64,000 bases of DNA from a virus, in IMG/VR virus record IMGVR_UViG_3300044701_003160, positions 62,001 to 126,000 of that record; one strand, given 5' to 3'. The notes below the pieces were generated by a model that saw nothing but the letters and a program-made list of their open reading frames with translations, made no database searches and was not told the origin of the DNA. Every line of letters starts with the position of its first letter. Within the stretch, counting starts at the first letter, position 1. Below are positions 1 to 64,000 of the stretch, piece by piece. Made by a program: the position numbers and the translations under genes.

Positions 1-817
1 CTGCTCCACGATCAGGTGTTACTATTATTTGATCACCTGGTTGATATCCAAATCCAGGATTATCAATATCTATATCTTCTATCTCAAGAATTACTGGATA
101 TATTGATGGTTGTATGGGTGGGATACTTGGTGGAATAAGTATGTCTTCTGGTTCTAATTCTGGAGTTACATTTGGTGGTACAACAACATAAGTTCCATCA
201 GGTTTTTGAATTAGACCCTGCTCTGGTCTTTTAATTACCCTACCACCACCACTATAACTGCCATCTGGAGCAGCAAGATATCCATCACCAGGTGCTTTAA
301 TTTTTATTCGAGTAACACTTCCATTACTTATTTCTGTTTGCAATTTACTTCCAGATCCCTTTCCAGACTGATCAACAAGTTGTGCGAAGGGTGGTGAGGT
401 ATAATTTTTTCCACCATTAACAATATCAAATCCAATAACTCCAGAAGAAACTGGACTTATAATTGTATTTGCCTGTACACCTAAACCTTCCCCACCAAAA
501 ATATTTAAAATTGGAGGTCCAGAGGGTTTTGCTCCTGTATCGCAAGGAGATGATGTTGCCAAATCGTTAGATGGAACTAAAGCATTAACTTGACTTATTG
601 TTAATTCTTGTTGAATCCTATTCTTATCTTGAAAATAAAAAAGTTGTGATGGATTTGCGGCCGCGATTTTATTTGCTTCACTTCTTGTCACATCATTTAC
701 TCTCATTTCATCAATATCATAAAAAGAAACTCTTATAGGATCATTTTTAAATCCATTAAATTCTTTTCTTTTTTTATCTTGACGATCTACAAATTCCTCT
801 CTAAGTAATTCTGTCAT
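1..817 (-). CDS. virion structural protein, N-terminal part, runs off the left edge
   Basis: An open frame starts with ATG at 817 and continues past position 1, so only the first 272 or so residues are seen. I do not recognise a named family. The visible part has an acidic, basic and aromatic N-terminus, then Gly-rich stretches with a repeated 'G-x-GY' beta-type pattern (about residues 130-150 and 175-190 and again near the edge), then a Pro-rich linker near residue 215. Such repeats are common in phage fibre or baseplate proteins. Its start overlaps the stop of the gp5-like gene (ATGA), so it belongs to the baseplate hub operon. Function beyond 'structural' is inference. Confidence 0.7.
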   Translation of the reverse strand, partial: MTELLREEFVDRQDKKRKEFNGFKNDPIRVSFYDIDEMRVNDVTRSEANKIAAANPSQLFYFQDKNRIQQELTISQVNALVPSNDLATSSPCDTGAKPSGPPILNIFGGEGLGVQANTIISPVSSGVIGFDIVNGGKNYTSPPFAQLVDQSGKGSGSKLQTEISNGSVTRIKIKAPGDGYLAAPDGSYSGGGRVIKRPEQGLIQKPDGTYVVVPPNVTPELEPEDILIPPSIPPIQPSIYPVILEIEDIDIDNPGFGYQPGDQIIVTPDRGA

Positions 818-2187
818 TTGAAAGCAGTACTATAGTCTGGTTGATTTGAAGAACTTCCATTTCCAGATCCATAAGAGAATACTGGATTTGGTCCAATTAA
901 CTTATCAAAAGAAACCTGAGGATCTCCACCCTGAGAGAATGCTCCCGCCAAATTAATTTCTTGTTGTTGAGGACATGCTGCATCATCATCACATTTGAAA
1001 AAGTTAAGAATACCATTTGCAAAATCTAATGCATTAAATATAGAATCTATGGCACCAGTTACAAGACCAACACCCTGAGAAAATAATGCAATTGCAGTTT
1101 GTACTGCATTTGTAATTTGATCTAAAATACCAAAGTTATTTAATAAGTCAGATACAAAACTTTCAACAAAACAAAATGCAGTATCAATAAGTTTATCAAG
1201 TAAACCTGATAATATATTTCCAATTAAACCTGGAAGTTGTCTTACTAATTTATTAAACAAACAAGAAAGAAGATTGGTTCCTTCATTTATTTTCTTCATA
1301 AATTTTGGCATCTCACTTGGAAATAGAAAAGGCAATACCTTTTTTGCAGAATCGGAAACTACATTATAAGCATAACCACGAATACTATCAAATAAACTTT
1401 TTACATATCCTGTAATATCGCCAGTTGCAATATCTAAAACTTTCTGAATAAATTTTTCTCTATCAGGATCTCCACCACCAAAAAGTTCTGCAATCGTATC
1501 ATAATCTTTAATATCATTCAGTAGATTTTGAATTGTTGTTTGAATTCCCTTGAAAGGACTATTATCAGTTTTACAGGGACTTGCGAGTGGTGTTGGTTTT
1601 TTCCTATCAAGATCTTGTTCTGTCCAAGCTTGAACTGCACTGTCACTTAAATGAATTTTATCACCAATTGATTGAATTACTTTCCAATATTCTTGAGTTC
1701 CTATTAAATTGGTTGGGACAAATGCACCTCTTTCTGGTGTTCCTTCTTTATAAGTTTGATTAAAGAGTTGACCACCACCTATTTCACCTTTTGGTTGTTC
1801 TTTTGGAACATCATTATTGGAGTTAATTAATACTCCATCAATATAAGGCTCTTGTCCTGCCATTCCATCTAAGAACCATCCAGTTACAATCGTACCAGAA
1901 GAAAGTGCAGGAGTGTCATGAAATCCACCAAGACCAGAACCTGCAGTAACTGGCATAACCACATTTGCCATAGGCAACTGTTCGTCAGGAAGATCCTGAG
2001 TATTTGCAGAATGCAATCCAAAATATCTTATGCGATATCGATATCCCCATCCTTTTTGTTGTTCTGCTTCACTAAAAAGTTCGTCCTCAATATTTTCCTG
2101 CCAAGATACATCAGAAACTACTCTACCAAACCATCTTGGTACAGAAGAAACTGTATTTAAATCAAAATTTCCAGAATATTCACTCAT
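814..2187 (-). CDS. gp5: gp5-like baseplate hub protein with OB domain
   Basis: 457 residues. The first 150 match the OB-fold start of T4 gp5: a GRV motif near residue 20, 'RIRYFGLHS', a 'DEQLPMANVVMPVT' stretch and a 'G-x-FLDG' segment, in the same order as in T4. The T4 protein is a trimeric hub spike that carries a lysozyme domain; here I see no lysozyme domain. Instead the C-terminal half is a long hydrophobic, probably helical region (about 270-420) with several Cys. Its neighbour downstream in sequence is gp27-like, the usual hub partner. TGATG start overlap with the small gene upstream implies translational coupling. Hub identity is well supported, loss of lysozyme activity is inferred. 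Confidence 0.8.
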   Translation of the reverse strand: MSEYSGNFDLNTVSSVPRWFGRVVSDVSWQENIEDELFSEAEQQKGWGYRYRIRYFGLHSANTQDLPDEQLPMANVVMPVTAGSGLGGFHDTPALSSGTIVTGWFLDGMAGQEPYIDGVLINSNNDVPKEQPKGEIGGGQLFNQTYKEGTPERGAFVPTNLIGTQEYWKVIQSIGDKIHLSDSAVQAWTEQDLDRKKPTPLASPCKTDNSPFKGIQTTIQNLLNDIKDYDTIAELFGGGDPDREKFIQKVLDIATGDITGYVKSLFDSIRGYAYNVVSDSAKKVLPFLFPSEMPKFMKKINEGTNLLSCLFNKLVRQLPGLIGNILSGLLDKLIDTAFCFVESFVSDLLNNFGILDQITNAVQTAIALFSQGVGLVTGAIDSIFNALDFANGILNFFKCDDDAACPQQQEINLAGAFSQGGDPQVSFDKLIGPNPVFSYGSGNGSSSNQPDYSTAFK

Positions 2188-2402
2188 CAGTCATCATACA
2201 TACGGCATTCGAGAGCATCTGGATTTGAATCACAGTAGAGTTCCAAGGGAGTTGGATCGTGTTCATCATCAGGATGTCTTTCTTGATACTTTTTAAGAGC
2301 ATCGAGTTCATCTTCCAAATGACGCCGACGTTGGCTGTTTGTATTGGGACTATCTAATTCGTCCTTATCATTATTAATGTGCTGCTGAAGTGTCCTATCC
2401 AT
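2187..2402 (-). CDS. small acidic conserved cyanophage protein
   Basis: 71 residues from ATG at 2402; a GTG at 2411 would add three residues. The protein is charged, with an Arg-rich patch (QRRRH) near residue 27, a probable helix, and an acidic tail ending in 'ECRMYDD' with two Cys. I recognise the type as a small protein kept next to the gp5 hub gene in T4-like cyanophages, but know no function. Its stop codon overlaps the gp5 start (TGATG), so the two are probably made together. No clear ribosome-binding site is seen before either start. Confidence 0.65.
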   Translation of the reverse strand: MDRTLQQHINNDKDELDSPNTNSQRRRHLEDELDALKKYQERHPDDEHDPTPLELYCDSNPDALECRMYDD

Positions 2403-2422
2403 TTGGAACACGATGTTAATTG

Positions 2423-2446
2423 TTATTATTTATTATCATTTATACT
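2423..2446 (-). promoter_or_regulatory. possible late promoter region
   Basis: Reading leftward, this AT-rich gap contains TATAAATG followed closely by AATAAATA, both near the T4 late -10 consensus TATAAATA. It lies between the gp27-like gene and the small gene at 2402. Motif match only; the region is AT-rich, so chance hits are likely. Confidence 0.35.
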
Positions 2447-3759
2447 TATTTTCTCCCAATTGATTCTCTTACAAGATTGAGTCTTGTATAACATCCATTT
2501 TTTGTTATATGATTACACAAATCTGCAATCATATAAACTCCACTTACTTTTTGACTTACAAGTTTTGTGGGATTACTAGAAATCTCTGGGAAATCACAGT
2601 AAACTAAATCTCCAGCACGAAGATCGAAGTCTCCTGGAATTGCGATTGAAAGTTTAGTAGAGAAAAGATTATTATATCTCATATAAGATTGTCTTAAAAT
2701 CTCATCATTATTATAGTTTATCTCTTTTGATTTTGGAAGTTGAGACTTTAAATCTTTTCCTTCAACCAAAGCACCTTGGTCATCAAATTTAAAAGATCTT
2801 CTTGATGTTTTATTTTGGATATCTAAGTCTTTTGCAATTACAGGTTGTTCTTTTCCACCAATATTATTTTCTTTAAATTGTTCTTTAGAATCAAAATCAT
2901 TCTTACGATATTTACTTTGATAAGTGTTTACTGCATTAAGTTCTGATTTTAATTGAGATCCTGTAGTTAATATATTTTTAAGATCCAAAGAACTCTCAAA
3001 GGAATATTGTAAAATTTTTGCATCATAAGTTGGTGGAATTTCTCCGATTATATTATTAAATATCAATCTCCTTTTTGGTTTTTGCTCAAACAGTTTATCA
3101 ATTGACTTGAATTTATATCCCTCATAAGTTTCATAAAAGAAAAATCCTGCAAGTTTTCCTTTTGAGTCTGCAACATCAGGTACAGATCTTGGTGCTAACC
3201 ATGCAGATTTATAAAAAGGTTTTTCAACATTCCCAATAAAACTTAGATTGTTTAGTGTAGTATCAATATCAATTTCTTTTTGTGTCTTTAAAACCTCTGT
3301 TAAAATTTTATTTACTGAATCGGATATTTTTCCATCATATCTTTTTTTAACCCGATATTCCACTAACTCATTATCAATTGCTTCCTTAGTGAAAAGATCG
3401 ACTGTAAATGTGACTTTGTTTGTTGTACTTACGGTTTGTCTTGGTTCTTTAATTCGCAAGTGCTTAGAACCAAGAAGTGAGAGTGTTTTATCATATCCAT
3501 CAGTCATCTTAAGTTCAACTTTTTCACCTACAGTAAGTTTAAGACCTTCCTCTTCAGTAACTGCAGAACCTTCTTCTTTTCGATATCCAGTATCTGCAAA
3601 TGTTGCATTAACTCTAATAGTAGGATCTAAAATACTCTCATAATAATTAAGTTCAACAATACCCCCCGACATATCAACTTTAGGTCTACCATAATTTGAA
3701 TAAAATTCAAATAAATCAATTTGGGCTTGGCCGCCTTGTGCTGCAATATTTGCTGGCAT
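2446..3759 (-). CDS. gp27: gp27-like baseplate hub protein
   Basis: 437 residues. Identification is mainly positional and by general layout: it sits next to the gp5-like gene, is a little longer than T4 gp27 (391), starts with a short basic and polar segment followed by a beta-rich domain ('GIVELNYYESI', 'TFADTGY'), and ends with a beta-rich tube-like domain containing 'AIPGDFDLRAGDLVYCDF' and a final 'TRLNLVRES'. Those end motifs resemble gp27 and related tail-tube folds. A charged central part (about 270-340) is Lys and Asn rich. It would form the hub ring holding gp5. Could instead be a more distant hub protein. Confidence 0.65.
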   Translation of the reverse strand: MPANIAAQGGQAQIDLFEFYSNYGRPKVDMSGGIVELNYYESILDPTIRVNATFADTGYRKEEGSAVTEEEGLKLTVGEKVELKMTDGYDKTLSLLGSKHLRIKEPRQTVSTTNKVTFTVDLFTKEAIDNELVEYRVKKRYDGKISDSVNKILTEVLKTQKEIDIDTTLNNLSFIGNVEKPFYKSAWLAPRSVPDVADSKGKLAGFFFYETYEGYKFKSIDKLFEQKPKRRLIFNNIIGEIPPTYDAKILQYSFESSLDLKNILTTGSQLKSELNAVNTYQSKYRKNDFDSKEQFKENNIGGKEQPVIAKDLDIQNKTSRRSFKFDDQGALVEGKDLKSQLPKSKEINYNNDEILRQSYMRYNNLFSTKLSIAIPGDFDLRAGDLVYCDFPEISSNPTKLVSQKVSGVYMIADLCNHITKNGCYTRLNLVRESIGRK

Positions 3760-3760
3760 T

Positions 3761-6700
3761 TTATCCTCTACTTAAACTTAAATCAGGCATACTACTATTT
3801 ACTGGAATTGGAACTATCATCGGAAAGTCAATTGATTTTGAAGATGATGGTTTCTCAATATATTGAATCATTGGTTGAATTGCAATCATCATTCCAGATC
3901 CTGGAGTCTCATAAGAAGCAAATGAGTTTGGTATTGTGCGATTTGGTTTTGATGGTGCTATGAGACCACCATCTTGTAATTTTCCTTGTACTTGTATTCC
4001 ACTTTGTCTTAATTGTTCTGCTGTGGAAGGTCTACCCCCAATTTGTGTTGGTTTTTGTGGAGAATTTGATGCCTGACTTTGGGCACTATTATATCTTTGC
4101 TTTTCTTCTGGAGTCCACTTTTTAGCTTTCCATATTCCCTTTTCTATAATACCTTCTTTTCCTCCTTTCATAGCTAATTTATATGTTATCGATGGTTTAA
4201 CATTATCACCAAACAAGAAAGTTTTATCCGCTTTTGAATTTAAAGTTTGCCAATTGGATACCGTATTTCCATTAGGATCATCATATTCAAAGTGTAAATG
4301 TGAACCAGTTGACCCCCCTGTACTACCAACAGTTCCAATCACACTTCCTGCTTTTACTTTACTCCCAACACCAACTTTTCTATCAGATAAATGCGCGTAT
4401 ATTGATTTTGATCTATCAGAATGTTGAATCTCGATCAAGTTTCCATATCCACTAGTCATCGAACCATTAACCTCAGATCTAGTAACCACCCCATCTCTAG
4501 TAATAGTAATAGGAGTTCCATCCGGCATAGGATAATCATTTCCAGAATGCATTTTCCATTCACCAGTTATTGGATGTTTTCTATCACCCGCTTTAGAACC
4601 AAGTTTTGTACTTGGTAGTACTCCACCAGTAAAAGAAGAAGAACTTTCACCTTCTCTAAATTTTGCAGTTCCGTCAGGTGCTTTTGGAACCTTTGATAGA
4701 TATTCTCTATGCTTTTTGGGACCAGTACTACTTTGAATATATTCTGCAGGTCTTTCCCACTTTCTCATCCACCAGTCGGCAGCTTCTTCCGATGAAGAAA
4801 ACTTTTTAGAAAGATATTCTTGTCCAGGTTCTCCGGGTTCTTTTAAAGCATAATCTACTTGTGCCTTCCAATTTTTTTCCCAATCCGGAACTGCTCTCAA
4901 AAATGCTTCTTTTCTTCCCGCAGAAGAATATTGAAATAAACCAATTCCAGGTCCATCAGGTTGTTTTGCATCTACTCTGAATCCACTTTCTCTAAAAATA
5001 TTAGCCATAATTCCAAGTGCCTGAGCGTCACTCATTTTTTTCTCATTAATTAAATACTCATAAATTTCTTTCTGTATTCCTGATGGTGCATATCCACCAT
5101 ATTCTCCACCAGAAGTTCCAGTAAAACCATTACCAGGGCCCTGCATATCATCCTTAGTAGTGTCTTTCTTCAACATCAATTCTTTTTCAATACTCTGAAT
5201 TGCCTCATTAACTCTTTGATCAATTGTAGGACCAATAAGTTTTGCAAGTAAATCACCGGTACTCATATCTCCATAAGATCCTCTCAATTCTCTTGAAGGA
5301 ACTGTACCTCCTTCAGCAAATCCTCTGATTTGAGACATCAAGGAACTCATACTCTTATTTGTTCTTTGATTTGCAAGAGTATCTGCAACATAACCAATAC
5401 TATCAAAGAATGCCTTAAAAACTTTTTTATCTGGTTTTTGTCCTAACGCCATATCAATACCAGAACTCATCACACCAAGAATTCCTTTTGCAAGAGTTTC
5501 GTCAGACTTTAATGTACCCGACATTTTCTTGAGAGTATCAAAGGCAGTTAGATCCTTTTTTTCTCCATCAAATAAAGTTGATAACCAACCTCCAGAAGGT
5601 CTTGTATATTTCTTACTTTCATCTTGCGGTTTTGCATAAAATTCTTTTATTTTCTTTTCTCCACCAACATCTTTACCTGGTTGAGTTTTAGGTAGAGAAA
5701 CTCTTGGTGGTTTTTTTCTTGTTGGAGTAATTGATCTTCTTGATGGACCACCAACTGGTCTTCCACCTCTTGTAGTTCCACCACCTTGATATCTACGAAC
5801 AACTCTTCCTCCACCAGAAAACATCGGAAGCCAAGGAGCATAAGTTTCTTTTATTACCTTTCCAATATCACGAATCAAAAGTAAAATATCAATACCAATA
5901 CTGACTCCACCAAAAATAGCAGCAGCAGGAACACCAACTCCAGTTAATGCAAGAATCGCAGTAATCGTATCAAGGCCTGCAGATACTGATGCTAATGCTC
6001 CACCAATATTATCTCCCGATTTAAACCTTGCTGCTGCGTCAGCTGCTCCAACTGCTGCACCAAGACCAGGAACTGCCGCGCCAGCAAACTTACTTAAAGG
6101 ACCTTTAAGTTTTGCAAATGGTCCTTTGAATAAATTATTCCACCATCCAGGAACTTTACCACCTTTTCCAGTTGTTACTTTCGGTTTTCCTGTTGGTTTC
6201 TTTCCACCTCTACCTTCAGTTACTTTTGGTTTTCCTCCTTTTTTACCTTTCTGTGGTTCAGGTGCGCTTTTCTTTCTCCACTTATTATACTCGTCAACCG
6301 CAGCACCACCAATATCAGCAGCAAGAACACCTACAATAATCGAAGCATTTACAAAAGTATTAAATTGTTTTTCTAACTTATCAAATTCAGTTTGATAATT
6401 ACCACCTACTCCTGCCTTTGCGCTTGCGATGAATCCTAATGTTTTTTCTTTTAAGTCTCCACCAAACTTCACGAGACTCATAAACCCATCAAAGAGTTTA
6501 CCAAACAATCCTTCACCAAACTTATAAATTCCACCTACGATTTTTGCAAACCCTTCAAGTTTTGGTAGAAACTCAAGTATCTTTGGAAGCAACCATCCAA
6601 GAGCAGTAAAGAATAAAAATCTCTTTACACGATCAAGAAATCCTAAAGAAGGTGCAGATATTCCGGGAAGTCTTAATCCTTTTGATTGTGGTGTTTCTAG

Positions 6701-6958
6701 TTTCTTTTCTGCAGCATCAAAATCTTGTTTTTCTTTTTCTTTTCTTTTAACCTCTGCTTTCTTTTGAGATACAATTAAATCTGACTTTAAGAACTTTTCA
6801 ATATTAACTAACTTACCACCAACATCATTACTCTTAACTATTGCTACACTCTTTTTATTAATATTAATTGGAGAAATTAGTCCAGACTTTCCAACTTTTG
6901 TAATTGCCGTAGACTTTGCTGATGGAAGTAGTTTAGAAGGATTTGTAATTTTTGCCAT
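3761..6958 (-). CDS. large tail protein with tail-lysozyme and M23 peptidase domains
   Basis: 1065 residues. N-terminus is basic, with a hydrophobic block at about 112-180 and an Ala/Gly-rich hydrophobic block at about 285-375. A lysozyme-like domain of the phage-tail-lysozyme type lies at about 625-765 ('GIMANIFRESGF', 'GIGLFQYSS'). A Zn peptidase M23 domain follows at about 795-905, with the metal-ligand motifs H-x3-D ('HSGND') and H-x-H ('SHLHFEY'). It would locally open the peptidoglycan during DNA injection. The hydrophobic blocks recall tape-measure or hub length proteins such as T4 gp29, so it may fill part of that role. Four bases separate it from the next large tail gene. Confidence 0.8.
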   Translation of the reverse strand: MAKITNPSKLLPSAKSTAITKVGKSGLISPININKKSVAIVKSNDVGGKLVNIEKFLKSDLIVSQKKAEVKRKEKEKQDFDAAEKKLETPQSKGLRLPGISAPSLGFLDRVKRFLFFTALGWLLPKILEFLPKLEGFAKIVGGIYKFGEGLFGKLFDGFMSLVKFGGDLKEKTLGFIASAKAGVGGNYQTEFDKLEKQFNTFVNASIIVGVLAADIGGAAVDEYNKWRKKSAPEPQKGKKGGKPKVTEGRGGKKPTGKPKVTTGKGGKVPGWWNNLFKGPFAKLKGPLSKFAGAAVPGLGAAVGAADAAARFKSGDNIGGALASVSAGLDTITAILALTGVGVPAAAIFGGVSIGIDILLLIRDIGKVIKETYAPWLPMFSGGGRVVRRYQGGGTTRGGRPVGGPSRRSITPTRKKPPRVSLPKTQPGKDVGGEKKIKEFYAKPQDESKKYTRPSGGWLSTLFDGEKKDLTAFDTLKKMSGTLKSDETLAKGILGVMSSGIDMALGQKPDKKVFKAFFDSIGYVADTLANQRTNKSMSSLMSQIRGFAEGGTVPSRELRGSYGDMSTGDLLAKLIGPTIDQRVNEAIQSIEKELMLKKDTTKDDMQGPGNGFTGTSGGEYGGYAPSGIQKEIYEYLINEKKMSDAQALGIMANIFRESGFRVDAKQPDGPGIGLFQYSSAGRKEAFLRAVPDWEKNWKAQVDYALKEPGEPGQEYLSKKFSSSEEAADWWMRKWERPAEYIQSSTGPKKHREYLSKVPKAPDGTAKFREGESSSSFTGGVLPSTKLGSKAGDRKHPITGEWKMHSGNDYPMPDGTPITITRDGVVTRSEVNGSMTSGYGNLIEIQHSDRSKSIYAHLSDRKVGVGSKVKAGSVIGTVGSTGGSTGSHLHFEYDDPNGNTVSNWQTLNSKADKTFLFGDNVKPSITYKLAMKGGKEGIIEKGIWKAKKWTPEEKQRYNSAQSQASNSPQKPTQIGGRPSTAEQLRQSGIQVQGKLQDGGLIAPSKPNRTIPNSFASYETPGSGMMIAIQPMIQYIEKPSSSKSIDFPMIVPIPVNSSMPDLSLSRG

Positions 6959-6962
6959 CTAC

Positions 6963-9341
6963 TTATCCTCTCAGACCGTAGATTGATGCATACTCTGCTC
7001 TATTATTACTTGGAGCAACTGCAGAAAAATTAGGAACTTCAGATGCACCAGCAAGTCCTGCTGCTCTTGGTCTTGATGATCCACCTCCAGATGCAACCAT
7101 AGGTGGTAGAGTCATCATACCGTTCATTCCCGATCCACCAAAAGTTTTGTATGGAGTAATTGATCTATATCCTCTTCTTGCTGCTTCTGAATTTGGATCC
7201 AGTTTAGCCTGAATTAAATTTGCAATCTCAGATGCTCCTCTTTCAGTTGCTTGTTTAGTAAAAATATATTTGGATTCACCTGGTTGAACTGCAACATTAA
7301 TTAATTGTCTATCGGCTGTCGCTCCAGGAATATTCATTCCAGTATTTTCCTTAATTTCTCCACCTCGCATAAATGGAAGCATAGATGGCATAAAGTTAAG
7401 AGCAGTACCTAGTGTTTTCATTATGCCTAAAGATTTTTTCTTTGCTTTTGGTTTTGCAGGTGCTTCTAGGTTTAACGCGCCGGAGTTGAGTTTCTCTCTA
7501 TATTGATTGAACCTAGAAACTCTATCTTCATATCCATTAATTCCTTTTGGACTGGAAGCAGATGGATTGTTTATTGCTCTAGATGCAGAAAAAACATCAT
7601 TCCAATTATTACCAACTGCAGGTCTTACATTTTCTTTCCAATACATCACAGCAATTTTTGCAGCAATATCACTATTTGTTGCAAGATCTGGATTATTTAC
7701 CAAATCAATTCCCAATTTATCTCCATACTTTTTATAATTATAATCGTGAGTTAATTGGATATATCCTCTACCTTTGTATTTTTTTCCACCACTATAACTG
7801 CTACTTCCACCACCAAGTTCAGTACTCCACTTATATCCTCCAGTTTCGTGAGACATTTGAGATAAGAAAGATGCTAATTCTAATCCCTTTATTCCAGCAG
7901 AGTTGGCGGCTTTTATTAAAGGAAGATCTCCAAACTTGGAAGTTCCAGATAATGGTGATTTTGGTTTTCCTACCATTCCTCCAATATTAAATCTTGGTAT
8001 CATTCCGCCAAGATTAAATCCCCCACCAAATCCAGGAAATCTAAGATTACTCATATTCACGGATCCTGGTTTTCTTCCCGCAAGATATTGTGGTATGTTT
8101 AATGGTTGCCCAGTACGTCTATCAACATATCTTTGTCCAATATCTTGTTGATCTTTTTCTGTGAGAATTGCTTCTCCAGTTTTTGCAGCAATCAGAGTAT
8201 CGTCAGATCCAGCACCAGCAATTGGAACTCCTTGTGAGAAATCCATTCCACCATATGGATTAAATCCTCCCATTTTAAAACTAGGAATCATTCCCCCAAA
8301 ATTAAATTTTGGAACCCGAGTATCTTGTGCTTTATCTACAGATTTTTGTGCTTCATTAAGTTCTGGATTTGTTTTTGGAATTAATCCTGACTCTGGTGTT
8401 TCTTTATCTGTAAATAAATTTCCAATCTCTCTACTTACTAAAGGTGCTGCAGCAAGTGCTAAGAACGCAAGTTTTTTATTTTTTCTTATGAACCCAAATA
8501 TTTTTGGAATATTCATTCCAATCGCAATAATCATTCGGGTAACGCCTTTCAGCAGTCCACGAACTAATTTTCCAAAACCAGTTCCAAATAAAATATAAAG
8601 TCCAGCAAGTGCAGGCCAGTGATCCGATAAGAATTCTATAAAAGAATTAAACTTATTTTGATTTCCTTTATTACTCATCCACTCCATAAAGGAAGTAAAT
8701 CCTCTTCCTAGTAAAGTGAAAAATATGAATTTAAAAATACGATCAATAATTGCCTGAAAAGGTGAAAGTAATTTTTTAGTGGTGGATACTATTGTACCTA
8801 TTCCTTTTTTAAATCCTTCTAATGCAGATTCTTTTTTTCCTCTTCCTTCTGTTTCTTTATCTCTTCTTTCCTTATCAGATTGTTTCTGATCAAATTTAAA
8901 TTTAGAACTTAAAATAGTTAAAATTGAATCTAAAGTATTTTTAATACCATCAGTTTCAAAATTAGAAGATACTGATATTGCATTTGTGGTTGATGCAAGT
9001 TTTCCTTTCTGCGCTTTTATAATTGCTGCAGAAGATGGAAGTTTTTTTTGTCCGGGAATACTAGAAGTCTTAGTAAAACTAACTTTTGTTTTTGCTTTTT
9101 TAACCTTGAATCTAAGACCTTTATCTTTTAAGGTACGAACTCTTTTAAATTCATTTCTTAAAAGTTCATCTTCTTCTCTTGGAAGTTCCTTTCCCGCAAG
9201 TCTTGCTATCGCTAACTTCTTTTTAATAATATCGTGATATGTTTGATAATCTAATTCGACGCCAACATTTAATCCAAGTAACCTGAGAATTACTTCATCA
9301 ATTGATTCAGATTTTACTTTGTTACTTGGATTACTAACCAT
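6963..9341 (-). CDS. large tail protein with GH19-type hydrolase domain
   Basis: 792 residues. After a charged N-terminus there are hydrophobic segments at about 200-300, as in the neighbouring tail protein. A glycoside hydrolase 19-like (chitinase or endolysin type) domain is at about 465-600: 'SHETGG' with the likely catalytic Glu, 'KGRGYIQLT' and 'NYKKYG' are family hallmarks. Several Gly/Phe/Met-rich segments ('FNLGGMIPRFNIGG') flank it and look like flexible or aggregation-prone linkers. Together with its neighbour this gives the virion at least three wall-cutting activities. A tape-measure-like role (T4 gp29 position) is possible but inferred. The preceding 56-residue gene overlaps its start by 8 bases. 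Confidence 0.78.
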   Translation of the reverse strand: MVSNPSNKVKSESIDEVILRLLGLNVGVELDYQTYHDIIKKKLAIARLAGKELPREEDELLRNEFKRVRTLKDKGLRFKVKKAKTKVSFTKTSSIPGQKKLPSSAAIIKAQKGKLASTTNAISVSSNFETDGIKNTLDSILTILSSKFKFDQKQSDKERRDKETEGRGKKESALEGFKKGIGTIVSTTKKLLSPFQAIIDRIFKFIFFTLLGRGFTSFMEWMSNKGNQNKFNSFIEFLSDHWPALAGLYILFGTGFGKLVRGLLKGVTRMIIAIGMNIPKIFGFIRKNKKLAFLALAAAPLVSREIGNLFTDKETPESGLIPKTNPELNEAQKSVDKAQDTRVPKFNFGGMIPSFKMGGFNPYGGMDFSQGVPIAGAGSDDTLIAAKTGEAILTEKDQQDIGQRYVDRRTGQPLNIPQYLAGRKPGSVNMSNLRFPGFGGGFNLGGMIPRFNIGGMVGKPKSPLSGTSKFGDLPLIKAANSAGIKGLELASFLSQMSHETGGYKWSTELGGGSSSYSGGKKYKGRGYIQLTHDYNYKKYGDKLGIDLVNNPDLATNSDIAAKIAVMYWKENVRPAVGNNWNDVFSASRAINNPSASSPKGINGYEDRVSRFNQYREKLNSGALNLEAPAKPKAKKKSLGIMKTLGTALNFMPSMLPFMRGGEIKENTGMNIPGATADRQLINVAVQPGESKYIFTKQATERGASEIANLIQAKLDPNSEAARRGYRSITPYKTFGGSGMNGMMTLPPMVASGGGSSRPRAAGLAGASEVPNFSAVAPSNNRAEYASIYGLRG

Positions 9342-9504
9342 TGGCTCTTTGCTGTGCCCGTTGTTCTTCTTCTTCCAGATGCTGTTTTAGTAAAATCACA
9401 TAAATGTCCCTTTCCCAAGGTATCATATTTTCAATCTCTGTTAATGAATATTTATGATACTGCATTAAGGAAAAATTTAACTTGAAGTAACTCTCCAAGT
9501 CCAT
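9334..9504 (-). CDS. small tail or baseplate assembly protein (gp51-like position)
   Basis: 56 residues: starts 'MDLESYFKLNFSLMQ', contains 'IPWERDIYV' and ends in a Glu/Gln/Arg-rich tail. I recognise it as a short protein kept between gp26 and the large tail genes in T4-like cyanophages, the place of T4 gp51, but cannot prove homology. Two in-frame starts exist, 9513 and 9504. The AGGA at 9514-9517, which overlaps the stop of gp26, is nine bases from the 9504 ATG but touches the 9513 ATG, so 9504 is preferred. It overlaps the next gene by 8 bases. Confidence 0.7.
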   Translation of the reverse strand: MDLESYFKLNFSLMQYHKYSLTEIENMIPWERDIYVILLKQHLEEEEQRAQQRANG

Positions 9505-9515
9505 ATGACTCATTC

Positions 9516-10235
9516 CTATGCGAAAAAACTTGATAACCCTTCTAGAACAACTTCACTTTCAACTTCTGTCTTTGGATTTTTAACTTTAATTGTATGAGAA
9601 AGTTTAGGCATCGTTTCAAAGAACTTTTCAATTTCTTTGAATTGTGATGAGTTCATTTGATCTAAAAACTCCATTAATTCTTTCTTAGTTACATCTGCTG
9701 CAACCCAGACTTCATCCTCAGTATAAATTTTATCTACACAAGAACCAATCAATTCAAATGATTGATCCATCGTACCATCAGCAGAAAGATCAAAGTTACT
9801 CTTAATAAACTGTTCTAATGATGGATACTTCATCTCCATCACGATTGAATCATCAAGTTTAATTCTATTATTATGTTCTGAATTTTTTTGAACTTGAATA
9901 TCATCTACAAGAATCTTAACAGGAACAGTAGTCTCTCCATCATCCGGACAGATGATATTCACTTCAATCTCTTCTCCAACTGACTTACCGCGAATGTTGA
10001 GAAAGAGATATTCAATATCAAAAGTAGGAAGAGACTCTACTTTAATTCCTTTAGTCTCAATACAATTTTTAATGACTGTTTTGATCGCGGTAGTAATCTG
10101 TTTGGTATCTTCAGATTCTAATGCAATCACTAATAGTTTTTCTTCTTTTACTAGAAAGGGTCTGTATTTGATTGTTTGTCCAGTTGAAGGCAACTCAAGT
10201 TCATAAGTTGGTGTAGAAATCTTAGGTAAAGGCAT
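9516..10235 (-). CDS. gp26: baseplate hub protein gp26
   Basis: 239 residues, close to T4 gp26 (208). The opening 'MPLPKISTPTYELELPS', the 'YRPFLVKEEKLLVIALES' segment and the spaced acidic helices are typical of the T4 baseplate hub subunit family. 'IICPDDGE' has a single Cys only, so no zinc finger. In T4 gp26 helps build the hub before wedges attach. It lies between the gp54-like tube initiator and the small assembly protein, the usual hub order in cyanophages. A GATAAATA late-type motif stands 28 bases upstream. Confidence 0.85.
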   Translation of the reverse strand: MPLPKISTPTYELELPSTGQTIKYRPFLVKEEKLLVIALESEDTKQITTAIKTVIKNCIETKGIKVESLPTFDIEYLFLNIRGKSVGEEIEVNIICPDDGETTVPVKILVDDIQVQKNSEHNNRIKLDDSIVMEMKYPSLEQFIKSNFDLSADGTMDQSFELIGSCVDKIYTEDEVWVAADVTKKELMEFLDQMNSSQFKEIEKFFETMPKLSHTIKVKNPKTEVESEVVLEGLSSFFA

Positions 10236-10262
10236 AATGTCCTATAGAAACTTCAGTATGTT

Positions 10263-10270
10263 TATTTATC
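10263..10270 (-). promoter_or_regulatory. late promoter for gp26
   Basis: GATAAATA, one base off the T4 late consensus TATAAATA, reading leftward and ending 28 bases before the gp26 start. It overlaps the last codon of the gp54-like gene. In T4 such boxes are used by RNA polymerase carrying gp55 and gp33. Confidence 0.5.
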
Positions 10271-11078
10271 AGTCTATTTCAACGAATCCATCAGACCCAA
10301 CTGGAAGGCCAGAACCTCCCTCCGGTACATTAAAAAATCCATCAGATCCAACTGAAAGTCCACCCCCTCCGCCGGGAATATTAACGAATCCATCAGCGCC
10401 AATAGGAGGAATACCAGTTGCTGTTGTTTGTCCTGGTTGCATAGGTTTTTCAACTGCAACGGAGTTTCTTACATAACGAATAAAGGAAAATGAAACAGTG
10501 CATTTTAATAATTGAGAGGACTCATAAGAAACTGGTATTGAATTGATACTTAAAGGATACGCACGAATGAATTTATATTCTAATGCTGAACCAACATAAT
10601 CTCTCTCAAACTTTGTTATGTATAATGCATCAGTCTGATAATCATCTGGAAAATTTACACGATAAAAATAGTTTCTATTTTCCAAATCCTCTGCATTATT
10701 TTCACCGACACAATAAGAAATCCACCTTTCAAAAAAGTTTATAATTCCATAGTTTTTATCTACATAAAAAGTAAAATCAATGCGGTCGTCATACTGCCTT
10801 CTATATGCGGGTCTTTCCGTGACTCCAGTGTGATCATCAGTAATCTCATTTGTCATCAAAGAAGCACCAGGAAGTGATGCTTCAGAACAAGACAATTCAA
10901 TTAGTTCTTGATTTTTTCTTGCATTATAATCAGATCCAGGAAATCTTCCTTCACCCTGCTTAAGAAATGCTGCAGTGGCCGCTGGGGGTTGAAATCTACA
11001 AACATAATGAGAAGTTAATGCCGGTCTTAATAACTTCTGTTTTATCTCAAAGTTTTTAACTACAGTTGGTCCTGCCAT
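10269..11078 (-). CDS. gp54: gp54-like baseplate tail-tube initiator (gp19 family)
   Basis: 269 residues. The core (about 1-215) resembles the T4 tail-tube family that includes gp19 and gp54: an N-terminal 'RPALTSHYVCRFQPP', a middle 'DDRIDFTFYVDKN' strand, 'FERWISYC' helix and a late 'TVSFSFIRYVRNSV'. T4 gp54 sits on the hub and starts tube polymerisation. The last 50 residues are three imperfect repeats of 'DGF-(V/F)-N-(I/V)-P-x-G-G' type, unusual for gp54 and like the collagen or knob-like tails seen on some cyanophage structural proteins. Assigning gp54 rather than gp19 rests on location beside gp26 and gp48. Confidence 0.75.
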   Translation of the reverse strand: MAGPTVVKNFEIKQKLLRPALTSHYVCRFQPPAATAAFLKQGEGRFPGSDYNARKNQELIELSCSEASLPGASLMTNEITDDHTGVTERPAYRRQYDDRIDFTFYVDKNYGIINFFERWISYCVGENNAEDLENRNYFYRVNFPDDYQTDALYITKFERDYVGSALEYKFIRAYPLSINSIPVSYESSQLLKCTVSFSFIRYVRNSVAVEKPMQPGQTTATGIPPIGADGFVNIPGGGGGLSVGSDGFFNVPEGGSGLPVGSDGFVEID

Positions 11079-11087
11079 CTATAAATA
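11079..11087 (+). promoter_or_regulatory. T4-type late promoter for gp4-gp53 operon
   Basis: A perfect TATAAATA box (11080-11087) in the gap between diverging genes, 31 bases before the gp4 start and reading rightward. It is the only clear promoter for the four structural genes to its right. Confidence 0.65.
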
Positions 11088-11117
11088 CTTTTACTGATAT
11101 ATTATGTATGCTGGAAA

Positions 11118-11561
11118 ATGGCAGAAAGTATTAAGAGTATATACAAACCATCTCATCCAGAAAAATATCAAGGTGATGCATCAAACATCATTTGCAGAAG
11201 TAGTTGGGAGAGACGCTTTTGTTATTATTGTGACCATAATCCAAGCATAGTATCTTGGGCATCGGAAGAATTTTGCATCTCTTACGTGTCTCCAGTTGAT
11301 AACCGAGTTCATAGATACTTTCCAGATTATCTTATTAAAGTAAAAGAGGAATCTGGAAGAATTAAGACTTATGTAATTGAAGTCAAACCTAAGAAACAAA
11401 CAGTTCCACCAAAGCAAAGATCAAGAGTGACGAAATCATACTTGCACGAATGTAAAACTTATGCAGTCAATCAAGCAAAGTGGAAAGCAGCACAAGAATG
11501 GTGTGCCGATAGAATGTTAGAGTTCAAAGTCATTACAGAAGATGAATTAGGTATCAAATAA
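11118..11561 (+). CDS. gp4: head completion protein gp4
   Basis: 147 residues, almost the same length as T4 gp4 (150). It shows the family pattern 'YQGD..NI.CRSSWER' near the start, 'HRYFPDYLIKV', 'YVIEVKPKKQT' and 'KWKAAQEWC', which together look like an endonuclease-type fold. In T4 gp4 (50/65) acts on the filled head before tail joining. First gene of a rightward operon; stop and next start overlap (TAATG). A late promoter box stands just upstream. Confidence 0.88.
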   Translation: MAESIKSIYKPSHPEKYQGDASNIICRSSWERRFCYYCDHNPSIVSWASEEFCISYVSPVDNRVHRYFPDYLIKVKEESGRIKTYVIEVKPKKQTVPPKQRSRVTKSYLHECKTYAVNQAKWKAAQEWCADRMLEFKVITEDELGIK

Positions 11562-11956
11562 TGGCAGAGGGTTTTGGGCAATACGCAGAAAAAGCATCAA
11601 CAACTATAAGAGTCAGAGAACTCAAAAGAAAAATTGCTCAAAGTGGAACCAGCGACCCAGAAGATTTAATGTTAATGATAATGGATGCATTAAAAGAAGA
11701 AGTATTATATCCAGAACCAGGAAAGTTTTATACATTCATTTATAACCCAAAGACACCAGAAATTGAATACGACCAACATCCTTTGATTGCTTGTACTGAA
11801 CTCCAGAAGTGGGGATTCAAAGCAATCAATTTTCATTGGAGAGAATCAAGGCAATATACCTGGGAAGAAGTTGCAGGAAAACTTCACGTCGTTAAGTATA
11901 ATGAGTTGGATGAGTTACTCTCTATACCTTATGCAAAATTCCGTCTAAATAAATAA
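11561..11956 (+). CDS. conserved cyanophage protein between gp4 and gp48
   Basis: 131 residues. Helical basic N-terminus (about 10-35), acidic helix 'DPEDLMLMIMDALKEE', then a beta-rich part 'GKFYTFIYNPKTPEIEYDQHPL' and 'LQKWGFKAINFHWRESRQYTW'. I recognise the type as kept next to gp4 in T4-like cyanophages but know no function; the place suggests head or neck assembly. Translationally coupled to gp4 through a TAATG overlap. Confidence 0.75.
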   Translation: MAEGFGQYAEKASTTIRVRELKRKIAQSGTSDPEDLMLMIMDALKEEVLYPEPGKFYTFIYNPKTPEIEYDQHPLIACTELQKWGFKAINFHWRESRQYTWEEVAGKLHVVKYNELDELLSIPYAKFRLNK

Positions 11957-11970
11957 AAACTCTCTCATAA

Positions 11971-12033
11971 ATGTCTCATACTCTACAAACAATTGAGATG
12001 ATTATTCCTTCAGTAAATGGAGGAGAGTTCTGA
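11971..12033 (+). CDS. possible 20-residue leader peptide before gp48
   Basis: ATG at 11971 opens a 20-codon frame whose TGA overlaps the gp48 ATG (TGATG). The strong GGAGGAG site for gp48 lies inside this frame. It could be a leader that couples translation, or simply chance; no ribosome-binding site is obvious for it. Very short, so support is weak. Confidence 0.25.
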   Translation: MSHTLQTIEMIIPSVNGGEF

Positions 12034-13448
12034 TGTCTCAAAAAACAATAGAGAGTAATCAATCCGGTCCAAAATTACCAGGAGCAACAACTCCACTTTT
12101 TATAAAAACAAAGACTACATTTATTCCAGATGTAAATGGAAATCCAATCGCAAACACAACAAAAACAGAACTATTATATACTCCTAACGGAAGTCAATTT
12201 TTTGTAGCTGCAACTTCAACAAAAGGAGGAGCTGCAGGATCTTGGGAATTGAAAAAATATACACCTGCCGAAATATTTGAAACTGGTATCTCACAGTATG
12301 CACAACCTGATGGAACAATTCTAGGACCTACAGCAGCTATATCATTAAACACTTCTGGTGGAATAATGTATCAAGCTGCTCAAAATTCAATAAAGCAAGC
12401 GGCGACTTCCAATGGAATTGTCGGTGGATATCAAAAACCACTAGCAAGTAGTTTACAAAATACCGCCATTCCAGGTTCAAATCCTCAACCACAAGCACCT
12501 CAACAAGGTGGAGCAAATGGACCAGCACCAGCACAACCAGTATTACCGACACCAGGAGAAAGTGTAGGTGATTTAAAGACTATAGATGTTCCATTAGAAG
12601 CAGCACAATTATCCATAGCACCTACTTCAGGATTAAGATATCCGAAGGAAATGAAAACTGAGCAAGATAAAATTAAATTTCAAGCTGTTAAAATAAAACC
12701 AAGAGCAGCATCAGGTACGGGATCACAATTTTCATTTGGATCTCCTGAATATGATATTGTTGATGGACCAGTTTGCTTATCAATTCAATCTCCAATTAAT
12801 GATCAAAATTCTGTTGATTGGGGTCCAGACAGTGTAAGTGCAATTGATGCTGCAATATTTAATTTATCATATACTGCTATGGGTCCAGATGGAACACCTG
12901 GAGCAGATGTAGAAAGTCAAATTAAAAACGCATATAAAGAATTTATAACTCAAAGTGATAGAGTTAAAAGATATCTTGCAGGGCAAGCAGCAAGTCTTAA
13001 CAATGTTTTGGCGAGAACTGATAACGTTATTCTCAATCCAAACCTTGAACTTCTTTTCCAAGCACCTCAATTAAGACCTTTTACCTTTACTTTTAAAATG
13101 TCTGCGAGAAATCAACCAGAAGCAAATGATATCAAAAAAATTATCAAATACTTTAAATATCATATGGCGGTTAGAAAAGAGAAAGGAATTTTTCTAAGAG
13201 CTCCTCACGTTTTTACGATAAGATATTTGAAAGGTGAAACAGAAAATCATCCAGGAATTAATTTAATTAGTCCAAATCCTACAACAAAAGCTTGTGCTCT
13301 TACAAACTGTTCTGTTGATTACACTCCACTTGGATCTTATATGACTTATAATGATGGAACCATGGTTTCTTATACTTTAAATTTACAGTTTCAAGAAATC
13401 ACTCCAGTTTATGATACTGATTACGATGGTCATCCAATAGGTTACTAA
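12033..13448 (+). CDS. gp48: baseplate tail-tube cap gp48-like protein
   Basis: 471 residues, longer than T4 gp48 (364). The N-terminal 180 residues are Gln, Pro, Ala and Ser rich and low in structure. The C-terminal part (about 230-471) carries the tube-cap features: 'LFQAPQLRPFTFTFKMSAR', 'IIKYFKYHMAVRKEKG', 'LTNCSVDYTPLGSYMTYNDG' and a final beta strand 'SYTLNLQFQEITPV'. In T4 gp48 joins gp54 on the dome to nucleate the tail tube. A GGAGGAG site lies 8 bases before the start. Followed after one base by gp53. Confidence 0.82.
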   Translation: MSQKTIESNQSGPKLPGATTPLFIKTKTTFIPDVNGNPIANTTKTELLYTPNGSQFFVAATSTKGGAAGSWELKKYTPAEIFETGISQYAQPDGTILGPTAAISLNTSGGIMYQAAQNSIKQAATSNGIVGGYQKPLASSLQNTAIPGSNPQPQAPQQGGANGPAPAQPVLPTPGESVGDLKTIDVPLEAAQLSIAPTSGLRYPKEMKTEQDKIKFQAVKIKPRAASGTGSQFSFGSPEYDIVDGPVCLSIQSPINDQNSVDWGPDSVSAIDAAIFNLSYTAMGPDGTPGADVESQIKNAYKEFITQSDRVKRYLAGQAASLNNVLARTDNVILNPNLELLFQAPQLRPFTFTFKMSARNQPEANDIKKIIKYFKYHMAVRKEKGIFLRAPHVFTIRYLKGETENHPGINLISPNPTTKACALTNCSVDYTPLGSYMTYNDGTMVSYTLNLQFQEITPVYDTDYDGHPIGY

Positions 13449-13449
13449 A

Positions 13450-14463
13450 ATGACTAAACCATACTTCAGACAAGTACCAAACTTTGATTATGTCTCCAGA
13501 AATCCAGGAGACAAATATATCTCTGAGTATATTCCAGTTAAAAATCTTTTTAAGCGTGGAAAGTTAAGAGAAGATATTTTTGGCGACTTAGCATTTTTTG
13601 AGAAGTATTCAATTATTGGTGACGAGAGACCTGATAATGTTGCTAATAAGTTTTATGAAGACTCCACATTAGATTGGGTAGTTCTTCTTTCTAACAACAT
13701 TTTGAATATTCAATCAGAGTGGCCTATGACTCAAGATACCTTTGATAAGGTGATGCTAGAAAAGTATGGTTCTTATGAAAACTTATATTCTGGGGTTCAT
13801 CATTATGAAACAGAAGAAATTAGGAATTCGTTGGGCATTACAGTTCTTAAAAATGGTTTGAGAATATCTCAAAATTGGAAGACTAATGGAAACTTTATAG
13901 AGACTATTAATTCAATTATTAACTCAATAGCAGCAACTCAAGATGGCGGAGTTACTCCGAGCAAAACTGTAAGTGTTTTTATGAGAGATAATATTCCAGC
14001 ATCTGTGGGAGATCAGATTACAATTGATGGAGTTTCTGAAAGAGAATATAACGGAAAACATATTATTACTGAAATATCTGGAAGTTATTTTACTTATGAA
14101 CTTCCAGATATTCCAAATATTCTTATTCCGGCAATTTCTACTTCTGGAAAAGAACAAGTTAATTATACATTATTGGAAAATTCTTTAATTAGCAGTCTCA
14201 CCAATCCACGATATTATGAATTCTGGGATGATGGTCTCGGATATTCTGTTCAGATTCCTTCAACTTCTTTTGTGAAACCAATAACAAATTATGAATATGA
14301 AAAGCAAATAGAAGAGGATAAGAGAAATATTTTTGTGCTCAAACCAAGATACTTAAATGTAGTGTTTAATGATATGGACGATATTATGCCATATAAAAAA
14401 GGGTCTCAACAATATGTGTCTGAGACCCTTAAGAGAGGAGATAATATTAGACTTTATACTTGA
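13450..14463 (+). CDS. gp53: baseplate wedge protein gp53
   Basis: 337 residues against 196 in T4; the extra sequence is an inserted beta-rich domain at about 150-240. The gp53 signature is clear at the start: 'PNFDYVSR', 'NLFKRGKLRED' and 'NKFYEDSTLDWVVLLSNNI', matching the T4 'ELANAIYG..YWVLLMCND' segment. gp53 joins wedges into the hexagonal baseplate. Its stop (TGA) abuts the stop of the opposing gp32 gene at 14463/14464. The last 25 codons also hold an RNA hairpin that looks like the gp32 terminator on the other strand. Confidence 0.85.
   Translation: MTKPYFRQVPNFDYVSRNPGDKYISEYIPVKNLFKRGKLREDIFGDLAFFEKYSIIGDERPDNVANKFYEDSTLDWVVLLSNNILNIQSEWPMTQDTFDKVMLEKYGSYENLYSGVHHYETEEIRNSLGITVLKNGLRISQNWKTNGNFIETINSIINSIAATQDGGVTPSKTVSVFMRDNIPASVGDQITIDGVSEREYNGKHIITEISGSYFTYELPDIPNILIPAISTSGKEQVNYTLLENSLISSLTNPRYYEFWDDGLGYSVQIPSTSFVKPITNYEYEKQIEEDKRNIFVLKPRYLNVVFNDMDDIMPYKKGSQQYVSETLKRGDNIRLYT
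14395..14430 (-). terminator. intrinsic terminator for gp32, inside gp53
   Basis: Reading leftward, a 10-bp stem (AAGGGTCTCA with TGAGACCCTT, 12-base loop) is followed by six T. It lies 34 bases beyond the gp32 stop, entirely inside the coding part of the opposing gp53 gene. Confidence 0.75.
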
Positions 14464-15417
14464 TCACTCTTCAGCCAATTTTTGGAAATATGAGAGTGCA
14501 TCATCTTCATCTTCATCATCCGAAGTGATCTTGGGAAGTGAAGGAGACTTGGAGCGATTGTAAGAATCCTCAAGTTCTTCCATTACTTTATCTTCACGAC
14601 TTACAGGTTTGCTGTAAGATTCATATTCATCTTCCTGCTCTACCACAGCACGAGACTGTGTGGGAGTTGTAGTACCACCCAGACCAAGAACCATATTCAT
14701 ACGACGCTCAAGATCTTCATAAGACTTGAATTGGTCAGGTGCAGTAATTGCAGATAGAGAATACTCTTTCTTCCACAGTGCTTCCAGAGCATCATCATCG
14801 TCCAGTAGAGGACCTACGCGATCAAATTCAGACTTATCATAATTCCAATAACCATCTTTCTTTACGATTTTGATTTTGAAATTAGCACCTTGCCAGAAGT
14901 CAAAAGGATTGATAGGATCTTCATCATCAAACTCTGGTTGCATAGCATTCAGAATCTTATCAAAGATTTTCTTACCATACTTAAAGAGAAATACTTTACC
15001 TTCGTTTGCAGGATTCGCAGGATCCTTTACGACGTAGATATTAGAATAGTAAGAAAGCTTACGCTTTTGCTTACGAACAGTTTCTTTATCTTTTTCGTTA
15101 CCACTATTCCAGAGACCACGATTGTACTCTGAAACAGGATCTTTCTGACCAATAGTAGTCAGAGAATTTTCAATAAACCACCCACCAGGACCTTGGAAAG
15201 CGTGAGAATACATCTTTACCCAAGGAAGTTCTTCACCATCAGGAGCGGGAAGAAAGCGAATAGTTGCAGAACCAACACCAGTTTTATCCATCTCTGGTTT
15301 CCAGAGACGATCATCAGCACCACTATTGGTGGTATTATTCATCTTCTCAACCTGTTTCACCAGTTTTTCAGTCAGTGAACCAAGAGAAGATTGTTTTTTA
15401 AGATTTTGAAAACTCAT
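14464..15417 (-). CDS. gp32: single-stranded DNA-binding protein gp32
   Basis: 317 residues, near T4 gp32 (301). It begins with a basic cooperativity segment, then the OB-type core with 'TGVGSATIRFLPAPDGEELP', 'PWVKMYSHAFQGPGGW' and 'FDFWQGANFKIKIVKKDGYWNY', all gp32 hallmarks. The T4 zinc site Cys are not obvious here, as in other cyanophages. C-terminus is acidic (DDEDEDDAL), the partner-binding tail. It coats template strands and recruits gp59 and helicase. Downstream terminator is embedded in gp53. Start chosen because it matches the family length. Confidence 0.92.
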   Translation of the reverse strand: MSFQNLKKQSSLGSLTEKLVKQVEKMNNTTNSGADDRLWKPEMDKTGVGSATIRFLPAPDGEELPWVKMYSHAFQGPGGWFIENSLTTIGQKDPVSEYNRGLWNSGNEKDKETVRKQKRKLSYYSNIYVVKDPANPANEGKVFLFKYGKKIFDKILNAMQPEFDDEDPINPFDFWQGANFKIKIVKKDGYWNYDKSEFDRVGPLLDDDDALEALWKKEYSLSAITAPDQFKSYEDLERRMNMVLGLGGTTTPTQSRAVVEQEDEYESYSKPVSREDKVMEELEDSYNRSKSPSLPKITSDDEDEDDALSYFQKLAEE

Positions 15418-15488
15418 TTAAATTACCTTTGATTAATTGGATTTGGCATTTGTGACTTTGCTTAATGGATCGTCCAGCCAAACTTATT

Positions 15489-15833
15489 CTACAGGTCGGA
15501 ACCAGTTTTGTCAATCTGTTCTTTCATCACTTCAAGCATCTTAGACATATTGTTAAGAATGATATTCATATCAGTTCCAGGAGGCATACCCATCATAATT
15601 GCAGAATGCATAATACGTTCCTTCATTTCAATTGCTTCAGGATCATCAGATAAACTCATTCTTGTATAAAGAACTTTTTGTTTATCTAAAAGACGCTCCA
15701 TTAATTCAACGTGTCTTATTCTTTCCTCTTTTTTCATAGAAGGAAACTTAAAGACACTCCCATAAACTTCTTCTTGAAGTTCAGAAATCTCAGCCATTTC
15801 TGCACGAACCATTTCAGAATCAAAGAAACTCAT
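15489..15833 (-). CDS. DUF1825-like protein
   Basis: 114 residues, helical throughout. The opening 'MSFFDSEMVRAEMAEI' and 'KQKVLYTRMSLSDDPEA' resemble DUF1825, a small helical family of cyanobacteria and their phages with unknown role. It sits between gp59 and gp32, overlapping the gp59 end by four bases (ATGA), so it is made with the replication proteins. I first considered gp33 but the real gp33 is the gene two positions upstream. Confidence 0.65.
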   Translation of the reverse strand: MSFFDSEMVRAEMAEISELQEEVYGSVFKFPSMKKEERIRHVELMERLLDKQKVLYTRMSLSDDPEAIEMKERIMHSAIMMGMPPGTDMNIILNNMSKMLEVMKEQIDKTGSDL

Positions 15834-16426
15834 TTCTCTCCCAGAATTACTTCTTTTAATATTTTTTTAAATTTAAATACGTCAATATTTAGAAAGGAAT
15901 TATACTTTCTTATTCTACGACTGACGGTTTCCCACACTGGATCTTGTAGTTTCTTATCAAAGTCTTTACTGAACATAAAGATTTTATCATAGATTACCAG
16001 AGTCTCTAAACTTACTTTACCAGTTAGAAACTTTTTAAGTAGTGGTGGGTGACCTTTAGAGCATTTAAAAACTTCATCAAACTTATTTTCTTCAAAGAGA
16101 GATTGTGATTCTTCCTTAAAAAGATAAGATAGTGATTGAATTTTTTTCTGCCAGTTCTGATATCTTTCTTCTCCATCCTTCATCACCTCACCAATCCAGA
16201 GTGTTTCTGGGTCTTGACAAGAAACAAAGTTTGCAACAAAGAAGTCTTCTACTTCTTTTTCATCTCTTTGTCTTGACATCTTCTCAAAGAAAAATCTATC
16301 CTTCCGTTTATAAAAAGATTGAAGACTCGCTCTGGTTTTTTTATTGTACTTATGATAGTCGTAAGAGTCTTTTGTAAAATGATTTTTTAATGCAAGATAA
16401 GTTTTATAGCAGTCAAATGGCATCAT
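15830..16426 (-). CDS. gp59: helicase loader gp59
   Basis: 198 residues; T4 gp59 has 217. It is almost all alpha-helical and basic, as in the family. The order gp33-gp59-(DUF1825-like)-gp32 matches other T4-like cyanophages. Family features visible: an opening 'PFDCYKTYLALKNHF', 'YDYHKYNKKTRASLQSF', 'KRKDRFFFEKMSR' and 'ESQSLFEEN'. It loads the gp41 helicase on gp32-coated forks. Start ATG immediately follows the gp33 stop; two adjacent ATG codons are possible. Confidence 0.88.
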   Translation of the reverse strand: MMPFDCYKTYLALKNHFTKDSYDYHKYNKKTRASLQSFYKRKDRFFFEKMSRQRDEKEVEDFFVANFVSCQDPETLWIGEVMKDGEERYQNWQKKIQSLSYLFKEESQSLFEENKFDEVFKCSKGHPPLLKKFLTGKVSLETLVIYDKIFMFSKDFDKKLQDPVWETVSRRIRKYNSFLNIDVFKFKKILKEVILGEK

Positions 16427-16684
16427 TCAAAAAATTAATTTAGCACGGGAAGTTTTCTTAAGAAAATTGAGTTCCATCGCCTCATACTTAATTTTTTCTT
16501 TTAGTGGTTTTGAAATGAGTTTTGGAACTGATTCCAAATCAATATTGTTTTGCTCGCAGAAATAAATGATCGCATCAATATAATTCATTTCAATATTAAT
16601 TTGCACAAGATTTTCAATTTCTTGTGCAAATTTAGATGGACAGAAAAACTTATTTTCTAGTGCTTTCTCTAATTCATTCTCCAT
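16427..16684 (-). CDS. gp33: late transcription coactivator gp33
   Basis: 85 residues from ATG at 16684; a TTG at 16708 is a less likely start. The middle 'NLVQINIEMNYIDAIIYF' and 'LKEKIKYEAMELNFL' align with T4 gp33 around its polymerase-flap-binding helices. gp33 links RNA polymerase with the gp45 clamp for late promoters. The protein is shorter than T4 gp33 (112), missing an N-terminal part. Overlaps the nuclease gene by 11 bases. Confidence 0.8.
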   Translation of the reverse strand: MENELEKALENKFFCPSKFAQEIENLVQINIEMNYIDAIIYFCEQNNIDLESVPKLISKPLKEKIKYEAMELNFLKKTSRAKLIF

Positions 16685-17354
16685 CTGGCCTAATATTGTG
16701 ATGTACAAATTCTTTAATGTAACGAACTAATAACTTAATATAATCCCCTTTGTTTCTTTTGTCAAATACTTTGACTTCTCCTCCAGGCGTTACCATAATT
16801 GTAATAAGTTTGACTGAAGGAATTTTTGTCAGTTCATAGTAAGCAGTAGCATAAAACATTTCCTGAACAAAGTAATTTTCAAGCCATTCTTCTGGTTTAA
16901 TTTTTTCAGAAGTTTTAAAGTCTATGACTGCAAGTTCTCCCTCGTATTCTCCAATACAATCAACTCTTCCAGCAAGTCCAAGATATTCAGAATAAAGAGT
17001 TCTTTCAATTGCGTGAATATTATTTATCTTATCAAGATAAGGTTTAGCGTGATGAAACATAATCTTTGTAATTGGTTGGTAGTTATTCCAATCCAATTCT
17101 TTGTTTTCCAAATAATCCTGACAGGCTTGGTGGAAATCAGTTCCTCTTGCAGTTGCTCTTTTAGTGATCCGATTTGCCTCTTCAAGACCTACTCTTTTTC
17201 TCCACTTAATAAAAATCTCACGATTATAAAACGAAGTCACAGAAGTAATTGAAGGCACCCACTGACCATTTGGAAGATTGTACAGTCGGATGCCGTTGGT
17301 TTCTTTCTTTTCTAATTCAAGATCACCCAAATAATTATGATGAATAAATGTCAT
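16674..17354 (-). CDS. PD-(D/E)XK exonuclease
   Basis: 226 residues. The nuclease motifs are visible: 'LGLAGRVDCIGEYEGE' with the first Asp, then 'LAVIDFKTS' giving D-x-K, and an upstream 'ARGTDFHQACQDYL' helix typical of RecB-like and MGME1-like nucleases. A late 'QEMFYATAYY' helix supplies the usual Q-x3-Y pattern. It probably trims or recombines DNA in replication. Overlaps phoH by four bases (ATGA) and gp33 by 11. Confidence 0.82.
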   Translation of the reverse strand: MTFIHHNYLGDLELEKKETNGIRLYNLPNGQWVPSITSVTSFYNREIFIKWRKRVGLEEANRITKRATARGTDFHQACQDYLENKELDWNNYQPITKIMFHHAKPYLDKINNIHAIERTLYSEYLGLAGRVDCIGEYEGELAVIDFKTSEKIKPEEWLENYFVQEMFYATAYYELTKIPSVKLITIMVTPGGEVKVFDKRNKGDYIKLLVRYIKEFVHHNIRPDGE

Positions 17355-18109
17355 AAACCACTTTCTATTTTTGCGAGAATATATTCTTTCACGAATCCAG
17401 AGCGAACAATATCTTCAACACCAAATTCAATAATATCAATTGAAGGCATATTACGAAGAATTTTCATAAAATCAACGATACCATTTTTTTCATTTGACTT
17501 AATCAAATCAGATTGAGTTGCGTCGCCACAGAACATAATTTTTGAGTTTTCACCTACACGAGTGATGATGGAATCTAACTCGTGGAAGTTAAGATTCTGA
17601 AATTCATCTACAATGACAATTGCATTATCCAGGGTAGTTCCACGAATAAAAGAAGTACTCCAAAAACTAATCGTTCCTTGAGTTTTCAGATTTCCATAGA
17701 GCATCTCAAAGTCAGCATCTGAAGGAAGTTGGAACATAAACTTTACCATATTCTTATAAGGAATTTGATAAAGACTTGATTTATCTTCGTGATCTCCTGG
17801 AAGAAATCCAATCTCACGAGTAGCAACAAGAGACCTTACAATATAAATTTTTTCATATGGCGACCTTTCATCGAGAACATCTTGAAGTGCATTATAGAGT
17901 GTGATAAAAGTTTTACCAGTACCTGCACATCCATAAGCAACGATGTTTTGATTTGACTCGTATGCTTTATAAAGTAATTCTTGATTGTCAGTAAGAGGTT
18001 CAATCTCTCTCATTAATTCGGAGTTAATTGGTTTCTTACGTTTTGCTTGTTTTGCGGTAAGACCAACTCCGATTGGTTGTTCATTCGTCGTTCTTTTTCT
18101 TCTTGCCAT
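17351..18109 (-). CDS. phoH: PhoH-like ATPase
   Basis: 252 residues. Walker A 'AYGCAGTGKTF' at about residue 59-69, Walker B 'AIVIVDEFQNL' near 165, and 'IMFCGDATQSDL' are those of PhoH-type P-loop ATPases. N-terminus is very basic (RRKRTTNE). The gene is near universal in marine phages and often listed with phosphate stress genes, although the role, probably RNA metabolism, is unclear. Eleven bases after the preceding small gene. Confidence 0.92.
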   Translation of the reverse strand: MARRKRTTNEQPIGVGLTAKQAKRKKPINSELMREIEPLTDNQELLYKAYESNQNIVAYGCAGTGKTFITLYNALQDVLDERSPYEKIYIVRSLVATREIGFLPGDHEDKSSLYQIPYKNMVKFMFQLPSDADFEMLYGNLKTQGTISFWSTSFIRGTTLDNAIVIVDEFQNLNFHELDSIITRVGENSKIMFCGDATQSDLIKSNEKNGIVDFMKILRNMPSIDIIEFGVEDIVRSGFVKEYILAKIESGL

Positions 18110-18120
18110 ATAAAATTAAA

Positions 18121-18363
18121 TTAGATTTTTTTAACTTTTGAGCCAGGCATTTTTCCGGCACGATCTAGTACATCATTCCATCCTGGATGTTTGTTGGCAA
18201 GTTTATTTTGCCACTCTCCGAGTTCTCCTGGAGTTGCACATCCTTCACTCCAATCGCGTTTCCAATCCGGATTCTCAACATACCACTGAGTGATATCGTG
18301 AACACTCATTTCAACGACTTTCTTCTCGCCAGTTTCTTTATGAATAATTGGATAGATTGCCAA
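18121..18363 (-). CDS. FmdB-like small protein
   Basis: 80 residues. The pattern of a short beta start 'YPIIHKETGEKKVVEMS', a 'WYVENPDW' middle and a 'HPGWNDVLDRAGKMPGSK' end is like small phage proteins distantly related to FmdB-type regulators, but the zinc-binding Cys pairs are missing (one Cys only). Function unknown. Placed just before phoH and downstream of a similar, shorter gene. Confidence 0.7.
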   Translation of the reverse strand: MAIYPIIHKETGEKKVVEMSVHDITQWYVENPDWKRDWSEGCATPGELGEWQNKLANKHPGWNDVLDRAGKMPGSKVKKI

Positions 18364-18392
18364 AGTTATTTCTCCATAGTGTGTAAGGATAT

Positions 18393-18551
18393 TTATTCGA
18401 GCGTGATAGACGGTGCATCATCACATTCAACACAGTCAATACATTCATCCATATCAGGATTACTCTTAAGAAATTCTTGAAACTTCTCTTCAGTTACAAA
18501 AACCTTAAAAATGTGACCAGTAAGATGGTCTTTAATGCAATAACTTTTCAT
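18393..18551 (-). CDS. 52-residue protein, FmdB-like layout
   Basis: ATG at 18551 to TAA at 18393. It has the same plan as its downstream neighbour (a beta start with 'TGHIFKVFVTEEK', then 'EFLKSNPDMDEC') plus a four-Cys-containing C-terminus (YC near the start, then DECIDCVECDD), so it may bind a metal. It starts five bases after thyX ends. Too short for firm assignment, but coding potential and position look real. Confidence 0.6.
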   Translation of the reverse strand: MKSYCIKDHLTGHIFKVFVTEEKFQEFLKSNPDMDECIDCVECDDAPSITLE

Positions 18552-18556
18552 AAAAC

Positions 18557-19312
18557 TCAGGGGCTAAGTCTTGCCTTATGTAGACGCTTCTCTTCATAAT
18601 AACTAAAGATCTCAGGAACCCACGCTTTCATTACAGGAACCATTCCTTCACAAAGTGCTTGAATCTCTACTTGAGCATCTAGTTTTGCTCTTAGGTCTAG
18701 GAAGTGTAGTGCAGCACGAAGAGAGAATGAGACTACAAAGTTCTGACGAATATTCTGGGGAAGATAATCACGAAGATGTTCTTCCGCCATACCACGCTTC
18801 TCATAGCCCTCTGCATACCTCTCAGATGCCGATAGACAGAACTTTAACTGCCTTTCGTAATCTTCCCTCGTCCATTCATACTTGTGCCCTTTACGGTCCA
18901 GGTAGAGACCTTCTGGACGCACATAATAAACCTCTTCTGGTTTCAGTTCACCCTTGGCAACCTTCAGTACACGACGACCGGTATAACGCTGAGATTGAAC
19001 ATCAAAACTTACACCAACACGATGAGTTCTTGCCTGAACAATTACGTTGTGAACAAATCCAACACAATCTAAAGTAATTGCAGGATGTTCTAGTGGACCC
19101 CAATGACCTCTCTCATTTGCAAGCAGTTGTTCAATGACCCATTTACCACAATCCTTTTCTCCAGGAGTCATTTTGGTATGAATGGGATCTTCCGAATAGT
19201 CATTCTTACCTGCTTGATAAACAAGAGTTTGGGGAAGTTGCGTCTGACGAATCATCACAACTTTCATATGTTGGTCTAATTCAAGAAGGTCTTTTGCTTT
19301 AATTGGTTTCAT
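18557..19312 (-). CDS. thyX: flavin-dependent thymidylate synthase
   Basis: 251 residues from ATG at 19312; the longer TTG start is not needed. The ThyX motif is present as 'RTHRVGVSFDVQSQRY' at about 92-107 together with 'HRGHWGPLEHP'-like sequence near 70, which bind FAD and dUMP. It methylates dUMP to dTMP, replacing or adding to the host enzyme. TGATG overlap with the 51-residue gene upstream implies coupling. Common in T4-like cyanophages. Confidence 0.93.
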   Translation of the reverse strand: MKPIKAKDLLELDQHMKVVMIRQTQLPQTLVYQAGKNDYSEDPIHTKMTPGEKDCGKWVIEQLLANERGHWGPLEHPAITLDCVGFVHNVIVQARTHRVGVSFDVQSQRYTGRRVLKVAKGELKPEEVYYVRPEGLYLDRKGHKYEWTREDYERQLKFCLSASERYAEGYEKRGMAEEHLRDYLPQNIRQNFVVSFSLRAALHFLDLRAKLDAQVEIQALCEGMVPVMKAWVPEIFSYYEEKRLHKARLSP

Positions 19313-19467
19313 CAATCCTCTTCCTCGTAAAATTCAATATCATCATCAACCAAATATGGAGCAACCTCCTCATAATTCAGAGACGGAGGTTCTTTTAGTT
19401 CTTCCTTTAAGGAACGAACAAGTAATTCCATATTATGAATAATCAGTTTTACTTTTTCTCGGTTCAT
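19312..19467 (-). CDS. 51-residue acidic protein upstream of thyX
   Basis: ATG at 19467, stop overlapping the thyX start. Begins with a basic helix 'MNREKVKLIIHNMELLV' and ends very acidic. I recognise this small protein type as kept beside thyX in cyanophages; role unknown. It is the first gene after the composite promoter at 19489-19517. Confidence 0.65.
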   Translation of the reverse strand: MNREKVKLIIHNMELLVRSLKEELKEPPSLNYEEVAPYLVDDDIEFYEEED

Positions 19468-19488
19468 ATTATTATAATACTTATTAAT

Positions 19489-19517
19489 ATTTTACACAAA
19501 AAAAGGAAGGTTGTCAA
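19489..19517 (-). promoter_or_regulatory. host-type promoter overlapping a terminator
   Basis: TTGACA (19512-19517) and TAAAAT (19489-19494) with exactly 17 bases between, reading leftward to the thyX operon. The -35 box is in the loop of the terminator hairpin at 19498-19528, and the spacer is the 3' arm plus the T run. See the composite-element finding. Confidence 0.7.
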
Positions 19518-19528
19518 TCCTTCCTTTT
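19498..19528 (-). terminator. intrinsic terminator, composite with a promoter
   Basis: Stem AAGGAAGG with CCTTCCTT, loop of 8 bases, then a run of T when read leftward. It follows the stop of the 33-residue gene by four bases. Confidence 0.75.
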
Positions 19529-19532
19529 GATT

Positions 19533-19634
19533 TTAGGCAACTTGGGGTTGCTTTGCCATATTCAATTGTGCGATATGAAGTAGTTTTTCTTTCTTATCTT
19601 TTTTCTTTAGATAACGAACAAAATAAGTATTCAT
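19533..19634 (-). CDS. 33-residue protein
   Basis: ATG at 19634 preceded by a near-perfect ribosome-binding site (AAGGAGGT) at about six bases, which makes this tiny gene credible. Lys-rich N-terminal helix ('RYLKKKDKKEKLL'). Start overlaps the stop of the upstream gene (ATGA), and a terminator follows directly. Function unknown. Confidence 0.6.
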   Translation of the reverse strand: MNTYFVRYLKKKDKKEKLLHIAQLNMAKQPQVA

Positions 19635-19765
19635 TTTTCTACCTCCTTCACAAACTTAACACCACGATAGGTTTCATTATATTGTTGAGGTTGTTGCTGG
19701 GCCTGCTGCTGCTGGCGGCGAATTTCGGTGTCATATTCAACACCACGATAAACGACTTTAGACAT
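19631..19765 (-). CDS. DUF4278-like small protein with two YRGV motifs
   Basis: 44 residues. 'VVYRGVEYD' near the start and 'ETYRGVKFV' near the end match the YRG motif of DUF4278, a short family of marine cyanobacteria and their phages; a Gln-rich linker joins them. A good site (AAGGAG) is seven bases upstream of the ATG. Role unknown. The doubled motif is common in this family. Confidence 0.65.
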   Translation of the reverse strand: MSKVVYRGVEYDTEIRRQQQQAQQQPQQYNETYRGVKFVKEVEK

Positions 19766-19926
19766 TAGGGTTCTCCTTAGTTTTGAGTTAAAGAGCGTTC
19801 CTTCAGTCGGCGTTTGCGTTCGCTATTTGCGAATAGCGAATGAACGATCCGTTCCGCGTCGGCTTACTTCCGTCACATAATGTGATGAACGATATTATTA
19901 TTTACCGGAAACTTTTGTATCTTTTG
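19766..19926. other. structured non-coding gap
   Basis: 161 bases between speD and the DUF4278-like gene. It holds a 9-bp hairpin (TTCGCTATT with AATAGCGAA, loop TGCG, 19819-19840), a palindrome TCACATAATGTGA, and the 9-mer ATGAACGAT twice. Its GC content is visibly higher than its surroundings. No frame or promoter with both boxes was found. It may be a 5' leader or an RNA. Confidence 0.45.
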
Positions 19927-20253
19927 TTACCGTTCGATATAACTTAATGTATGATTGGTTGCAGATAACTGCTGAATGATTATATCACATCCAATCTTCG
20001 GTTGGCAATCGCCACAAGTATAAACATCTACCGCTGCTTTGCCCTCTTCAGGCCACGTATGAATGCTAATATGACTCTCTGAAAGTAAACATAAAACAGT
20101 AACTCCCTGAGGATCAAACTTTTTTGATATTGTTTGAACCACAGTAGCACCGCTTGCTGCTGCTGCGTTTTCTAATAAGTCTATAAGACAACGCTCGTCG
20201 TCCAAAAGGACAAACGAGCAACCGTACAGGTTTAAAAGATAATGCTTACCCAT
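19927..20253 (-). CDS. speD: S-adenosylmethionine decarboxylase proenzyme
   Basis: 108 residues, short for the family (about 120-135). 'LLSESHISIHTWPEEGKAAVDVYTCG' contains the self-cleavage site: the Ser of 'SESH' becomes the pyruvoyl group, followed by the catalytic 'HTWPE' and 'CG' segments (given here in pieces of the motif). It makes decarboxylated SAM for spermidine synthesis. Several cyanophages carry it. Coupled by TAATG to the small gene upstream. Confidence 0.88.
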   Translation of the reverse strand: MGKHYLLNLYGCSFVLLDDERCLIDLLENAAAASGATVVQTISKKFDPQGVTVLCLLSESHISIHTWPEEGKAAVDVYTCGDCQPKIGCDIIIQQLSATNHTLSYIER

Positions 20254-20459
20254 TAGTCTACAGAGTTTTCCTCTGCTTCTTTAATCAATTGACTGACATA
20301 ATTTTCAGTACCATCCATTGTCTTAACTGTAAACAAAGGAGACTTCATATACTTTTTAATTTTTTTATACTTCTTTAAAAGTTTATCAACTTCATTATCG
20401 TCAATTACAACTACTGCCTTACCATCTTTAAGTTTTTCGCCACCAAATCCTGCACTCAT
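20253..20459 (-). CDS. conserved small Lys-rich protein
   Basis: 68 residues. Basic middle 'LLKKYKKIKKYMKS' followed by a beta part 'FTVKTMDGTENYVSQLIKE'. Found in the operon between the 111-residue gene and speD with overlapping ends on both sides (ATGA, TAATG). No recognised family. Confidence 0.65.
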   Translation of the reverse strand: MSAGFGGEKLKDGKAVVVIDDNEVDKLLKKYKKIKKYMKSPLFTVKTMDGTENYVSQLIKEAEENSVD

Positions 20460-20791
20460 TTTCTTTTCTTTTTCTCTGGTTGTTTATATCCCCAAACTCT
20501 TGGGTTCGCTCTACCATATCCAAAATCAATTTTTTGAATTGCATCAGATCCGTATTGGTCGTAATACATATCAAAAATACGAACTCTTGATCCTCTTACA
20601 AGATCTATATGACTTTCCCCACATACAGTATACCAAATCAAATAGGCATCATTTGGGAATGAAGTATCCTTTGCCTTTTCAAGAGTAGTTTTTTCTAAGA
20701 GAACTTCACATCCATACTCGTGGGGCAGAACTTGTTTTTCTCTTTTTGAAGATTCTGCCATTTTTTCTTTTTCTCCAACAACTACTGCCAT
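20456..20791 (-). CDS. conserved cyanophage protein, 111 residues
   Basis: Start ATG at 20791 overlaps the stop of the DUF6433-like gene (TGATG). The protein has a charged N-terminus, a central 'YGCEVLLEKTTLEKAKDT', then 'AYLIWYTVCGESHIDLVRGSRVRIFDMYYDQYG', beta rich, and a Lys/Arg tail. I recognise it as a recurrent cyanophage protein without known function. Confidence 0.68.
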   Translation of the reverse strand: MAVVVGEKEKMAESSKREKQVLPHEYGCEVLLEKTTLEKAKDTSFPNDAYLIWYTVCGESHIDLVRGSRVRIFDMYYDQYGSDAIQKIDFGYGRANPRVWGYKQPEKKKRK

Positions 20792-21357
20792 CAACGGTTA
20801 CCCCACTGAATATCAGAATATGCTTCCTTTACATTATCAAAAGATATCTTATATTTATCGGTTAGTTTCTTGTCTTTTGTAAGAATTAATACCTCTGCTT
20901 CTTTTGGATGAAGTCCTCTCAGAAGATTAATAAACATCATCTCTCTACGAATCGTTGTAAGACTATCGTTTCCACCTCTTACATAATGATAAAGATTTTG
21001 ATATTCTCTACGAAGTGATGTTTTACCTCTACCATCAAGATCTTGTCCTGTAGCTAATTCACCACCCTCTGCTTCCTTTCTCAGATTTTCAGAAAGAGTT
21101 CCAGAATAAACAGACTGTTCATCTGCATTTCCATAAGGAACATCTCCTTCAGGAAGAAGAGAGGATACTGATTCATCAAAGTTCCAAATAAAAATAGACT
21201 TCAGAGAATCGTGTTCATACGTTTTAAGGACTTCAATTTTTTTAGCATTACTTCTTTGTTTTGAAGCAAGCTCTAAGACCTCAAAAACAAATGGATTTGT
21301 TGGAAGAGTTTCAATCGGTTTTTCAATTGTTGTCTTTTTTGTCTTCGTCGTAGTCAT
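20791..21357 (-). CDS. DUF6433-like protein
   Basis: 188 residues from ATG at 21357 (a TTG at 21372 is weaker). Key segment: 'NPFVFEVLELASKQRSNAKK' followed by 'YEHDSLKSIFIWNFD' and 'SVSSLLPEGDVPY', which I associate with DUF6433 of T4-like phages. C-terminal 'FINLLRGLHPKEAEVLILTKD' is also typical. Role unknown; it is regularly near replication genes. Confidence 0.72.
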   Translation of the reverse strand: MTTTKTKKTTIEKPIETLPTNPFVFEVLELASKQRSNAKKIEVLKTYEHDSLKSIFIWNFDESVSSLLPEGDVPYGNADEQSVYSGTLSENLRKEAEGGELATGQDLDGRGKTSLRREYQNLYHYVRGGNDSLTTIRREMMFINLLRGLHPKEAEVLILTKDKKLTDKYKISFDNVKEAYSDIQWGNR

Positions 21358-21387
21358 AAATTTCAATTGCAATATTATAGTTTAAGA

Positions 21388-21394
21388 TATTTAG
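21388..21394 (-). promoter_or_regulatory. possible late-type box
   Basis: CTAAATA reading leftward, 31 bases before the DUF6433-like start. The same heptamer occurs before the HNH gene at 22875 and the repeat protein at 24822, so it may be a weaker late-promoter form. Short motif, low weight. Confidence 0.35.
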
Positions 21395-21402
21395 TGGTAT
21401 TT

Positions 21403-21627
21403 TTAATCCTCTTCTTCGTCTTCATCATCAAAGTATCCTTCCTCAAATCTAACAGAGACAACCTCATCAGGTATAATCTGTCCGTTCTCATCAAAGAATT
21501 CTGGATGTAAGTAAGGAGGTCTTGTTTCTAGCAAATGCCTATAAGTTAACCAACCAATTATACTTCCTACCATAAAAAAAAGCAACGTGAACATTACTGT
21601 GAATGCTATTACATATGCTGGTTCCAT
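21403..21627 (-). CDS. single-pass membrane protein with acidic tail
   Basis: 74 residues. One membrane segment at about 5-27 ('IAFTVMFTLLFFMVGSIIGW'), then 'RPPYLHPEFFDENGQIIPDEV' and an acidic tail. I recognise it as a recurrent cyanophage membrane protein of unknown role. The short length and single segment would also fit a holin-like or antiholin-like protein, but position gives no support. Confidence 0.7.
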   Translation of the reverse strand: MEPAYVIAFTVMFTLLFFMVGSIIGWLTYRHLLETRPPYLHPEFFDENGQIIPDEVVSVRFEEGYFDDEDEEED

Positions 21628-21645
21628 TTGTTTTCTCCAGAGAGT

Positions 21646-21852
21646 TTATTTTTTCTTAACGTCAAAGTGAAATTCAATAAAGAAATGAAACTCCCTTTGA
21701 AAGAGAGAAACCATTTTACCAAACTTCACTTGGAAAGTCTTTGGATTTAATGCTCTCTTCCTCCTATTGCGTAATAATAACTCAATTCCCCGATTAATTT
21801 CGGGTCCTGAGTTATTTAGTTTTCTTTTTTCGTCGTCCCCTTCTCTTATCAT
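21646..21852 (-). CDS. conserved basic small protein
   Basis: 68 residues from ATG at 21852; another ATG at 21870 is possible. Starts acidic and ends 'SLFQREFHFFIEFHFDVKKK', an aromatic-rich, amphipathic end. The middle 'GIELLLRNRRKRALNPKTFQVKFG' is basic. Overlaps the upstream gene. I know similar small proteins in cyanophages but no function. Confidence 0.55.
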   Translation of the reverse strand: MIREGDDEKRKLNNSGPEINRGIELLLRNRRKRALNPKTFQVKFGKMVSLFQREFHFFIEFHFDVKKK

Positions 21853-22171
21853 AGTTATACTTCCAGGCATCTTCTAGGATGCAGTGCAAATAGTTTCGTA
21901 TTTTTCTTGCCTGAGGTTTTGGAATATGCCCATAGCCCTCACGAAGTTGTTTATGAATTTCGTCAGAACCACCTTCTAGATAATCATCAAGGTCCATTAT
22001 AAGACTACTGATTTCATTTGCAGTCTTACTTTCAATGAACTCCTCTACTTCAAATTTTCGTACACTCTTAATTTTCAGGTAATCGTAAAATTTTAACACA
22101 AACTGTCCATTAAAAGCAAGATCAATTGCTTTCTCTACATCAAAATAAACTTCGTGAAATGTACTTTCCAT
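21812..22171 (-). CDS. conserved cyanophage protein, 119 residues
   Basis: Start ATG at 22171 overlaps the glutaredoxin stop (TAATG). An upstream in-frame ATG at 22216 would overlap glutaredoxin by 46 bases and is less likely. Helical: 'YFDVEKAIDLAFNGQFVLKF', 'MDLDDYLEGGSDEIHKQL', then 'KPQARKIRNYLHCILEDAW' and a very basic tail 'RRGRRKKKTK' that could bind nucleic acid. No known function. Confidence 0.68.
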   Translation of the reverse strand: MESTFHEVYFDVEKAIDLAFNGQFVLKFYDYLKIKSVRKFEVEEFIESKTANEISSLIMDLDDYLEGGSDEIHKQLREGYGHIPKPQARKIRNYLHCILEDAWKYNYDKRRGRRKKKTK

Positions 22172-22410
22172 TAAACCAAATTTTGCTCCTTTAGATATTG
22201 AACCGTATCCATACAACCACCAAGATGTTCTTGATCATTTAAAATTACCTGAGGAAAGGTAGACCCTTCTCCAAACTCTGCATAGAATCCATCACGATCA
22301 AAGTTTTCCCCAAGAGTATAAACTACGTGTTCAAGATTTGCCAACTCTAACACTTGTTTGATTTTAGTGCAATAAGGGCAACCGTGTTTTGAATAAACTG
22401 TAAATTTCAT
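22171..22410 (-). CDS. nrdC: glutaredoxin
   Basis: 79 residues, the usual size. Active site C-P-Y-C at residues 11-14 ('KHGCPYCTKIKQ'), with 'TFPQVILN' (cis-Pro) and 'LGGCMDTVQYL' giving the glutathione-binding GG and a downstream helix. It would reduce the phage ribonucleotide reductase, whose genes are at 58.5-62 kb, or other thiols. Coupled to the following gene. Confidence 0.88.
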   Translation of the reverse strand: MKFTVYSKHGCPYCTKIKQVLELANLEHVVYTLGENFDRDGFYAEFGEGSTFPQVILNDQEHLGGCMDTVQYLKEQNLV

Positions 22411-22458
22411 AGTAGTATGAGTATTGGAATTAAAATTATGAGTATTGAAATTAGAAAT

Positions 22459-22482
22459 CCCCCAGCCGTTTCTAGCAGGGGG
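22459..22482 (-). terminator. GC-rich hairpin, possible terminator
   Basis: CCCCC pairs with GGGGG, with two further inner pairs, in the gap between the HNH gene and glutaredoxin. Only a short, broken T stretch follows in the leftward direction, so termination would be weak. Confidence 0.35.
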
Positions 22483-22512
22483 CGAATACTGTAAGAGTCC
22501 ATCAATTAAATT

Positions 22513-22875
22513 TTATTGATATTTAGGGCGGTAGACGCTGTACTCAATATTATTAATCTGTTTTTGCCACTCAATAATATCAGACAATCTTTCTGTTGTA
22601 AAGAATGGTTGTTGTAAGTACCAATCATACCATTTTTGATGTCCCTTTGAGTGATTGCATTTTTTGCAAGCACATAAGACATTTGTAACCCTATCACTTC
22701 CACCTTTAGATCTTGGAACTATATGATCTAATGTAAGAACTTCATCACTCCCACAATATGCACATTCATAATTCCATCTTTCTTTAATTGATTGTCTCCA
22801 TTTTCGTCTTGCTTCTGAACTTGAGATCGCTTCAAGATTAAATAAAAGTTCTTCTGAAGTGGAGTAAAGTGGCAT
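22513..22875 (-). CDS. HNH endonuclease
   Basis: 120 residues. A compact HNH domain: 'ECAYCGSDE' (first Cys pair), 'LTLDHIVPRSKGG' (catalytic DH), 'VTNVLCACKKCNHSKGH' (second Cys pair and final His). Similar standalone HNH proteins are frequent in T4-like cyanophages. Whether it is a homing enzyme or has a packaging or recombination role is open. CTAAATA, a late-type box, lies 22 bases upstream. Confidence 0.85.
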   Translation of the reverse strand: MPLYSTSEELLFNLEAISSSEARRKWRQSIKERWNYECAYCGSDEVLTLDHIVPRSKGGSDRVTNVLCACKKCNHSKGHQKWYDWYLQQPFFTTERLSDIIEWQKQINNIEYSVYRPKYQ

Positions 22876-22896
22876 TCGTAAGATGCGTACCGCAAA

Positions 22897-22903
22897 TATT
22901 TAG
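22897..22903 (-). promoter_or_regulatory. possible late-type box before HNH gene
   Basis: CTAAATA reading leftward, 22 bases before the HNH start at 22875; spacing resembles that of TATAAATA boxes before the other endonuclease genes in the window. Confidence 0.4.
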
Positions 22904-22919
22904 AGTTCCTTATGACTCA

Positions 22920-23192
22920 TCATACTTTAACAGGTTCTTGTTGTCCTTCTGGAAGTTTGATCTTATGGGGTTCCAATTGATTTACCTGACCAGCAGGCAA
23001 TCCAAGTTGTCCAGGGAGTTGCTTATCTGTTGTTGAGGTTACATTAATCACCTGATCCATTATAAAACGATGACGACTGTAAGAGCGATAATGAGGATCA
23101 AATCCAACCATCATTATCGCATCATTAATATCCGCACAATGGCAGATAACTTTTCCTGTTCGATTGTCTGTTACAACCCAATATTCATTCAT
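22920..23192 (-). CDS. conserved cyanophage protein, 90 residues
   Basis: N-terminal half is beta-rich ('YWVVTDNRTGKVICHCADIN') and the C-terminal half is Pro, Gln, Gly and Leu rich ('LPGQLGLPAGQ') and likely unfolded. Overlaps the previous gene by eight bases. Recurrent near the next gene in cyanophages; function unknown, possibly virion-associated. Confidence 0.65.
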   Translation of the reverse strand: MNEYWVVTDNRTGKVICHCADINDAIMMVGFDPHYRSYSRHRFIMDQVINVTSTTDKQLPGQLGLPAGQVNQLEPHKIKLPEGQQEPVKV

Positions 23193-23424
23193 TCTCAGGT
23201 GCCTTTGATGAAACTACAGGATTACGACTACGATTTTTGATAACAACAAATGCATCATTTTGATAAGTTACAGATCCAAAAGGTTTTGCCCACTTTGGAT
23301 TTGCATCGGGATGAGTTGCAGTTCCTGTAGCTGCAACTCCGCCAACTTCTACACGAATATCATCATCAATATTCCATCCCAAAGTTTCAATTGTAGTTGT
23401 GATTTGATTTAGTATATCGTCCAT
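23185..23424 (-). CDS. conserved cyanophage protein, 79 residues
   Basis: Short N-terminal helix ('DDILNQITTTIETLGW') and a beta-rich remainder with 'VEVGGVAATGTATHPDANPKW' split by Gly, then 'SVTYQNDAFVVIKNRS'. No recognised family. Position just after the low-complexity protein suggests shared expression. Confidence 0.63.
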   Translation of the reverse strand: MDDILNQITTTIETLGWNIDDDIRVEVGGVAATGTATHPDANPKWAKPFGSVTYQNDAFVVIKNRSRNPVVSSKAPENE

Positions 23425-23460
23425 TATTTGTAGAAGTATTTCTATCAGTATAGAATACTT

Positions 23461-24822
23461 TTACTGACCTGTAAAGTCAAACCCACCAAGATCATCTGGA
23501 TAATCAGGAACTTGAAAATCAATCAGAGGTTCTGGAACATCTGGAATATTTACATCGTCAGTATTCTGTGGTTCATACTCAAACTCTGGTCTTCCTCCAC
23601 GATTATCATATTCATCGTTGAAAGAATGATCCTTCAAGAATTTATCTACAAGATCTCCAGTATTTGAACCTGGAGTTTGATCATTTTCAGCGTCATTATT
23701 AGGTCCTGAATTACCTGGAGCATCATCATCTCCGTTACCCCATCCATTATTTTGCCCTCTTTCAGGAACATCTCCTCCACCTCCTCCATTATCATTACCA
23801 TTTCCAGGAGTATTATTTTGTCCTGATCCATCGTTCTTTGAGTCGCCTGGTGGTTGATTAGTTTCTGGGTCTTGCCCATCTTGATGATTTCCTTTTCCTG
23901 GATTATCAGATGCTCCTGTTTCTCCATCCCAAGGCGAATTACCAACTTCCTTATCATTACCAGGATTTCCTTTACCAGGACCTTCAGGATCCTCTGGATC
24001 CTCTGGATCCTCTGGATCTTCAGGATCTTCGGGATCCTCAGGGTCTTCGGGATCCTCAGGGTCTTCAGGATCTTCGGGATCCTCAGGGTCTTCAGGGTCT
24101 TCGGGATCCTCAGGGTCTTCAGGGTCTTCAGGGTCTTCGGGATCCTCTGGATCTTCAGGATCCTCAGGGTCTTCGGGATCAACAGGAGGATCAACAGGAG
24201 GATCAACAGGTGGGTCTACTGGAGGATCAACAGGAGGATCAACAGGAGGATCAACAGGTGGGTCTACTGGAGGATCAACAGGAGGATCAACAGGTGGGTC
24301 TACTGGAGGATCAACAGGTGGGTCTACTGGAGGATCAACAGGAGGATCAACAGGTGGGTCTACTGGAGGATCAACAGGAGGATCTACAGGAGGATCTACA
24401 GGAGGATCAACAGGAGGATCTACAATTTCTTCTTCATCAACAGGATTATCAGTACTGTTGAAACTGTTGTTAGTAATATTGTTAGTGTTAGGTAAAGAAT
24501 CCAGAGAAGCATTATTGATTGCTGATAATGGAATTGAATTTGATACTCTAGTTCTAGCAGTATCATTATCACCAAGAACAGGAACATCACCCGAACCACC
24601 AAAGACCTCATTAAAATTTGCATCTTCTAATTGAGGATTTGTGACCTGAACCTGGCCAACATTAATTGGTTCAACTTCTTCTATCGGAGTTTCAGCAAGA
24701 ACATCAGGAACTTGCGTATATCCTTCTGGATTTCTGAGTGCTGCACTAGGATCGTGTGGAGTTGAATCCTGTGACTGTTGATTTGTTCGTTGAGTTTCCT
24801 CAAGTTGCAGTTGTTCTTCCAT
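23461..24822 (-). CDS. low-complexity protein with DPPV and DPE tandem repeats
   Basis: 453 residues. Residues 1-125 are polar, then about 20 copies of the tetrapeptide DPPV (about 133-214), then about 21 copies of the tripeptide DPE (about 215-279), then a Gly, Asn and Asp-rich stretch and a C-terminus with 'PEPLIDFQVPDYPDD'. It is strongly acidic and surely extended. Such stalk-like repeats are seen in adhesins and phage fibres; the protein may be displayed on the virion, but no known domain is visible. Cys is absent. The DNA repeats make its length prone to change by slippage. Confidence 0.7.
   Translation of the reverse strand: MEEQLQLEETQRTNQQSQDSTPHDPSAALRNPEGYTQVPDVLAETPIEEVEPINVGQVQVTNPQLEDANFNEVFGGSGDVPVLGDNDTARTRVSNSIPLSAINNASLDSLPNTNNITNNSFNSTDNPVDEEEIVDPPVDPPVDPPVDPPVDPPVDPPVDPPVDPPVDPPVDPPVDPPVDPPVDPPVDPPVDPPVDPPVDPPVDPPVDPPVDPPVDPEDPEDPEDPEDPEDPEDPEDPEDPEDPEDPEDPEDPEDPEDPEDPEDPEDPEDPEDPEDPEDPEGPGKGNPGNDKEVGNSPWDGETGASDNPGKGNHQDGQDPETNQPPGDSKNDGSGQNNTPGNGNDNGGGGGDVPERGQNNGWGNGDDDAPGNSGPNNDAENDQTPGSNTGDLVDKFLKDHSFNDEYDNRGGRPEFEYEPQNTDDVNIPDVPEPLIDFQVPDYPDDLGGFDFTGQ
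23985..24179 (-). repeat. 9-bp coding minisatellite (DPE units)
   Basis: About 21 tandem 9-base units encoding Asp-Pro-Glu. Units differ only at third positions, for example GGATCC and GGGTCT variants, showing local higher-order copying of blocks. Confidence 0.85.
24180..24423 (-). repeat. 12-bp coding minisatellite (DPPV units)
   Basis: About 20 tandem 12-base units encoding Asp-Pro-Pro-Val. Two spellings alternate (units with GGAGGATCAACA and with GGTGGGTCTACT), in blocks that recur, which points to expansion by slippage or unequal exchange. Confidence 0.88.
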
Positions 24823-24849
24823 AATAATTTGACTCTGATATGATAAAGA

Positions 24850-24856
24850 TATTTAG
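24850..24856 (-). promoter_or_regulatory. possible late-type box before repeat protein
   Basis: CTAAATA reading leftward, 28 bases before the repeat-protein start at 24822, overlapping the stop of the 40-residue gene. Same heptamer as at 21388 and 22897. Confidence 0.35.
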
Positions 24857-24975
24857 TTATTATATGACTTTTTAGACTGTGATGGTGGTTTGTAATTCTT
24901 TGCAGGTCTATAGAGATTAGGCCAGGTATCTCTGAGGATCTCTGCGATTTTATGAGGCGTTGTGGAGGATATCAT
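24853..24975 (-). CDS. 40-residue conserved small protein
   Basis: ATG at 24975 overlaps the stop of the tiny membrane gene upstream (ATGA). Sequence pattern 'PHKIAEILRDTWPNLYRPAKNYKPPS' in parts, basic at the end; I recall similar short proteins in T4-like cyanophages. Function unknown. Confidence 0.55.
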   Translation of the reverse strand: MISSTTPHKIAEILRDTWPNLYRPAKNYKPPSQSKKSYNN

Positions 24976-25046
24976 AGGTCTTGTGATATAGAAATAATAA
25001 ACATAAAAATACCGAATGCTATGAATGCTGCGAGTAATGTGAGCAT
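24972..25046 (-). CDS. 24-residue membrane peptide
   Basis: ATG at 25046, one hydrophobic helix 'LTLLAAFIAFGIFMFIIS' and a short 'QDL' end. Its first 28 bases lie inside the 3' end of the HNH gene, and its stop overlaps the next start. It may be the old first gene of this short operon, whose upstream flank was changed when the HNH gene moved in. Very short, so moderate support. Confidence 0.5.
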   Translation of the reverse strand: MLTLLAAFIAFGIFMFIISISQDL

Positions 25047-25594
25047 TTGAGATTTTCTACGAGTGTTTGGAGTTCTTGTAGGGAAGCGTCGTTTTTGAGT
25101 GTGTTGGCTCTATTGCTTATGACCCACACATTACCTTTTATGTATCCTTTTTCTGGAATGATTTTATCTAATGAAGGACTATTTGGATGATAACCTTTTT
25201 TAGGTTGTATCTCAATAGGAATACCAAGTAAAGGGCAAGTTTCGGGAATGACTATATCAATAAGTTCCAGATTGAATGGAATATTATTTTGCTTTGCTCT
25301 ACTTTTTGCTCTGGTCAAAATTCTATATTCAACTGATTTTGATACTGCGTTGGGGTCAAATCTTTCACGATTTTTGGCGTTTACTATTTCTTTACGAATA
25401 CATCCACAAGATTGAGTTCTACCATTTAACAATCCCTCTCTTCTTGTTGAAGTTGTATTTCCACCGCAAGAACAAGAGCACTCGCATAGAATATATTTTT
25501 TATTACTATATTCTCTTAAAACAGTCAGTCTCCCAAAAGTTTTTCCAACTAATCCTCCGCAAGGAATTGATTTTTTATTTAATCCCATATTCAT
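25019..25594 (-). CDS. HNH-type homing endonuclease next to psbD
   Basis: 191 residues. N-terminal 'VGKTFGRLTVLREY' with Cys-rich 'CECSCSCGG' and 'SCGCIRKE' is a DNA-binding domain typical of this endonuclease group; the C-terminal catalytic part has 'CPLLGIPIE', 'SPSLDKIIPEKGYIKGN' and 'WVISNRANTLKND'. It lies downstream of psbD and carries both a host-type and a late promoter. Free-standing homing enzymes near psbA/psbD are known in cyanophages. Its last codons overlap a small membrane gene. Confidence 0.8.
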   Translation of the reverse strand: MNMGLNKKSIPCGGLVGKTFGRLTVLREYSNKKYILCECSCSCGGNTTSTRREGLLNGRTQSCGCIRKEIVNAKNRERFDPNAVSKSVEYRILTRAKSRAKQNNIPFNLELIDIVIPETCPLLGIPIEIQPKKGYHPNSPSLDKIIPEKGYIKGNVWVISNRANTLKNDASLQELQTLVENLKCSHYSQHS

Positions 25595-25609
25595 TTAACA
25601 CTCTATTAT

Positions 25610-25617
25610 TATTTATA
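25610..25617 (-). promoter_or_regulatory. late promoter for HNH gene
   Basis: Perfect TATAAATA reading leftward, 16 bases before the HNH start. It sits inside a small AT palindrome (TATTAT...ATAATA). Confidence 0.6.
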
Positions 25618-25645
25618 TAATATCATAGTTGGGGTCATAAGTCAA
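25617..25645 (-). promoter_or_regulatory. host-type promoter just after the psbD terminator
   Basis: TTGACT (25640-25645) and TATTAT (25617-25622), spacer 17. The -35 box follows the T run of the psbD terminator directly, a variant of the composite elements elsewhere. It overlaps the late box by one base. Confidence 0.65.
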
Positions 25646-25646
25646 T

Positions 25647-25668
25647 AAAAAGACCCCGAAGGGTCTTT
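25647..25668 (-). terminator. psbD intrinsic terminator
   Basis: Stem AAAGACCC with GGGTCTTT closing a tetraloop (TTCG reading leftward), followed by TTTTATT. It lies 28 bases beyond the psbD stop. Confidence 0.85.
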
Positions 25669-25695
25669 GCGTTTCCGCAGGGTATTATATTTTTA

Positions 25696-26757
25696 TCACA
25701 AGGCGTTCCCACGAGGGAGAACTTCATCTGGAAAGACAAATCGTTCCCCAGGTTGATCAACTGGAGCCATCCATGCCCTTAATCCCTCATTAAGAAGTAT
25801 ATTTTTTGTGTAAAATGTCTCAAATTCTGGATCTTCTGCTGCTCTAATTTCCTGAGATACAAAGTCGTAAGCACGGAGGTTAAGAGCAAGACCGATGATG
25901 CCGATAGAAGAAGTCCAGAGACCCATAACTGGAACGAAAAGCATAAAAAAGTGCAACCAACGCTTGTTACTAAAGGCAATACCGAAAATCTGAGACCAGA
26001 ATCTGTTAGCAGTAACCATTGAATAGGTCTCTTCCTCTTGTGTTGGTTCAAATGCCTTGAATGTGTTTGCTTGTTCACTGTCTTCAAATAGAGTGTTTTC
26101 TACAGTTGCTCCGTGAATGGCACAGAGCAGTGCTCCACCCAGTATACCAGCAACTCCCATCATATGGAAGGGGTTGAGGGTCCAGTTGTGGAAACCCTGA
26201 AGGAACAGAAGGAACCTGAAGATTGCTGCCACTCCAAAAGAGGGAGCAAAGAACCAACTGGATTGACCCAGTGGATACATCAGGAATACAGAAACGAATA
26301 CTGCAATAGGACCAGAGAATGCGATTGCGTTGTAGGGTCTAATCCCTACTAAACGAGCAATCTCAAACTGACGAAGCATAAAACCGATTAGAGCGAAAGC
26401 CCCGTGGAGCGCCACAAAAGGCCAGAGTCCCCCAAGTTGGCACCACCTGACGAAATCCCCTTGAGCCTCAGGACCCCAGAGAAGCATAAGAGAATGACCC
26501 ATAGAATCTGCTGGAGTAGAAACTGCCACAGTAAGAAAGTTTGCACCCTCCAGATAGGAACTTGCCAACCCGTGAGTGTACCAACTCGTAACGAAAGTTG
26601 TCCCAGTAAGCCAACCACCAAGAGCAAGATAAGCAGTGGGAAAAAGAAGAAGTCCAGACCAGCCAACAAAAACGAAACGATCTCTCTTAAGCCAGTCGTC
26701 CAAGACATCAAACCACCCCCTTTGTTGAATAGGTTTTGAAAGTGTAGATGAAACCAT
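25696..26757 (-). CDS. psbD: photosystem II D2 protein
   Basis: 353 residues, full length. D2 features are intact: '[25 protein letters not shown]', helix patterns, '[20 protein letters not shown]' and '[29 protein letters not shown]' with the His ligands for chlorophyll and non-haem iron, and '[21 protein letters not shown]' (each quoted only in part). It would join phage D1 to repair host photosystem II during infection. A strong AGGAGG site is next to the ATG and a host-type promoter lies 27 bases upstream. No intron. Confidence 0.95.
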
Positions 26758-26783
26758 AGCCTCCTCATTGATTTATCATATTT

Positions 26784-26812
26784 ATGTTAACAGTTCTTAA
26801 CAAAGAAGTCAA
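26784..26812 (-). promoter_or_regulatory. psbD promoter
   Basis: TTGACT (26807-26812) and TAACAT (26784-26789) with a 17-base spacer, reading leftward into psbD about 20 bases downstream. It lies at the 3' edge of the neighbouring endonuclease gap; the -10 box is a weak match. Confidence 0.55.
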
Positions 26813-26818
26813 TGAGTA

Positions 26819-27343
26819 TTAGTGCTTATGCTTTTGTAGGTATCTAACTGCGTTGCTTAATGTATCTAAGTTGTCTCCAACCAATCCTAGCATTCTGTTG
26901 CAGTTGCTACAAAGCAATCCACGAACCTTTCCTGTCTTATGGTCGTGGTCCACATAAAGGTTATTACTATCCTTTCTACCATTTGTATTTGGATTAAAAC
27001 AAATAACACAAACTTCATTTTGTTCTTGTAGAAGGTTTTTATATTGCTCTAATCCAAAATCTTCACCATAAGTATATTTCAACATATAGTCTTTCTTATC
27101 GTCATAAGAAGGTCTCTTATCTTTATAGTCTTTACTATAACACTCTTTACACCTCTTATGACCTTTATAATATTCTGAAATAAGTTTTTCTACACCACAC
27201 TTGTTGCAGACGATATGAGTTTTACTCGCCCAGTTTTCTGCATAAGTTTTTTCTTCACATCTTATACACCTTCTACGACCTTCTCTAAAATCAGAGACAG
27301 AAAGTTCTTTGTTGCAACTTCTACAAATCTTCGTGGTTCTCAT
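26819..27343 (-). CDS. endonuclease VII-like homing endonuclease beside psbA
   Basis: 174 residues. Three Cys pairs in the first 90 residues ('CRSCNKEL', 'CIRCEEK', 'CNKCGVEKL', 'CKECYSKD') are zinc ribbons; the C-terminal 'CVICFNPN', 'LYVDHDHKTGKVRGLLCSNCNRMLG' region is the His-Me (endonuclease VII) catalytic domain with the DHDH motif (quoted in part). In cyanophage S-PM2 a free-standing enzyme of this group, F-CphI, lies in the same place after psbA and cuts psbA DNA. The two psbA introns here have no open frame, so this enzyme is the natural candidate for moving one or both. Confidence 0.85.
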   Translation of the reverse strand: MRTTKICRSCNKELSVSDFREGRRRCIRCEEKTYAENWASKTHIVCNKCGVEKLISEYYKGHKRCKECYSKDYKDKRPSYDDKKDYMLKYTYGEDFGLEQYKNLLQEQNEVCVICFNPNTNGRKDSNNLYVDHDHKTGKVRGLLCSNCNRMLGLVGDNLDTLSNAVRYLQKHKH

Positions 27344-27364
27344 TATGGTATTTAAACTTTTAAC

Positions 27365-27372
27365 TATTTATA
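27365..27372 (-). promoter_or_regulatory. late promoter for the psbA-side endonuclease
   Basis: Perfect TATAAATA reading leftward, 22 bases before the endonuclease start. Confidence 0.6.
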
Positions 27373-27386
27373 AAATATTAAACTCC

Positions 27387-27415
27387 ATTATAACACAAAA
27401 AAAGAGACCCGTAAA
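27387..27415 (-). promoter_or_regulatory. host-type promoter overlapping the psbA terminator
   Basis: TTTACG (27410-27415) and TATAAT (27387-27392), spacer 17. The -35 box is in the terminator loop and the spacer is its 3' arm plus T run. The -10 is perfect, the -35 matches four of six. It would drive the endonuclease gene. Confidence 0.55.
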
Positions 27416-27423
27416 GGGTCTCT
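27395..27423 (-). terminator. psbA intrinsic terminator
   Basis: Stem AGAGACCC with GGGTCTCT, five-base loop, followed by a long T run reading leftward; eight bases beyond the psbA stop. Confidence 0.88.
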
Positions 27424-27430
27424 AATTTTA

Positions 27431-28947
27431 TCAACCGATTGAAGGAGCAGTGAGAGCAACTGGTGTTGCTTCTGCTGCTGCAAGGTCAAGTGGGAAGTTG
27501 TGCTTACAGTTTGGACTATATCTTCACCATACTCTTTATGAGGTTAGGTGTCGGACGCTATTGGTGTATTACATCTCACGCTTGAGAAACCACCTAGTCT
27601 CTGAACCTTCCAATCAAGTTCGTGATTGGCTTGGCTGCTGATTGCCCGTTAGGGTTTCCAGCAATTCATCCGAAGTTTATCTTACCTTTTCAGATAAGAG
27701 CGCCCACAAATCGAGCGTTGCGTTCATGCATGACTTCCATTCCAAGTCCTGCACGATTTAGGACATCTGCCCAAGTGTTAATAACTTTACCTTGACTATC
27801 AACGATAGACTGGTTGAAGTTGAAACCGTTGCACTGAACCCATAAGTTTACCATTCTTATGGAGTGGACTATATCTTCATCCATTTAGGATGTTGGGCGC
27901 TATTGGTGTATTACATCTCACGCTTGAGAAACCACCTAGTCTCTGAACCTTTCCAAGAAGCGTCTTGGACTTGGCTGCTGATTACCCAATATGGAGGGCT
28001 TCCAGCAATTCACCCAATGTTTACCGTCAAATTGCTAGGACGGGACCCCGACGATTGAGGTTAAATGCCATCGTAGAAACACCAAGAGCAGTGAACCAGA
28101 TGCCTACAACAGGCCAGGCAGCCAGGAAGAAGTGCAGTGAACGGGAGTTATTAAAGGAAGCATATTGAAAAATAAGGCGTCCAAAATACCCGTGAGCAGC
28201 AACGATGTTGTAGGTCTCTTCTTCTTGACCGAACTTATATCCGTAGTTCTGTGACTCATTCTCAGTAGTTTCACGAACCAGTGAAGAAGTCACCAGTGAA
28301 CCGTGCATAGCACTGAAGAGTGAACCACCGAACACACCAGCAACTCCAAGCATGTGGAAGGGGTGCATCAGGATATTGTGTTCTGCTTGGAAGACAAGCA
28401 TATAGTTAAACGTACCAGAGATACCAAGAGGCATCGCATCAGAGAAAGAACCTTGACCGAAAGGATAAACCAGGAATACGGCAGAAGCAGCAGCAACAGG
28501 TGCGCTGTAAGCAACACAGATCCAAGGACGCATACCTAGACGGTAAGAGAGTTCCCATTCACGTCCCATATAAGCATAGATGCCGATGAGGAAGTGAAAT
28601 ACAACGAGTTGGAAAGGTCCACCGTTATAAAGCCATTCATCAAGAGAAGCAGCTTCCCAGATAGGATAGAAGTGAAGTCCGATAGCATTAGAAGAAGGAA
28701 CAACGGCACCAGAGATGATGTTGTTTCCGTACATTAGAGAACCAGCAACTGGTTCACGAATGCCGTCGATGTCCACTGGGGGAGCACCAACGAAAGCGAT
28801 AATGAAGCAAGTCGTAGCAGCAAGCAGGCAAGGAATCATCAGGACTCCGAACCAACCAACATACAGACGATTGTTAGTGGAAGTAACCCACTCACAGAAT
28901 TGGTTCCAGGTATTTGTGGAACGTTGTTGAGCAATTGTAGCAGTCAT
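27431..28947 (-). CDS. psbA: photosystem II D1 protein, three exons
   Basis: Exon 1 is 28947-28058, exon 2 is 27831-27714, exon 3 is 27502-27431; joined they give 1080 bases, 359 residues plus stop, a normal D1. Exon 1 ends within the 'AFNLN' segment, exon 2 codes '[13 protein letters not shown]' to 'MEVMHERNA', exon 3 codes '[16 protein letters not shown]' and the C-terminus. Splice points were chosen so that each exon ends in T and each intron in G, as group I splicing needs, and the frame is kept. All chlorophyll and Mn ligand segments that I can check are present. Phage D1 replaces damaged host D1 in infected cells. Without splicing the protein would stop after residue 306. Confidence 0.93.
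27503..27713 (-). ncRNA. group I intron 2 in psbA
   Basis: 211 bases without an open frame. The classic core elements appear in order: P-type 'AATTGCTGGAAACCC', Q-type 'AATCAGCAGCCAAGC', R-type 'GTTCAGAGACTAG' and S-type 'AAGATATAGTCC'. The 5' exon end CGCT can pair with GGCG in the intron (P1 with a U-G pair at the splice site) and the intron ends in G. Its length is about that of the single psbA intron of cyanophage S-PM2 (about 212 bases, from memory). It shares a 54-base identical block with intron 1. Confidence 0.9.
27832..28057 (-). ncRNA. group I intron 1 in psbA
   Basis: 226 bases without an open frame. Core elements in order: 'AATTGCTGGAAGCCC', 'AATCAGCAGCCAAG', 'GTTCAGAGACTAG', 'AAGATATAGTCC'. 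The 5' exon end ACCT pairs with GGGT in the intron (U-G at the splice site) and the last base is G. It splits the codon for Leu just before 'NGFNFNQ'. Exon 1's reading frame runs nine codons into the intron and then stops, so splicing is needed for full D1. Confidence 0.9.
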
Positions 28948-28969
28948 TTGTTTTAAAAGGGTAAGTATG

Positions 28970-29022
28970 ATTCAGGGGGACTGAATGGTTACAAGTATTC
29001 CCACGACACCCTCCATCGTGGG
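28970..29022 (-). other. two hairpins in the psbA 5' leader
   Basis: Reading leftward, CCCACGA pairs with TCGTGGG (29000-29022), then ATTCAG pairs with CTGAAT (28970-28986). Both lie between the promoter at 29113-29141 and the ATG. There is no T run, so they look like RNA stability or translation elements and not terminators. No Shine-Dalgarno is seen before psbA. Confidence 0.5.
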
Positions 29023-29112
29023 TATGAGGGATGCTTTACTTCTCGTGATCCCGGTTGGAGAAGATTCCGTAGGTAAGAAATTGTTACATTCCTTAACCCC
29101 GTGTATGTATAT

Positions 29113-29141
29113 ATAATAGCACTGTCAGGAAATGCTGTCAA
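29113..29141 (-). promoter_or_regulatory. psbA promoter
   Basis: TTGACA (29136-29141), 17-base spacer, TATTAT (29113-29118): an excellent host sigma-70-type promoter. It leaves a leader of about 160 bases with two hairpins. Confidence 0.8.
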
Positions 29142-29183
29142 TAGGTCCAATTACCTAGGTGGCACAAGATAAATAAGAACCTT

Positions 29184-30434
29184 TTAGTAAATCTCTCTCC
29201 ATCTCATAGATACTCCAACATTACTAGGATCTGTTCCAATATTACTTACACGAACTGAAAAGATTTCTGAGTCTGTCGAATCAAAATTTTGTGTTAGATA
29301 ATTCTTTTTAGATGTTGGGCCTGATTGGGCAACAGTAGTTGTTGCTGATGGTTTTGTTACATTTTGACTGTCTCCTGCAGCATAACCACCCATAAAATCT
29401 TCAAAATATGTGGTGCTAATTCCAGTAGCACTTTCATTAAATTCAACAACAGATTCTGTATTTTCAGAAACCCAAGTTCCTGTCGTATTAATTCCAGTTG
29501 AACTTCGTAATTTTACAACTTCATATTTTACATTTGCCCCACTACTAAACACAGAGACATCTTCAAGTTTTACTGTTGCTCTATTTGGATATCCCTTAAA
29601 TGAATTCTTAAGTCTAATTGCAATAATTGGAACTGTAGTGCCTACACCAACAGTTCTAAGATTTGTTGTATGTGAAAATTCTCTTCCTGCCTCTGTATAT
29701 CCACCTTCACTCATTACACTAGAACAAATTTGAATAAAAGAACCTCCAGCACCTACTTGTGTTCCTACATTTCTAACCTCACATCTTACTGGAAGATTTG
29801 GATTAGACATATAAACTGTTGGGATATGATTTGAATTATAAAATTCGTGACAAACAACATTCTTACCATCGATTGAAAATCCGCAACGAACTCTACCAAC
29901 ACCTAACCATTCAAAGTCAGTAAAGAACAATTGAGTTTTGGTAATATCTAATGTAAATCCAGAAGGGTCTTGTCCTGTTAATCTATCTTTGTTCCATTGA
30001 GACTGAGTAACTCTTCTATCTGAAGCAATTCCAGTTACATAAGACCTAATTACGAAACTTAAAGTTCCATCTGGTGCTTGCTCAAAGAAAATTCCATCCC
30101 TATCATCAAAGTATCCAGTTCTCTTATAGACATTTTGCTGTGCCGTACCAAAATTAAATGTTGAGAAAATCAATTGAGATTTACCAGGCATATAATGATG
30201 ATATCTCTTTGTCTGGTGAATAGTATATCCATCAGTACTGATACCAGAACTTAAAATTGCTGCAGCTTGATTTACATCAAAAGTTACAGTTGCGCCAGTA
30301 CCTACCTTTACATCTATAAAGTCTGGGTCAATAGAATAAAGGTGCTTATAATCTCCAAGAGTAAATGGTTCTGATACCCTTAATCTTCCAAAAGCGTCAT
30401 CTCCGGGTTTCCACGGATCATATAAGTGTGACAT
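29184..30434 (-). CDS. virion structural protein, beta-rich
   Basis: 416 residues from ATG at 30434, with GGAGGG six bases upstream; a TTG at 30449 is not needed. Starts 'MSHLYDPWKPGDDAFGRLRVSEPF', followed by a jelly-roll-like beta-rich body ('KRYHHYMPGKSQLIFSTFNFG', 'TGYFDDRDGIFF') and no membrane segment (parts quoted). I know this protein type as a recurrent structural or receptor-related protein of cyanophages. Its start overlaps the stop of the gene upstream (TAATG). Confidence 0.72.
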   Translation of the reverse strand: MSHLYDPWKPGDDAFGRLRVSEPFTLGDYKHLYSIDPDFIDVKVGTGATVTFDVNQAAAILSSGISTDGYTIHQTKRYHHYMPGKSQLIFSTFNFGTAQQNVYKRTGYFDDRDGIFFEQAPDGTLSFVIRSYVTGIASDRRVTQSQWNKDRLTGQDPSGFTLDITKTQLFFTDFEWLGVGRVRCGFSIDGKNVVCHEFYNSNHIPTVYMSNPNLPVRCEVRNVGTQVGAGGSFIQICSSVMSEGGYTEAGREFSHTTNLRTVGVGTTVPIIAIRLKNSFKGYPNRATVKLEDVSVFSSGANVKYEVVKLRSSTGINTTGTWVSENTESVVEFNESATGISTTYFEDFMGGYAAGDSQNVTKPSATTTVAQSGPTSKKNYLTQNFDSTDSEIFSVRVSNIGTDPSNVGVSMRWREIY

Positions 30435-31267
30435 TAGACTACCCTCCAACCATTTCTATAAACAAAAGTAAGTGACCCATAATCATAAGCAATAATTGCT
30501 CTGTCTCTACCATCAATAGTATCAGAACCAGATGGGAGAATTGTGATATATCTATTAACTCCTCTGGATGCTTCTCCAAGTTCATCTTTTACTATGTAGG
30601 TCTTTCCATCCTTCCTTGGTGTTGGAAGAGTGATTGTAACTGCTCCTGCATAATTAACACCAATATAATAATCTTGTGGAGTTATTGTATACGATGAAGT
30701 GGTGATATATGTAAGAGGCATATCCATATATGCCAGATTTGTCTCACCACCTCCACCTAATGTGGAAAGTTGTTGCTGTATTCTATTGAGAAACAGATTG
30801 TAATGTTTCTGTAAATCTTCAATTGTTGCAAACTTCTGATCTAAAGGAGCTAATGGATCTTGTTGAACTTTAGCATCCGATGGTTCTGCAAGAAGACCTA
30901 AAGATTTTTCTATAAGTGTAAGTTCTTTAGGTTTTTCTGAAGATTCTTCTACTATATTATCTACAATTTCCTGAACTTCTTCAATAACTTCTTCTACAAT
31001 TTCTTGTACTTCTTCTATTGGTTTTTCTTTTACTTTATCAGAATACAACCAATTCTCAAATGATTCTAAAGTTTTTTGCTCTTTCTTTTTTTGAATCTTA
31101 TTTTTTTTCTTTAGTGTCGTTACTTCTTCAAATACATTACTTAAATTCAAATCTCCAACAATAGAAGTAAATTCATCCTTCTGTCTTTTTTTCTCAGAAT
31201 TAACCAAAGAAAAAAAATCAGAAAGATTTAAACTATCTTCTATGTCTATAGGTTTCTTAAATTCCAC
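30434..31267 (-). CDS. structural protein with coiled-coil stem and beta tip
   Basis: 277 residues from a GTG start at 31267; the preceding in-frame codon is a stop and no ATG lies near. Residues 1-130 are charged with a Glu/Val heptad-like stretch 'EVQEIVEEVIEEVQEIV', then 'FATIEDLQKHYNLFLNRIQQQL' and 'GGGGETN', which recurs in cyanophage structural proteins, then a compact beta domain 'DYYIGVNYAGAVTITLP' to 'GRDRAIIAYDYG'. The plan resembles a short fibre or head decoration. Late-type boxes lie just upstream. Confidence 0.72.
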   Translation of the reverse strand: MEFKKPIDIEDSLNLSDFFSLVNSEKKRQKDEFTSIVGDLNLSNVFEEVTTLKKKNKIQKKKEQKTLESFENWLYSDKVKEKPIEEVQEIVEEVIEEVQEIVDNIVEESSEKPKELTLIEKSLGLLAEPSDAKVQQDPLAPLDQKFATIEDLQKHYNLFLNRIQQQLSTLGGGGETNLAYMDMPLTYITTSSYTITPQDYYIGVNYAGAVTITLPTPRKDGKTYIVKDELGEASRGVNRYITILPSGSDTIDGRDRAIIAYDYGSLTFVYRNGWRVV

Positions 31268-31296
31268 TTATAAACTATTAGCATTTCCTATGATAA

Positions 31297-31304
31297 TATT
31301 TATT
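31297..31304 (-). promoter_or_regulatory. late-type box, leftward
   Basis: AATAAATA reading leftward, 30 bases before the GTG of the structural gene. Forms a divergent pair with the box at 31309-31316. Confidence 0.4.
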
Positions 31305-31308
31305 ATAT

Positions 31309-31316
31309 CATAAATA
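31309..31316 (+). promoter_or_regulatory. late-type box, rightward
   Basis: CATAAATA reading rightward, 24 bases before the small Lys-rich gene at 31340. One mismatch to the T4 late consensus. Confidence 0.45.
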
Positions 31317-31339
31317 TTTCGGTATCACAAAAACCTCAG

Positions 31340-31453
31340 ATGTCTAAGTCAGCAAACAAGGGTAAGAAGGGATCTGCTGGCGGGAAGCAGTCGAAACAAA
31401 ATTCTGGTAATGCGACTGCAAAGAAAGCCAAAAATGGTGGTAAGAAAAAGTGA
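31340..31453 (+). CDS. 37-residue Lys-rich protein
   Basis: ATG at 31340. Composition is dominated by Lys, Gly, Ser, Ala and Asn (opens MSKSANKGKKGSAGG, ends GGKKK), with no hydrophobic core, like histone tails or protamines. It is the first gene of a short rightward operon after a late-type box, so it could coat DNA or RNA late in infection. That role is inference from composition. Confidence 0.6.
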   Translation: MSKSANKGKKGSAGGKQSKQNSGNATAKKAKNGGKKK

Positions 31454-31459
31454 GGATGT

Positions 31460-31651
31460 ATGCCACGAGAATGGAATACTCCAAATCGTGAGCCTTGGAA
31501 CGCACCGATACATAATATCCTAAAAGCAATAGACAATCACACTCACGAGTATTTTAAGAGTGGTGATATTTGGCATCTTGAAAAAGCAGATATGTTAAGA
31601 CAATACTTGCACGAATTAAAAACTTGGATTCATAAGACTGAAGGAAGATGA
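31460..31651 (+). CDS. conserved cyanophage protein, 63 residues
   Basis: Pattern 'NREPWNAPIHNILKAIDNHT' and 'WHLEKADMLRQYLHELKTWI' with His and Trp repeated; helical. Known to me as a recurrent small cyanophage protein, function unknown. Stop overlaps the next start (ATGA). Confidence 0.68.
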   Translation: MPREWNTPNREPWNAPIHNILKAIDNHTHEYFKSGDIWHLEKADMLRQYLHELKTWIHKTEGR

Positions 31652-32064
31652 TTGAGATCTTGGAAGGCATTAGTATTTTAATTTCTATTGGAAACTCTCT
31701 GAAAGATCTTAAAGATAAATTCTTTAACTCAGAGAGAAGAAAAGAAATATCAGAATGGTTATATGAAATTGGAAGCGTTGTTGAAGACATAGCAATCTCT
31801 TTAGATAAGGGAGAATATCCTCATCAAACTTGTGCGAGAATGGGATATATTGCAGAAACTTTTTCTGATGTTGTTGGAGATGCAATCACCTCAAAGGAAG
31901 AAGAAAAACTAAAATACCTATTATATTCCTCAGTAAATATTGAAAAAACATTTGGAGAATATATGTCTCTTGAAGGATTTGATAAGACTACATATATTCA
32001 AGAACTCTATTCAATATCAGGTTCAATTTTGGGTATTGCAGACACATTAAAATATAAAAAATGA
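31648..32064 (+). CDS. helical conserved protein, 138 residues
   Basis: Mostly alpha-helical, acidic, with 'SILISIGNSLKDLKDKFFNS', 'YPHQTCARMGYIAET' and 'EEKLKYLLYSSVNIEKTF'. No catalytic motif recognised. In an operon with overlapping ends on both sides (ATGA twice). Could be an inhibitor or scaffold; nothing supports a specific role. Confidence 0.62.
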   Translation: MIEILEGISILISIGNSLKDLKDKFFNSERRKEISEWLYEIGSVVEDIAISLDKGEYPHQTCARMGYIAETFSDVVGDAITSKEEEKLKYLLYSSVNIEKTFGEYMSLEGFDKTTYIQELYSISGSILGIADTLKYKK

Positions 32065-32210
32065 TTCACGATTTTCCTTGGGGAGTAGTAATTATACTTG
32101 GTAGTGGATTGATATTTACTGCTTGGATAATTTACTACATATTAAGAGTAGCATATCTGGAGATGAAAGATGTATCAGTACAAAATCAAGAAGATCAACA
32201 GAGTCATTGA
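32061..32210 (+). CDS. 49-residue membrane protein
   Basis: ATG at 32061 overlaps the upstream stop. One membrane helix ('WGVVIILGSGLIFTAWIIYY') and a polar tail. Its last 41 bases overlap the nuclease gene in another frame, which lowers confidence a little. Could be a holin-like protein because lysis enzymes are close by, but this is guesswork. Confidence 0.5.
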   Translation: MIHDFPWGVVIILGSGLIFTAWIIYYILRVAYLEMKDVSVQNQEDQQSH

Positions 32211-32508
32211 TGGCGACACAGTTGATCTTGATATTGATTTAGGATTTTGGATTACTGTATCATATAAAGTCAGATTAAAGGATATTGATGCTGCTGAAAC
32301 TAGAACAAAAGATCTAGCAGAAAAAGCAGAAGGTCTAGCAGCAAAAGCATGGCTAGAAAAAGAACTCTCCCGTGAGGGAGAGTGGATTATTGAAACGACA
32401 AAAGAGGACAAGTATGGAAGAATACTTGGAACTCTTTATCTTGTTGGCGATCCTGTCACAGTTAATGAAAGAATGTTGAATGAAGGAATCGCAAAACCTT
32501 ATGTGTAA
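32170..32508 (+). CDS. staphylococcal-nuclease-like thermonuclease
   Basis: 112 residues. Family motifs: 'RVIDGDTVDLDIDLG' (Ca-binding Asp), 'YKVRLKDIDAAETR' (catalytic Arg and Glu region) and 'DKYGRILGTLYL' (second catalytic Arg), then 'NEGIAKPY'. It cuts DNA or RNA; no signal peptide, so it would act in the cell, perhaps on host DNA. Overlaps the preceding membrane gene and the following small gene (TAATG). Confidence 0.82.
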   Translation: MYQYKIKKINRVIDGDTVDLDIDLGFWITVSYKVRLKDIDAAETRTKDLAEKAEGLAAKAWLEKELSREGEWIIETTKEDKYGRILGTLYLVGDPVTVNERMLNEGIAKPYV

Positions 32509-32651
32509 TGAGAAAGAAACTTCTTCCCATTCTCATTCTTCTGAGACTTCTAATAAATGATGGTCTCTTTATGGAAAACCGAAGGACTCAACCTAAACCT
32601 CAACCACCAGAAGTTCGTGCTGCTATTCGTAGAACTTGGAAAAGAGGTAGG
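32508..32651 (+). CDS. 47-residue basic protein with hydrophobic start
   Basis: ATG overlaps the nuclease stop (TAATG). N-terminal 'KKLLPILILLRLLI' is hydrophobic, followed by Pro-rich 'TQPKPQPPEV' and a basic end. Its stop is three bases from the opposing lysozyme stop. Family not recognised. Confidence 0.5.
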
Positions 32652-32654
32652 AAG

Positions 32655-33128
32655 TTATTTACGACTCCATAAAGTACCTTCAGCAACTCTTCTTCTCAAT
32701 AACCCTTTTTCTACTTTAGTTCCAGGATTACGATAAAGTTCTAATGCCCCCGGAACTTTAGACCATTCTTTATTTCTAAGGACTTTTGTTATGGTATTAA
32801 AATTGGGATTCCCATAAAAATCAGCCCCAAGATTATAAGCAAAAGAAAGAAGTGCTCCTTGTTGATTCTCATTCATTTCGTTCCAATAAGGGATTTTTCG
32901 AAGTGAAGGAAGAAACCGATTTTCAAGATCAAATAGCAATAACCTATTTGCATATTCTTGAGTGATTATTTTTCCCATCTTAAAAGCAGATCCATCAAAA
33001 TCCTTCGTACTTCCCCATCCTACTGTGATTGGAAGTTTTCCAGTTAGTGGATCTGGATATGAGTGTAAATGACATCCTTCAAATTCTTTAATTAGAAAGA
33101 CACCACTTTGAGGAATTTGTGATGTCAT
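32655..33128 (-). CDS. T4-type lysozyme (GH24 endolysin)
   Basis: 157 residues, close to T4 lysozyme (164). 'LIKEFEGCHLHSYPD' contains the catalytic Glu, with Asp ten residues on and Thr in 'ITVGWGST', the usual E-D-T triad of GH24. Later 'NENQQGALLSFAYNLG' is the typical helix. It would cut peptidoglycan for lysis. Three bases after the C39-like peptidase gene, so likely expressed together. Confidence 0.88.
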   Translation of the reverse strand: MTSQIPQSGVFLIKEFEGCHLHSYPDPLTGKLPITVGWGSTKDFDGSAFKMGKIITQEYANRLLLFDLENRFLPSLRKIPYWNEMNENQQGALLSFAYNLGADFYGNPNFNTITKVLRNKEWSKVPGALELYRNPGTKVEKGLLRRRVAEGTLWSRK

Positions 33129-33130
33129 TT

Positions 33131-33835
33131 CTACTTTTTTGCGTAAAAAATTCTACCCCAACCAGTCTTATCCTTATTATTTTCTAACCAACGATACTGA
33201 AGATCGGAACGCTTATAAACCGCACCTTTACCGTTAGTTACTGCACCTGTATATCCATCGTTCAAAGATCCATAGGGGTCATTAATAATATAATCTGTTC
33301 CTTTTTTACCAATTACTACACACATGTGACCGCCAGTAGGAGCAGATAAAGTACCGCGATGAAGAATCCCGATAACAACGGGTCTCCCAGCGGCAAGCTC
33401 ACGATCAAGATCAGCGAAACCAAGATTATACTTAAACTCAGACTTAATTCCATAATCAACAAGAACTTTTGTCTGAACTGAGTGATCAGTCGTATCTCCT
33501 GTTGCGAGAACTTTCTTAAGATAGGCATCGTCGCCCTTTGCTCCTGGAAGTGTTCCTGGTTTGAAGTACTCAAGACACATTGCACAAGAAGAAGAATTGC
33601 AAGTTCTATCTGGTTGAGTATAGTTATCTACCTGAGGAAAATAAGGAACGTTCAGAATTCCTGGTTGGGCTGGGGGTTCTTGTTTGGTTCTGTAGATACT
33701 AACCCAAGTACTGGAGTCATCCATTAACTCGGGTACTTTTGCAAGTAAATCTTTTTCAAGTTGCTCTACTGATGCAACGTGATTTGGATTCTTAGGATCG
33801 TAATGTAAAAAGAAATTGTGAAGATCAATTTGCAT
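33131..33835 (-). CDS. C39-like cysteine peptidase
   Basis: 234 residues. Catalytic triad is visible: Cys in 'DRTCNSSSCAMCLEYF', His in 'TGGHMCVVIG' and Asp in 'INDPYGSL', as in C39-like (papain-fold) peptidases. The N-terminal 60 residues are a separate helical part. No signal peptide. Next to an endolysin, it is probably a second wall-cutting or crosslink-cutting enzyme, though C39 members can also process proteins. Confidence 0.75.
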   Translation of the reverse strand: MQIDLHNFFLHYDPKNPNHVASVEQLEKDLLAKVPELMDDSSTWVSIYRTKQEPPAQPGILNVPYFPQVDNYTQPDRTCNSSSCAMCLEYFKPGTLPGAKGDDAYLKKVLATGDTTDHSVQTKVLVDYGIKSEFKYNLGFADLDRELAAGRPVVIGILHRGTLSAPTGGHMCVVIGKKGTDYIINDPYGSLNDGYTGAVTNGKGAVYKRSDLQYRWLENNKDKTGWGRIFYAKK

Positions 33836-33865
33836 ACTTATACTCCTCCAAGATTATCTTATTTA

Positions 33866-34027
33866 TTAACGAGCATACTCATTAATCTTATCGAGTACCA
33901 TATTCAGGTACTGATCTGCAAGCGATTTGGGATCTGAGGTATAACCAATATGTTCGTTTTGTAGTTTCTGCTTTAACTTTAAGACTTGACATTTCATCTC
34001 ATCTTTTGTTAATTGTCCCCTTGGCAT
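33866..34027 (-). CDS. conserved small protein, 53 residues
   Basis: ATG at 34027. 'RGQLTKDEMKCQVLKLKQKL' helix followed by 'LADQYLNMVLDKINEYAR'; coiled-coil-like. Recurrent in cyanophages, role unknown. The peroxiredoxin terminator ends only a few bases before its start, so its transcription must pass or restart there. Confidence 0.65.
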   Translation of the reverse strand: MPRGQLTKDEMKCQVLKLKQKLQNEHIGYTSDPKSLADQYLNMVLDKINEYAR

Positions 34028-34033
34028 TATACT

Positions 34034-34068
34034 AAAAAACTCTGATTCTTTATTTAGAAACAGAGTTT
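34034..34068 (-). terminator. terminator after peroxiredoxin
   Basis: Stem AAACTCTG with CAGAGTTT, 16-base loop, then six T in the leftward direction. The loop holds CTAAATA, a late-type box. It ends seven bases before the ATG of the 53-residue gene. Confidence 0.65.
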
Positions 34069-34088
34069 AAGTATTATTGCTTATTATA

Positions 34089-34616
34089 TCAAACTGGTGT
34101 GGTTTCCCTCACAGTTGATTTTACATATTCTAGAACTGCTTCTGGTGTTGATTCCTCATAAGGATCAGTCGGAGCATTATCTTGCCTTCCTGTTTCCTCA
34201 AAGAGTTTCTCAATAATCCCATTATCTACCACAGCAGCATATCTCCAAGAACGCTCACCAAAACCAAGATTGGTCTTGGCAACGAGTTGACCCATAGAAC
34301 GAGTGAAGTAAGCGTTGCCATCAGGAATTAGTTGTACGTTTTGAATGTTTTGATCTTGTGCCCAAGCATTCATCGTAAAAGCGTCATTAACAGAAATGCA
34401 GTAAATAGCATCGATGCCAAGGTCCCTGAATGTTCCATAGTTCTCCTCAAATCCTGGAAGTTGATATGCACTACAAGTGGGAGTAAACGCACCGGGAAGT
34501 GAGAAAATTACTACACGCTTGTTGTTAAAGAGTTCGGCAGAAGTACGAGTTACGAATTCACCTGCCTCACGGAAAATAAATTCTACTTGAGGAATTTGAT
34601 AACCTTCTCTACGCAT
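34089..34616 (-). CDS. peroxiredoxin (Prx5-like)
   Basis: 175 residues from ATG at 34616, preceded by GGAGGG at five bases; an ATG at 34628 overlaps the hli stop but has no such site. The peroxidatic Cys is in 'PGAFTPTCSAYQLPGF', the Prx5 signature, with 'CISVNDAFTMNAWAQ' after it. It reduces peroxides. Sitting in an operon with two Hli genes, it probably protects the photosynthetic membrane from oxidative stress. Confidence 0.88.
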   Translation of the reverse strand: MRREGYQIPQVEFIFREAGEFVTRTSAELFNNKRVVIFSLPGAFTPTCSAYQLPGFEENYGTFRDLGIDAIYCISVNDAFTMNAWAQDQNIQNVQLIPDGNAYFTRSMGQLVAKTNLGFGERSWRYAAVVDNGIIEKLFEETGRQDNAPTDPYEESTPEAVLEYVKSTVRETTPV

Positions 34617-34627
34617 AATACCCTCCA

Positions 34628-34738
34628 TCAGAATACGCCAGGAATAATTTGTCCAGTCAGTGCATAAGCACCCATAGCAGCGACGACACCAATCATCGCA
34701 AACCAACCATTAATACGCTCAGCCTTTTCGTTAAACAT
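34628..34738 (-). CDS. hli: high-light-inducible protein, 36 residues
   Basis: Chlorophyll-binding motif 'KAERINGWFAMIGVVAAMGAY' (shown in part) with the E-x2-N-G pattern and a single membrane helix, at the minimum length of the family. GAGG lies eight bases before the start. Second Hli gene in this operon, probably dissipates excess light or protects PSII assembly. Confidence 0.88.
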   Translation of the reverse strand: MFNEKAERINGWFAMIGVVAAMGAYALTGQIIPGVF

Positions 34739-34749
34739 TGTTTTTTTCC

Positions 34750-34836
34750 TCAATAAGTTTCAGAAAGTTGATTGACAGAATGTGCAAGAAGCACGAAAAA
34801 AGAAATACTAGTTACAGTAAAAATGAGTTCGCTCAT
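34750..34836 (-). CDS. 28-residue membrane peptide between hli genes
   Basis: ATG overlaps the first hli stop (TAATG). A hydrophobic helix 'LIFTVTSISFFVLLAHSV' and a short polar end. Overlaps on one side and an operon with Hli proteins make it credible. It may act with the Hli proteins in the membrane. Confidence 0.55.
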   Translation of the reverse strand: MSELIFTVTSISFFVLLAHSVNQLSETY

Positions 34837-35045
34837 TAGATCACACCAAAGAAGAGGTGGCCTGTGAGTGCATAAGAAATAATTGCTGCAACGAATCCCA
34901 GCATCGCAGTACGGCCATTCAGTCGCTCTGCTCTTTCAGCATAAGTCTCAAGTGCATAACGCTCAGCATCAGTCTGAGAGATATACATCTGAGGTTCTTT
35001 GGCAAACATATTCTGCTGCCCACGCTCATTTGTTGTAACGGTCAT
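34836..35045 (-). CDS. hli: high-light-inducible protein, 69 residues
   Basis: C-terminal 'YAERAERLNGRTAMLGFVAA' is the Hli signature (E-x2-N-G-R-x2-M) with one helix; the N-terminal 30 residues are polar. First gene of the operon hli - membrane peptide - hli - peroxiredoxin. Driven by the promoter at 35073-35101. Confidence 0.9.
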   Translation of the reverse strand: MTVTTNERGQQNMFAKEPQMYISQTDAERYALETYAERAERLNGRTAMLGFVAAIISYALTGHLFFGVI

Positions 35046-35072
35046 TTTAGTTTTATTAAGAACTGTAACAAT

Positions 35073-35101
35073 ATTATATAGGAAAAATAAAGGGGCGTCA
35101 A
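35073..35101 (-). promoter_or_regulatory. hli promoter overlapping the pstS terminator
   Basis: TTGACG (35096-35101) and perfect TATAAT (35073-35078), spacer 17. The -35 box occupies the terminator loop and the spacer is its 3' arm and T run. Confidence 0.75.
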
Positions 35102-35108
35102 GCCCCTT
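35079..35108 (-). terminator. pstS terminator, composite with hli promoter
   Basis: Stem AAGGGGC with GCCCCTT, five-base loop (TTGAC reading leftward), then TATTTTT. Eleven bases beyond the pstS stop. Confidence 0.8.
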
Positions 35109-35118
35109 ATGTAAGAAT

Positions 35119-36084
35119 TTACTGACCGATACGCTTCACGGCAAGTCGTGATTTATTAAGAATGCTACCTGCAAGAGGAACATAACCCAAATCATCAGCA
35201 ATCATTTGTGCCTTTGCACTCAGAGCATAGTTGAGTGCCTGTTGAATATCACCTGCTTTCCTAGCACTATTACCAGTCTTATAGGCAAGAACCCAAGTCA
35301 GAGTGGAGATAGGATATGCACCAGAGGCAGAAGGATTGGGATTTTCACCAGCAAGATTTGCATCCAGTTTAATGGAGTTAAGAGCAATAGCACCAGACTT
35401 AGCAGTAGGAAGAACAAACTGCCCTGCCTTATTTTGAAGAGCAGCAACTTGCAGTTTGTTCGACTTCACAAATCCAGTATTTACATAACCAATTGAACCA
35501 GCAGTTTGGCGAATTGTTCCAGAGACACCTTCGTTTCCTTTACCACCAAGACCAACGGGCCAATTGACGGACTTACCTACACCAGGTTTCCAACCACCAA
35601 AAGCATCCAGAGAGTTAGTGAATGCAAAAGTAGTTCCAGAACCATCAGAACGATGAACAACAGTCATAGGACCTGCAGCACATCCAACTTGCTTCCAATC
35701 ACGGATACGACCTGAGAAAATATCCACAGTTTGCTTCTGAGTGAGTTTCAGAGAGCATCCTGCTTTGTTATAGGCAATCGCAATCGTTCCACCCACCATA
35801 GGGATTTGAACGACACCACGCTTCACTTTAGATGCCTCTTTTGACGAGATAGGTTCGTCAGTTGCTCCGAAGTCAACTGTACCCGCAACGAATTGACGGA
35901 CACCAGCACCAGAACCAACCGACTGGTAGTTTACACGATTTCCAGATGATTGTGCATAATCTTGGAACCAACGCTGATAGAGAGGTGCAGGAAAGGTTGC
36001 ACCAGCACCATTAATAGGGGGTCCGGCAATTGCCGCAACAGGAGCAGCAACTAGACCAGCAGCAATAAGGTTTTTAAGTTTCAT
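35119..36084 (-). CDS. pstS: phosphate-binding protein PstS
   Basis: 321 residues with a signal peptide of about 20 ('LIAAGLVAAPVAAIAG'). PstS marks: 'INGAGATFPAPLYQRWF', 'YQSVGSGAGVRQF', 'DFGATDEPIS', 'HRSDGSGTTFAFT', which together form the phosphate pocket. It works in the periplasm with the host PstCAB transporter. Several marine cyanophages carry it and use the host PhoB response; a Pho-box-like array is upstream. Neighbour is a porin, completing an uptake pair. Confidence 0.95.
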   Translation of the reverse strand: MKLKNLIAAGLVAAPVAAIAGPPINGAGATFPAPLYQRWFQDYAQSSGNRVNYQSVGSGAGVRQFVAGTVDFGATDEPISSKEASKVKRGVVQIPMVGGTIAIAYNKAGCSLKLTQKQTVDIFSGRIRDWKQVGCAAGPMTVVHRSDGSGTTFAFTNSLDAFGGWKPGVGKSVNWPVGLGGKGNEGVSGTIRQTAGSIGYVNTGFVKSNKLQVAALQNKAGQFVLPTAKSGAIALNSIKLDANLAGENPNPSASGAYPISTLTWVLAYKTGNSARKAGDIQQALNYALSAKAQMIADDLGYVPLAGSILNKSRLAVKRIGQ

Positions 36085-36120
36085 AAAAATTTGTTTAGAA
36101 GTGAAATAGACTTCTTAGAA

Positions 36121-36165
36121 ATCATAAGAGAAGATGAAAAATAAGTCCACTAAGATTTGGTTAAG
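36121..36165 (-). promoter_or_regulatory. Pho-box-type promoter of pstS
   Basis: Reading leftward, CTTAACCA (36158-36165), CTTAGTGG (36147-36154) and CTTATTTT (36138-36145) repeat at 11 and 9 bases, resembling the cyanobacterial Pho box repeat, followed 11 bases later by TATGAT as -10 (36121-36126). There is no usual -35. Only the first repeat is a close match. Confidence 0.5.
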
Positions 36166-36178
36166 AAGTTCATAACAT

Positions 36179-36206
36179 AAAAAAGCACCCAAAGAATGGG
36201 TGCTTT
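36179..36206 (-). terminator. porin gene terminator
   Basis: Stem GCACCC with GGGTGC (extended by AAA/TTT), seven-base loop, then six T reading leftward; 23 bases after the porin stop. Confidence 0.85.
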
Positions 36207-36228
36207 CACTCAGATTATGAGTAATTTA

Positions 36229-37710
36229 TCAGAAGGTGAACTTGGTCTGAACCACTCCACCCCAGGAAGATTCACCTCGGAACCTTTGGTCGTTGCTCAC
36301 ATAGAAGAGAGCAGGAGTGATGCTGATGTTATCAGATACACGATACTTATAGAAGATTTCAAGCATCGTGGCATCATCACCAATGAATTCAGAATTACCA
36401 GGTTGACCAACGGCAACACCAGCGGTATTACCTTGAGCAAATACATCAGACCACTGAAGTCCAACGAACCAAGAATCAGAATCGGTAGCACCAGTCTTAG
36501 AACCGTCACCACTTACACCATTGTAACCATAACCAGCTGAGATAGAAGGAACAAACCCACTCTCAGAAGGTTGCCAGTAAGCATTCAGAGCAACGCTATT
36601 GCTTTCCTGACCAGCAGCAAGGGCACCAGAACCGCCTCCAAGGGCATTAAAGGTACGAACACGACTGCCTTCAGTACCATAACGGTAAGCAACAGCAGCA
36701 CCCCACTGAGGAGCACGATAGCCAACCTGAGCAAGGAGGTTGATTCCAGAATCAGAGTTGAATGCACCTGTCTGAGAACTGTCACCATCTTGGGAAACAT
36801 AATTCAGACCAGCAACAAATCCACCTTGACCTTTCTTGGTGGGTTGCTTCCACTGAGCACCAACACCAGCACCAGTTGCCTTGTTATAAACACCAGAGGC
36901 ACCGCCAAGTTGGAAGAAGTCCAGGATTTCCGACTTATAAGCAGAAGGAACCCAAGCCATTTCCGTGTTACGAACCAGAGGACCAGCAGTCAGAGTTACA
37001 CTCTTACTAACTGGGAACTGATAGTAAAGACGGTCAATTGTAACCTGATCAGCAAGGGATTCTGCCTTATCAAGTTTGAACAGAGAAGAACTGGAACCAA
37101 AAGGATCGCTACTGAAGTTACCGGAACGCAGACGAGTGCGGAGCAGGTCCTTACCAGTGAACGAGGTATCAAAGTTCAGACGAACATCATAATTAAATGC
37201 AGTATTACCCACATCGACACCTTTGTTAGTTTCAAGACCAGGAACTCCACCAAGAACAAAGTTTACCTCACCCTTGAGTTTAGTTGTGGTGGAGAATTGT
37301 GTTGCTTCCAAGTTTCCAACACGATTTTCCAGACCATCAACACGACCCTTGAGTACGGCAAGTTCACTCTTGAATTCGTCCAGCAGTTTCCGAAGTTCAT
37401 CTGTAGTTTCAGTTACACGATCCAAGCAAGCATTCAGAAGAGCAGCTGCTTCATAACGGGTCATTGCCTGGCCACCAACAAAAGTGCCATTAGGATAACC
37501 AGCAACGCAACCATAACGCTCTACAAGATTGCTGAGTGCCTGATATGCCCAATCAGAAGGTTGAACATCAGTAAATTGTGTAATGCTAGTAACCTGGGCA
37601 GCAGAGGCATACTTGTTGACATCCTCAATATTGAGTTCTGCAGCATTCACCGCAGGAGCAACAAGACCCAGTGCAACAGGCACGAGCATCAGTTGTTTGA
37701 GAAAATTCAT
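36229..37710 (-). CDS. som: cyanobacterial-type porin with SLH domain (Som/OprB family)
   Basis: 493 residues with a signal peptide ('LMLVPVALGLVAPAVNA'). An SLH domain follows ('FTDVQPSDWAYQALSNLVERYGC', 'PNGTFVGGQAMTRYE'; parts shown), then a coiled coil at about 100-135 ('LRKLLDEFKSELAVLKGR'), then a beta barrel ending in 'GGVVQTKFTF' with a terminal Phe, needed for outer-membrane insertion. This is the plan of major porins of Synechococcus and Prochlorococcus. It would let small solutes, perhaps phosphate, into the periplasm. Clearly host-derived, intact. Confidence 0.92.
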   Translation of the reverse strand: MNFLKQLMLVPVALGLVAPAVNAAELNIEDVNKYASAAQVTSITQFTDVQPSDWAYQALSNLVERYGCVAGYPNGTFVGGQAMTRYEAAALLNACLDRVTETTDELRKLLDEFKSELAVLKGRVDGLENRVGNLEATQFSTTTKLKGEVNFVLGGVPGLETNKGVDVGNTAFNYDVRLNFDTSFTGKDLLRTRLRSGNFSSDPFGSSSSLFKLDKAESLADQVTIDRLYYQFPVSKSVTLTAGPLVRNTEMAWVPSAYKSEILDFFQLGGASGVYNKATGAGVGAQWKQPTKKGQGGFVAGLNYVSQDGDSSQTGAFNSDSGINLLAQVGYRAPQWGAAVAYRYGTEGSRVRTFNALGGGSGALAAGQESNSVALNAYWQPSESGFVPSISAGYGYNGVSGDGSKTGATDSDSWFVGLQWSDVFAQGNTAGVAVGQPGNSEFIGDDATMLEIFYKYRVSDNISITPALFYVSNDQRFRGESSWGGVVQTKFTF

Positions 37711-37773
37711 AAATGTGTTTTTTTGTTAAACGACAAGTGTTAAGAATTATAACTAATTCTCAACAACGTATTT

Positions 37774-37802
37774 AGTATAGTCGGTAACTTCAGTCTTGTC
37801 AA
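37774..37802 (-). promoter_or_regulatory. porin promoter
   Basis: TTGACA (37797-37802) and TATACT (37774-37779), spacer 17. The -35 box overlaps the stop of the GT25 gene. A CTAAATA late-type box overlaps the -10. Confidence 0.7.
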
Positions 37803-38593
37803 GTGCTTTGTTGAGAAGATGATTCCGATACTCTACCAAGGTATGGATTATACTCTGTAATTTGATCTATTGTCAATTCAGAACCTTTTTGAGACCAGAA
37901 CCCAAGTATTGCATCGTGACTATTTTTATGAAAAACATCTATATGTTCAGGATGAATTGAAGAACCAAGTTCAATCTTATAAAGGAATAACGGAGTTGCA
38001 TAAGTTACTCCTGAATTGTAAATCAAATCATCAGCAACTGGTCTTGGTTTAACTCCATTATCCAGTTTATACTTATCTCCACGAATATGATTCCTAATAA
38101 GTTTTTCTGCATGATGCCTAGTAATTACATAACAAGCAGTTGAAAAATCATTTACAAATCTTGTATGAACTGGAACATGAATATCTCCAGTACAAATGAT
38201 TGCAAGTTGAATTACATCCCAAGCATAAGGAGCTCTTGCAATAAAATCCTGCCAAGCAAAATTCCAATATCTTGCAATATCAATATTGCAATCATCTTCC
38301 ATAATAATTGCATAAGGACTATCAGAAGTCTCATACCAGTATTTGATTGCCTTAAGATGAGATGTTACACAACCAATTTCACCAGAGCTCATCATATCAG
38401 GATACTTACCTTTGATAATACCACTTAGATCATCTTCACGACCATCATATGCAGAGATACGTGTATAATTTTCAAGTTCCCAATACTTAAATTGATCCTC
38501 CATATATTGTTTTCTTTCTGGTTGTCCGTCCAGATTGAGATAATATATTGGACCAAAGTTTTTAAGTTTATATACTGATTTATTTTTATCCAT
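37799..38593 (-). CDS. GT25-family glycosyltransferase
   Basis: 264 residues. 'YYLNLDGQPERKQYM' at the start, 'GEIGCVTSHLKAIKYWYE' and 'AIIMEDDCNID' (D-x-D-like site) are hallmarks of the LPS-type GT25 family. It transfers a sugar (often galactose) to a glycan. Last gene of the glycan cluster; overlaps the upstream GT4 gene by 8 bases. Confidence 0.85.
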   Translation of the reverse strand: MDKNKSVYKLKNFGPIYYLNLDGQPERKQYMEDQFKYWELENYTRISAYDGREDDLSGIIKGKYPDMMSSGEIGCVTSHLKAIKYWYETSDSPYAIIMEDDCNIDIARYWNFAWQDFIARAPYAWDVIQLAIICTGDIHVPVHTRFVNDFSTACYVITRHHAEKLIRNHIRGDKYKLDNGVKPRPVADDLIYNSGVTYATPLFLYKIELGSSIHPEHIDVFHKNSHDAILGFWSQKGSELTIDQITEYNPYLGRVSESSSQQST

Positions 38594-39530
38594 CGATAAC
38601 TTGCTGAATATTTGGCAGATAGTAATTTTCTAACATTCTACACCATTCAAACTCTTTTGCATAGTTAATAATTTCTTGACGATTGTTTATGGAATATTTT
38701 CTATTTTCAGATATAACATTTTCTACAAATTTTATATCATTAATTTTTTCTTCAGGTATAACACTAATAAATTTATTATTTAAATCCAAATTAGCAGTTG
38801 CCCATTCACTTACAACAACACCAAGGCCCGCAGAAAATGCTTCAAGACAAACTAATGGATGTGCCTCACCATCAGAAAGTAAGATAAGATTTGCATATTG
38901 AGTTAATTTTTTATGAACATCATCTTTAGACCATTCGCCAAGATAATTTTTTTTAACATCAAATCTAGCGTCAGCAATATTTCCAGCATACCAAACAGAT
39001 TCAATATCCTGAAAAAGAAATTGACGTTTTCTATAATCTATTTTTGCAAGATAGATTGATCTATCAGGATAAGTTGGTTTATCGGTTATTTCAAATAATT
39101 TACAGTTAACTCCATTTGGATTTAAATAGAGTCTTTCATCTGGAATATCAGCAAGGTCTTTATAAATTTTATTAATTCCTACAGACAACCCAAAGACATT
39201 TGGTTTAATTCTAGAGAAATGATCAAATACTCTTTCCTTATAACCACCCATTAATTCGGGTCGTTCAATATAAGCAAAGTGCGTAGTGACTGCACAAGGA
39301 TACTGAATAAATTCATAGATTGGAACCCAATCATCATAATTAATATGAACAAAATCAGGACGAAATTGGTTAATCATATTGATAATTTGATAGGGATCAC
39401 CAATATTAATAATTTGAACTTCATGACCCATTTCTTCTAAGGTCATTTTCATATCCCAAATTAAACTTTCAACAGCACCCCACCCAATTGGAGGAATAGG
39501 AAGTGCTGGTCCAATAATACTAATTCGCAT
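38586..39530 (-). CDS. GT4-like glycosyltransferase A
   Basis: 314 residues. GT-B layout: Gly-rich N-terminus 'GPALPIPPIGWGAVESLIW', then 'DFVHINYDDW' and 'AVTTHFAYIERPE', and late 'ILLSDGEAHPLVCLEAFSAG' with the Glu of the E-x7-E motif. Sequence and motif order are shared with the next gene, so the two are paralogues. Overlap of 11 bases with it. Confidence 0.82.
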   Translation of the reverse strand: MRISIIGPALPIPPIGWGAVESLIWDMKMTLEEMGHEVQIINIGDPYQIINMINQFRPDFVHINYDDWVPIYEFIQYPCAVTTHFAYIERPELMGGYKERVFDHFSRIKPNVFGLSVGINKIYKDLADIPDERLYLNPNGVNCKLFEITDKPTYPDRSIYLAKIDYRKRQFLFQDIESVWYAGNIADARFDVKKNYLGEWSKDDVHKKLTQYANLILLSDGEAHPLVCLEAFSAGLGVVVSEWATANLDLNNKFISVIPEEKINDIKFVENVISENRKYSINNRQEIINYAKEFEWCRMLENYYLPNIQQVIDG

Positions 39531-40497
39531 TTGCTTCTAATTTTTCAATATTTTCAGCATATAATTTTACAAGACTTTCCCAAGAAAAATTATCAATTGC
39601 AAATTCACGAATTTCATCTCTCATACTCACAGATATCTCACGATTTTCTTTAATCTTTTCCTCAACATAAGAAATATCTTCAAGTTTATCATCAGGAATT
39701 ACTGTTACAAATGGTAACCCTTCTGGGAGATCATGTGCAGCATATTTTGAAATTACCACACCTAGTCCATTTACCATTGCTTCTTTCACAACCAAAGGCG
39801 TTCCATTTTCTCCATCAGAAAGAAGAACGAGATTACCATAATCAGTAAAATGTTCTCTCTTATATTCGTCACTCCATTCTCCAAGATAATTAATACTTGG
39901 GTCAAATGCGGTGGCACCAGTATTTTGCCCGACATAATCAATCGAATCAATTGATTGATACAACCATTGTTTTTTTCTATGATAAATTTGACCCAAATAC
40001 AGAGAACGATCTGGTTTTACTGCATCGGTTCGATAAGTAAATCTCTTATGATTTGCACCATTTTCAGAAAGAAGTAATCTACTTTCATCAGCACCTGCGT
40101 TTTTAAATGTATTAAAATCTTTTTTGGAGATGCAGAAGATATAATATTTTTTATTATTAATAATCCAATCAAAAGTGCGATCATAACCATCGCGGCGGTG
40201 CATATGTGGTTGATCAATATATGGATAATGACTACTAATAGCTAATTTTGAAATATTAGTTTCTTCGGATATCATATCCATAATTGGATGGAATACATCA
40301 TAATGAAGATGAGCGAATTCATAATTATCTTCATTCAAATATTTAATAATTTCATCCCAATTAGGAGTATTAATAATAGTACCTTCATGACCCAACTCAT
40401 CAAGTTCTAGTGCATAGTCCCAAATTAAACTTTCGACAGCACCCCAACCATCAGGAGGAATAGGCATAATCCCAGGGCCAATCAACGCTAATTTCAT
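39520..40497 (-). CDS. GT4-like glycosyltransferase B
   Basis: 325 residues, paralogue of the previous enzyme: 'GPGIMPIPPDGWGAVESLIW', 'FAHLHYDVFHP', 'LSENGANHKRF', 'NLVLLSDGENGTPLVVKEAM'. The two probably arose by duplication and add successive sugars. Start abuts the stop of the upstream gene. Confidence 0.82.
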   Translation of the reverse strand: MKLALIGPGIMPIPPDGWGAVESLIWDYALELDELGHEGTIINTPNWDEIIKYLNEDNYEFAHLHYDVFHPIMDMISEETNISKLAISSHYPYIDQPHMHRRDGYDRTFDWIINNKKYYIFCISKKDFNTFKNAGADESRLLLSENGANHKRFTYRTDAVKPDRSLYLGQIYHRKKQWLYQSIDSIDYVGQNTGATAFDPSINYLGEWSDEYKREHFTDYGNLVLLSDGENGTPLVVKEAMVNGLGVVISKYAAHDLPEGLPFVTVIPDDKLEDISYVEEKIKENREISVSMRDEIREFAIDNFSWESLVKLYAENIEKLEANAN

Positions 40498-41225
40498 CAG
40501 TAAAGCTCCTTATACGCATGAACAAGTGCAAAGTCAGTATTACGAAAATTTGGAGTTTTCCAAACTTCTGTTAAATTGGTATTAATTGAATATTCTTTAC
40601 CCAAAATAAAATATACAATTTGCATATACAAGTCTAACCAACCAAATCTATAATCAAGAAATTTTAAAATATAATCAAAATCATAATCAATAAAATCATA
40701 AATTGTATGATAATTATCAAGAAATGTATTGATATTGTATATACTACCACCACCAGCACCATACCAGTCCACGTTAGGATTGGCATTGTATTTTGCTTTA
40801 ATATACTGAAGTAGACTTGGTTCTATTTTATTTCCTGGAACATCAAATCCTGCACATTCCCAAGTAGGATCAATCTTAACCTCTTTTTGAGTTAAAACAT
40901 CATCTTCCATCATAATCATATGACTTCCTCCCTGAGATTTCACATATCTTGCTGCTTCTCTAAACATATGAATCCAATGAAGACTCTCATCTTTAGTAAA
41001 TCCATAAACTCCTGATGGGTGTCCAGAATTTCTACGTCCAATTCTCATATAAGAATGAACGTAATTACAATTATATTTTTCAGCAAGATCAGAATAATCT
41101 ACTCCACCATCACAACAAATAGTATATGGTTCATTCGGATGAAATTTTCTAAATTCTTGAAGAATAAATTCTGTAGCTCTCTTATTTTCATAGACGGTAT
41201 GAAAACAACCAAATTTTGTACTCAT
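40497..41225 (-). CDS. putative glycosyltransferase
   Basis: 242 residues from ATG at 41225 (ATGA overlap with upstream stop). An 'MIMMEDDVLT' acidic motif at about 105 and a nucleotide-sugar-like N-terminus ('TICCDGGVDYSDLAEKY') suggest a GT-A fold enzyme. 'HPSGVYGFTKDESLHWI' and Trp/Tyr-rich end. Family number not recognised. Confidence 0.65.
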   Translation of the reverse strand: MSTKFGCFHTVYENKRATEFILQEFRKFHPNEPYTICCDGGVDYSDLAEKYNCNYVHSYMRIGRRNSGHPSGVYGFTKDESLHWIHMFREAARYVKSQGGSHMIMMEDDVLTQKEVKIDPTWECAGFDVPGNKIEPSLLQYIKAKYNANPNVDWYGAGGGSIYNINTFLDNYHTIYDFIDYDFDYILKFLDYRFGWLDLYMQIVYFILGKEYSINTNLTEVWKTPNFRNTDFALVHAYKELY

Positions 41226-41986
41226 GAATCTTTCAAATAATGTGGATGAATGTCGTCGCGATATAACCAAAACCAGTGAGGTTCTCCTGGTGGAGTAGGT
41301 TGTACATCAGGTATCATATCTTTGAAGTCGTAACTAAAAGGTGGATTATAAAAACTAAAAACAGATGGGTCTTTCATACCTATCCATTTTTCAAAATTCA
41401 TTCTTTCAATAGGCCCAAAGTCTTGCGATTCTCTTTGAAATGCCTGTTTAGTTGGATGTTGAAGGGTTGAAATATAATCTGCTCTTGCCCACCAAAAATT
41501 GCCACTCATATGTGGCCATGGATCTAGGCAATAATTAACTCCAGATACTTGATAGTGATCTAGTTTATCTAGATTTTCTTTCCATTTGTCAATACAACCC
41601 CACTCCATGAGGTGTCTCCAACTATTTATTGCCCTCACTTTACGATCAGAGTAATGATCTCGCACACCACACATATGACTAATACCTTTAGTGTGAAAGT
41701 ACATTACCTTATGGGCCCGATCATTTACACAATCTTCATAAAGATGCTTAAGTGTAAATCCTTCATACTCATCATCATTGTCCCTACAATCAATGATATC
41801 AATCCAGTCATACAAAGAAACAAATTGTTTAATCCTAGAAGCTTGTGGTCCATTGATAGCACATTTTATGGTTGCAATATCAGTTAACCCACTTCTATAA
41901 AGTCTTTTTATTTGCTCATCAATTAAAATTTTCCACAAGTCAGTATCCGCAGGAGACCAAATGTGATAATAAATATTAACTCTCAT
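41222..41986 (-). CDS. putative glycosyltransferase, 'HTKG' type
   Basis: 254 residues. 'VMYFHTKGISHMCGVRDHY' and 'HMSGNFWWARADYISTL' are a pattern seen in uncharacterised glycosyltransferases of marine viruses and bacteria. N-terminal 'MRVNIYYHIW'. Part of the overlapping glycan operon; substrate unknown. Confidence 0.65.
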   Translation of the reverse strand: MRVNIYYHIWSPADTDLWKILIDEQIKRLYRSGLTDIATIKCAINGPQASRIKQFVSLYDWIDIIDCRDNDDEYEGFTLKHLYEDCVNDRAHKVMYFHTKGISHMCGVRDHYSDRKVRAINSWRHLMEWGCIDKWKENLDKLDHYQVSGVNYCLDPWPHMSGNFWWARADYISTLQHPTKQAFQRESQDFGPIERMNFEKWIGMKDPSVFSFYNPPFSYDFKDMIPDVQPTPPGEPHWFWLYRDDIHPHYLKDS

Positions 41987-41987
41987 A

Positions 41988-42719
41988 TTACCATTGATTA
42001 TTGTCTAGTGATTTATTGTCCTTAGCAAGATGAACCATTTTTTTCTCAAAATTACAATACTGCTCAAATAACTGAGGATATGCAAAAGAAGGGGACAAAG
42101 TATGTACTTCATCTTTATGAGATAAAAACCAACGATTCATATAACTCTCTTCATAATATCTCGCTTGAATACTTTTGTCAAGATCATCCTTAGTCCATTT
42201 ATCTATTTGCTCCATCATATCAAATATTGCAGGAACTTTTCCTCCCCACAAACATCCTTGATAGTACACAGACATATTCATAATATCTTCATCAATACAA
42301 GAGTTGGACAGTGGATTTACGTCGAAAGATCCTGGATATTGATTGTGGGGAGGGAATTCAAGAAAGTGACAAGGATGATGAACTCCAAAATATTTTTTTG
42401 TATCATCAAAAAATTCAGAGTAATTTATATCACACCAAGCATAAAGATCTGCATCAACAGAAATTAACCAGTCATAACCAACTACTTTATTCTTTAACTT
42501 TAACATTTCTTCAAAAGTTTTATGATAGGTAGTCGGAAATCCATAATGAGGTATTTCTATTTTGACTATATTGTCAGGTGATCCTTCCAAATCACCATCA
42601 GTAAAAACAAAATAAGTTTTCTCAATATCAGGTACAAAATAAGTTTCAAGTCTTTCATACCATTTAGGAAGAAACTCAATATATTTTTGTGTGCCCCAAA
42701 AAGTTACTGCAATTTTCAT
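41988..42719 (-). CDS. GT6-family glycosyltransferase
   Basis: 243 residues from ATG at 42719, overlapping the upstream stop (ATGA). GT6 motifs: 'IAVTFWGTQKYIEFLPKWYE', 'LISVDADLYAWCD' (metal-binding DAD), 'YYQGCLWGG' and 'YEESYMNRWFLSHK' as in the ABO-type enzymes. A GT6 member is known from cyanophage P-SSM2. It would add alpha-linked Gal or GalNAc. Confidence 0.85.
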   Translation of the reverse strand: MKIAVTFWGTQKYIEFLPKWYERLETYFVPDIEKTYFVFTDGDLEGSPDNIVKIEIPHYGFPTTYHKTFEEMLKLKNKVVGYDWLISVDADLYAWCDINYSEFFDDTKKYFGVHHPCHFLEFPPHNQYPGSFDVNPLSNSCIDEDIMNMSVYYQGCLWGGKVPAIFDMMEQIDKWTKDDLDKSIQARYYEESYMNRWFLSHKDEVHTLSPSFAYPQLFEQYCNFEKKMVHLAKDNKSLDNNQW

Positions 42720-43501
42720 TTTAAAATATGCTGTGGTTGCCAATCAAAATACTTTCTAACTTTAGAATTTTCAATATGCAAATATGTTTTTTCTGCCTTT
42801 TGATTCAGTTTAAGGTTTAATGTGCCACGTTTTGACACAATATCTATTATATCAAGAATAGTTATACTTTGCCTTCCAACCAAAAATAATTCATGTTGCT
42901 TATTTAAATCAGTAGATACTACCTTGAATAAAAGATTAACAAAATCATCAATATGAACTAGATCTATTCTTGTTTTGAGATTTGCAAAAATTTCCACAAT
43001 TTGATTGGTATTCACAGAGTTTAAAAGTTTATCAACTAATCCATTAACTCTATCTTTTTTTACCTTTGCTCCCCAAATATTCGATGTCCTAAGAACAACT
43101 GTATTGCAACTAAGTTCTTTTAACATATTTTCAACATGCAACTTACATTCACCATATAAAGAATGTGGAGAGGGCTCAAATTCTTCAAATACTGTTCTTT
43201 CCTTCCCAAGATGCAAATCTCCAGCAGATGAAACAAAAATTATTTTTCCATTTGGATTTTTATTTACGTAGTAATCAAATAGAGTTTTACTATTTGACAC
43301 ATCATTTTTTATAACTTTTTGAAATTCATCATAATTATTTCTAGTAGTAGAAGACCAGGCAAGATGAATTAAACAAGATTCTTCATGACAATCAAAAATA
43401 TCAGAAACTTCATCTCGATAAGAAATTGTCGTAACTTTTTTATCACAAAGTTCCAAAAATCTACTACCAATTAATCCACTAGAGCCACTAAGATATATCA
43501 T
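42716..43501 (-). CDS. NAD-dependent epimerase/reductase (SDR)
   Basis: 261 residues. Extended SDR: 'LSGSSGLIGSRF' (G-x2-G-x2-G), 'CLIHLAWSS', 'FVSSAGDLH', active-site 'SLYGECKLHVENM' (Y-x3-K), 'DLVHIDDFV'. Substrate unknown; may make or modify a nucleotide sugar such as GDP-fucose (its neighbour is a fucosyltransferase-like enzyme). ATGA overlaps on both sides. Confidence 0.8.
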   Translation of the reverse strand: MIYLSGSSGLIGSRFLELCDKKVTTISYRDEVSDIFDCHEESCLIHLAWSSTTRNNYDEFQKVIKNDVSNSKTLFDYYVNKNPNGKIIFVSSAGDLHLGKERTVFEEFEPSPHSLYGECKLHVENMLKELSCNTVVLRTSNIWGAKVKKDRVNGLVDKLLNSVNTNQIVEIFANLKTRIDLVHIDDFVNLLFKVVSTDLNKQHELFLVGRQSITILDIIDIVSKRGTLNLKLNQKAEKTYLHIENSKVRKYFDWQPQHILK

Positions 43502-44319
43502 TTAATTATTATCCATTCTTTTGGAATTAAATCAGACGTATCTAAATGTGCATTATTTTTCCCAAACCATTTTTGGGGGTCAGGAGCACAAACCGTTTTA
43601 TTAATACTTTTAGATAACCAAGCACCCCACCAAGAAAAAGTGGAGTTTGCAATAATAAAGTCAGTACACAAATTCATTAAACAAAGATCAGTATAACTAT
43701 CGTTTCCTTCCGATACAAGAAACCTGTCAGATTCAAATAAAGATTGTTCTTTACACCATTCAGGATCATCCGAAAAGATAATCACAATTCTATCATTATC
43801 AAACTTTTGTAGAGCGGCATCATAATAATCAAGACCAAGATTTGTGTGATTTGCAGAATTAATTAAAAAATCTCCACGACGAACGTGAAGTGCAATTGGT
43901 CTATCAACTTCACTCATTTTATGTTTACAAAGAAATGAGATTTCGTTTTTGAATGTAAAATCTTGGCGGATTTCATCTTCAATATGCTTGAAGTATTTTT
44001 CTGTTTGAAAATATCCTTGAAGATTAACCCAATCTGGACAATCATCAAAAAGTTTTTTGTCAAAATTAAAATTATCTTCAACAATAGTTGGTCTATCTTG
44101 GTCTATTACTTGAATGTTTAATTGAGTAACATTTGACATTAAAAATGTATCAAAAAGTTCAATTCTAAGTTTATTCTCAAAACTATCAATAACAACTTCA
44201 TTATGATAAGGAATACAAAAATTATATCCTCTATTTTTAGCAATTCCGCGAAGAGAGGCATATTGGAACATTTGATTTCCAAGTTGACCCATTTTTCCCA
44301 AATAATTAAATCCTATCAT
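43498..44319 (-). CDS. GT11-family alpha-1,2-fucosyltransferase-like
   Basis: 273 residues. 'GKMGQLGNQMFQYASLRGIA', 'ALHVRRGDFL' (the GDP-fucose-binding H-x-R-x-G-D motif) and 'IANSTFSWWGAWLS' are GT11 signatures. It would add fucose from GDP-fucose. Start follows the next upstream gene by 12 bases. Confidence 0.88.
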   Translation of the reverse strand: MIGFNYLGKMGQLGNQMFQYASLRGIAKNRGYNFCIPYHNEVVIDSFENKLRIELFDTFLMSNVTQLNIQVIDQDRPTIVEDNFNFDKKLFDDCPDWVNLQGYFQTEKYFKHIEDEIRQDFTFKNEISFLCKHKMSEVDRPIALHVRRGDFLINSANHTNLGLDYYDAALQKFDNDRIVIIFSDDPEWCKEQSLFESDRFLVSEGNDSYTDLCLMNLCTDFIIANSTFSWWGAWLSKSINKTVCAPDPQKWFGKNNAHLDTSDLIPKEWIIIK

Positions 44320-44331
44320 TTTAAATAATAA

Positions 44332-45099
44332 TTATAAATTTCTAACATACTCTCGTATTGGACTATTGTAATTATACTCCACTCGGTGAATTATGTAAAT
44401 CTCTTCCTTAGATTGATTGCCAAAATATAAATGGCATAGAGAACTAATATTCCCGTCTAAAAATTTTTTAATTTCATCAAAATTTTGATAGTTATTGCAA
44501 GAAGAGTTTGTTGGATAATTTTTTATTTTTTTTGCAAATTTTAAAATACAAGAAGGTATTACAACTTCTTCAGGAACCCAACCAGTATTATTATATAAAT
44601 TATTATCATTTTGGATGAAATCAAACATTTTCATAGAAACATTTTTACTACAAGTTAGACCTTCAACTAAATTTTTAACAACGCCTTTAGGAAATTTGGA
44701 TGTAGAATTTTCTATGATTGGAGTAGATTCCCAATGAAATTCGTGCAAACTAATAAATCCATCAGCATCTTTTAAATATTCTTCAATGCCACGTTTAATA
44801 AAAAGCATTTGTGAATAAAAAATCATATGATAGTCAAATTTAATTTTTAGATCATTAACAACATAATTAAAGTTTGAGCAAAGAGGGTGGATAAAACTAC
44901 CACCCTTATATGTAAAAAATCTTTCTGGATTTATATAAACATTTTCTATATTTGAAAATCTGTCTTGATCAAAATCTTCAAATACTTTACTCACATGTAA
45001 GCAAATTACAGGATTTTTAACAAATTTTTTGATGTTAAAAATCATATCCTCCACTATATTATTATCAGTATGAACTAAACAATTAAAAAATATTTTCAT
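44332..45099 (-). CDS. unassigned glycan-cluster protein
   Basis: 255 residues. A beta/alpha start 'MKIFFNCLVHTDNNI', 'VICLHVSKVF' and 'FISLHEFHWESTP' recall the core of GT14-like glycosyltransferases, but no clear catalytic motif is visible. High Asn, Lys and Ile content fits the AT-rich cluster. Role in glycan synthesis is inferred from place. Confidence 0.6.
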   Translation of the reverse strand: MKIFFNCLVHTDNNIVEDMIFNIKKFVKNPVICLHVSKVFEDFDQDRFSNIENVYINPERFFTYKGGSFIHPLCSNFNYVVNDLKIKFDYHMIFYSQMLFIKRGIEEYLKDADGFISLHEFHWESTPIIENSTSKFPKGVVKNLVEGLTCSKNVSMKMFDFIQNDNNLYNNTGWVPEEVVIPSCILKFAKKIKNYPTNSSCNNYQNFDEIKKFLDGNISSLCHLYFGNQSKEEIYIIHRVEYNYNSPIREYVRNL

Positions 45100-45115
45100 A
45101 CAAAATTGTCAGATA

Positions 45116-45769
45116 TCAAATATTAAATTTTTCCTTAATTTCTTCTATAAGATCAGAATTATTTGATGCAACACCAAGCCCAGCAGAATTTGTAAAATTG
45201 ACTTTAGGAACTTCTAATTGAGAAAAGAAAACTCCAACACCATCAGGATTTGAAATAGTATCGTGAAAAATAATTACACCATTTTCTTTCAGGAATGGTG
45301 ACCAAGTATCACAATCATTTTTACAATTTTCATAATCATGAAGTCCATCAATATGTAAAAGATCTATTTCTTTATCCCACTCTTTTGCAACATCATCAAA
45401 ATAACCTTTAATAATTTCAAGATTATCTAACTTTAATTTATTCTTAACATCCAACACAAATTGATAGTCTTCATCTATCCTAATACCATGCTTTGTATTA
45501 TCAAAACAATCAATACCATAAACTTTCCCTTTATTGTTTAGAGACATTAAGAATGAAGAATATCCATAATCAACTCCAAGTTCAACCGTAACTTGAGGAT
45601 CAATTTTTTCAATCAACCAAGATACAAATTCGTTGTGACTCTTTGGAGGAACATTCCATGCGGATGGAATTGCACCCAAAATTTCACTCACATTATCATC
45701 ATCAAGGGAAAGAACATATTCTCTCCAATTATCTCTTTTATTTTCACACCAAGAAAAATTTTCAATCAT
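45116..45769 (-). CDS. class I SAM-dependent methyltransferase
   Basis: 217 residues. SAM-binding 'VELGVDYGYSSFLM' (motif I), 'VYGIDCFD', and 'DLLHIDGLHDYENCKNDC' with 'GVIIFHDT' are typical of the Methyltransf_24 group, often in glycan clusters. It may methylate a sugar. Overlaps the epimerase gene start by 8 bases. Confidence 0.82.
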   Translation of the reverse strand: MIENFSWCENKRDNWREYVLSLDDDNVSEILGAIPSAWNVPPKSHNEFVSWLIEKIDPQVTVELGVDYGYSSFLMSLNNKGKVYGIDCFDNTKHGIRIDEDYQFVLDVKNKLKLDNLEIIKGYFDDVAKEWDKEIDLLHIDGLHDYENCKNDCDTWSPFLKENGVIIFHDTISNPDGVGVFFSQLEVPKVNFTNSAGLGVASNNSDLIEEIKEKFNI

Positions 45770-46805
45770 TTATTTGCTCCTTAATCCAATTGTAAGTTTT
45801 TTTAATACCTTCTTCAAGACTCTGAGAATAATCCCAACCAAGTTCTTTGCGAATCAAATCATTATTAGAATTACGCCCACGAACACCGAGAGGTCCCTCA
45901 ATATGATTCTTTTCTACTTGTTTGTTAGCAACTTTAGCAGTAGTATCTACAAGTTGATTGATAGTGACCATTTCTTCTGACCCAATATTTATTGGTCCAA
46001 TAAAATCTGAATCCATCATTCTACGGGTTGCTTCGATACATTCGTCAATATACAAGAAGGAACGAGTTTGTAAACCATCTCCCCACACATCGATGGTTCC
46101 ACCTTCCTCTGGAAGATATGCGACTTTACGGCAGATTGCAGCTGGAGATTTTTCTCTTCCACCTTCCCAGGTTCCTTCGGGTCCAAAGATATTATGATAC
46201 CTAACAACCCGAACAGGGATCCCGTAATTACGATGATAAGCGAAAAACAATCGTTCTGAAAAGAGTTTCTCCCATCCATATTCACTATCGGGTGCTGCGG
46301 GATATGCGGATTCTTCACGACAATCAGGATTATCAGGATCTAATTGATTGTGTTCTGGATACATACAAGCAGAACTGGAGTAAAAGATTTTGGTCTTGTT
46401 GACTTCTTTAAAGTCATTCAGTTGTCGCTGTGCCTCAAGAACATTCAGATTAATGGTTGCAGAGTTGTGCATGATGTCTGCATCATTCACACCAGTAAAA
46501 ACGAATCCTGCACCACCCATATCAGCAGCAAACTGATAGATCTCATCAAAAGTATCAATATATCTGGATGGAACAAAATTATAGAAGTTTTGATAAGGAC
46601 CTTTATATTGAAGAACTCTTTCTACAAAGTTAGCATCACGAAGATCTCCAAGAACAAATTCATGTGCTTGGCTCATAGAAAATTCAGGATACTTAAGATC
46701 AACACCACGAACCCAGTATCCTTCGGATCGCAGTCGTTTTACCATATGACTACCAATAAATCCACCAGCACCAAGAACAAGTGCTGTTTTTTTATACTCA
46801 CTCAT
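45762..46805 (-). CDS. GDP-mannose 3,5-epimerase-like protein
   Basis: 347 residues. 'ALVLGAGGFIGSHMVKRL', 'AADMGGAGFVFTGVNDADIM', 'SSACMYPEHNQ', 'YGWEKLFSERLF' (Y-x3-K), 'FGPEGTWEGGREKSPAAICR' match the plant and bacterial GDP-mannose 3,5-epimerase family strongly (parts shown). It turns GDP-mannose into GDP-galactose-type sugars. Some homologues act on other NDP-sugars. Confidence 0.82.
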   Translation of the reverse strand: MSEYKKTALVLGAGGFIGSHMVKRLRSEGYWVRGVDLKYPEFSMSQAHEFVLGDLRDANFVERVLQYKGPYQNFYNFVPSRYIDTFDEIYQFAADMGGAGFVFTGVNDADIMHNSATINLNVLEAQRQLNDFKEVNKTKIFYSSSACMYPEHNQLDPDNPDCREESAYPAAPDSEYGWEKLFSERLFFAYHRNYGIPVRVVRYHNIFGPEGTWEGGREKSPAAICRKVAYLPEEGGTIDVWGDGLQTRSFLYIDECIEATRRMMDSDFIGPINIGSEEMVTINQLVDTTAKVANKQVEKNHIEGPLGVRGRNSNNDLIRKELGWDYSQSLEEGIKKTYNWIKEQIND

Positions 46806-46839
46806 AGTTTATTTTCTAAGTTCATTTATATAGTATAGA

Positions 46840-47658
46840 TCAAGTAGATAATATTTGCAATCCCTTTTCGATAGTCATCTCATATGAAAAATTAAAATCT
46901 TTTAATTTTTTATTATTCAAAGTCATGTTTTTAACTTGAATGAATTTTTGATTGTCTGGGAATGCAACATCAATTATTTTACTTTGACTTCCAGTTAATT
47001 CTTTTGCAGTTTCAATAAGTTCACGAAAAGTGAAAGAAGTGCCAGAGGCAATGTTGTAAATCTCATTTACATTACCTTTATCCAAAACTACCTTAATTGC
47101 TCTACAAATATCCTCAACATACATATAATCTTTTAAAAAATTACCACCATCATAAAGTTGAATATCTTTATTTTGTTTGAGAAGATTAATCATGTATCCA
47201 AGAACATTCTTACCTAAAGAAACTGTTTTATCTAATCCATAAACATTCCCAATCCTTAGAATCCTATACTTAACTCCAAAAGTTTCACAAAAAGATATTA
47301 ACAGTTGTTCAGCACATCGTTTGGTGATGGAATAAAACCCAGTAGGATTGCAACAGTCCGTTTCTTTGGCATCTATGACATCATTACCATAAACAAATCC
47401 AGAACTGATAAAATTAAAGACAATATCTTTACTCTTACAATTTTTAAGGACATCAACAAACAAACTCAAGTTAGTATCAATATCAATATGTAAGTCTTTA
47501 AAAACACTTTGATTTGTTGTTGTGCTAATGAAATAAAGAACTTGTTGAGTTTCAAAGTTTCTACTTTCCTTTGGAACTAACACCACATCTTTTGGATAAA
47601 GATTACAGAAAGTCCCACCAATAAATCCTGTTCCACCAAAGACTGATATCTTATTCAT
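46840..47658 (-). CDS. NAD-dependent epimerase/dehydratase (SDR)
   Basis: 272 residues from ATG at 47658. 'ISVFGGTGFIGGTF', 'FISSGFVYGND', 'FYSITKRCAEQLL' (Y-x3-K), 'RILRIGNVYG', 'DYMYVEDICRA'. It resembles the sugar reductases and epimerases that finish deoxysugars and could act where RmlD would, after RmlC. Substrate is not shown by the sequence. Overlaps the rmlC end by 8 bases. Confidence 0.78.
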   Translation of the reverse strand: MNKISVFGGTGFIGGTFCNLYPKDVVLVPKESRNFETQQVLYFISTTTNQSVFKDLHIDIDTNLSLFVDVLKNCKSKDIVFNFISSGFVYGNDVIDAKETDCCNPTGFYSITKRCAEQLLISFCETFGVKYRILRIGNVYGLDKTVSLGKNVLGYMINLLKQNKDIQLYDGGNFLKDYMYVEDICRAIKVVLDKGNVNEIYNIASGTSFTFRELIETAKELTGSQSKIIDVAFPDNQKFIQVKNMTLNNKKLKDFNFSYEMTIEKGLQILST

Positions 47659-48190
47659 ACTTCTCACATTCTTCAAATGAAAGACCTTTCATATCTTTCT
47701 CAGACATAATAGGGTCAAAATAATTTCCCCAGTTGATATTCAAGTCTGGGTCATTCCACATTAAAGTTCTTTCGTGTTCTTTGTATTGATAATCAGTAAC
47801 CTTATAAAGAACCTCTACTCTTTCGGTCAGAGCTTTAAATCCGTGAGCGAATCCTGGGGGAACCCACAATTCAAGTTCTCCTGGGGAAAGTTTGTAAGCA
47901 GTCCATTGTCCGAATGTAGGAGAACTTTTGCGAAGATCAACAATCACATCATAAATTTCTCCAACCAAACAACGGACAATTTTACCCTGAGGATGTTGAA
48001 TCTGATAATGAAGACCTCTTACAACATTCTTTACAGATACTGAATGACAATCCTGAACGAACTTATATGGTCCGATGATTTTTTCAATCTCACGAAGATT
48101 GAAAGACTCTGTAAAAGAACCTCTGTTGTCACAAAAAATATTTGTAGTAATTAAATATGCGTCTTTTAGTTTAGTTCCAATTGCGTTCAT
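47651..48190 (-). CDS. rmlC: dTDP-4-dehydrorhamnose 3,5-epimerase
   Basis: 179 residues. 'FCDNRGSFTESFNLREI', 'RGLHYQIQHPQGKIVRC' (catalytic His), 'DVIVDLRKSSPTFG', 'WVPPGFAHGFKAL' are RmlC hallmarks. Acts after RmlB on dTDP-4-keto-6-deoxyglucose. Starts inside the end of rmlB (20-base overlap). Confidence 0.92.
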   Translation of the reverse strand: MNAIGTKLKDAYLITTNIFCDNRGSFTESFNLREIEKIIGPYKFVQDCHSVSVKNVVRGLHYQIQHPQGKIVRCLVGEIYDVIVDLRKSSPTFGQWTAYKLSPGELELWVPPGFAHGFKALTERVEVLYKVTDYQYKEHERTLMWNDPDLNINWGNYFDPIMSEKDMKGLSFEECEKYE

Positions 48191-49097
48191 ACCAGTTAAT
48201 CGTGTGTTCTAATCCTTGTTCTATAGTAAATCGTGGAGACCATCCTAATTCTTGGCGAATCTTAGTAATATCTGTAGAGTATCTACGGTCGTGCCCTGGC
48301 CTATCATTTACATATTTTATCATACTTTCATCCATATTCATATGACCTAAAATCATATGGACTAGGTTAATATTCTCAATTTCACACTCTCCACCAATAT
48401 TATACTTCTCCCCCACTCTACCGTTCATCCAGACCTGACACAATGCCTCACAGTGGTCTTGAACGTATAGCCAATCACGAACTTGTTTTCCATCGCCATA
48501 AACAGGAACTTTCTTACCTTGCTTGAGATTTGTGATTGCTTTAGGAATCATCTTCTCCACGAACTGCCTAGGTCCGTAGTTGTTAGAGCAGTTTGTAATT
48601 ATTGCTGGAAATCCATACGTGTTGTGATATGCCATTACAAAGTGGTCTGATGCTGCCTTAGAAGCAGAGTATGGGTTGCGTGGAGCATAGTTAGAGTTCT
48701 CTGTAAATTTTCCCTCTTCTATAGACCCATAGATTTCATCAGTAGAGATATGAATAAACTTTTCTACTGCATACTTCAAAGATAGATTTAATAGATTAAC
48801 AGTTCCCGAAATGTTTGTATGAATAAAAGGTGAACAATCTTCTATTGAATTATCCACATGACTTTCTGCAGCCAAGTGAAAAACTACATTTGGTCTATGT
48901 TTTTTAAATATAAAATCACAATTATATTGATCTACAATATCAGTTGTATAAAACTTTACTTGATCGGGAATATTGTTCCAATCAGCAGCATAAGTCAATT
49001 TGTCGATACAAATTACTTCTTCATCAAATGTTTTTACTAAATGATGAAGTAAATTACTACCAATAAATCCTGCACCACCTGTTACTAGAATAGTCAT
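48171..49097 (-). CDS. rmlB: dTDP-glucose 4,6-dehydratase
   Basis: 308 residues. 'ILVTGGAGFIGSNLLHHL', 'HLAAESHVDNSIE', 'HISTDEIYGSI' (catalytic DE), 'NPYSASKAASDHFV' (Y-x3-K), 'NNYGPRQFVEK'. First step from dTDP-glucose to deoxysugars. RmlA is not in the window. Confidence 0.93.
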   Translation of the reverse strand: MTILVTGGAGFIGSNLLHHLVKTFDEEVICIDKLTYAADWNNIPDQVKFYTTDIVDQYNCDFIFKKHRPNVVFHLAAESHVDNSIEDCSPFIHTNISGTVNLLNLSLKYAVEKFIHISTDEIYGSIEEGKFTENSNYAPRNPYSASKAASDHFVMAYHNTYGFPAIITNCSNNYGPRQFVEKMIPKAITNLKQGKKVPVYGDGKQVRDWLYVQDHCEALCQVWMNGRVGEKYNIGGECEIENINLVHMILGHMNMDESMIKYVNDRPGHDRRYSTDITKIRQELGWSPRFTIEQGLEHTINWYERNWN

Positions 49098-49109
49098 ATT
49101 ATTTTAACT

Positions 49110-49958
49110 TCACATCATATTTTTTAATTGAGAGAATACTTTAGATATTCCCTCTTGTATATTAGTTTTGGGTTGCCACCATTTAATTATAAATGTATCT
49201 GGTCGATTTCTTTTGTCTAACTGAACAGTATCCTTTTCTTCTGATGGAACTACTTTTACACCATGTTTGCCGATTAAATTAAATTGACCCACAATAATTG
49301 AAGCAACATCAATAATCTTAGTTGAATTAAAACTTGTAATGTGAAGTTTATCTTCTGGACGAAACTCATTATAGTTTAACATAATTGTTTCTAATGCCTC
49401 GCAACAATCTTCAGCATATAAAAACTCTCTTTCTTCTTGACCATCAGTAAGCATATCAATTACGCCAGTCTCAAAACCTTTTTTAATAAAATCACTAATT
49501 ACGTGAGACTTTTCTAGATCACTCTCAATTCCATAAACATTCCAGAAATGAACAGTAAGACCTTGAAGGGTTTGGGTATAAAGTTCTCCTACTCGTTTCA
49601 TTACACCATAAGGAGAATAACTCATATTACTCATTTGAGATGAAGCAAACACGAATTTCTTTTTATACTTCTCAAGTAGTTCAAAAACATTCACCATCAA
49701 TCTTGCATTATTATTAATAAAGTCAAATGTGTGTTGATATTTTTTAAGGTAGCGAGATCCACCAACATCAAATGCAAGGAAGAATACAAAATCTGCATCC
49801 TCAATTACTTTATTAAGCTCCAGATTAGGAATAATTCTCATATCCTGATGTTCACCGTTTAAAATATCAAACTCATGAACTTGATGATTTTTATTGCGAA
49901 AATATTCAGTTAGATATTTTCCTATTTGTCCCGATGACCCTAAAATAGTAATCTTCAT
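49110..49958 (-). CDS. NAD-dependent epimerase (SDR), first cluster gene
   Basis: 282 residues. 'ITILGSSGQIGKYLTEYF', 'DFVFFLAFDVGGSRYL', 'FASSQMSNMSYSPYGVMKRVGE' with Y-x3-K, 'TSFNSTKIIDVASI'. Not assigned to a reaction. It follows a strong composite promoter at 49982-50010 and heads the run of overlapping genes. Confidence 0.75.
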   Translation of the reverse strand: MKITILGSSGQIGKYLTEYFRNKNHQVHEFDILNGEHQDMRIIPNLELNKVIEDADFVFFLAFDVGGSRYLKKYQHTFDFINNNARLMVNVFELLEKYKKKFVFASSQMSNMSYSPYGVMKRVGELYTQTLQGLTVHFWNVYGIESDLEKSHVISDFIKKGFETGVIDMLTDGQEEREFLYAEDCCEALETIMLNYNEFRPEDKLHITSFNSTKIIDVASIIVGQFNLIGKHGVKVVPSEEKDTVQLDKRNRPDTFIIKWWQPKTNIQEGISKVFSQLKNMM

Positions 49959-49981
49959 TTATTGAAAGTATTCTCAATATT

Positions 49982-50010
49982 ATTATACAAAAAAAGTAGA
50001 GTTTAGTCAA
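49982..50010 (-). promoter_or_regulatory. glycan-cluster promoter inside a terminator
   Basis: TTGACT (50005-50010) in the hairpin loop, spacer of 17 made of the 3' arm and T run, then perfect TATAAT (49982-49987). Reads leftward into the SDR gene at 49958. Confidence 0.8.
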
Positions 50011-50020
50011 CTCTACTTTT
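49988..50020 (-). terminator. terminator, composite with promoter
   Basis: Stem AAAAGTAGAGTT with AACTCTACTTTT, five-base loop, then a T run leftward. It lies 58 bases beyond the cytidylyltransferase stop. Confidence 0.85.
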
Positions 50021-50077
50021 AGATTACACTAATTTTCTAAAAACTACGCGGTAGTAAGTGCCAAGTAACTAGTATAG

Positions 50078-50590
50078 TCACAATTGATCATTTTTAAGTA
50101 AATATTTTTCCAATAATTCTGGAGAATATTGTTGAGGAGTTTCGATAATTTGTTTTTGTTCTCTTTTTTCTTTTTCTAAAAGATAAACACGATTTCGAAT
50201 TTCTGTTGAAGAATATTGGTGCCTTCGCAAATGATAATAAATTTGAATTCCATTATCAATACAATACTGTTTTCCAGTTACTTCGATATGGCGATATTCT
50301 TCACTTAAGAAACGAATGTGAAATGTTTGTGTCTGAATTAAATTTAACAAATCTGCTTCAGTTTCATACACTAAAATTTCATCAACATATTTACATCCTT
50401 GCAGTTGTACATAGCGTTCATAAGCAGACTGCACTGGTTTATTTTTAATTCCGGGTCGGTCTATCGTAGGATCTATTTGAAGTGCGACTTTCAGATAATC
50501 ACATAGTTCCCTTTCCATTCTAAGCATAGTTACATGCCCAGCATGAAATAAATCAAATGAGCTACAATTAAATCCTATTTTCATATACAA
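50078..50590 (-). CDS. cytidylyltransferase-like nucleotidyltransferase
   Basis: 170 residues. 'FDLFHAGHVTML' is the nucleotide-binding H-x-G-H motif and 'QYSSTEIRNRVY' the second (S-T-x-I-R-x-R) motif, as in glycerol-3-phosphate cytidylyltransferase (TagD) and sugar-phosphate relatives. It would activate a sugar or polyol phosphate with CTP or another NTP. It sits alone between two composite elements, just upstream of the glycan operon. Confidence 0.82.
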   Translation of the reverse strand: MYMKIGFNCSSFDLFHAGHVTMLRMERELCDYLKVALQIDPTIDRPGIKNKPVQSAYERYVQLQGCKYVDEILVYETEADLLNLIQTQTFHIRFLSEEYRHIEVTGKQYCIDNGIQIYYHLRRHQYSSTEIRNRVYLLEKEKREQKQIIETPQQYSPELLEKYLLKNDQL

Positions 50591-50604
50591 GATGTTTTCA
50601 TACT

Positions 50605-50633
50605 ATTATACAAAAAAAGGAGAGTTTAGTCAA
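50605..50633 (-). promoter_or_regulatory. promoter inside a terminator, for the cytidylyltransferase
   Basis: TTGACT (50628-50633) in the loop, 17-base spacer, perfect TATAAT (50605-50610). Near copy of the element at 49982. Confidence 0.8.
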
Positions 50634-50642
50634 CTCTCCTTT
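50611..50642 (-). terminator. terminator, composite with promoter
   Basis: Stem AAAGGAGAGTT with AACTCTCCTTT, loop of 5, long T run leftward. It would end RNAs coming from the tRNA side. Confidence 0.85.
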
Positions 50643-50842
50643 AGGGTCTTTTAGGCTCGCCACCAATTCTTTGACTGGAAATTGGAAACCAGGCGGGAGT
50701 AAGATCCCATCCGCACCACCAATCCTTGAGAGAGATTGGAAACTCATAATAGGGTCATATTGACTCCACCAGTACTTTTAGAGTCTCTCCGTGACTAAAG
50801 GGGTTCATCACCGACCAGGGCTAGTTTTAAGTCATACCGGGA
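50643..50842 (-). other. non-coding region with three diverged repeats, possible RNA
   Basis: 200 bases with no supported frame. On the plus strand three units each start with CCACCA followed by a T-rich spot (near 50660, 50716 and 50767); the first two each form a stem (CCAATT with AATTGG, CCAAT with ATTGG) and are followed by GGAAAC-type sequence. A strong terminator closes it in the leftward direction. Could be a 3' leader or a small structured RNA. Confidence 0.4.
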
Positions 50843-51103
50843 CTATTCTTCATCTTCCTCACCATCATCTTTAATGTAACAAGGAACTGTATCTGGATCC
50901 AACCAACGGGCATATTGATGGTCCTCCATAGCAGTCAGACACTGCATTTGATTATCAAAGAGATAGATGTCATTCCATCTTTTTGTATATTCATTTTTCT
51001 TTTGAAGACGGTAATCAGGTTTACCGTTAAGTTCAATAATACCAACCTCAACAAATCGGTATTCTTCACGCTCCAAAAGAACTTTGGGAAGTTGAGTATT
51101 CAT
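50843..51103 (-). CDS. conserved cyanophage protein, 86 residues
   Basis: Beta-rich middle 'RFVEVGIIELNGKPDYRL', Tyr/Asp-rich, acidic end. Its start overlaps the stop of the gene upstream. Recurrent in cyanophages; no function known. Confidence 0.65.
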   Translation of the reverse strand: MNTQLPKVLLEREEYRFVEVGIIELNGKPDYRLQKKNEYTKRWNDIYLFDNQMQCLTAMEDHQYARWLDPDTVPCYIKDDGEEDEE

Positions 51104-51318
51104 TATGCAACTTCTACAGTTTCCAAATCAGCAGAGACATATTCCATAAGAATCTCATAGTCATCAAGAGGATCACCAGAGAATACTACACCTTCGTTCT
51201 CATAATAGCGGCGGACTTTTTTGTAAAGTTTCGGATTCTTTACATCAAGATAGAAATCACCATTCGCAGCAGAACGAAGAGTTTGAACGTCTTTCTTAAA
51301 TTTAGTAGTCAGAGTCAT
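51103..51318 (-). CDS. conserved cyanophage protein, 71 residues
   Basis: From ATG at 51318; longer frames reach into the tRNA region and are not likely. 'TTKFKKDVQTLRSAANGDFYL', 'LYKKVRRYYENEGVVF'. Coupled with the previous gene. A strong promoter lies just upstream. Confidence 0.65.
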   Translation of the reverse strand: MTLTTKFKKDVQTLRSAANGDFYLDVKNPKLYKKVRRYYENEGVVFSGDPLDDYEILMEYVSADLETVEVA

Positions 51319-51340
51319 TTTTTTGTTTGTTGACCTTGTA

Positions 51341-51369
51341 ATTATAAAGGGTTGAAGTTTGAAAGTCAA
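51341..51369 (-). promoter_or_regulatory. host-type promoter
   Basis: TTGACT (51364-51369) and perfect TATAAT (51341-51346), spacer 17, reading leftward into the 71-residue gene from next to the tRNA-Met 3' end. Confidence 0.75.
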
Positions 51370-51394
51370 GAGAGACACTTTGAGAAGTGTCTGA

Positions 51395-51467
51395 TGCTCC
51401 TTGCGTGGATCGAACACGCCTCAGGCGAATTATGAGTTCGCTGCATTCACCAGATTGCTAAAGGAGC
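51395..51467 (-). tRNA. tRNA-Met (anticodon CAT)
   Basis: 73 bases. Acceptor GCTCCTT pairs with AAGGAGC, T-arm loop TTCGATC, anticodon loop CTCATAA. CAT may be elongator Met or, with modified C, Ile. CCA is not encoded. Confidence 0.9.
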
Positions 51468-51468
51468 G

Positions 51469-51882
51469 TTATTCATTTAATTGTCGTCTTTGTTTATGAT
51501 ACCCAACTTTTTTATTTAAAGTTTTATAAGTATCTGTTAAAGTATGACAATTAGGACACAAAACTCTTAAATTTTCTTTGTATCCATTTTCTCTTGATCC
51601 ATCTATGTGATCTATTTCAAGATAGATAATACCGTTTGTTGGATTTGGTTTTCCCCATCCACATTCGGAACACTTATATCCTGCCTCTTCAAGCATAAAT
51701 CTTCTAACAAAATCACTTGGTCTTCCATCTCTAACTTTGCCAGTTATTTTTTTAGATAACCAATCAGATATATTTTGTTTATAATAATCTTCTTGTTGGC
51801 ATTTATTAGAGCAGTAAATACCTTTTCCTTGTGAAGGAGAATACTTAAAGTTTTTTTTGCAGTTTTTACAAGTTCCTATCAT
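51469..51882 (-). CDS. HNH endonuclease with zinc ribbon
   Basis: 137 residues. N-terminal ribbon 'CKNCKKNF' with 'YCSNKCQQED', then 'CSECGWGKPNP' and catalytic 'LEIDHIDGSRENG' and 'LRVLCPNCHTLTDT'. It lies between two tRNA genes, the typical place of a homing enzyme. Late box TATAAATA is at 51907-51914, inside a stem. Confidence 0.82.
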   Translation of the reverse strand: MIGTCKNCKKNFKYSPSQGKGIYCSNKCQQEDYYKQNISDWLSKKITGKVRDGRPSDFVRRFMLEEAGYKCSECGWGKPNPTNGIIYLEIDHIDGSRENGYKENLRVLCPNCHTLTDTYKTLNKKVGYHKQRRQLNE

Positions 51883-51906
51883 CGATGTTAGACCACTCTA
51901 CACTTT

Positions 51907-51914
51907 TATTTATA
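51907..51914 (-). promoter_or_regulatory. late promoter for HNH gene, inside a stem
   Basis: Perfect TATAAATA, 25 bases before the start. Flanking arms CTACACTT and AAGTGTAG (about 51899-51927) form an 8-bp stem around it. Confidence 0.6.
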
Positions 51915-51936
51915 CTCTAAGTGTAGTTTAGAGTAA

Positions 51937-52024
51937 TACGAGTGCCTGGATTCGAACCAGGTCAAAGCCGCTAATCTGGCGGAAAGAGTTTATAAGACTC
52001 CTCTGACTACCAAGTCTCACTCGC
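51937..52024 (-). tRNA. class II tRNA, anticodon loop CTTATAA (identity unclear)
   Basis: 88 bases. Acceptor GCGAGTG with CACTCGT, T-arm CCTGG/CCAGG with TTCGAAT, and a long variable arm (CCGC/GCGG). The anticodon reads TAT by simple folding (stem GGAGT/ACTCT), which does not suit a class II tRNA (Leu, Ser or Tyr). The D-arm is also short. It may be an altered Leu or Tyr tRNA or have lost function. Confidence 0.6.
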
Positions 52025-52038
52025 ATAAAACCAAATCT

Positions 52039-52067
52039 ATAATAGCGGATCTGGAACGCTTCGTCAA
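52039..52067 (-). promoter_or_regulatory. promoter before the class II tRNA
   Basis: TTGACG (52062-52067) and TATTAT (52039-52044), spacer 17; about seven bases downstream the predicted start nearly touches the tRNA. Confidence 0.7.
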
Positions 52068-52291
52068 GACCCTTCTTCGTGATCGGTATGAATTTTGACT
52101 ATCTCCTCAAAATCCACATTTGACTCTTCACATATACTAACCACATCTTTATAAGGAACCATTACAGCATTTCCGTGTTTGCTAGTAATAAGAAATGATT
52201 CACCATTCTCAACTCTATTCATTAGAGCATCAAAGTCTGATTGAAATTCTTCGATTGTAAATGATTGAAGTTGGTTTAGTTCTTGATTCAT
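52064..52291 (-). CDS. Phd/YefM-like antitoxin-type protein
   Basis: 75 residues from ATG at 52291; longer frames run into tRNA-Pro. 'FTIEEFQSDFDALMNRVENGE' and 'SFLITSKHGNAVMVPYKD' are the Phd/YefM antitoxin pattern. No toxin gene is next to it (neighbours are tRNAs). Might neutralise a host toxin or act as a repressor. Confidence 0.65.
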   Translation of the reverse strand: MNQELNQLQSFTIEEFQSDFDALMNRVENGESFLITSKHGNAVMVPYKDVVSICEESNVDFEEIVKIHTDHEEGS

Positions 52292-52314
52292 TTTTATAAT
52301 ATAAAGATTATAAG

Positions 52315-52388
52315 TCGGGACGATAGGATTTGAACCTACGGCCTGACGCTCCCAAAGCGCCTGCTCTACCAAACTGAGCTACGTCCCG
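52315..52388 (-). tRNA. tRNA-Pro (anticodon TGG)
   Basis: 74 bases. Acceptor CGGGACG/CGTCCCG, anticodon stem GGCGC/GCGTC with loop TTTGGGA, T-loop TTCAAAT. Promoter at 52401-52429. Confidence 0.92.
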
Positions 52389-52400
52389 ATTTCTTTGTGT

Positions 52401-52429
52401 ATCCTATCAGGTTTATCGAACCCTGTCAA
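52401..52429 (-). promoter_or_regulatory. promoter before tRNA-Pro
   Basis: TTGACA (52424-52429) and TAGGAT (52401-52406), spacer 17. It lies at the end of the small membrane gene. Confidence 0.6.
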
Positions 52430-52571
52430 CCACCTGAAGAACACCGTGAGCATAAAAGAAAAGGAGTACTGAACCGATTGTTGCTGATATTATTGTAGCA
52501 GTTTTATTGTGCCTGTCAATGGCTTTTGCAACTGACTGGTCGATCATTTCTTGAACTTCTTCAGGTGTCAT
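52413..52571 (-). CDS. 52-residue membrane protein
   Basis: ATG at 52571. Polar first half 'TPEEVQEMIDQSVAKAIDR', membrane helix 'ATIISATIGSVLLFFYAHGV', short tail. Overlaps the next gene upstream by 11 bases. Recurrent small cyanophage protein; role unknown. A promoter-like pair lies inside it. Confidence 0.6.
   Translation of the reverse strand: MTPEEVQEMIDQSVAKAIDRHNKTATIISATIGSVLLFFYAHGVLQVVDRVR
52492..52519 (-). promoter_or_regulatory. promoter-like pair inside the membrane gene
   Basis: TTGACA (52514-52519) and TACAAT (52492-52497), spacer 16. May give extra transcripts of tRNA-Pro; it could be chance within coding sequence. Confidence 0.4.
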
Positions 52572-52716
52572 TTTTATTACCAAGAAATTTTGCCAGAGGA
52601 TCTCTTTTTGTTCTAATTATTTCACACGCTCTTTTATAAAACATATTATCAGTATTACCTGATGATTCAAACGTTTCCTTTATTTTAACCCAATTTTGGT
52701 ATGTGTGATCATCCAT
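52561..52716 (-). CDS. conserved small protein, 51 residues
   Basis: ATG at 52716. 'DDHTYQNWVKIKETFESSGN' and 'MFYKRACEIIRTKRDPLAKF'. I recognise this pattern in other T4-like cyanophages near the membrane gene. No function known. The gap upstream has TTGACA at 52771-52776 but no good -10. Confidence 0.62.
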   Translation of the reverse strand: MDDHTYQNWVKIKETFESSGNTDNMFYKRACEIIRTKRDPLAKFLGNKNDT

Positions 52717-52803
52717 TTGGGATCTATACGTTATTATTACTAATTTAGTTTAATTAACAATCTTATTTTGTCAAGTATGTGTGGATATCATCATAATTTT
52801 AAA

Positions 52804-52888
52804 CGGTGAGGAAAGGATTCGAACCTTCGGATGCTTTCACATCGACTGTTTTCAAGACAGTTGCCTTAAACCACTCGGCCACCTCACC
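52804..52888 (-). tRNA. tRNA-Ser (anticodon TGA)
   Basis: 85 bases, class II. Acceptor GGTGAGG/CCTCACC, anticodon loop CTTGAAA, long variable arm, T-loop TTCGAAT. The HNH gene stop codon lies in its first bases. Confidence 0.92.
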
Positions 52889-53243
52889 ATATTATTTCCA
52901 ATAAACCAGCGTGTATTTTACGATGACACGGAGAACAGAGCATATAACATTTATCTATTTCTGTTTGGATTGTCTCCCATTTGTATCCTTTTCCCGCTAA
53001 GTAAGAAACTTCCTTTTTCTTATTTTCTGCCTCAATATGATGAAAATCAAAACAACAGGGAGGATGGTAATCTCCACAAGCATCACAACAACCTTTTTCA
53101 AGTTTTAATTGATTTAGTTTTTCAACCATCAACTTTTTATTATTATATTCTCTTTGGTATTTAATTTTTTTAAATTCTCCAGATTGTTTTTGAGCCCAAA
53201 GACGTTGTGCTTCTTTTTGCTTTTCTTTATCTTTATAAGGCAT
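52884..53243 (-). CDS. HNH endonuclease at tRNA-Ser
   Basis: 119 residues. 'CCDACGDYHPPCCFDFHHIEAE' holds the Cys pair and catalytic HH; 'CYMLCSPCHRKIHAG' the second pair and final His (parts). N-terminal half is a Lys/Gln helix. Its stop codon sits inside the tRNA-Ser acceptor stem, so it was inserted exactly beside the tRNA. Late box at 53265-53272 within a stem. Confidence 0.82.
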   Translation of the reverse strand: MPYKDKEKQKEAQRLWAQKQSGEFKKIKYQREYNNKKLMVEKLNQLKLEKGCCDACGDYHPPCCFDFHHIEAENKKKEVSYLAGKGYKWETIQTEIDKCYMLCSPCHRKIHAGLLEIIW

Positions 53244-53264
53244 ATCATTTAAAAGGTTCTAATT

Positions 53265-53272
53265 TATTTATA
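53265..53272 (-). promoter_or_regulatory. late promoter inside a hairpin
   Basis: Perfect TATAAATA, 22 bases before the HNH start, enclosed by arms GTTCTAATTT and AAATTAGAAC (about 53257-53284). Arms abut the stop of the 83-residue gene. Confidence 0.62.
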
Positions 53273-53284
53273 AAAAATTAGAAC

Positions 53285-53536
53285 TTAACGGACTTCGAAA
53301 TCAAGACGCCTCACTTTTCTTTGGCGTCTTTGTTCTTGCCAGGCAATATCCTGGGAGGTTAACACGTTTGTTTTTGGTGTTTCCTTTAATGAGTTTAGCA
53401 TTACAATACGGGATAAGTCAACTGCCGAAATCTTATCTCCTCTAATTGTTGCCATATTGGGACATCCACAACTAATAGTTTTTGAAGAGTGCCCCACTAA
53501 TTCTTTACTGCAATCTTTGCATCTTATTGATATCAT
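53285..53536 (-). CDS. Cys-rich small protein, 83 residues
   Basis: 'SIRCKDCSKEL' and 'TISCGCPNM' give four Cys of a zinc-ribbon type, followed by 'ISAVDLSRIVMLNSL' and a basic Arg-rich part. Recurrent in cyanophages. It may bind nucleic acid. Confidence 0.68.
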   Translation of the reverse strand: MISIRCKDCSKELVGHSSKTISCGCPNMATIRGDKISAVDLSRIVMLNSLKETPKTNVLTSQDIAWQEQRRQRKVRRLDFEVR

Positions 53537-53551
53537 TTTTTGTTACCGTAA

Positions 53552-53986
53552 TCACTGTAAATGTGCTCTTAATTGCCAAACAAATTTTCCGTGAGATTCC
53601 ATCAAATCTTGAACTAGATTGGCAGTTGCATAAGATTTTTGAGTTTCAGACTCTTCCGAAATTTCACCCATTAACTCACAAAATTTAGTATTGTTATCCA
53701 AAAGTTCTTGAAGCATCTCTTTTGCTCCCGTAGAACTTGTTGCTTCTTTGATTTGAGTTACTTCAAGCATTCTTGAAAGAGAACTTAAAGGTTTTACATT
53801 TAAGTATCTCATATGTTCGGAGAGCCTGTCAATCTCTTCAAACATCGTTTCATATTGTCCACCAAACAGTTGATGAAGTTGAGTAAAGTCTTCACCTACA
53901 ACATTCCAGTGAAATGCCCAGGTTTTATGGAACAAAACAAAAAGTGATGACTGAGCATCACTGAGTAATTTATAAAGTTTTTCCAT
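53552..53986 (-). CDS. Dps/ferritin-like protein
   Basis: 144 residues from ATG at 53986; a longer frame overlaps tRNA genes. 'LFHKTWAFHWNVVG' and 'QLFGGQYETMFEEIDRLSEHMRYL' carry the Dps ferroxidase His, Asp and Glu residues (parts). Helical all along. It would bind or oxidise iron and protect DNA. Annotated as Dps-like in several cyanophages. Confidence 0.82.
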   Translation of the reverse strand: MEKLYKLLSDAQSSLFVLFHKTWAFHWNVVGEDFTQLHQLFGGQYETMFEEIDRLSEHMRYLNVKPLSSLSRMLEVTQIKEATSSTGAKEMLQELLDNNTKFCELMGEISEESETQKSYATANLVQDLMESHGKFVWQLRAHLQ

Positions 53987-54014
53987 TATACTTTTTTTCA
54001 AGTATTTATGCAAA

Positions 54015-54087
54015 TGGGAGCAGAGGGATTCGAACCCCCGACATTCTGCGTGTAAAGCAGACGCTGCTACCGCTGAGCTATGCTCCC
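54015..54087 (-). tRNA. tRNA-Val (anticodon TAC)
   Basis: 73 bases. Acceptor GGGAGCA/TGCTCCC, anticodon loop TTTACAC, T-loop TTCGAAT. Confidence 0.93.
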
Positions 54088-54090
54088 TTG

Positions 54091-54162
54091 TCCTCTGTCT
54101 GGGAATCGAACCCAGTATCCGTGTGTGTTGTCCACCCGTCCTTACCAATAGACTACCAGAGG
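54091..54162 (-). tRNA. tRNA-like sequence with a broken anticodon arm
   Basis: 72 bases between tRNA-Val and tRNA-Asn. Good T-arm (CTGGG/CCCAG, TTCGATT), a D-arm (GTC/GAC with GG) and six acceptor pairs. The arm where an anticodon belongs does not form five pairs and has no T at position 33. It looks like a decaying tRNA; alternatively it is read in an unusual way. Confidence 0.45.
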
Positions 54163-54164
54163 TA

Positions 54165-54236
54165 CTCCACAACCTGGATTCGAACCAGGGACCAATCGAT
54201 TAACAGTCGATGGCTCTACCGCTGAGCTATTGTGGA
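54165..54236 (-). tRNA. tRNA-Asn (anticodon GTT)
   Basis: 72 bases. Acceptor TCCACAA/TTGTGGA, anticodon loop CTGTTAA, T-loop TTCGAAT. Confidence 0.93.
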
Positions 54237-54244
54237 ATGTTCTA

Positions 54245-54448
54245 CTACTTAGAACTTACAAAATCATTAATCGTTTCTGCTTGCTTAAGAACATCCTGTA
54301 GAGTTGGAAACTCTGGATAATCCATCTTCACAGTATTTGAAGAATTTAGATTCCAATAACGAGCAGTATCCATTTCAGTACTGAACTGATCATTTAGCAT
54401 ATTATATGCTTGCTTGAAGATTTCAAAACGAAGTTCGTAAGGTGTCAT
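54245..54448 (-). CDS. conserved small protein, 67 residues
   Basis: 'PYELRFEIFKQAYNMLNDQF' and 'MDYPEFPTLQDVLKQAETI'. Recurrent cyanophage protein of unknown role, set between tRNA genes. No close family. Helix-rich. Confidence 0.65.
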   Translation of the reverse strand: MTPYELRFEIFKQAYNMLNDQFSTEMDTARYWNLNSSNTVKMDYPEFPTLQDVLKQAETINDFVSSK

Positions 54449-54495
54449 TTATTTACTCCCGTGTGTTTGTGTGTTTAAAGAACCTGAAGGTTCAG

Positions 54496-54566
54496 AGCGA
54501 GTGACGGGGATCGAACCCGTGACAAGAGCTTGGAAGGCTCGCATGTTACCGCTACACCACACTCGC
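54496..54566 (-). tRNA. tRNA-Gly (anticodon TCC)
   Basis: 71 bases. Acceptor GCGAGTG/CACTCGC, anticodon loop CTTCCAA, T-loop TTCGATC. Promoter at 54576-54604. Confidence 0.93.
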
Positions 54567-54575
54567 AATAAGACA

Positions 54576-54604
54576 ATCATAAGGTATAAAACCCAGATTG
54601 TCAA
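54576..54604 (-). promoter_or_regulatory. promoter before tRNA-Gly
   Basis: TTGACA (54599-54604) and TATGAT (54576-54581), spacer 17, starting next to the tRNA-Leu 3' end. Confidence 0.7.
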
Positions 54605-54605
54605 G

Positions 54606-54687
54606 TGCCCAAAAGAGGACTTGAACCTCCACAGATAAATCTACAGGAACCTAAACCCTGCGCGTCTACCAATTCCGCCATTTGGGC
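54606..54687 (-). tRNA. tRNA-Leu (anticodon TAG)
   Basis: 82 bases, class II. Acceptor GCCCAAA/TTTGGGC, anticodon loop TTTAGGT, long variable arm, T-loop TTCAAGT. Confidence 0.92.
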
Positions 54688-54690
54688 GGA

Positions 54691-54763
54691 TGGAGAATAG
54701 GAGACTCGAACTCCTGACACCCGCCTTGCAAAGGCCGCGCTCTACCAACTGAGCTAATTCCCC
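54691..54763 (-). tRNA. tRNA-Ala (anticodon TGC)
   Basis: 73 bases. Acceptor GGGGAAT/ATTCTCC, anticodon loop TTTGCAA, T-loop TTCGAGT. Promoter at 54829-54857. Confidence 0.93.
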
Positions 54764-54828
54764 AAGATGGAGTAAGTGTGATATACCTCATAAGGATATA
54801 ACAGTGACTTACCCTCTATCACTTTTAT

Positions 54829-54857
54829 ATATTACACCAGTTATTCGATGGTGTCAA
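54829..54857 (-). promoter_or_regulatory. promoter before the tRNA-Ala/Leu pair
   Basis: TTGACA (54852-54857) and TAATAT (54829-54834), spacer 17; overlaps the end of an HNH gene. Confidence 0.65.
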
Positions 54858-55392
54858 GTCTTAATTTAGAGTGTATCTCTCTGTGACAATTAGAACAAAC
54901 ACATATACATTTGTCAAGTTCCTTTTTTTGGTCTTCCCATTTTCGTATTTTAATGTTACCAAAGTTTTTATCTTTTTGTGATGGGTCTATATGATGAAAC
55001 TCTAAAGCATCGATACACTTATCATATCCGCACCTCTCACATTTTCCACCTTTATAATCAACTGCTCTTTTTTTATTATTTTGCCACCTTTCTACAGAAT
55101 ATTTGTTGTGGCATTTTTTACAATTTGCTTGCCATATTTTTTTACTTTCACGCCAATATCCAGTTTTTTCTGTCAAAAGAACTTTACATTTAGAGCAATT
55201 TTGAATTGGTTTACCATCTACTTTTAAAATTGGATTTAAAATATATCCATCTTTAAATGTTTTATGTTTTGTTTTTAATTGATATTTGTCTAACCAATAC
55301 CTAACAGTGGTTTTTCCTTTACTTTCAAGTTTAGATATTTGTGAGGTTGACATTCCATCTTCAATATATTCTATTAATTTTTGTTTATCCAT
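54841..55392 (-). CDS. HNH endonuclease with helix-turn-helix start
   Basis: 183 residues. N-terminal 'DGMSTSQISKLESKGKTTVRYWLDKY' is a helix-turn-helix-like part (shown in part); a Cys pair 'CSKCKVLL' with 'CKKCHNKY'; catalytic 'CERCGYDKC', 'LEFHHIDPSQ', 'CVCSNCHREIHS'. Free-standing homing enzyme inside the tRNA cluster. Late box at 55415-55422. Confidence 0.82.
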   Translation of the reverse strand: MDKQKLIEYIEDGMSTSQISKLESKGKTTVRYWLDKYQLKTKHKTFKDGYILNPILKVDGKPIQNCSKCKVLLTEKTGYWRESKKIWQANCKKCHNKYSVERWQNNKKRAVDYKGGKCERCGYDKCIDALEFHHIDPSQKDKNFGNIKIRKWEDQKKELDKCICVCSNCHREIHSKLRLDTIE

Positions 55393-55414
55393 TAGTCCAA
55401 AGGAAATATATTAT

Positions 55415-55422
55415 TATTTATA
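55415..55422 (-). promoter_or_regulatory. late promoter for HNH gene
   Basis: Perfect TATAAATA reading leftward, 23 bases before the start. No strong stem around it. Confidence 0.55.
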
Positions 55423-55438
55423 CAATTGAACTATTTAA

Positions 55439-55511
55439 CAGGCGTACCTGGATTTGAACCAGGGATAAGGCTTTAGAAGAGCCGTGTGATAATCCACTTC
55501 ACCATACGCCC
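55439..55511 (-). tRNA. tRNA-Arg (anticodon TCT)
   Basis: 73 bases. Acceptor GGGCGTA/TACGCCT, anticodon stem GGCT/AGCC with loop CTTCTAA, T-loop TTCAAAT. Confidence 0.92.
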
Positions 55512-55599
55512 ATAAGGAACCTCCCTGTTTGTGCATCGTTGAGAGGCATAGGAGGTGTGGGATTTATGAGAAGTTTGGACCTCCTCCACCCGTGAAACT

Positions 55600-55628
55600 A
55601 CTATAAGGCATCAGAGCACTAAAGTCAA
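55600..55628 (-). promoter_or_regulatory. promoter before tRNA-Arg
   Basis: TTGACT (55623-55628) and TATAGT (55600-55605), spacer 17; the -35 overlaps the end of the histone-like gene. A leader of about 80 bases follows. Confidence 0.6.
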
Positions 55629-55813
55629 CCCTTTGCTTCCTTACGTGCTGCCTTTTCTTCGGTAATCTCGGTTCTACGTGCCTTGACTAGTTTGGCGACC
55701 TCTTGAAGTGCCTTACGGGCCCGAGTACCTGCAGCATTGTTACCAGCAATAAATTTTTCGTCTTCTACTTTCCACGCTTCAACAGCACTCAGTAGTTCTT
55801 GTGATACAGACAT
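55625..55813 (-). CDS. histone H1-like (Hc1-type) protein
   Basis: 62 residues from ATG at 55813, with GGAG six bases upstream. 'AGNNAAGTRARKALQEVAKL' and a Lys/Arg/Glu tail follow the pattern of the Hc1 family of bacterial histone H1-like proteins. It could condense phage or host DNA. Family call from pattern only; it might be another small helical protein. Confidence 0.6.
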   Translation of the reverse strand: MSVSQELLSAVEAWKVEDEKFIAGNNAAGTRARKALQEVAKLVKARRTEITEEKAARKEAKG

Positions 55814-55856
55814 AATAATCTCCAAAATAAAATAGGATATGTTTATATATGCAAAC

Positions 55857-56336
55857 TTACTCTAAGGGCGTTTCACGAGGGTCTGGAGCAACCCAAGCAC
55901 CACGAATACCCATAGTACCGTCAGGAAACTCATAATAAATTGCATTCTCTACAATCAACTTCTGGAGTTTATCATATTTGTCTTTATTGATTTCTTCTAG
56001 AATGTTCTTGTTTTTCATATTGATAACTCTGTTTTTTTCTTCTTGAAGTTCATAATTTCTTATTGCACTATCAACTTCTGTTTGTATCTTTTGTTTGAGT
56101 AGTTCTGAATCATTATTAATTTGTTCGTTTAATTCATTATCAATATCGTCAATGATACTATCGGGCAAATCCCATTTGATAAGTTTTCTCAACTCATTAT
56201 AATACTTTAAAACATCTTGTTTTGTTATTCCACACTTAGTAGTCAAAAACGCAAGTGAGGATGCTATCAAAATAGCAATCAAAGAACGCTTTGGAGTTAG
56301 TCTTACTTTAAATGAGAACTCAGGAATTCCTTTCAT
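55857..56336 (-). CDS. membrane-anchored helical protein, 159 residues
   Basis: N-terminal membrane segment at about 17-33 ('SLIAILIASSLAFL'), then a long helical, coiled-coil-like region with 'LKQKIQTEVDSAIRNYELQEE', and a conserved end 'AIYYEFPDGTMGIRGAWVAP' (parts). Position close to a lysozyme suggests an envelope role, unproven. Overlaps the next gene by 17 bases. Confidence 0.65.
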   Translation of the reverse strand: MKGIPEFSFKVRLTPKRSLIAILIASSLAFLTTKCGITKQDVLKYYNELRKLIKWDLPDSIIDDIDNELNEQINNDSELLKQKIQTEVDSAIRNYELQEEKNRVINMKNKNILEEINKDKYDKLQKLIVENAIYYEFPDGTMGIRGAWVAPDPRETPLE

Positions 56337-56601
56337 AATCCTTAATTGATTTGTCTAAAACTCTTTCTATTCGATATCTTATGAGTTCATCATCTTGAAT
56401 AATATAATCATTTAATACGTCTATTCCAAGTTTTAGTTGAATGATGTCTACTAAATTAAAAACTTGTTTCTTTTTAACTCCAGGAACCATAGAAATCAAA
56501 TCTATAGAACCTTTAAGTAAAAGGCCCAACTTTACATAGTGAAAAATATCATATCGTTTTCTTCCATATTGAAACTCATACTTGTCCTTCCCAGAAGTCA
56601 T
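56320..56601 (-). CDS. conserved cyanophage protein
   Basis: 93 residues from ATG at 56601; two more ATG codons (56613, 56610) allow up to four extra residues. 'YEFQYGRKRYDIFHYVKLGL', 'VNDYIIQDDELIRYRIERVL'. Basic and helical; role unknown. Overlaps both neighbours. Confidence 0.6.
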   Translation of the reverse strand: MTSGKDKYEFQYGRKRYDIFHYVKLGLLLKGSIDLISMVPGVKKKQVFNLVDIIQLKLGIDVLNDYIIQDDELIRYRIERVLDKSIKDYERNS

Positions 56602-56869
56602 CGATAGCATCATCCAACATCTTATTAGTATCTATATTCTTTTTCGGTTCTCGTAGTTTCTTTGTATCAAAAGTCAAAGTTGGAGTTACAGACCCATCAT
56701 TCTCTACTTTCACCTTTGCCCCAAATGGAGTTCCTTTTGGTTGTATCTCTACAGAATTATGAGAGTTTAATTTAATATCGCCAATATCAGTCTTTACTTT
56801 TAAATATCCTGCCTTTGCGGCAATATCAACAATATCTTCTGGTTCTTCTGGAAGATTATCTATGGACAT
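56576..56869 (-). CDS. conserved cyanophage protein, 97 residues
   Basis: ATG at 56869. 'EEPEDIVDIAAKAGYLKVKT' then a beta pattern 'HNSVEIQPKGTPFGAKVKV' and 'KVENDGSVTPTLTFDTKKL'. The start codon follows directly on the T run of a terminator, so no Shine-Dalgarno is present; how it is translated is odd. Reported as conserved in structure, no name known. Confidence 0.6.
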   Translation of the reverse strand: MSIDNLPEEPEDIVDIAAKAGYLKVKTDIGDIKLNSHNSVEIQPKGTPFGAKVKVENDGSVTPTLTFDTKKLREPKKNIDTNKMLDDAIDDFWEGQV

Positions 56870-56894
56870 AAAAAAGGGGAGTATAGAACTCCCC
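56870..56894 (-). terminator. terminator abutting a start codon
   Basis: Stem GGGGAGT with ACTCCCC, five-base loop, then six T reading leftward; the ATG of the next gene follows without a gap. It is 26 bases beyond the stop of the secreted lysozyme gene. Confidence 0.75.
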
Positions 56895-56919
56895 AATATT
56901 TATTTAATTGTATGTATTC

Positions 56920-57561
56920 TCAAACTTCAGTAAGAACCATTTTATTTGCATAACCATAAGCAAAGTCAGTTCTTGCTCCGTGATGACCCCAACGAATCCA
57001 CTTTCTAGCAAGTCGCATATAATCAGTAATAGACTTACCAGGTGTTTTCATCTGGGTTTCAATCATCTTCCAATCACCTTCGTGCAGCATATAGTCAAGT
57101 TGTGCATCCAGTGAGGAAGGATTAGCACCAATACGAGCAGCATGTCTTCCTAGTCCATAAAAACGAGGAGCATTAGTCCATTGGATAAGACCATACCCCC
57201 CACCACAGTTAGGATAGGAAGTTCTAGCACCACCTTCACAGATATTGGGAGTGAAGGTAGATTCTTGTCGGATATTGCCCATAATGGTTGCTAGGGCGTT
57301 TTTGTCAGTGATTCCTCGTTTCTGTAAGAATTCCAGAGTACGGGACTCATTAGTATTACATCCTTTACAAACTAATCGTTTTACTTTAGGTTTCTCGGGA
57401 ACAACCTCTTTGGTCTCTGTCTCTTGAGTAGGACCTTCAGGAACAATTGCAAATGGTTGTTGTACTGAAGATGTTGCCATACTCGGTGTTGGCAGTGTTG
57501 CCGCTGATGTTGCAACCGCACCTAAAAGAGCTACGGTTACATTTGTTAGGTTTTTAAGCAT
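56920..57561 (-). CDS. secreted lysozyme-like protein
   Basis: 213 residues with a signal-peptide-like start ('VTVALLGAVATSAATLP'), a Pro/Glu-rich linker, then a lysozyme-type domain of the phage-tail-lysozyme kind at about 70-205: 'LATIMGNIRQESTFTPNI' (catalytic Glu) and 'GGGYGLIQWTN'. It is related to the domain in the big tail protein at 3761. Export suggests it acts on the wall at lysis. Two Cys pairs may form disulfides. Confidence 0.8.
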   Translation of the reverse strand: MLKNLTNVTVALLGAVATSAATLPTPSMATSSVQQPFAIVPEGPTQETETKEVVPEKPKVKRLVCKGCNTNESRTLEFLQKRGITDKNALATIMGNIRQESTFTPNICEGGARTSYPNCGGGYGLIQWTNAPRFYGLGRHAARIGANPSSLDAQLDYMLHEGDWKMIETQMKTPGKSITDYMRLARKWIRWGHHGARTDFAYGYANKMVLTEV

Positions 57562-57661
57562 TTAGTTAAATTGAATTCGGCATCCGTATAGAAAGGGGGT
57601 CCACCCTCTTCTCAAAGGGCACTTTCCACGGCTCTAGGTGTCACGATCAAAATCTCATAAC

Positions 57662-57690
57662 AAAAAACCCTGCTCATAACAGGGATTTTT
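57662..57690 (-). terminator. hairpin with T run directly after a promoter
   Basis: CCCTG pairs with CAGGG around a seven-base loop, with six T after it leftward and five T rightward. It lies at the expected start of RNA from the promoter at 57693-57721. It could end RNA from upstream or act in initiation. Confidence 0.6.
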
Positions 57691-57692
57691 AC

Positions 57693-57721
57693 ATTATAAG
57701 TTATTATTTAGAATTTGTCAA
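57693..57721 (-). promoter_or_regulatory. consensus host-type promoter for the lysozyme gene
   Basis: Perfect TTGACA (57716-57721) and perfect TATAAT (57693-57698), spacer exactly 17. Reads leftward; start would be near 57686, giving a leader of about 125 bases. Best match in the window. Confidence 0.85.
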
Positions 57722-57730
57722 GGAATCGGG

Positions 57731-57949
57731 TTACCGAATATCCAGTTCTTCCTCATCAGTCCATCCTTGTTCTTCTAAACAAAGATAATCAAGTTCTTCG
57801 GTTCCATCAGGAATATTAATCCACTCATCAAACTCTGCAGCAAGGGCTTTGGCATTTTTGTGACGATCTGCATCGTGAAGTAATTGAATTTTTTCAATTG
57901 CCCAATCTCTAACTTGTGCTACGGGTTCACTTTCAATCTGAGTTTCCAT
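57731..57949 (-). CDS. conserved small protein, 72 residues
   Basis: ATG at 57949; a longer frame would overlap the GIY-YIG gene over most of its length, so it is not chosen. 'QVRDWAIEKIQLLHDADRHK' helix followed by acidic 'DEWINIPDGTEELDYLCLEE'. Recurrent in cyanophages with the GIY-YIG gene upstream. Function unknown. Confidence 0.6.
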   Translation of the reverse strand: METQIESEPVAQVRDWAIEKIQLLHDADRHKNAKALAAEFDEWINIPDGTEELDYLCLEEQGWTDEEELDIR

Positions 57950-58370
57950 AGTAATCTTTTCTGAAGTATCTGGAGAGGACGTTTGAATTATAGAAGGCTG
58001 GGACTCCGTTGTCAAGAGATTCTGTGAGGACATTATTGAGGAAGAGTTGTCTTGTCTCCTCATAGTTTGTTTTGCCCTTTGTTTTATGTAATGATATGAT
58101 AGTTCGACTAAAATTTTCTCTGCCAATTTTGTCAATGTCTTCTTTAAGTTCCGGACAAGACCCATAATAGTTTTTCCAATCAGATTCAGATTTTACTTTT
58201 CTTTTTTTCCCTTTAGGAGTTCTAAACTGCCAAAAATACTTCCTACCAACATATCTCCTACCATTAAGATTATTCTTGATAAGATAAACAAAACCAAAAT
58301 AATCTTGAATATCACCAGACTCAAAAGGTTTATCATTATAATACCACGGATTAGTATAACTGCAACTCAT
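57933..58370 (-). CDS. GIY-YIG endonuclease (Seg-like)
   Basis: 145 residues. GIY-YIG motif as 'GFVYLIKNNLNGRRYVGRKY', then 'DWKNYYGSCPELKEDI' and 'EETRQLFLNNVL' with the catalytic Glu and Asn (parts). Seg-like homing enzymes of T4 have this pattern. Late promoter TATAAATA is 27 bases upstream. Confidence 0.8.
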   Translation of the reverse strand: MSCSYTNPWYYNDKPFESGDIQDYFGFVYLIKNNLNGRRYVGRKYFWQFRTPKGKKRKVKSESDWKNYYGSCPELKEDIDKIGRENFSRTIISLHKTKGKTNYEETRQLFLNNVLTESLDNGVPAFYNSNVLSRYFRKDYYGNSD

Positions 58371-58396
58371 TCATATAACCCATTACCCTTTGAGGG

Positions 58397-58404
58397 TATT
58401 TATA
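58397..58404 (-). promoter_or_regulatory. late promoter for the GIY-YIG gene
   Basis: Perfect TATAAATA reading leftward, 27 bases before the start; a small ACCCT/AGGGT stem follows. Confidence 0.6.
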
Positions 58405-58406
58405 AG

Positions 58407-58556
58407 TTATTCTTTTGTTCCCAACCATTCCTTACAGTAGTCATAATCACCAAACATAAATTCATCACATTCTGCAGCATCTTTGTATGCATTTAGAATT
58501 GCTTGTTCGCACCATTCATCATAATTGGAATCCTGCGAAAGTATTTTTGGTAACAT
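58407..58556 (-). CDS. 49-residue protein overlapping nrdB
   Basis: ATG at 58556 is inside the nrdB end (38-base overlap, other frame). 'DEWCEQAILNAYKDAAECDE' and 'FMFGDYDYCKEWLG' are rich in Asp, Glu, Tyr and Cys. Acidic small protein, similar ones occur after nrdB in cyanophages to my memory. Function unknown. Confidence 0.55.
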   Translation of the reverse strand: MLPKILSQDSNYDEWCEQAILNAYKDAAECDEFMFGDYDYCKEWLGTKE

Positions 58557-59697
58557 CTTGTTTAATGCCTCCAACTACATAACTCTCAACTTCCGTTTCT
58601 TGTGGGGCTACCTGAAGTCCTTTAGAAGAAATCCAGTGCTGAGTCCAGGGAAGTGGATTATTGTTTGCCGAAATATCATACTGAGGTTTAAGACCAATTG
58701 CTTTTAGTCTGCGATTTGCAATCCATTCAACATACTGCTGAAGAAGTTTATCATTAAGTCCAATCATACTACCATCTTTGAACAGGTAATCTGCCCAACG
58801 CTTTTCTTCATTTACAGCACGATCAAACATTTTATATGTCCACTCTTCTTCTTCCTTCATAATTTTTTGCATTTCAGGATCATCACCATCCCTCCACTTA
58901 TTCAGAATGTTCTGAGTAAGTGCTAAGTGTTGATTTTCGTCTCTTGCGATGAGACTAATGATTTTAGCTGATCCTTCCATAAGCTTAAGTTCACCAAAGG
59001 CGAAACTGCAAGCAAAACTAACGTAGAAGCGAATACCTTCAAGAATATTAACGTTTGCGATTGCTCTGTAGAGTTTTCGTTTGACATCGTTGAGATTTTC
59101 CTTTGCGTTTGTGACTCCTTCAAGTCTGTACATCCAATCATTAGAAGTACCATAATTTTGTGCTGAATTAATGAAGTCATCATAAGACTCTGTAACGCTC
59201 TTAGCACGTTCCAGAATACGCTCATCGTGAATGATAGTATCAAACACCTCAGAAGGATCTGAGTAAATGTTTTTAATGATATAGGTATAAGAACGGGAAT
59301 GAATCATCTCCATAAATCCCCATACTTCCATACACGCTTCCAGTTCTGGAAGAGAGCAATAAGGAATAAATGCCATTCCAGGGCCGCGACCCTGAATGGA
59401 ATCTAGCATAATTTGGTATTTTAAATTAGAAGTATAAATGTGCTTTTGTTCGGGACGAAGAGTTTGATAATCTCCACGATCTTTTTGAAGAGACACTTCT
59501 TCAGGTCTCCAAAAATAACCTAATTGTTGAGTTGTGAGTTTATCAAAAACTGGGTATTTGTACGAATCATATCTTTGAATTCCAAGAGGTTTTCCAAAAA
59601 ACATTGGTTGTTTTTTAGTATCAACTTTTTCTGTATTAAATACTGTCATTCCTTTGATTTGTGTTTGATCTTCGGTTGAAGAAACCTTAAACTGCAT
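58519..59697 (-). CDS. nrdB: ribonucleotide reductase small subunit
   Basis: 392 residues, near T4 NrdB (388). Di-iron ligands are seen in 'LPELEACMEVWGFMEMIHSRSY' (E, E, H), 'EGIRFYVSFACSF' and 'IARDENQHLALTQN' (E, H), with the radical Tyr in the 'YTYIIKNIYSD' region nearby (parts). Makes the tyrosyl radical for NrdA, encoded just upstream. Class Ia. Confidence 0.93.
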   Translation of the reverse strand: MQFKVSSTEDQTQIKGMTVFNTEKVDTKKQPMFFGKPLGIQRYDSYKYPVFDKLTTQQLGYFWRPEEVSLQKDRGDYQTLRPEQKHIYTSNLKYQIMLDSIQGRGPGMAFIPYCSLPELEACMEVWGFMEMIHSRSYTYIIKNIYSDPSEVFDTIIHDERILERAKSVTESYDDFINSAQNYGTSNDWMYRLEGVTNAKENLNDVKRKLYRAIANVNILEGIRFYVSFACSFAFGELKLMEGSAKIISLIARDENQHLALTQNILNKWRDGDDPEMQKIMKEEEEWTYKMFDRAVNEEKRWADYLFKDGSMIGLNDKLLQQYVEWIANRRLKAIGLKPQYDISANNNPLPWTQHWISSKGLQVAPQETEVESYVVGGIKQDVTKNTFAGFQL

Positions 59698-59747
59698 ACT
59701 CGCCTCTCTTCACTAGATTATTTAACATTAAAATTATTTGGGATTTC

Positions 59748-62048
59748 TCAGATGGAACAACTGTCACAAGAACCTTCATCAGCACCAGAAAGTTCGCCAA
59801 GAAGCGATTGAAGATCTTGTTTTGGTTCTTCTACTACCTCATCAGTTTTAATATCATAAGTGTTTTGGTAGTAGGAAGTTTTCCAACCATACTTATATGT
59901 GGTAAGAAAATCTTGCGCCATTACGCTAACAGGAACTTCATTATCGGCATAATTCTCTGGGTTATACGACCAGTTTCCAGAAATCGCTTGATCGAAGAAT
60001 TTTTGCATAACAGCAACAATATTGATATAACCACGATTGCTAGGCATATCCCAAAGCAACGTATAGTTGTTCTTAAGAGTATGATACTGGGGTACAATTT
60101 GCTTAAGAGGACCTTTCTTCGACTTTTTAATGGACAAGTACCCACGAGGAGGTTCGATTCCATTGGTTGCATTTGACACAACGGAACTGCTCTCCGAAGG
60201 CATCTGTGCGGACAGTGTTGAGTGCCTGAGACCGTGAGCCAAGATGGATGTTCTAAGTGATTCCCAATCATGCTGTAATTGTACCGAAGAGATTTCGTCT
60301 ACGTCTTTTTTATATGTGTCAATAGGAAGAATGCCATCAGCATACTTGGTGCGACCAAAGTATTCACAATGTCCCTTTTCCTTTGCAAGTTGATTAGATG
60401 CTTTCAAAAGATAATACTGAAATGCTTCAGAAAGTCCATGAACTGCATCCCACGCATCTTGAGAATCATAATTGAATCCAAGTTTGGCAAGGTAATGAGC
60501 AAGACCAATAAATCCCACTCCAAGGGATCTACGTGCCTTTGTAGCGACCTCTGCTGCAAGCACAGGATACTTCTGATAGTCAATCAGTTCTTCAAGGCCA
60601 CGAACTGAAAGATCGCAAAGTTCTTCAAGTTCTTCATCAGATTTTACTTTACCAACATTAATTGCAGAGAGAATACACAGAGCAATCTCACCAGTCGTAT
60701 CATCAATATGTTGAAGTGGATAAGTTGGAAGAGTAATTTCTTGGCAAAGATTACTCATTTCAACCTTATCCTTAAACGAACTATGAGAATTGCAGTGGTC
60801 AATATTCATGATATAGATACGACCCGTTTCAGCACGTTCTTTGAGGAGATTAAGAATAAGTTCTTGCGCCTTGATAGTTTTCTTCGAAATGGACGAATTG
60901 TTCTCATATTCAACGTATAGATCGTCAAACTTGTCTGTTCCGAAAGAATCATAAAGTCCAGGTACATCGTGCGGAGAGAACAGAGTGATCTCGCCGTCCT
61001 GAATAAATCTTTCGTAGAAGAGTTTACTGATTTGAATGCTATAGTCAAGTTTTCTAACACGATTGTCTTCCGTTCCTTTATTATTTTTGAGTACAAGAAT
61101 GTCCTCTATTTCTTGGTGCCAGATAGGAAAGTGAACTGTAGCAGAACCACCTCTGATGCCGTTCTGAGTGCAGCATCGGACAGTTGCCTCAAACTTCTTA
61201 AGGAAGGGGACAACGCCTGTGTGTTGTACCTCTCCACCTCTGATTTTAGAGTTGATACCACGAATTCTGCCTGCATTGATGCCGATTCCAGCCCTCTGTG
61301 CAACATACCTGCCAATAGCCATATCACTGCTAAAGATACTATCGAGGGTGTCATCAACATCAACGAGAACACAAGATGCAAATTGACGAAGTGGGGTTCT
61401 AACACCTGCCATGATGGGTGTTGGAATGTTGATTTTGTGCTTGCTGATTGCGTCATAGTACCTCTTAACATATGACATACGGGTTTCCTTTGGATACTCT
61501 GCAAAGATAGTCAGAGCAATCATCATATACATGAACTGGGGAGTTTCATATACTCCACCACCACTCCTATCCTGAACCAGATATTTATCAACTACTTGAC
61601 GAAGACCTGCGTAAGTGAAGAGATAGTCACGATCATGATCTATAAAACTATTTGCTTTGTCAATTTCTTCCTTTGAATACTTATTGAAAATATCATTATC
61701 ATAAACTTCTTGATTTACACACACATAAATGTGTTGCTCAAGATGTGGAAGTTCCTTCATTTTTCCATAAAGTTGCTTACGAACTGCAAAAAGAAGCAGC
61801 CTGGCAGCAACAAATTGATAATTAGGGTGCTCCAAATCAATTAGGTCACTTGCACTACGGATTAGAATTTCTTGAATCTCTTGTGTAGAAATTCCATTAT
61901 AAAACTGAATACCAGAGGTCATCTCAACTTGACTTGCAGAGACGCCTGCAAGACCCCTACACGCCTCTTCAACCATTACGTGCATCTTATCAAGGTCAAG
62001 AGACTCAATTGATCCATTTCTCTTGACTACTTTGGTTCCGTTACTCAT
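59748..62048 (-). CDS. nrdA: ribonucleotide reductase large subunit
   Basis: 766 residues, near T4 NrdA (754). N-terminal 'VKRNGSIESLDLDKMHVMVEE', catalytic 'QFASCVLVDVDDTLDSI', loop 'GIGINAGRIRG', 'NLCQEITLPT' (catalytic N, C, E), and a C-terminal 'GSCDSCSI' Cys pair for reduction. It converts NDPs to dNDPs, with glutaredoxin as likely electron donor. Starts by ATGA overlap after primase. Confidence 0.95.
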   Translation of the reverse strand: MSNGTKVVKRNGSIESLDLDKMHVMVEEACRGLAGVSASQVEMTSGIQFYNGISTQEIQEILIRSASDLIDLEHPNYQFVAARLLLFAVRKQLYGKMKELPHLEQHIYVCVNQEVYDNDIFNKYSKEEIDKANSFIDHDRDYLFTYAGLRQVVDKYLVQDRSGGGVYETPQFMYMMIALTIFAEYPKETRMSYVKRYYDAISKHKINIPTPIMAGVRTPLRQFASCVLVDVDDTLDSIFSSDMAIGRYVAQRAGIGINAGRIRGINSKIRGGEVQHTGVVPFLKKFEATVRCCTQNGIRGGSATVHFPIWHQEIEDILVLKNNKGTEDNRVRKLDYSIQISKLFYERFIQDGEITLFSPHDVPGLYDSFGTDKFDDLYVEYENNSSISKKTIKAQELILNLLKERAETGRIYIMNIDHCNSHSSFKDKVEMSNLCQEITLPTYPLQHIDDTTGEIALCILSAINVGKVKSDEELEELCDLSVRGLEELIDYQKYPVLAAEVATKARRSLGVGFIGLAHYLAKLGFNYDSQDAWDAVHGLSEAFQYYLLKASNQLAKEKGHCEYFGRTKYADGILPIDTYKKDVDEISSVQLQHDWESLRTSILAHGLRHSTLSAQMPSESSSVVSNATNGIEPPRGYLSIKKSKKGPLKQIVPQYHTLKNNYTLLWDMPSNRGYINIVAVMQKFFDQAISGNWSYNPENYADNEVPVSVMAQDFLTTYKYGWKTSYYQNTYDIKTDEVVEEPKQDLQSLLGELSGADEGSCDSCSI

Positions 62049-63013
62049 ATTTTTTTCCAGGTGGTAAATTTAAGTTTTGCTTCTAATCCAGAATAAGTAT
62101 TTAATTCTATCACAGACTGAACGTCTAGTCCAGATAATATCATCTCATTAATATCCTTTTCTTTTATTGCTGAAGGCCAGATAACGACCTTTTCTCCCCT
62201 ATCAATAACTCTGGAGATTCTTGAGTGGATTTCTGCATTACGTGGTTCGTTATCGTATATCCAAACAGGATCGCTAATGCCCCACTTAGCAACATCACCA
62301 TCTGCACCACATAAAGCAATTGAATTGGAGATAAATGTAGAGTCAAAGGGACCTTCTGTGATGTACACAGTTTGACCTTTTTTGACTTCATCAAGACCAT
62401 AGATTTTTGGGGCATCGTCATCAAGCATCACAGTAATATATTTAATCTTGTTTGGACCAAGTGCTCTTCCTTGAAATCCGACTAGAGTATTTTGATAGAA
62501 CAAAGGAATAATAATCCTTGGTTCATCTCTTTCCGTACTGTCGAATGTTTTTTTGAGAGAGTTGGTCCACTCCTTAAATTTATTGGCGTAATAGAATTTA
62601 TAAGGATTTAAATTTCTATTTTCCAAATATTCTTTTGCATCAAGATTTTCTGATGCTTTTGGTAAATTTAATTTTGGTTTAAATTTTGGAGATTCAAATT
62701 TAAATACTGGTTCCCCTACAGCAAAATTCCTTCCAGTATTTCCTTCTTTAAATTTCTCAAAAGTATATTGTTTATGAATCGTAGTATCTATTTGCTTGAG
62801 AAAATTATTGAAGGATATATTAATTCCACAATTATGGCACTTAAAATTTGTATTGTTTTTGACTTGATACAAATATCCCCTTGCCTTATTTTTATTACTT
62901 TGAGAGTCGCCACAAATTGGACAGCGAAAATTATAAAGATTATTCTTTACCTTCTTAAACTTCTTAAAGCGAGAAGATATCAAATTGATGTACTTTACAT
63001 CAACAAAGTCCAT
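62045..63013 (-). CDS. gp61: DNA primase gp61-like
   Basis: 322 residues from ATG at 63013. Zinc motif 'FRCPICGDSQ' with 'FKCHNCGINI' at the start, Toprim motif 'VYITEGPFDSTF' with 'WIYDNEPRNAE' later, as in T4 gp61 (342). Makes RNA primers with the gp41 helicase. Promoter with TTGACA is 25 bases upstream. Confidence 0.9.
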   Translation of the reverse strand: MDFVDVKYINLISSRFKKFKKVKNNLYNFRCPICGDSQSNKNKARGYLYQVKNNTNFKCHNCGINISFNNFLKQIDTTIHKQYTFEKFKEGNTGRNFAVGEPVFKFESPKFKPKLNLPKASENLDAKEYLENRNLNPYKFYYANKFKEWTNSLKKTFDSTERDEPRIIIPLFYQNTLVGFQGRALGPNKIKYITVMLDDDAPKIYGLDEVKKGQTVYITEGPFDSTFISNSIALCGADGDVAKWGISDPVWIYDNEPRNAEIHSRISRVIDRGEKVVIWPSAIKEKDINEMILSGLDVQSVIELNTYSGLEAKLKFTTWKKI

Positions 63014-63037
63014 AAACAAACATTAATCTGTTGATCT

Positions 63038-63065
63038 ATTCTACCAGACTACCGCGTTTTGTCAA
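63038..63065 (-). promoter_or_regulatory. promoter for primase-nrdA-nrdB
   Basis: TTGACA (63060-63065) and TAGAAT (63038-63043), spacer 16, reading leftward. The start would lie about 18 bases before the primase ATG. Confidence 0.7.
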
Positions 63066-63178
63066 GACAGAGGGACGTTATTATTCCAGTCCACTTGATG
63101 ACAGAATTTGTTGTTTTTTGTAGTGAGTAAAGCGTAATCTTTTTTTGAGTTTTCATTGGCATAAAAGCCAACACTCAA

Positions 63179-63592
63179 TTATTTAGTTTTTTCTACTTGT
63201 ACTTCTGATACGTCCGGAGTTAAGAAATCAACAACAATATGAGATTGTGAAAATGCAAAACTACATACTGCAAAAATACCAACTACAATCCAACGAAATT
63301 TAACAAATTCTTCTAATTTATTCTCTATTTTTTCTATTCTTTCTGATACTACTTCGTGCTGATCTTTATTCTCAAGTCTCAGTTCTTCAATTACCCTACT
63401 AATATAATCGTCAGATTTATGACACTGTTCAATTCTTTCTTCGTGAACTGCAAGCATTTTACTAATATTCTGATTTGTTTTCCCCATTAACTGTATTGCT
63501 TCGTCAATCTTCCTCATCATAATTTCATATGCAGAAAGTCTTTCTTCCAACACAGCAATTTTAGTATCTGCGGATGCATTTGGATTAAACAT
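63179..63592 (-). CDS. coiled-coil membrane protein (XhlA-like plan)
   Basis: 137 residues: long coiled coil at about 8-95 and one membrane helix near the C-terminus ('FRWIVVGIFAVCSFAFS'), then a short tail. The plan is like XhlA-type hemolysin proteins and some tail-lysis accessory proteins, but identity is not shown. A hairpin with TTGGC/GCCAA lies just after its stop. Confidence 0.6.
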   Translation of the reverse strand: MFNPNASADTKIAVLEERLSAYEIMMRKIDEAIQLMGKTNQNISKMLAVHEERIEQCHKSDDYISRVIEELRLENKDQHEVVSERIEKIENKLEEFVKFRWIVVGIFAVCSFAFSQSHIVVDFLTPDVSEVQVEKTK

Positions 63593-63660
63593 TTTGGTTA
63601 TAGTTATTGATTTTTTACTACTATTAAACTAATCAATAACCCAAGTAGTATTGGAATTAT

Positions 63661-63888
63661 TTATTTATCTATTGATTTCACCCATTTCCTATAAGGGGGT
63701 GAAAGTCTTCTAAAATCTACCGTTCCATCCTTCTTCTTCTTTCCCAACAAAGGATCAAACCCTGCGGTAGGCCCTTTAGGGTCAGAGGCACCAGTAAATC
63801 CACCAGTACCTACAACCATTCCCTCTTCTTTCAGATTTCTATAATTACGAAATGCCTCAATAATTTTATCAATCTTCTTCTTTTCCAT
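63661..63888 (-). CDS. conserved small cyanophage protein, 75 residues
   Basis: 'KIDKIIEAFRNYRNLKEEGM' helix, Gly/Thr/Pro-rich middle 'GTGGFTGASDPKGPTAGFDP', basic end 'GTVDFRRLSPPYRKWVKS'. Known to me as recurrent and short; role unknown. Overlaps the gene upstream by 20 bases. Confidence 0.62.
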   Translation of the reverse strand: MEKKKIDKIIEAFRNYRNLKEEGMVVGTGGFTGASDPKGPTAGFDPLLGKKKKDGTVDFRRLSPPYRKWVKSIDK

Positions 63889-63997
63889 TGTAGATTTTGT
63901 ATAGTTCTTCTAGACAATAAAGATCAACTTGTATATTGTGAATACCAGATTTTGGATACTCAGGAAGTCTGTTGAGAAAAATAACAAAACTTTTCAT
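63869..63997 (-). CDS. small protein near the right edge, possibly partial
   Basis: From ATG at 63997, 42 residues ('SFVIFLNRLPEYPKSG', 'LYCLEELYKIYNG'); the frame stays open to the edge at 64000, so the real start may be outside. Overlaps the next gene by 20 bases, as others in this operon do. Function unknown. Confidence 0.5.
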   Translation of the reverse strand: MKSFVIFLNRLPEYPKSGIHNIQVDLYCLEELYKIYNGKEED

Positions 63998-64000
63998 AGA

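Follow-up and report, generated by a model that had tools for sequence, protein, structure and literature searches.

Phages carry psbA, a well-studied photosynthesis gene. In the virus studied here, whose record includes a gene for a T4-type major capsid protein (Gp23), the psbA reading frame is broken twice. How such a gene might still yield a complete D1 protein, and how the interrupting segments came to lie in it, are the questions raised by this locus. We analysed a stretch of 64,000 nucleotides of IMG/VR record IMGVR_UViG_3300044701_003160 (hereafter the window, whose coordinates are used throughout), where the relevant features are the following:

28947-27431, minus strand: psbA, split by two introns
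28987..29076, minus strand: PhotoRC-II RNA motif, 5' of psbA (RF01717, 49.5 bits, cut-off 39)
28058..28947, minus strand: psbA exon 1, 890 nt, with 3' end ...TTTAACCT (reading frame and splice placement)
27832..28057, minus strand: intron A, group I, 226 nt, without ORF, after coding nt 890 (RF00028, covariation, site-890 lineage)
27714..27831, minus strand: psbA exon 2, 118 nt (reading frame; protein 100% identical to S-RIM8 here)
27503..27713, minus strand: intron B, group I, 211 nt, without ORF, after coding nt 1008 (RF00028, covariation, site-1008 lineage)
27431..27502, minus strand: psbA exon 3, 72 nt including the stop codon (reading frame and splice placement)
26819-27343, minus strand: Endonuclease VII-type ORF, 174 aa, proposed mobility partner of intron A (PF02945, BLASTP to F-CphI, nt-890 association)

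Read without splicing, the psbA frame meets a stop after exon 1. The three exons joined give a 1080-nt coding sequence for a normal D1 of 359 residues, as the original prediction had it, and the intron lengths that it gave, 226 and 211 nt, were exact. It had placed the first break directly after the residues AFNLN; the true border lies two bases into the Leu codon, a placement that satisfies both the terminal-U and the terminal-G rules. The borders are AACCT^CAATCG...TTCAGTG^CAACGG for intron A and AACGCT^CGATTT...CTGTAAG^CACAAC for intron B. Both sites are empty in the collinear psbA of S-RIM8, which has no introns.

Both segments matched the Rfam group I intron model RF00028 (cmscan, gathering cut-off 50 bits) on the minus strand, intron A at 28067-27840 (84.8 bits, E = 2.6e-21) and intron B at 27723-27491 (77.6 bits, E = 3.8e-19), and no match beyond these two was found across the whole 219-kb virus record. 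Their fold was examined in alignments of intron A with 10 same-site relatives and of intron B with five, in which the group I helices, P3/P7 pseudoknot included, were written out by hand after the Rfam alignment and their pairs counted. Intron A has 60 pairs, with 96.3% of cells paired and both sides changed in 25 pairs; intron B has 52 pairs, with 99.4% of cells paired and both sides changed in 13. Deriving the structures from the window rows flatters the pairing percentage, so that the pairs changed on both sides carry more weight as evidence. None of 500 shuffles matched the observed pairing or covariation score, and slid versions scored far lower too. The core helices P3-P8 with the P3/P7 pseudoknot are present and backed by covariation in both introns, except that P7, invariant among the relatives as are P1 and P6, is compatible with the fold without adding covariation support. 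P1 carries the U-G splice pair in each case (ACCU/GGGU in A, CGCU/GGCG in B) and both introns end in G, as had been noticed from the letters alone. Introns A and B are thus real group I introns, a claim of the original prediction now borne out by the covariance search that it proposed, by covariation, by the splice-site rules, by the restored D1 and by the empty sites in relatives.

Both introns are very probably spliced from the psbA mRNA of this T4-like cyanophage, and they probably remove themselves. The related psbA intron of S-PM2 has been reported to be spliced during infection, in a light-dependent manner (PMC5931967). It could be objected that the introns have lost splicing and that psbA is a broken gene, given that its unspliced frame ends after exon 1. 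However, all core helices are intact, the exons are open and more conserved in protein than in DNA (compared with S-RIM8, exons 1, 2 and 3 are 97.6%, 100% and 87% identical as protein and 77-87% identical as DNA), and a 91-92% identical genotype has the same structure, which makes a broken gene very unlikely. Our main reading, to which we assign a probability of about 90%, is that two ORF-less group I introns are removed from the psbA mRNA to give a normal D1, and that each is a member of a site-bound intron lineage, having reached this gene by transfer between phages.

The presence of two introns in one psbA had been called unusual and without a known report. Its novelty was not supported: the deposited psbA of S-CBWM1 (MG450654) is annotated with two introns, SCBWM1_intron1 and SCBWM1_intron2, S-SRM01 has three, and many uncultured contigs have from two to nine. 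The two group I introns of S-CBWM1 lie at sites other than those in the window (649, where the intron contains an HNH-like endonuclease ORF, and 1011), and an Endonuclease VII ORF beside its psbA was looked for and not found. The S-SRM01 record (MW015081, L006, 1879-4281) shows psbA as two partial genes, although these form a single gene interrupted by three group I introns. It has three RF00028 matches, of which one, at 39 bits, falls short of the cut-off. Like the window, S-SRM01 combines several psbA introns with an F-CphI-like ORF 3' of psbA, but its introns lie at 276 (with an HNH ORF inside), 750 and 1002, and none at 890 or 1008. The paper on S-SRM01 treats one psbA intron (PMC8557907), and the three are first recognised in the present analysis; routine annotation, as this case warns, breaks intron-bearing psbA genes into pieces. 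We found no paper on multi-intron phage psbA genes in the open-access literature, subscription papers lying mostly outside the search.

The intron sites of other phage psbA genes were compared, as had also been proposed, by surveying IMG/VR with junction patterns and then mapping introns with a spliced-alignment program. This gave 333 psbA introns before removal of duplicates, at about 20 sites. Among the 146 unique complete psbA genes collected, 82 had no intron, 20 had one and 44 had two or more, counts that are not natural frequencies because most of the scans were selective for introns and one was biased towards intronless genes. The latter, a scan with the psbA protein that ranked single long matches first, served for controls only. 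The most extreme case was L083 (IMGVR_UViG_3300042987_001812, about 6653-11257), whose psbA is interrupted by nine group I introns, at sites 179, 317, 499, 556, 570, 645, 890, 992 and 1011, eight of which reach the Rfam cut-off; L138 has six, and carries a T4-type terminase gene on its contig. These uncultured multi-intron contigs and others share the splice rules of the window and have its sites among theirs, but can hold as many as nine introns, several of which contain HNH- or LAGLIDADG-like ORFs. Two introns per phage psbA are thus already known, and the nt-890 site is without a cultured example here, being absent from the cultured phages searched and present only in uncultured contigs. 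A scan of bacterial genomes with the site-890 junction pattern gave a sole match, in Paenibacillus nuruki (L181, 5911-5962, minus strand), which is probably a chance match or an unrelated intron.

The introns of the survey cluster on their tree by psbA site, with 20 site changes against 48.9 in shuffles. Intron A is 94% identical to the nearest distinct site-890 genotype and intron B 97% identical to other site-1008 introns. Two genotypes at 91-92% identity to the window, L030 and L048, have the same intron pair; L011, L016 and L056 are 100% identical to the window and were excluded as independent support. Introns at 890, 992, 1002, 1008 and 1011 are 199-258 nt long, too short for an endonuclease gene, and many of those at 230, 276, 317, 548 and 645 reach about 700-900 nt, the examined ones encoding HNH- or LAGLIDADG-like proteins. 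Site 1008 also holds a second intron type of 251-258 nt in L074, L080, L093 and similar loci, related to the introns at 989 and 992 and not to B.

One intron might instead be a recent copy of the other within the same psbA, for instance by reverse splicing. A and B do have the Q/R region in common, a P7.1/P7.2 segment of more than 30 nt is identical in the two, and psbA introns do jump between sites, as seen in a site-408 intron 84% like B and in the site-890 intron of L015, which groups with the 408/1008 set. Nevertheless, A and B are only 65% identical over a global alignment, whereas each is 94-97% identical to the same-site introns of other genotypes, and they stand apart on the tree; the P7.1/P7.2 sequence occurs at sites 276, 408 and 1002 too, and is not special to this pair. 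Duplication within the gene, which we consider extremely improbable, was rejected on these site-tied identities and separate tree positions. A and B would each have reached psbA by transfer between phages.

The exons flanking occupied sites carry a footprint of their own. The 5' exon reads GAGCGT in all 21 genes occupied at 1002 (27 of 149 unoccupied), AACGCT in all 22 occupied at 1008 (16 of the 71 unoccupied genes that end in GCT) and AACCT in 36 of 36 occupied at 890 (92 of 138 unoccupied), with the mapping program demanding the final T, so that only the other bases are informative. Each occupied site thus has a single 5' exon sequence despite common synonymous alternatives, which fits either the P1 pairing in each intron or flanking DNA moved along with the intron.

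How introns too short to encode an endonuclease could spread leads to the neighbour of psbA. The 174-aa ORF starts 87 bp beyond the psbA end, about 0.7 kb from the nt-890 insertion site, and contains a PF02945 (Endonuclease_7) domain (E = 7.7e-22). It retains the zinc cysteines, the DHDH and the following R and N (CVIC, VDHDH, VRGLLCSNCN), motifs on which the activity of F-CphI and of T4 endonuclease VII depends (PMC6083498), and its changes relative to relatives are mostly synonymous (for example 42 versus 14 codons). The arrangement resembles that of S-PM2, where an ORF-less group I intron of similar size lies near the psbA 3' end. There, too, the gene is directly followed by an Endonuclease VII-motif ORF, F-CphI. 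S-PM2 has one intron, of 212 nt and after coding nt 1002, agreeing with the single intron of about 212 nt that the original prediction gave for it, against two in the window at nt 890 and 1008; F-CphI has 142 residues and is only 40% identical to the 174-aa protein (BLASTP, over 137 residues).

IMG/VR was searched with the 174-aa protein, blind to introns. Close relatives (83-100% identity) numbered 35, three of them on contigs with no psbA, which left 32 assessable; the adjoining psbA had the nt-890 intron in 30 of these, although several of the 32 loci are near-identical copies and the independent number is smaller. Spliced alignment identified 27 of the 30 and the site-890 junction pattern the other three (L184, L186 and L199, corresponding to L056, L086 and L070), which start inside or near the nt-890 intron. 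The two exceptions, L193 and L211, have an intron at 1002 instead. After deduplication, endonuclease and intron occurred together in 19 of the pooled genes; two had the endonuclease but not the nt-890 intron, 17 the intron but not the endonuclease, and 131 lacked both (Fisher p = 2e-13, a value that ignores relatedness and mixed sampling). The nt-890 intron has been gained or lost repeatedly, and the endonuclease changed with it in a mean of 7.4 of 14 pairs and never in the opposite direction (median sign-test p = 0.016, range 0.002-0.06), the pairs being taken on separate well-supported branches of a psbA tree that was built upstream of the site and is open to distortion by recombination within psbA. 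Before nt 890 the two exceptions read AATCT and AATTT, against AACCT in all 36 occupied genes; as AACCT is also missing in 46 of 138 unoccupied genes, this is a weak indication (about one in nine).

These data suggest, at roughly even odds, that the 174-aa protein is a homing endonuclease with psbA nt 890 as its target, that it spreads intron A in trans and that intron A blocks it, which would make the two a second, separately targeted collaborative-homing pair. The free-standing endonuclease would cut intronless psbA alleles and so help intron A to spread, and intron A would block the cutting, as described for F-CphI in S-PM2.

It is a plausible, if less favoured, alternative that the endonuclease is merely linked to intron A and travels with it. 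The ORF is close enough to the insertion site for recombination to carry both and for the two to co-occur, and the 17 genes with the intron alone are in keeping with simple linkage; the two genes with the endonuclease alone also speak against the partnership. On the other hand, a resident active endonuclease of this type should need protection, and no close relative was found next to a psbA that lacked introns in the 890-1011 stretch. Moreover, other Endonuclease VII ORFs (30-60% identity) adjoin psbA genes without 3' introns in 19 of 27 cases, and ORF position by itself is therefore insufficient. It is more doubtful that the endonuclease targets nt 1002-1008 as F-CphI does, with intron B or a 1002 intron as its partner: the similarity to F-CphI, the site-1002 intron of both exceptions and the company that F-CphI-type genes keep with introns at 1002-1011 would favour such a target, but nine deduplicated genes beside the endonuclease have the 890 intron and none at 992-1011.

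If psbA is a hot spot for intron stacking served by site-specific free-standing endonucleases, it would offer a natural test system for the formation of such partnerships and for the way in which a phage bears many splicing events in one short mRNA.

Elsewhere in the window, a further free-standing endonuclease-like ORF lies 3' of psbD (25019-25594, minus strand; PHROG 3322 and 1035, no Pfam match), and an imperfect repeat with copies about 72% identical spans 23976-24424. A strong wcaG RNA match (98.1 bits) occurs at 50649-50747 on the minus strand, and on the same strand eight tRNA genes form a cluster at 52315-55555 that ends with an abiF RNA match.

Follow-up and report, generated by a model that had tools for sequence, protein, structure and literature searches.

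Discussion of cyanophage phosphate genes is mostly confined to the inner membrane (pstS, phoA). In the marine cyanophage cassettes (P-SSM2, S-SM1, and others; PMC3037559), pstS is of host origin, is preceded by a gene for a Phage_OMP protein, and is sometimes followed by phoA. The pstS gene of P-SSM2 is controlled by host PhoBR, and predicted phage Pho boxes are not always functional (PMC10976474). At the outer membrane, diffusion through Pi-specific porins has been proposed to limit the entry of Pi into Synechococcus (PMC7250820). Prochlorococcus PhoE (PMM0709; PMC5451487, PMC3349580) is a picocyanobacterial OprB-family porin that is induced 10-700 fold by phosphate starvation (PMC5451487). 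A full-length porin (QPX48248.1) is also encoded by the lytic cyanomyovirus S-SRM01, a freshwater isolate from Serangoon Reservoir, and goes unmentioned in its isolation paper. We found no description of a cyanophage porin-pstS cassette or of escape from the small RNA Yfr1 in the open-access literature searched.

The locus described here is real and varies the phosphate cassette known from cyanophages. Its pstS is likewise of host origin, but it is preceded by a full porin, which the marine cassettes lack. Like Prochlorococcus PhoE, the porin belongs to the OprB family; unlike PhoE, it is on a phage, has a phage promoter, and lacks a Yfr1 site. The S-SRM01 porin is 72% identical to it, but that phage has no pstS. 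Taking all evidence together, we think that the locus is probably a cassette for phosphate uptake in a T4-like cyanophage of the freshwater type.

The porin and PstS proteins

The window, i.e., the whole 64,000-nucleotide stretch analyzed, covers bases 62001-126000 of the 219,018-base virus contig IMGVR_UViG_3300044701_003160, and its gene content is that of a T4-like cyanophage. On the minus strand, the order of transcription is glycosyltransferase, porin, pstS, and hli (Table 1). A run of glycosyltransferase and other sugar-related genes adjoins the cassette (window 37799-46805, minus strand). In many related contigs (L021, L044, L207, and others), the porin is instead immediately preceded by a tRNA-like sequence, so the sites of the cassette differ between phages. 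Elsewhere in the window, all on the minus strand, we observed two group I introns (RF00028; 27491-28067) in the psbA region upstream of psbD, a match to the abortive-infection-associated abiF RNA (RF03085; 55519-55555) adjoining a tRNA cluster, and wcaG and PhotoRC-II cis-regulatory RNAs (50649-50747 and 28987-29076, respectively). According to the S-SRM01 paper, psbA is also split in that phage.

Table 1 Features of the porin-pstS locus in window coordinates.
Feature	Position	Strand	Remarks
Glycosyltransferase	37799-38593	-	Directly before the porin in transcription order
Porin promoter	37774-37802	-	TTGACA-17-TATACT (11 of 12), running into CTAAATA; late-promoter-like; layout conserved in related phages
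Porin leader	37711-37735	-	TGTCGTTTAACAAAAAAACACATTT; abuts the start codon; without the Yfr1 target GTGTGAGGA
SLH-OprB outer-membrane porin	36229-37710	-	493 aa; intact ORF
Intrinsic terminator hairpin after porin	36181-36207	-	Separates porin from pstS
Pho box before pstS	36151-36165	-	CTTAACCAAATCTTA; 5' end 81 nt upstream of the start codon
pstS	35119-36084	-	321 aa; signal peptide; periplasmic phosphate-binding protein; intact ORF
Intrinsic terminator hairpin after pstS	35090-35108	-
hli	34836-35045	-	After pstS

The first-pass annotation had described a complete host-type SLH porin next to pstS, and the intact tandem reading frames and the Pfam and NCBIfam scores confirm this. The porin has a signal peptide, one SLH domain (residues 46-89), a coiled coil, and a predicted 16-strand barrel (142-492). 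Pfam detected OprB (1.9e-15) and one SLH domain (5.1e-9), with 57.6 and 36.4 bits against curated cut-offs of 22.9 and 20.8, and NCBIfam detected 'por_somb' (NF033921) with 302 bits (cut-off 100). The name of this NCBIfam family, 'iron uptake porin', counts against the phosphate reading. No PHROGs family matched the window porin. An AlphaFold2 model built with 39 relatives (mean pLDDT 74; barrel mostly 80-95, SLH domain and coil low) contained 16 strands and a 31-residue loop (248-278) between strands 5 and 6, which we take to be the place of the L3 constriction loop of general porins. The top matches in the PDB included the SLH-tethered OmpM1, OprB, and two phosphate porins, OprP and OprO. 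The best match, OmpM1 of Veillonella parvula (8bym, 8byt), is likewise an SLH-tethered outer-membrane porin, but it is a cellular attachment porin of diderm Firmicutes and is only 15% identical to the phage porin. Both the domain scores and the predicted barrel with its constriction loop fit a cyanobacterial SLH-OprB porin. There was no sign of lost channel function, as the barrel, SLH domain, and signal peptide are all kept; the first-pass annotation had named, as overturning its reading, a porin that groups with phage-only proteins lacking this function.

The second protein matched PBP_like_2 in Pfam (3.4e-42) and TIGR00975 in NCBIfam (276 bits, cut-off 205), and its best solved relatives are the PstS chains 7xg8 and 7xg7. 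It is 36% identical to E. coli PstS and keeps the motifs in which the E. coli protein contacts phosphate (GATFP, the D of FGATD, and R-DGSGT). The family score and contact motifs together point to a PstS phosphate-binding protein. PstS is proposed to use the host PstCAB pump because no PF00528 permease was found on the record and the only ABC-subunit match there was weak, partial, and below the cut-off, in a 576-codon frame.

Measured against the window genes, dN/dS values were 0.12-0.27 (porin) and 0.12-0.19 (pstS), which indicates purifying selection on both. This bears on the idea that the SLH porin stabilizes or loosens the link between outer membrane and peptidoglycan before lysis. SLH/OprB proteins influence outer-membrane stability in Synechocystis (PMC8707739), and lysis-type genes (C39 peptidase, lysozyme) are located within 3-4 kb. 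However, the whole protein including the barrel is under purifying selection, though the SLH domain alone would suffice for such a role, and contigs differ in where the porin lies with respect to the lysis genes. We regard a lysis function as highly improbable.

With regard to a role in phosphate uptake, five basic residues, K212 and K215 in loop L2, K259 in L3, R350 in L5, and R332, were conserved across the phage porins and the host porins linked to pstS, whereas they were rare among the remaining host porins (4-20%). In E. coli PhoE, one L3 lysine confers anion selectivity, and the clade-specific K259 resembles this lysine without proving the same preference. Acidic gains in the same clade equal the basic gains (5 and 5), so the basic residues are a lead only. 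The net charge of the barrel was rejected as proof of anion selectivity, as it is about neutral and as the acidic gains match the basic ones. The basic residues fit a phosphate-stress porin like Prochlorococcus PhoE, and the channel may conduct phosphate.

The loops also inform on whether the porin alters the cell surface, by superinfection exclusion or receptor replacement. Phage-coded porins with such a role are known: the Lc porin of the lambdoid phage PA-2 is likewise a phage-coded outer-membrane porin and acts in receptor exclusion, but it is enterobacterial, comes from a lysogenic phage, and has neither an SLH domain nor pstS. In the window, the glycosyltransferase cluster adjoining the porin gene and the variable outer loops L1, L4, and L6-L8 would fit a surface role. 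By contrast, conservation of L2, L3, and L5 was 0.80, 0.88, and 0.74 in phage porins versus 0.49, 0.63, and 0.34 in other host porins, the opposite of what a decoy under diversifying pressure would show, and a surface change leaves the linkage to pstS unaccounted for. A surface role therefore appears improbable to us.

Origin of the porin and its linkage to pstS

We compared the phage genes with 151 Cyanobiaceae genomes, from which the host porins were drawn as best matches and thus form a non-random sample. In many of these genomes (for example G078, G126, G004, G051, G144, and G087), the best host relatives of the porin immediately precede pstS in the same orientation, and one Cyanobiaceae genome (G001) had the arrangement porin-pstS-porin. 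Prochlorococcus PMM0709 presumably also lies next to pstS, judging from the consecutive locus tags. In the phylogenetic tree, the phage porins formed one clade (100/99) inside a clade with the pstS-linked host porins (100/100). Among host porins with enough flanking sequence, 9 of 17 inside the clade adjoined pstS compared with 3 of 47 outside it (Fisher p=1.3e-4). No strict Pho box was found upstream of the host porins, so regulation was left out in defining the host phosphate-porin clade. The window porin falls within the pstS-linked clade, as would a PhoE-like phosphate-stress porin, and its place in a phage-only clade indicates that it is not a recent host copy. The host kinship assumed by the first-pass annotation holds for the enclosing clade, while the porin itself groups with phage sequences only, so that one half of the outcome named as overturning that reading is seen, but not the loss of function.

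The main clade of freshwater phage pstS was separate from two marine phage groups, and an origin of the window pstS from marine cyanophage pstS was rejected for this reason. Two contigs (L044 and L046) carry a different pstS, which grouped (98) with pstS genes that hosts carry in porin-pstS pairs and again follows a phage porin. These trees and contigs suggest that pstS has been lost and gained repeatedly beside a stable porin.

Among isolate genomes, a full porin was found only in the freshwater cyanomyovirus S-SRM01; S-CREM1 and S-PM2 encode short proteins matching mainly the SLH end. IMG/VR contained 403 candidate stretches coding a porin relative. The contigs are partly redundant, so the following counts are of contigs and not of independent events. 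Among 80 contigs with pstS, 73 had enough upstream DNA, and 72 of these 73 had a porin upstream, 65 directly and 7 at about 1.4 kb. The remaining contig (L237) had a Phage_OMP barrel instead of the porin. In some freshwater-type contigs, an S-adenosylhomocysteine hydrolase gene lies between porin and pstS (2664-3917 in L231). In the reverse direction, among 80 contigs with a porin, pstS was the next gene in 29 and farther on in 1, and 11 were too short; of the 69 contigs with either pstS or a downstream stretch of 1.5 kb or more, 39 had a porin without pstS. Searching 20 records over their whole length revealed pstS in 8, at places already known beside the porin, and no pstS was found on the complete S-SRM01 genome (240,842 bases). 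The 'pair' of the earlier description is upheld starting from pstS but not starting from the porin.

The many contigs that have a porin but no pstS, and S-SRM01 likewise, would suit a general or iron-uptake porin that eases any small-ion limit during infection, with the adjacency to pstS reflecting a shared site for host-derived genes. The NCBIfam name and the constitutive-type promoter are in line with this, and Synechocystis SLH/OprB porins account for about 80% of inorganic ion uptake, with Slr1908 linked to iron (PMC8707739). However, the nearest host porins of the phage clade are those beside pstS, the clade-specific L3 lysine is ill-suited to cations, and pstS without a porin is practically absent in these contigs. 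We consider a general or iron-uptake porin rather unlikely and favor phosphate uptake.

Promoters, Pho boxes, and the Yfr1 site

The first-pass annotation had given each gene its own promoter and terminator, in agreement with the porin promoter, the pstS Pho box, and the two terminator hairpins that we found. Promoter-like matches over 4 kb were not enriched (9 versus 8.5 +/- 2.6 in shuffles) and CTTAN7CTTA alone was not rare in the window (3 versus 3.2 expected), so the promoter and Pho box are credible because of their position and conservation rather than match frequency. A conserved promoter, TTGAC-N17-TA..(C/A)TAAATA, in which a sigma-70 site merges with a motif of the late type, recurs upstream of phage porins. 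The Pho box CTTAACCAAATCTTAGTGGACTT was present upstream of phage pstS in 53 of 63 distinct upstream regions (0.5 expected). The window porin had no strict Pho box upstream, and a Pho box as the rule of porin control in phages was rejected, as only 9 of 85 phage porins had one. Its absence counts against a 'Pho-regulated porin' but not against phosphate conduction. By its conserved Pho box, the cyanophage pstS would be of the PhoB-controlled type, with PhoB binding there. Judging from these motifs, control is split between pstS, with a Pho box for host PhoB, and the porin, with a sigma-70/late-like promoter. The earlier interpretation is strengthened with respect to origin and linkage and corrected with respect to strict pairing and shared control.

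Yfr1 is a small RNA present in nearly all cyanobacteria. Porin mRNAs interact with it in Prochlorococcus, and in Nostoc it represses genes for outer-membrane proteins (PMC6974561). Each of the 13 hosts tested had a Yfr1 gene with an intact loop ACTCCTCACAC, and no phage-coded Yfr1 was found in 5 phage records. In roughly two out of three host porin leaders, the Yfr1 complement GTGTGAGGA overlaps the ribosome-binding site, in most cases 11-15 nt ahead of the start codon. A stretch of 8 nt or more of GTGTGAGGA was present in 49 of 75 host porin leaders (about 0.5 expected), a set in which two rows, L084 and L085, are really phage, and in 10 of 13 leaders of the pstS-linked set. L085 (CALGUV010000018.1) has a phage-clade porin on a contig binned to an uncultured Microbacteriaceae MAG and is probably a wrongly binned phage contig. 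Within the last 25 nt before the ORF, the 9-mer was found for 29 of 85 host porin ORFs compared with 0 of 683 other host ORFs; this count took each frame to start at its first ATG, so some host porin starts are misplaced.

None of the 85 phage porin leaders had 8 nt of the Yfr1 site. For host leaders, the duplex with Yfr1 had median energies of -19.3 and -16.0 kcal/mol (-6.4 and -6.7 after shuffling), and for phage leaders of -1.2 and -1.4 kcal/mol (-1.3 and -1.1 after shuffling). Either the phages were selected for escape or the gene lost its leader on coming under a phage promoter, and with either cause the porin is predicted to be non-repressible by Yfr1. The missing site may be a mere by-product of replacing the whole leader. 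Based on the leader sequences, the phage porins would escape Yfr1 in infected cells, and this freedom from Yfr1 is the newest part of our findings. It suggests that phages rewrite host genes and evade host small-RNA control. As the site is absent from 85 of 85 phage leaders, phosphate entry into the dying cell may be kept up. In five contigs (L212, L216, L233, L251, and L259), we observed a conserved porin leader in which two potential hairpins (GGAGTTATGTCGAAACTCC and CGCAGGTAAACTCTGCG) immediately precede the start codon.

Proposed uptake across two membranes and the marine counterpart

We propose that the porin was acquired long ago from Cyanobiaceae porins beside host pstS. It would insert in the outer membrane, with the SLH domain tethering it to peptidoglycan, and let phosphate enter the periplasm, where phage PstS would bind it and pass it to host PstCAB. 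The porin would be made from its phage-type sigma-70/late-like promoter whatever the phosphate state, from an mRNA without the Yfr1 site through which porin translation is held back in hosts, while host PhoB would activate pstS under phosphate stress only. Both barriers named by the first-pass annotation would be served, in an arrangement mirroring the host porin-pstS cassette and with a phosphate selectivity that we infer. A widespread phage porin tied to pstS brings the outer membrane into viral phosphate uptake.

In 8 of 8 sampled marine cyanophages, a small protein (DUF680, unnamed, or an unannotated homologue) was encoded directly before pstS. It belongs to the Pfam family Phage_OMP (PF24653), a cyanophage outer-membrane-like barrel, and takes the position held by the porin in the window phage. 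A Pho box of the same form as that of the window phage (CTTAACCTTCTCTTAG; P-SSM2 and P-SSM7) precedes the barrel-pstS unit. The small marine protein could be read as an outer-membrane partner of PstS. With Phage_OMP before marine pstS and a porin in the freshwater type, the rule may be a barrel plus PstS. More tentatively, a deregulated copy of a host porin, without a Yfr1 site and behind a phage promoter, and a general coupling of cyanophage pstS to a barrel could together make up a two-barrier viral phosphate uptake. A search for Phage_OMP elsewhere on the window record gave no match, as in the control genomes. Three freshwater-type contigs (L213, L070, and L247) had a Phage_OMP-type gene near pstS.
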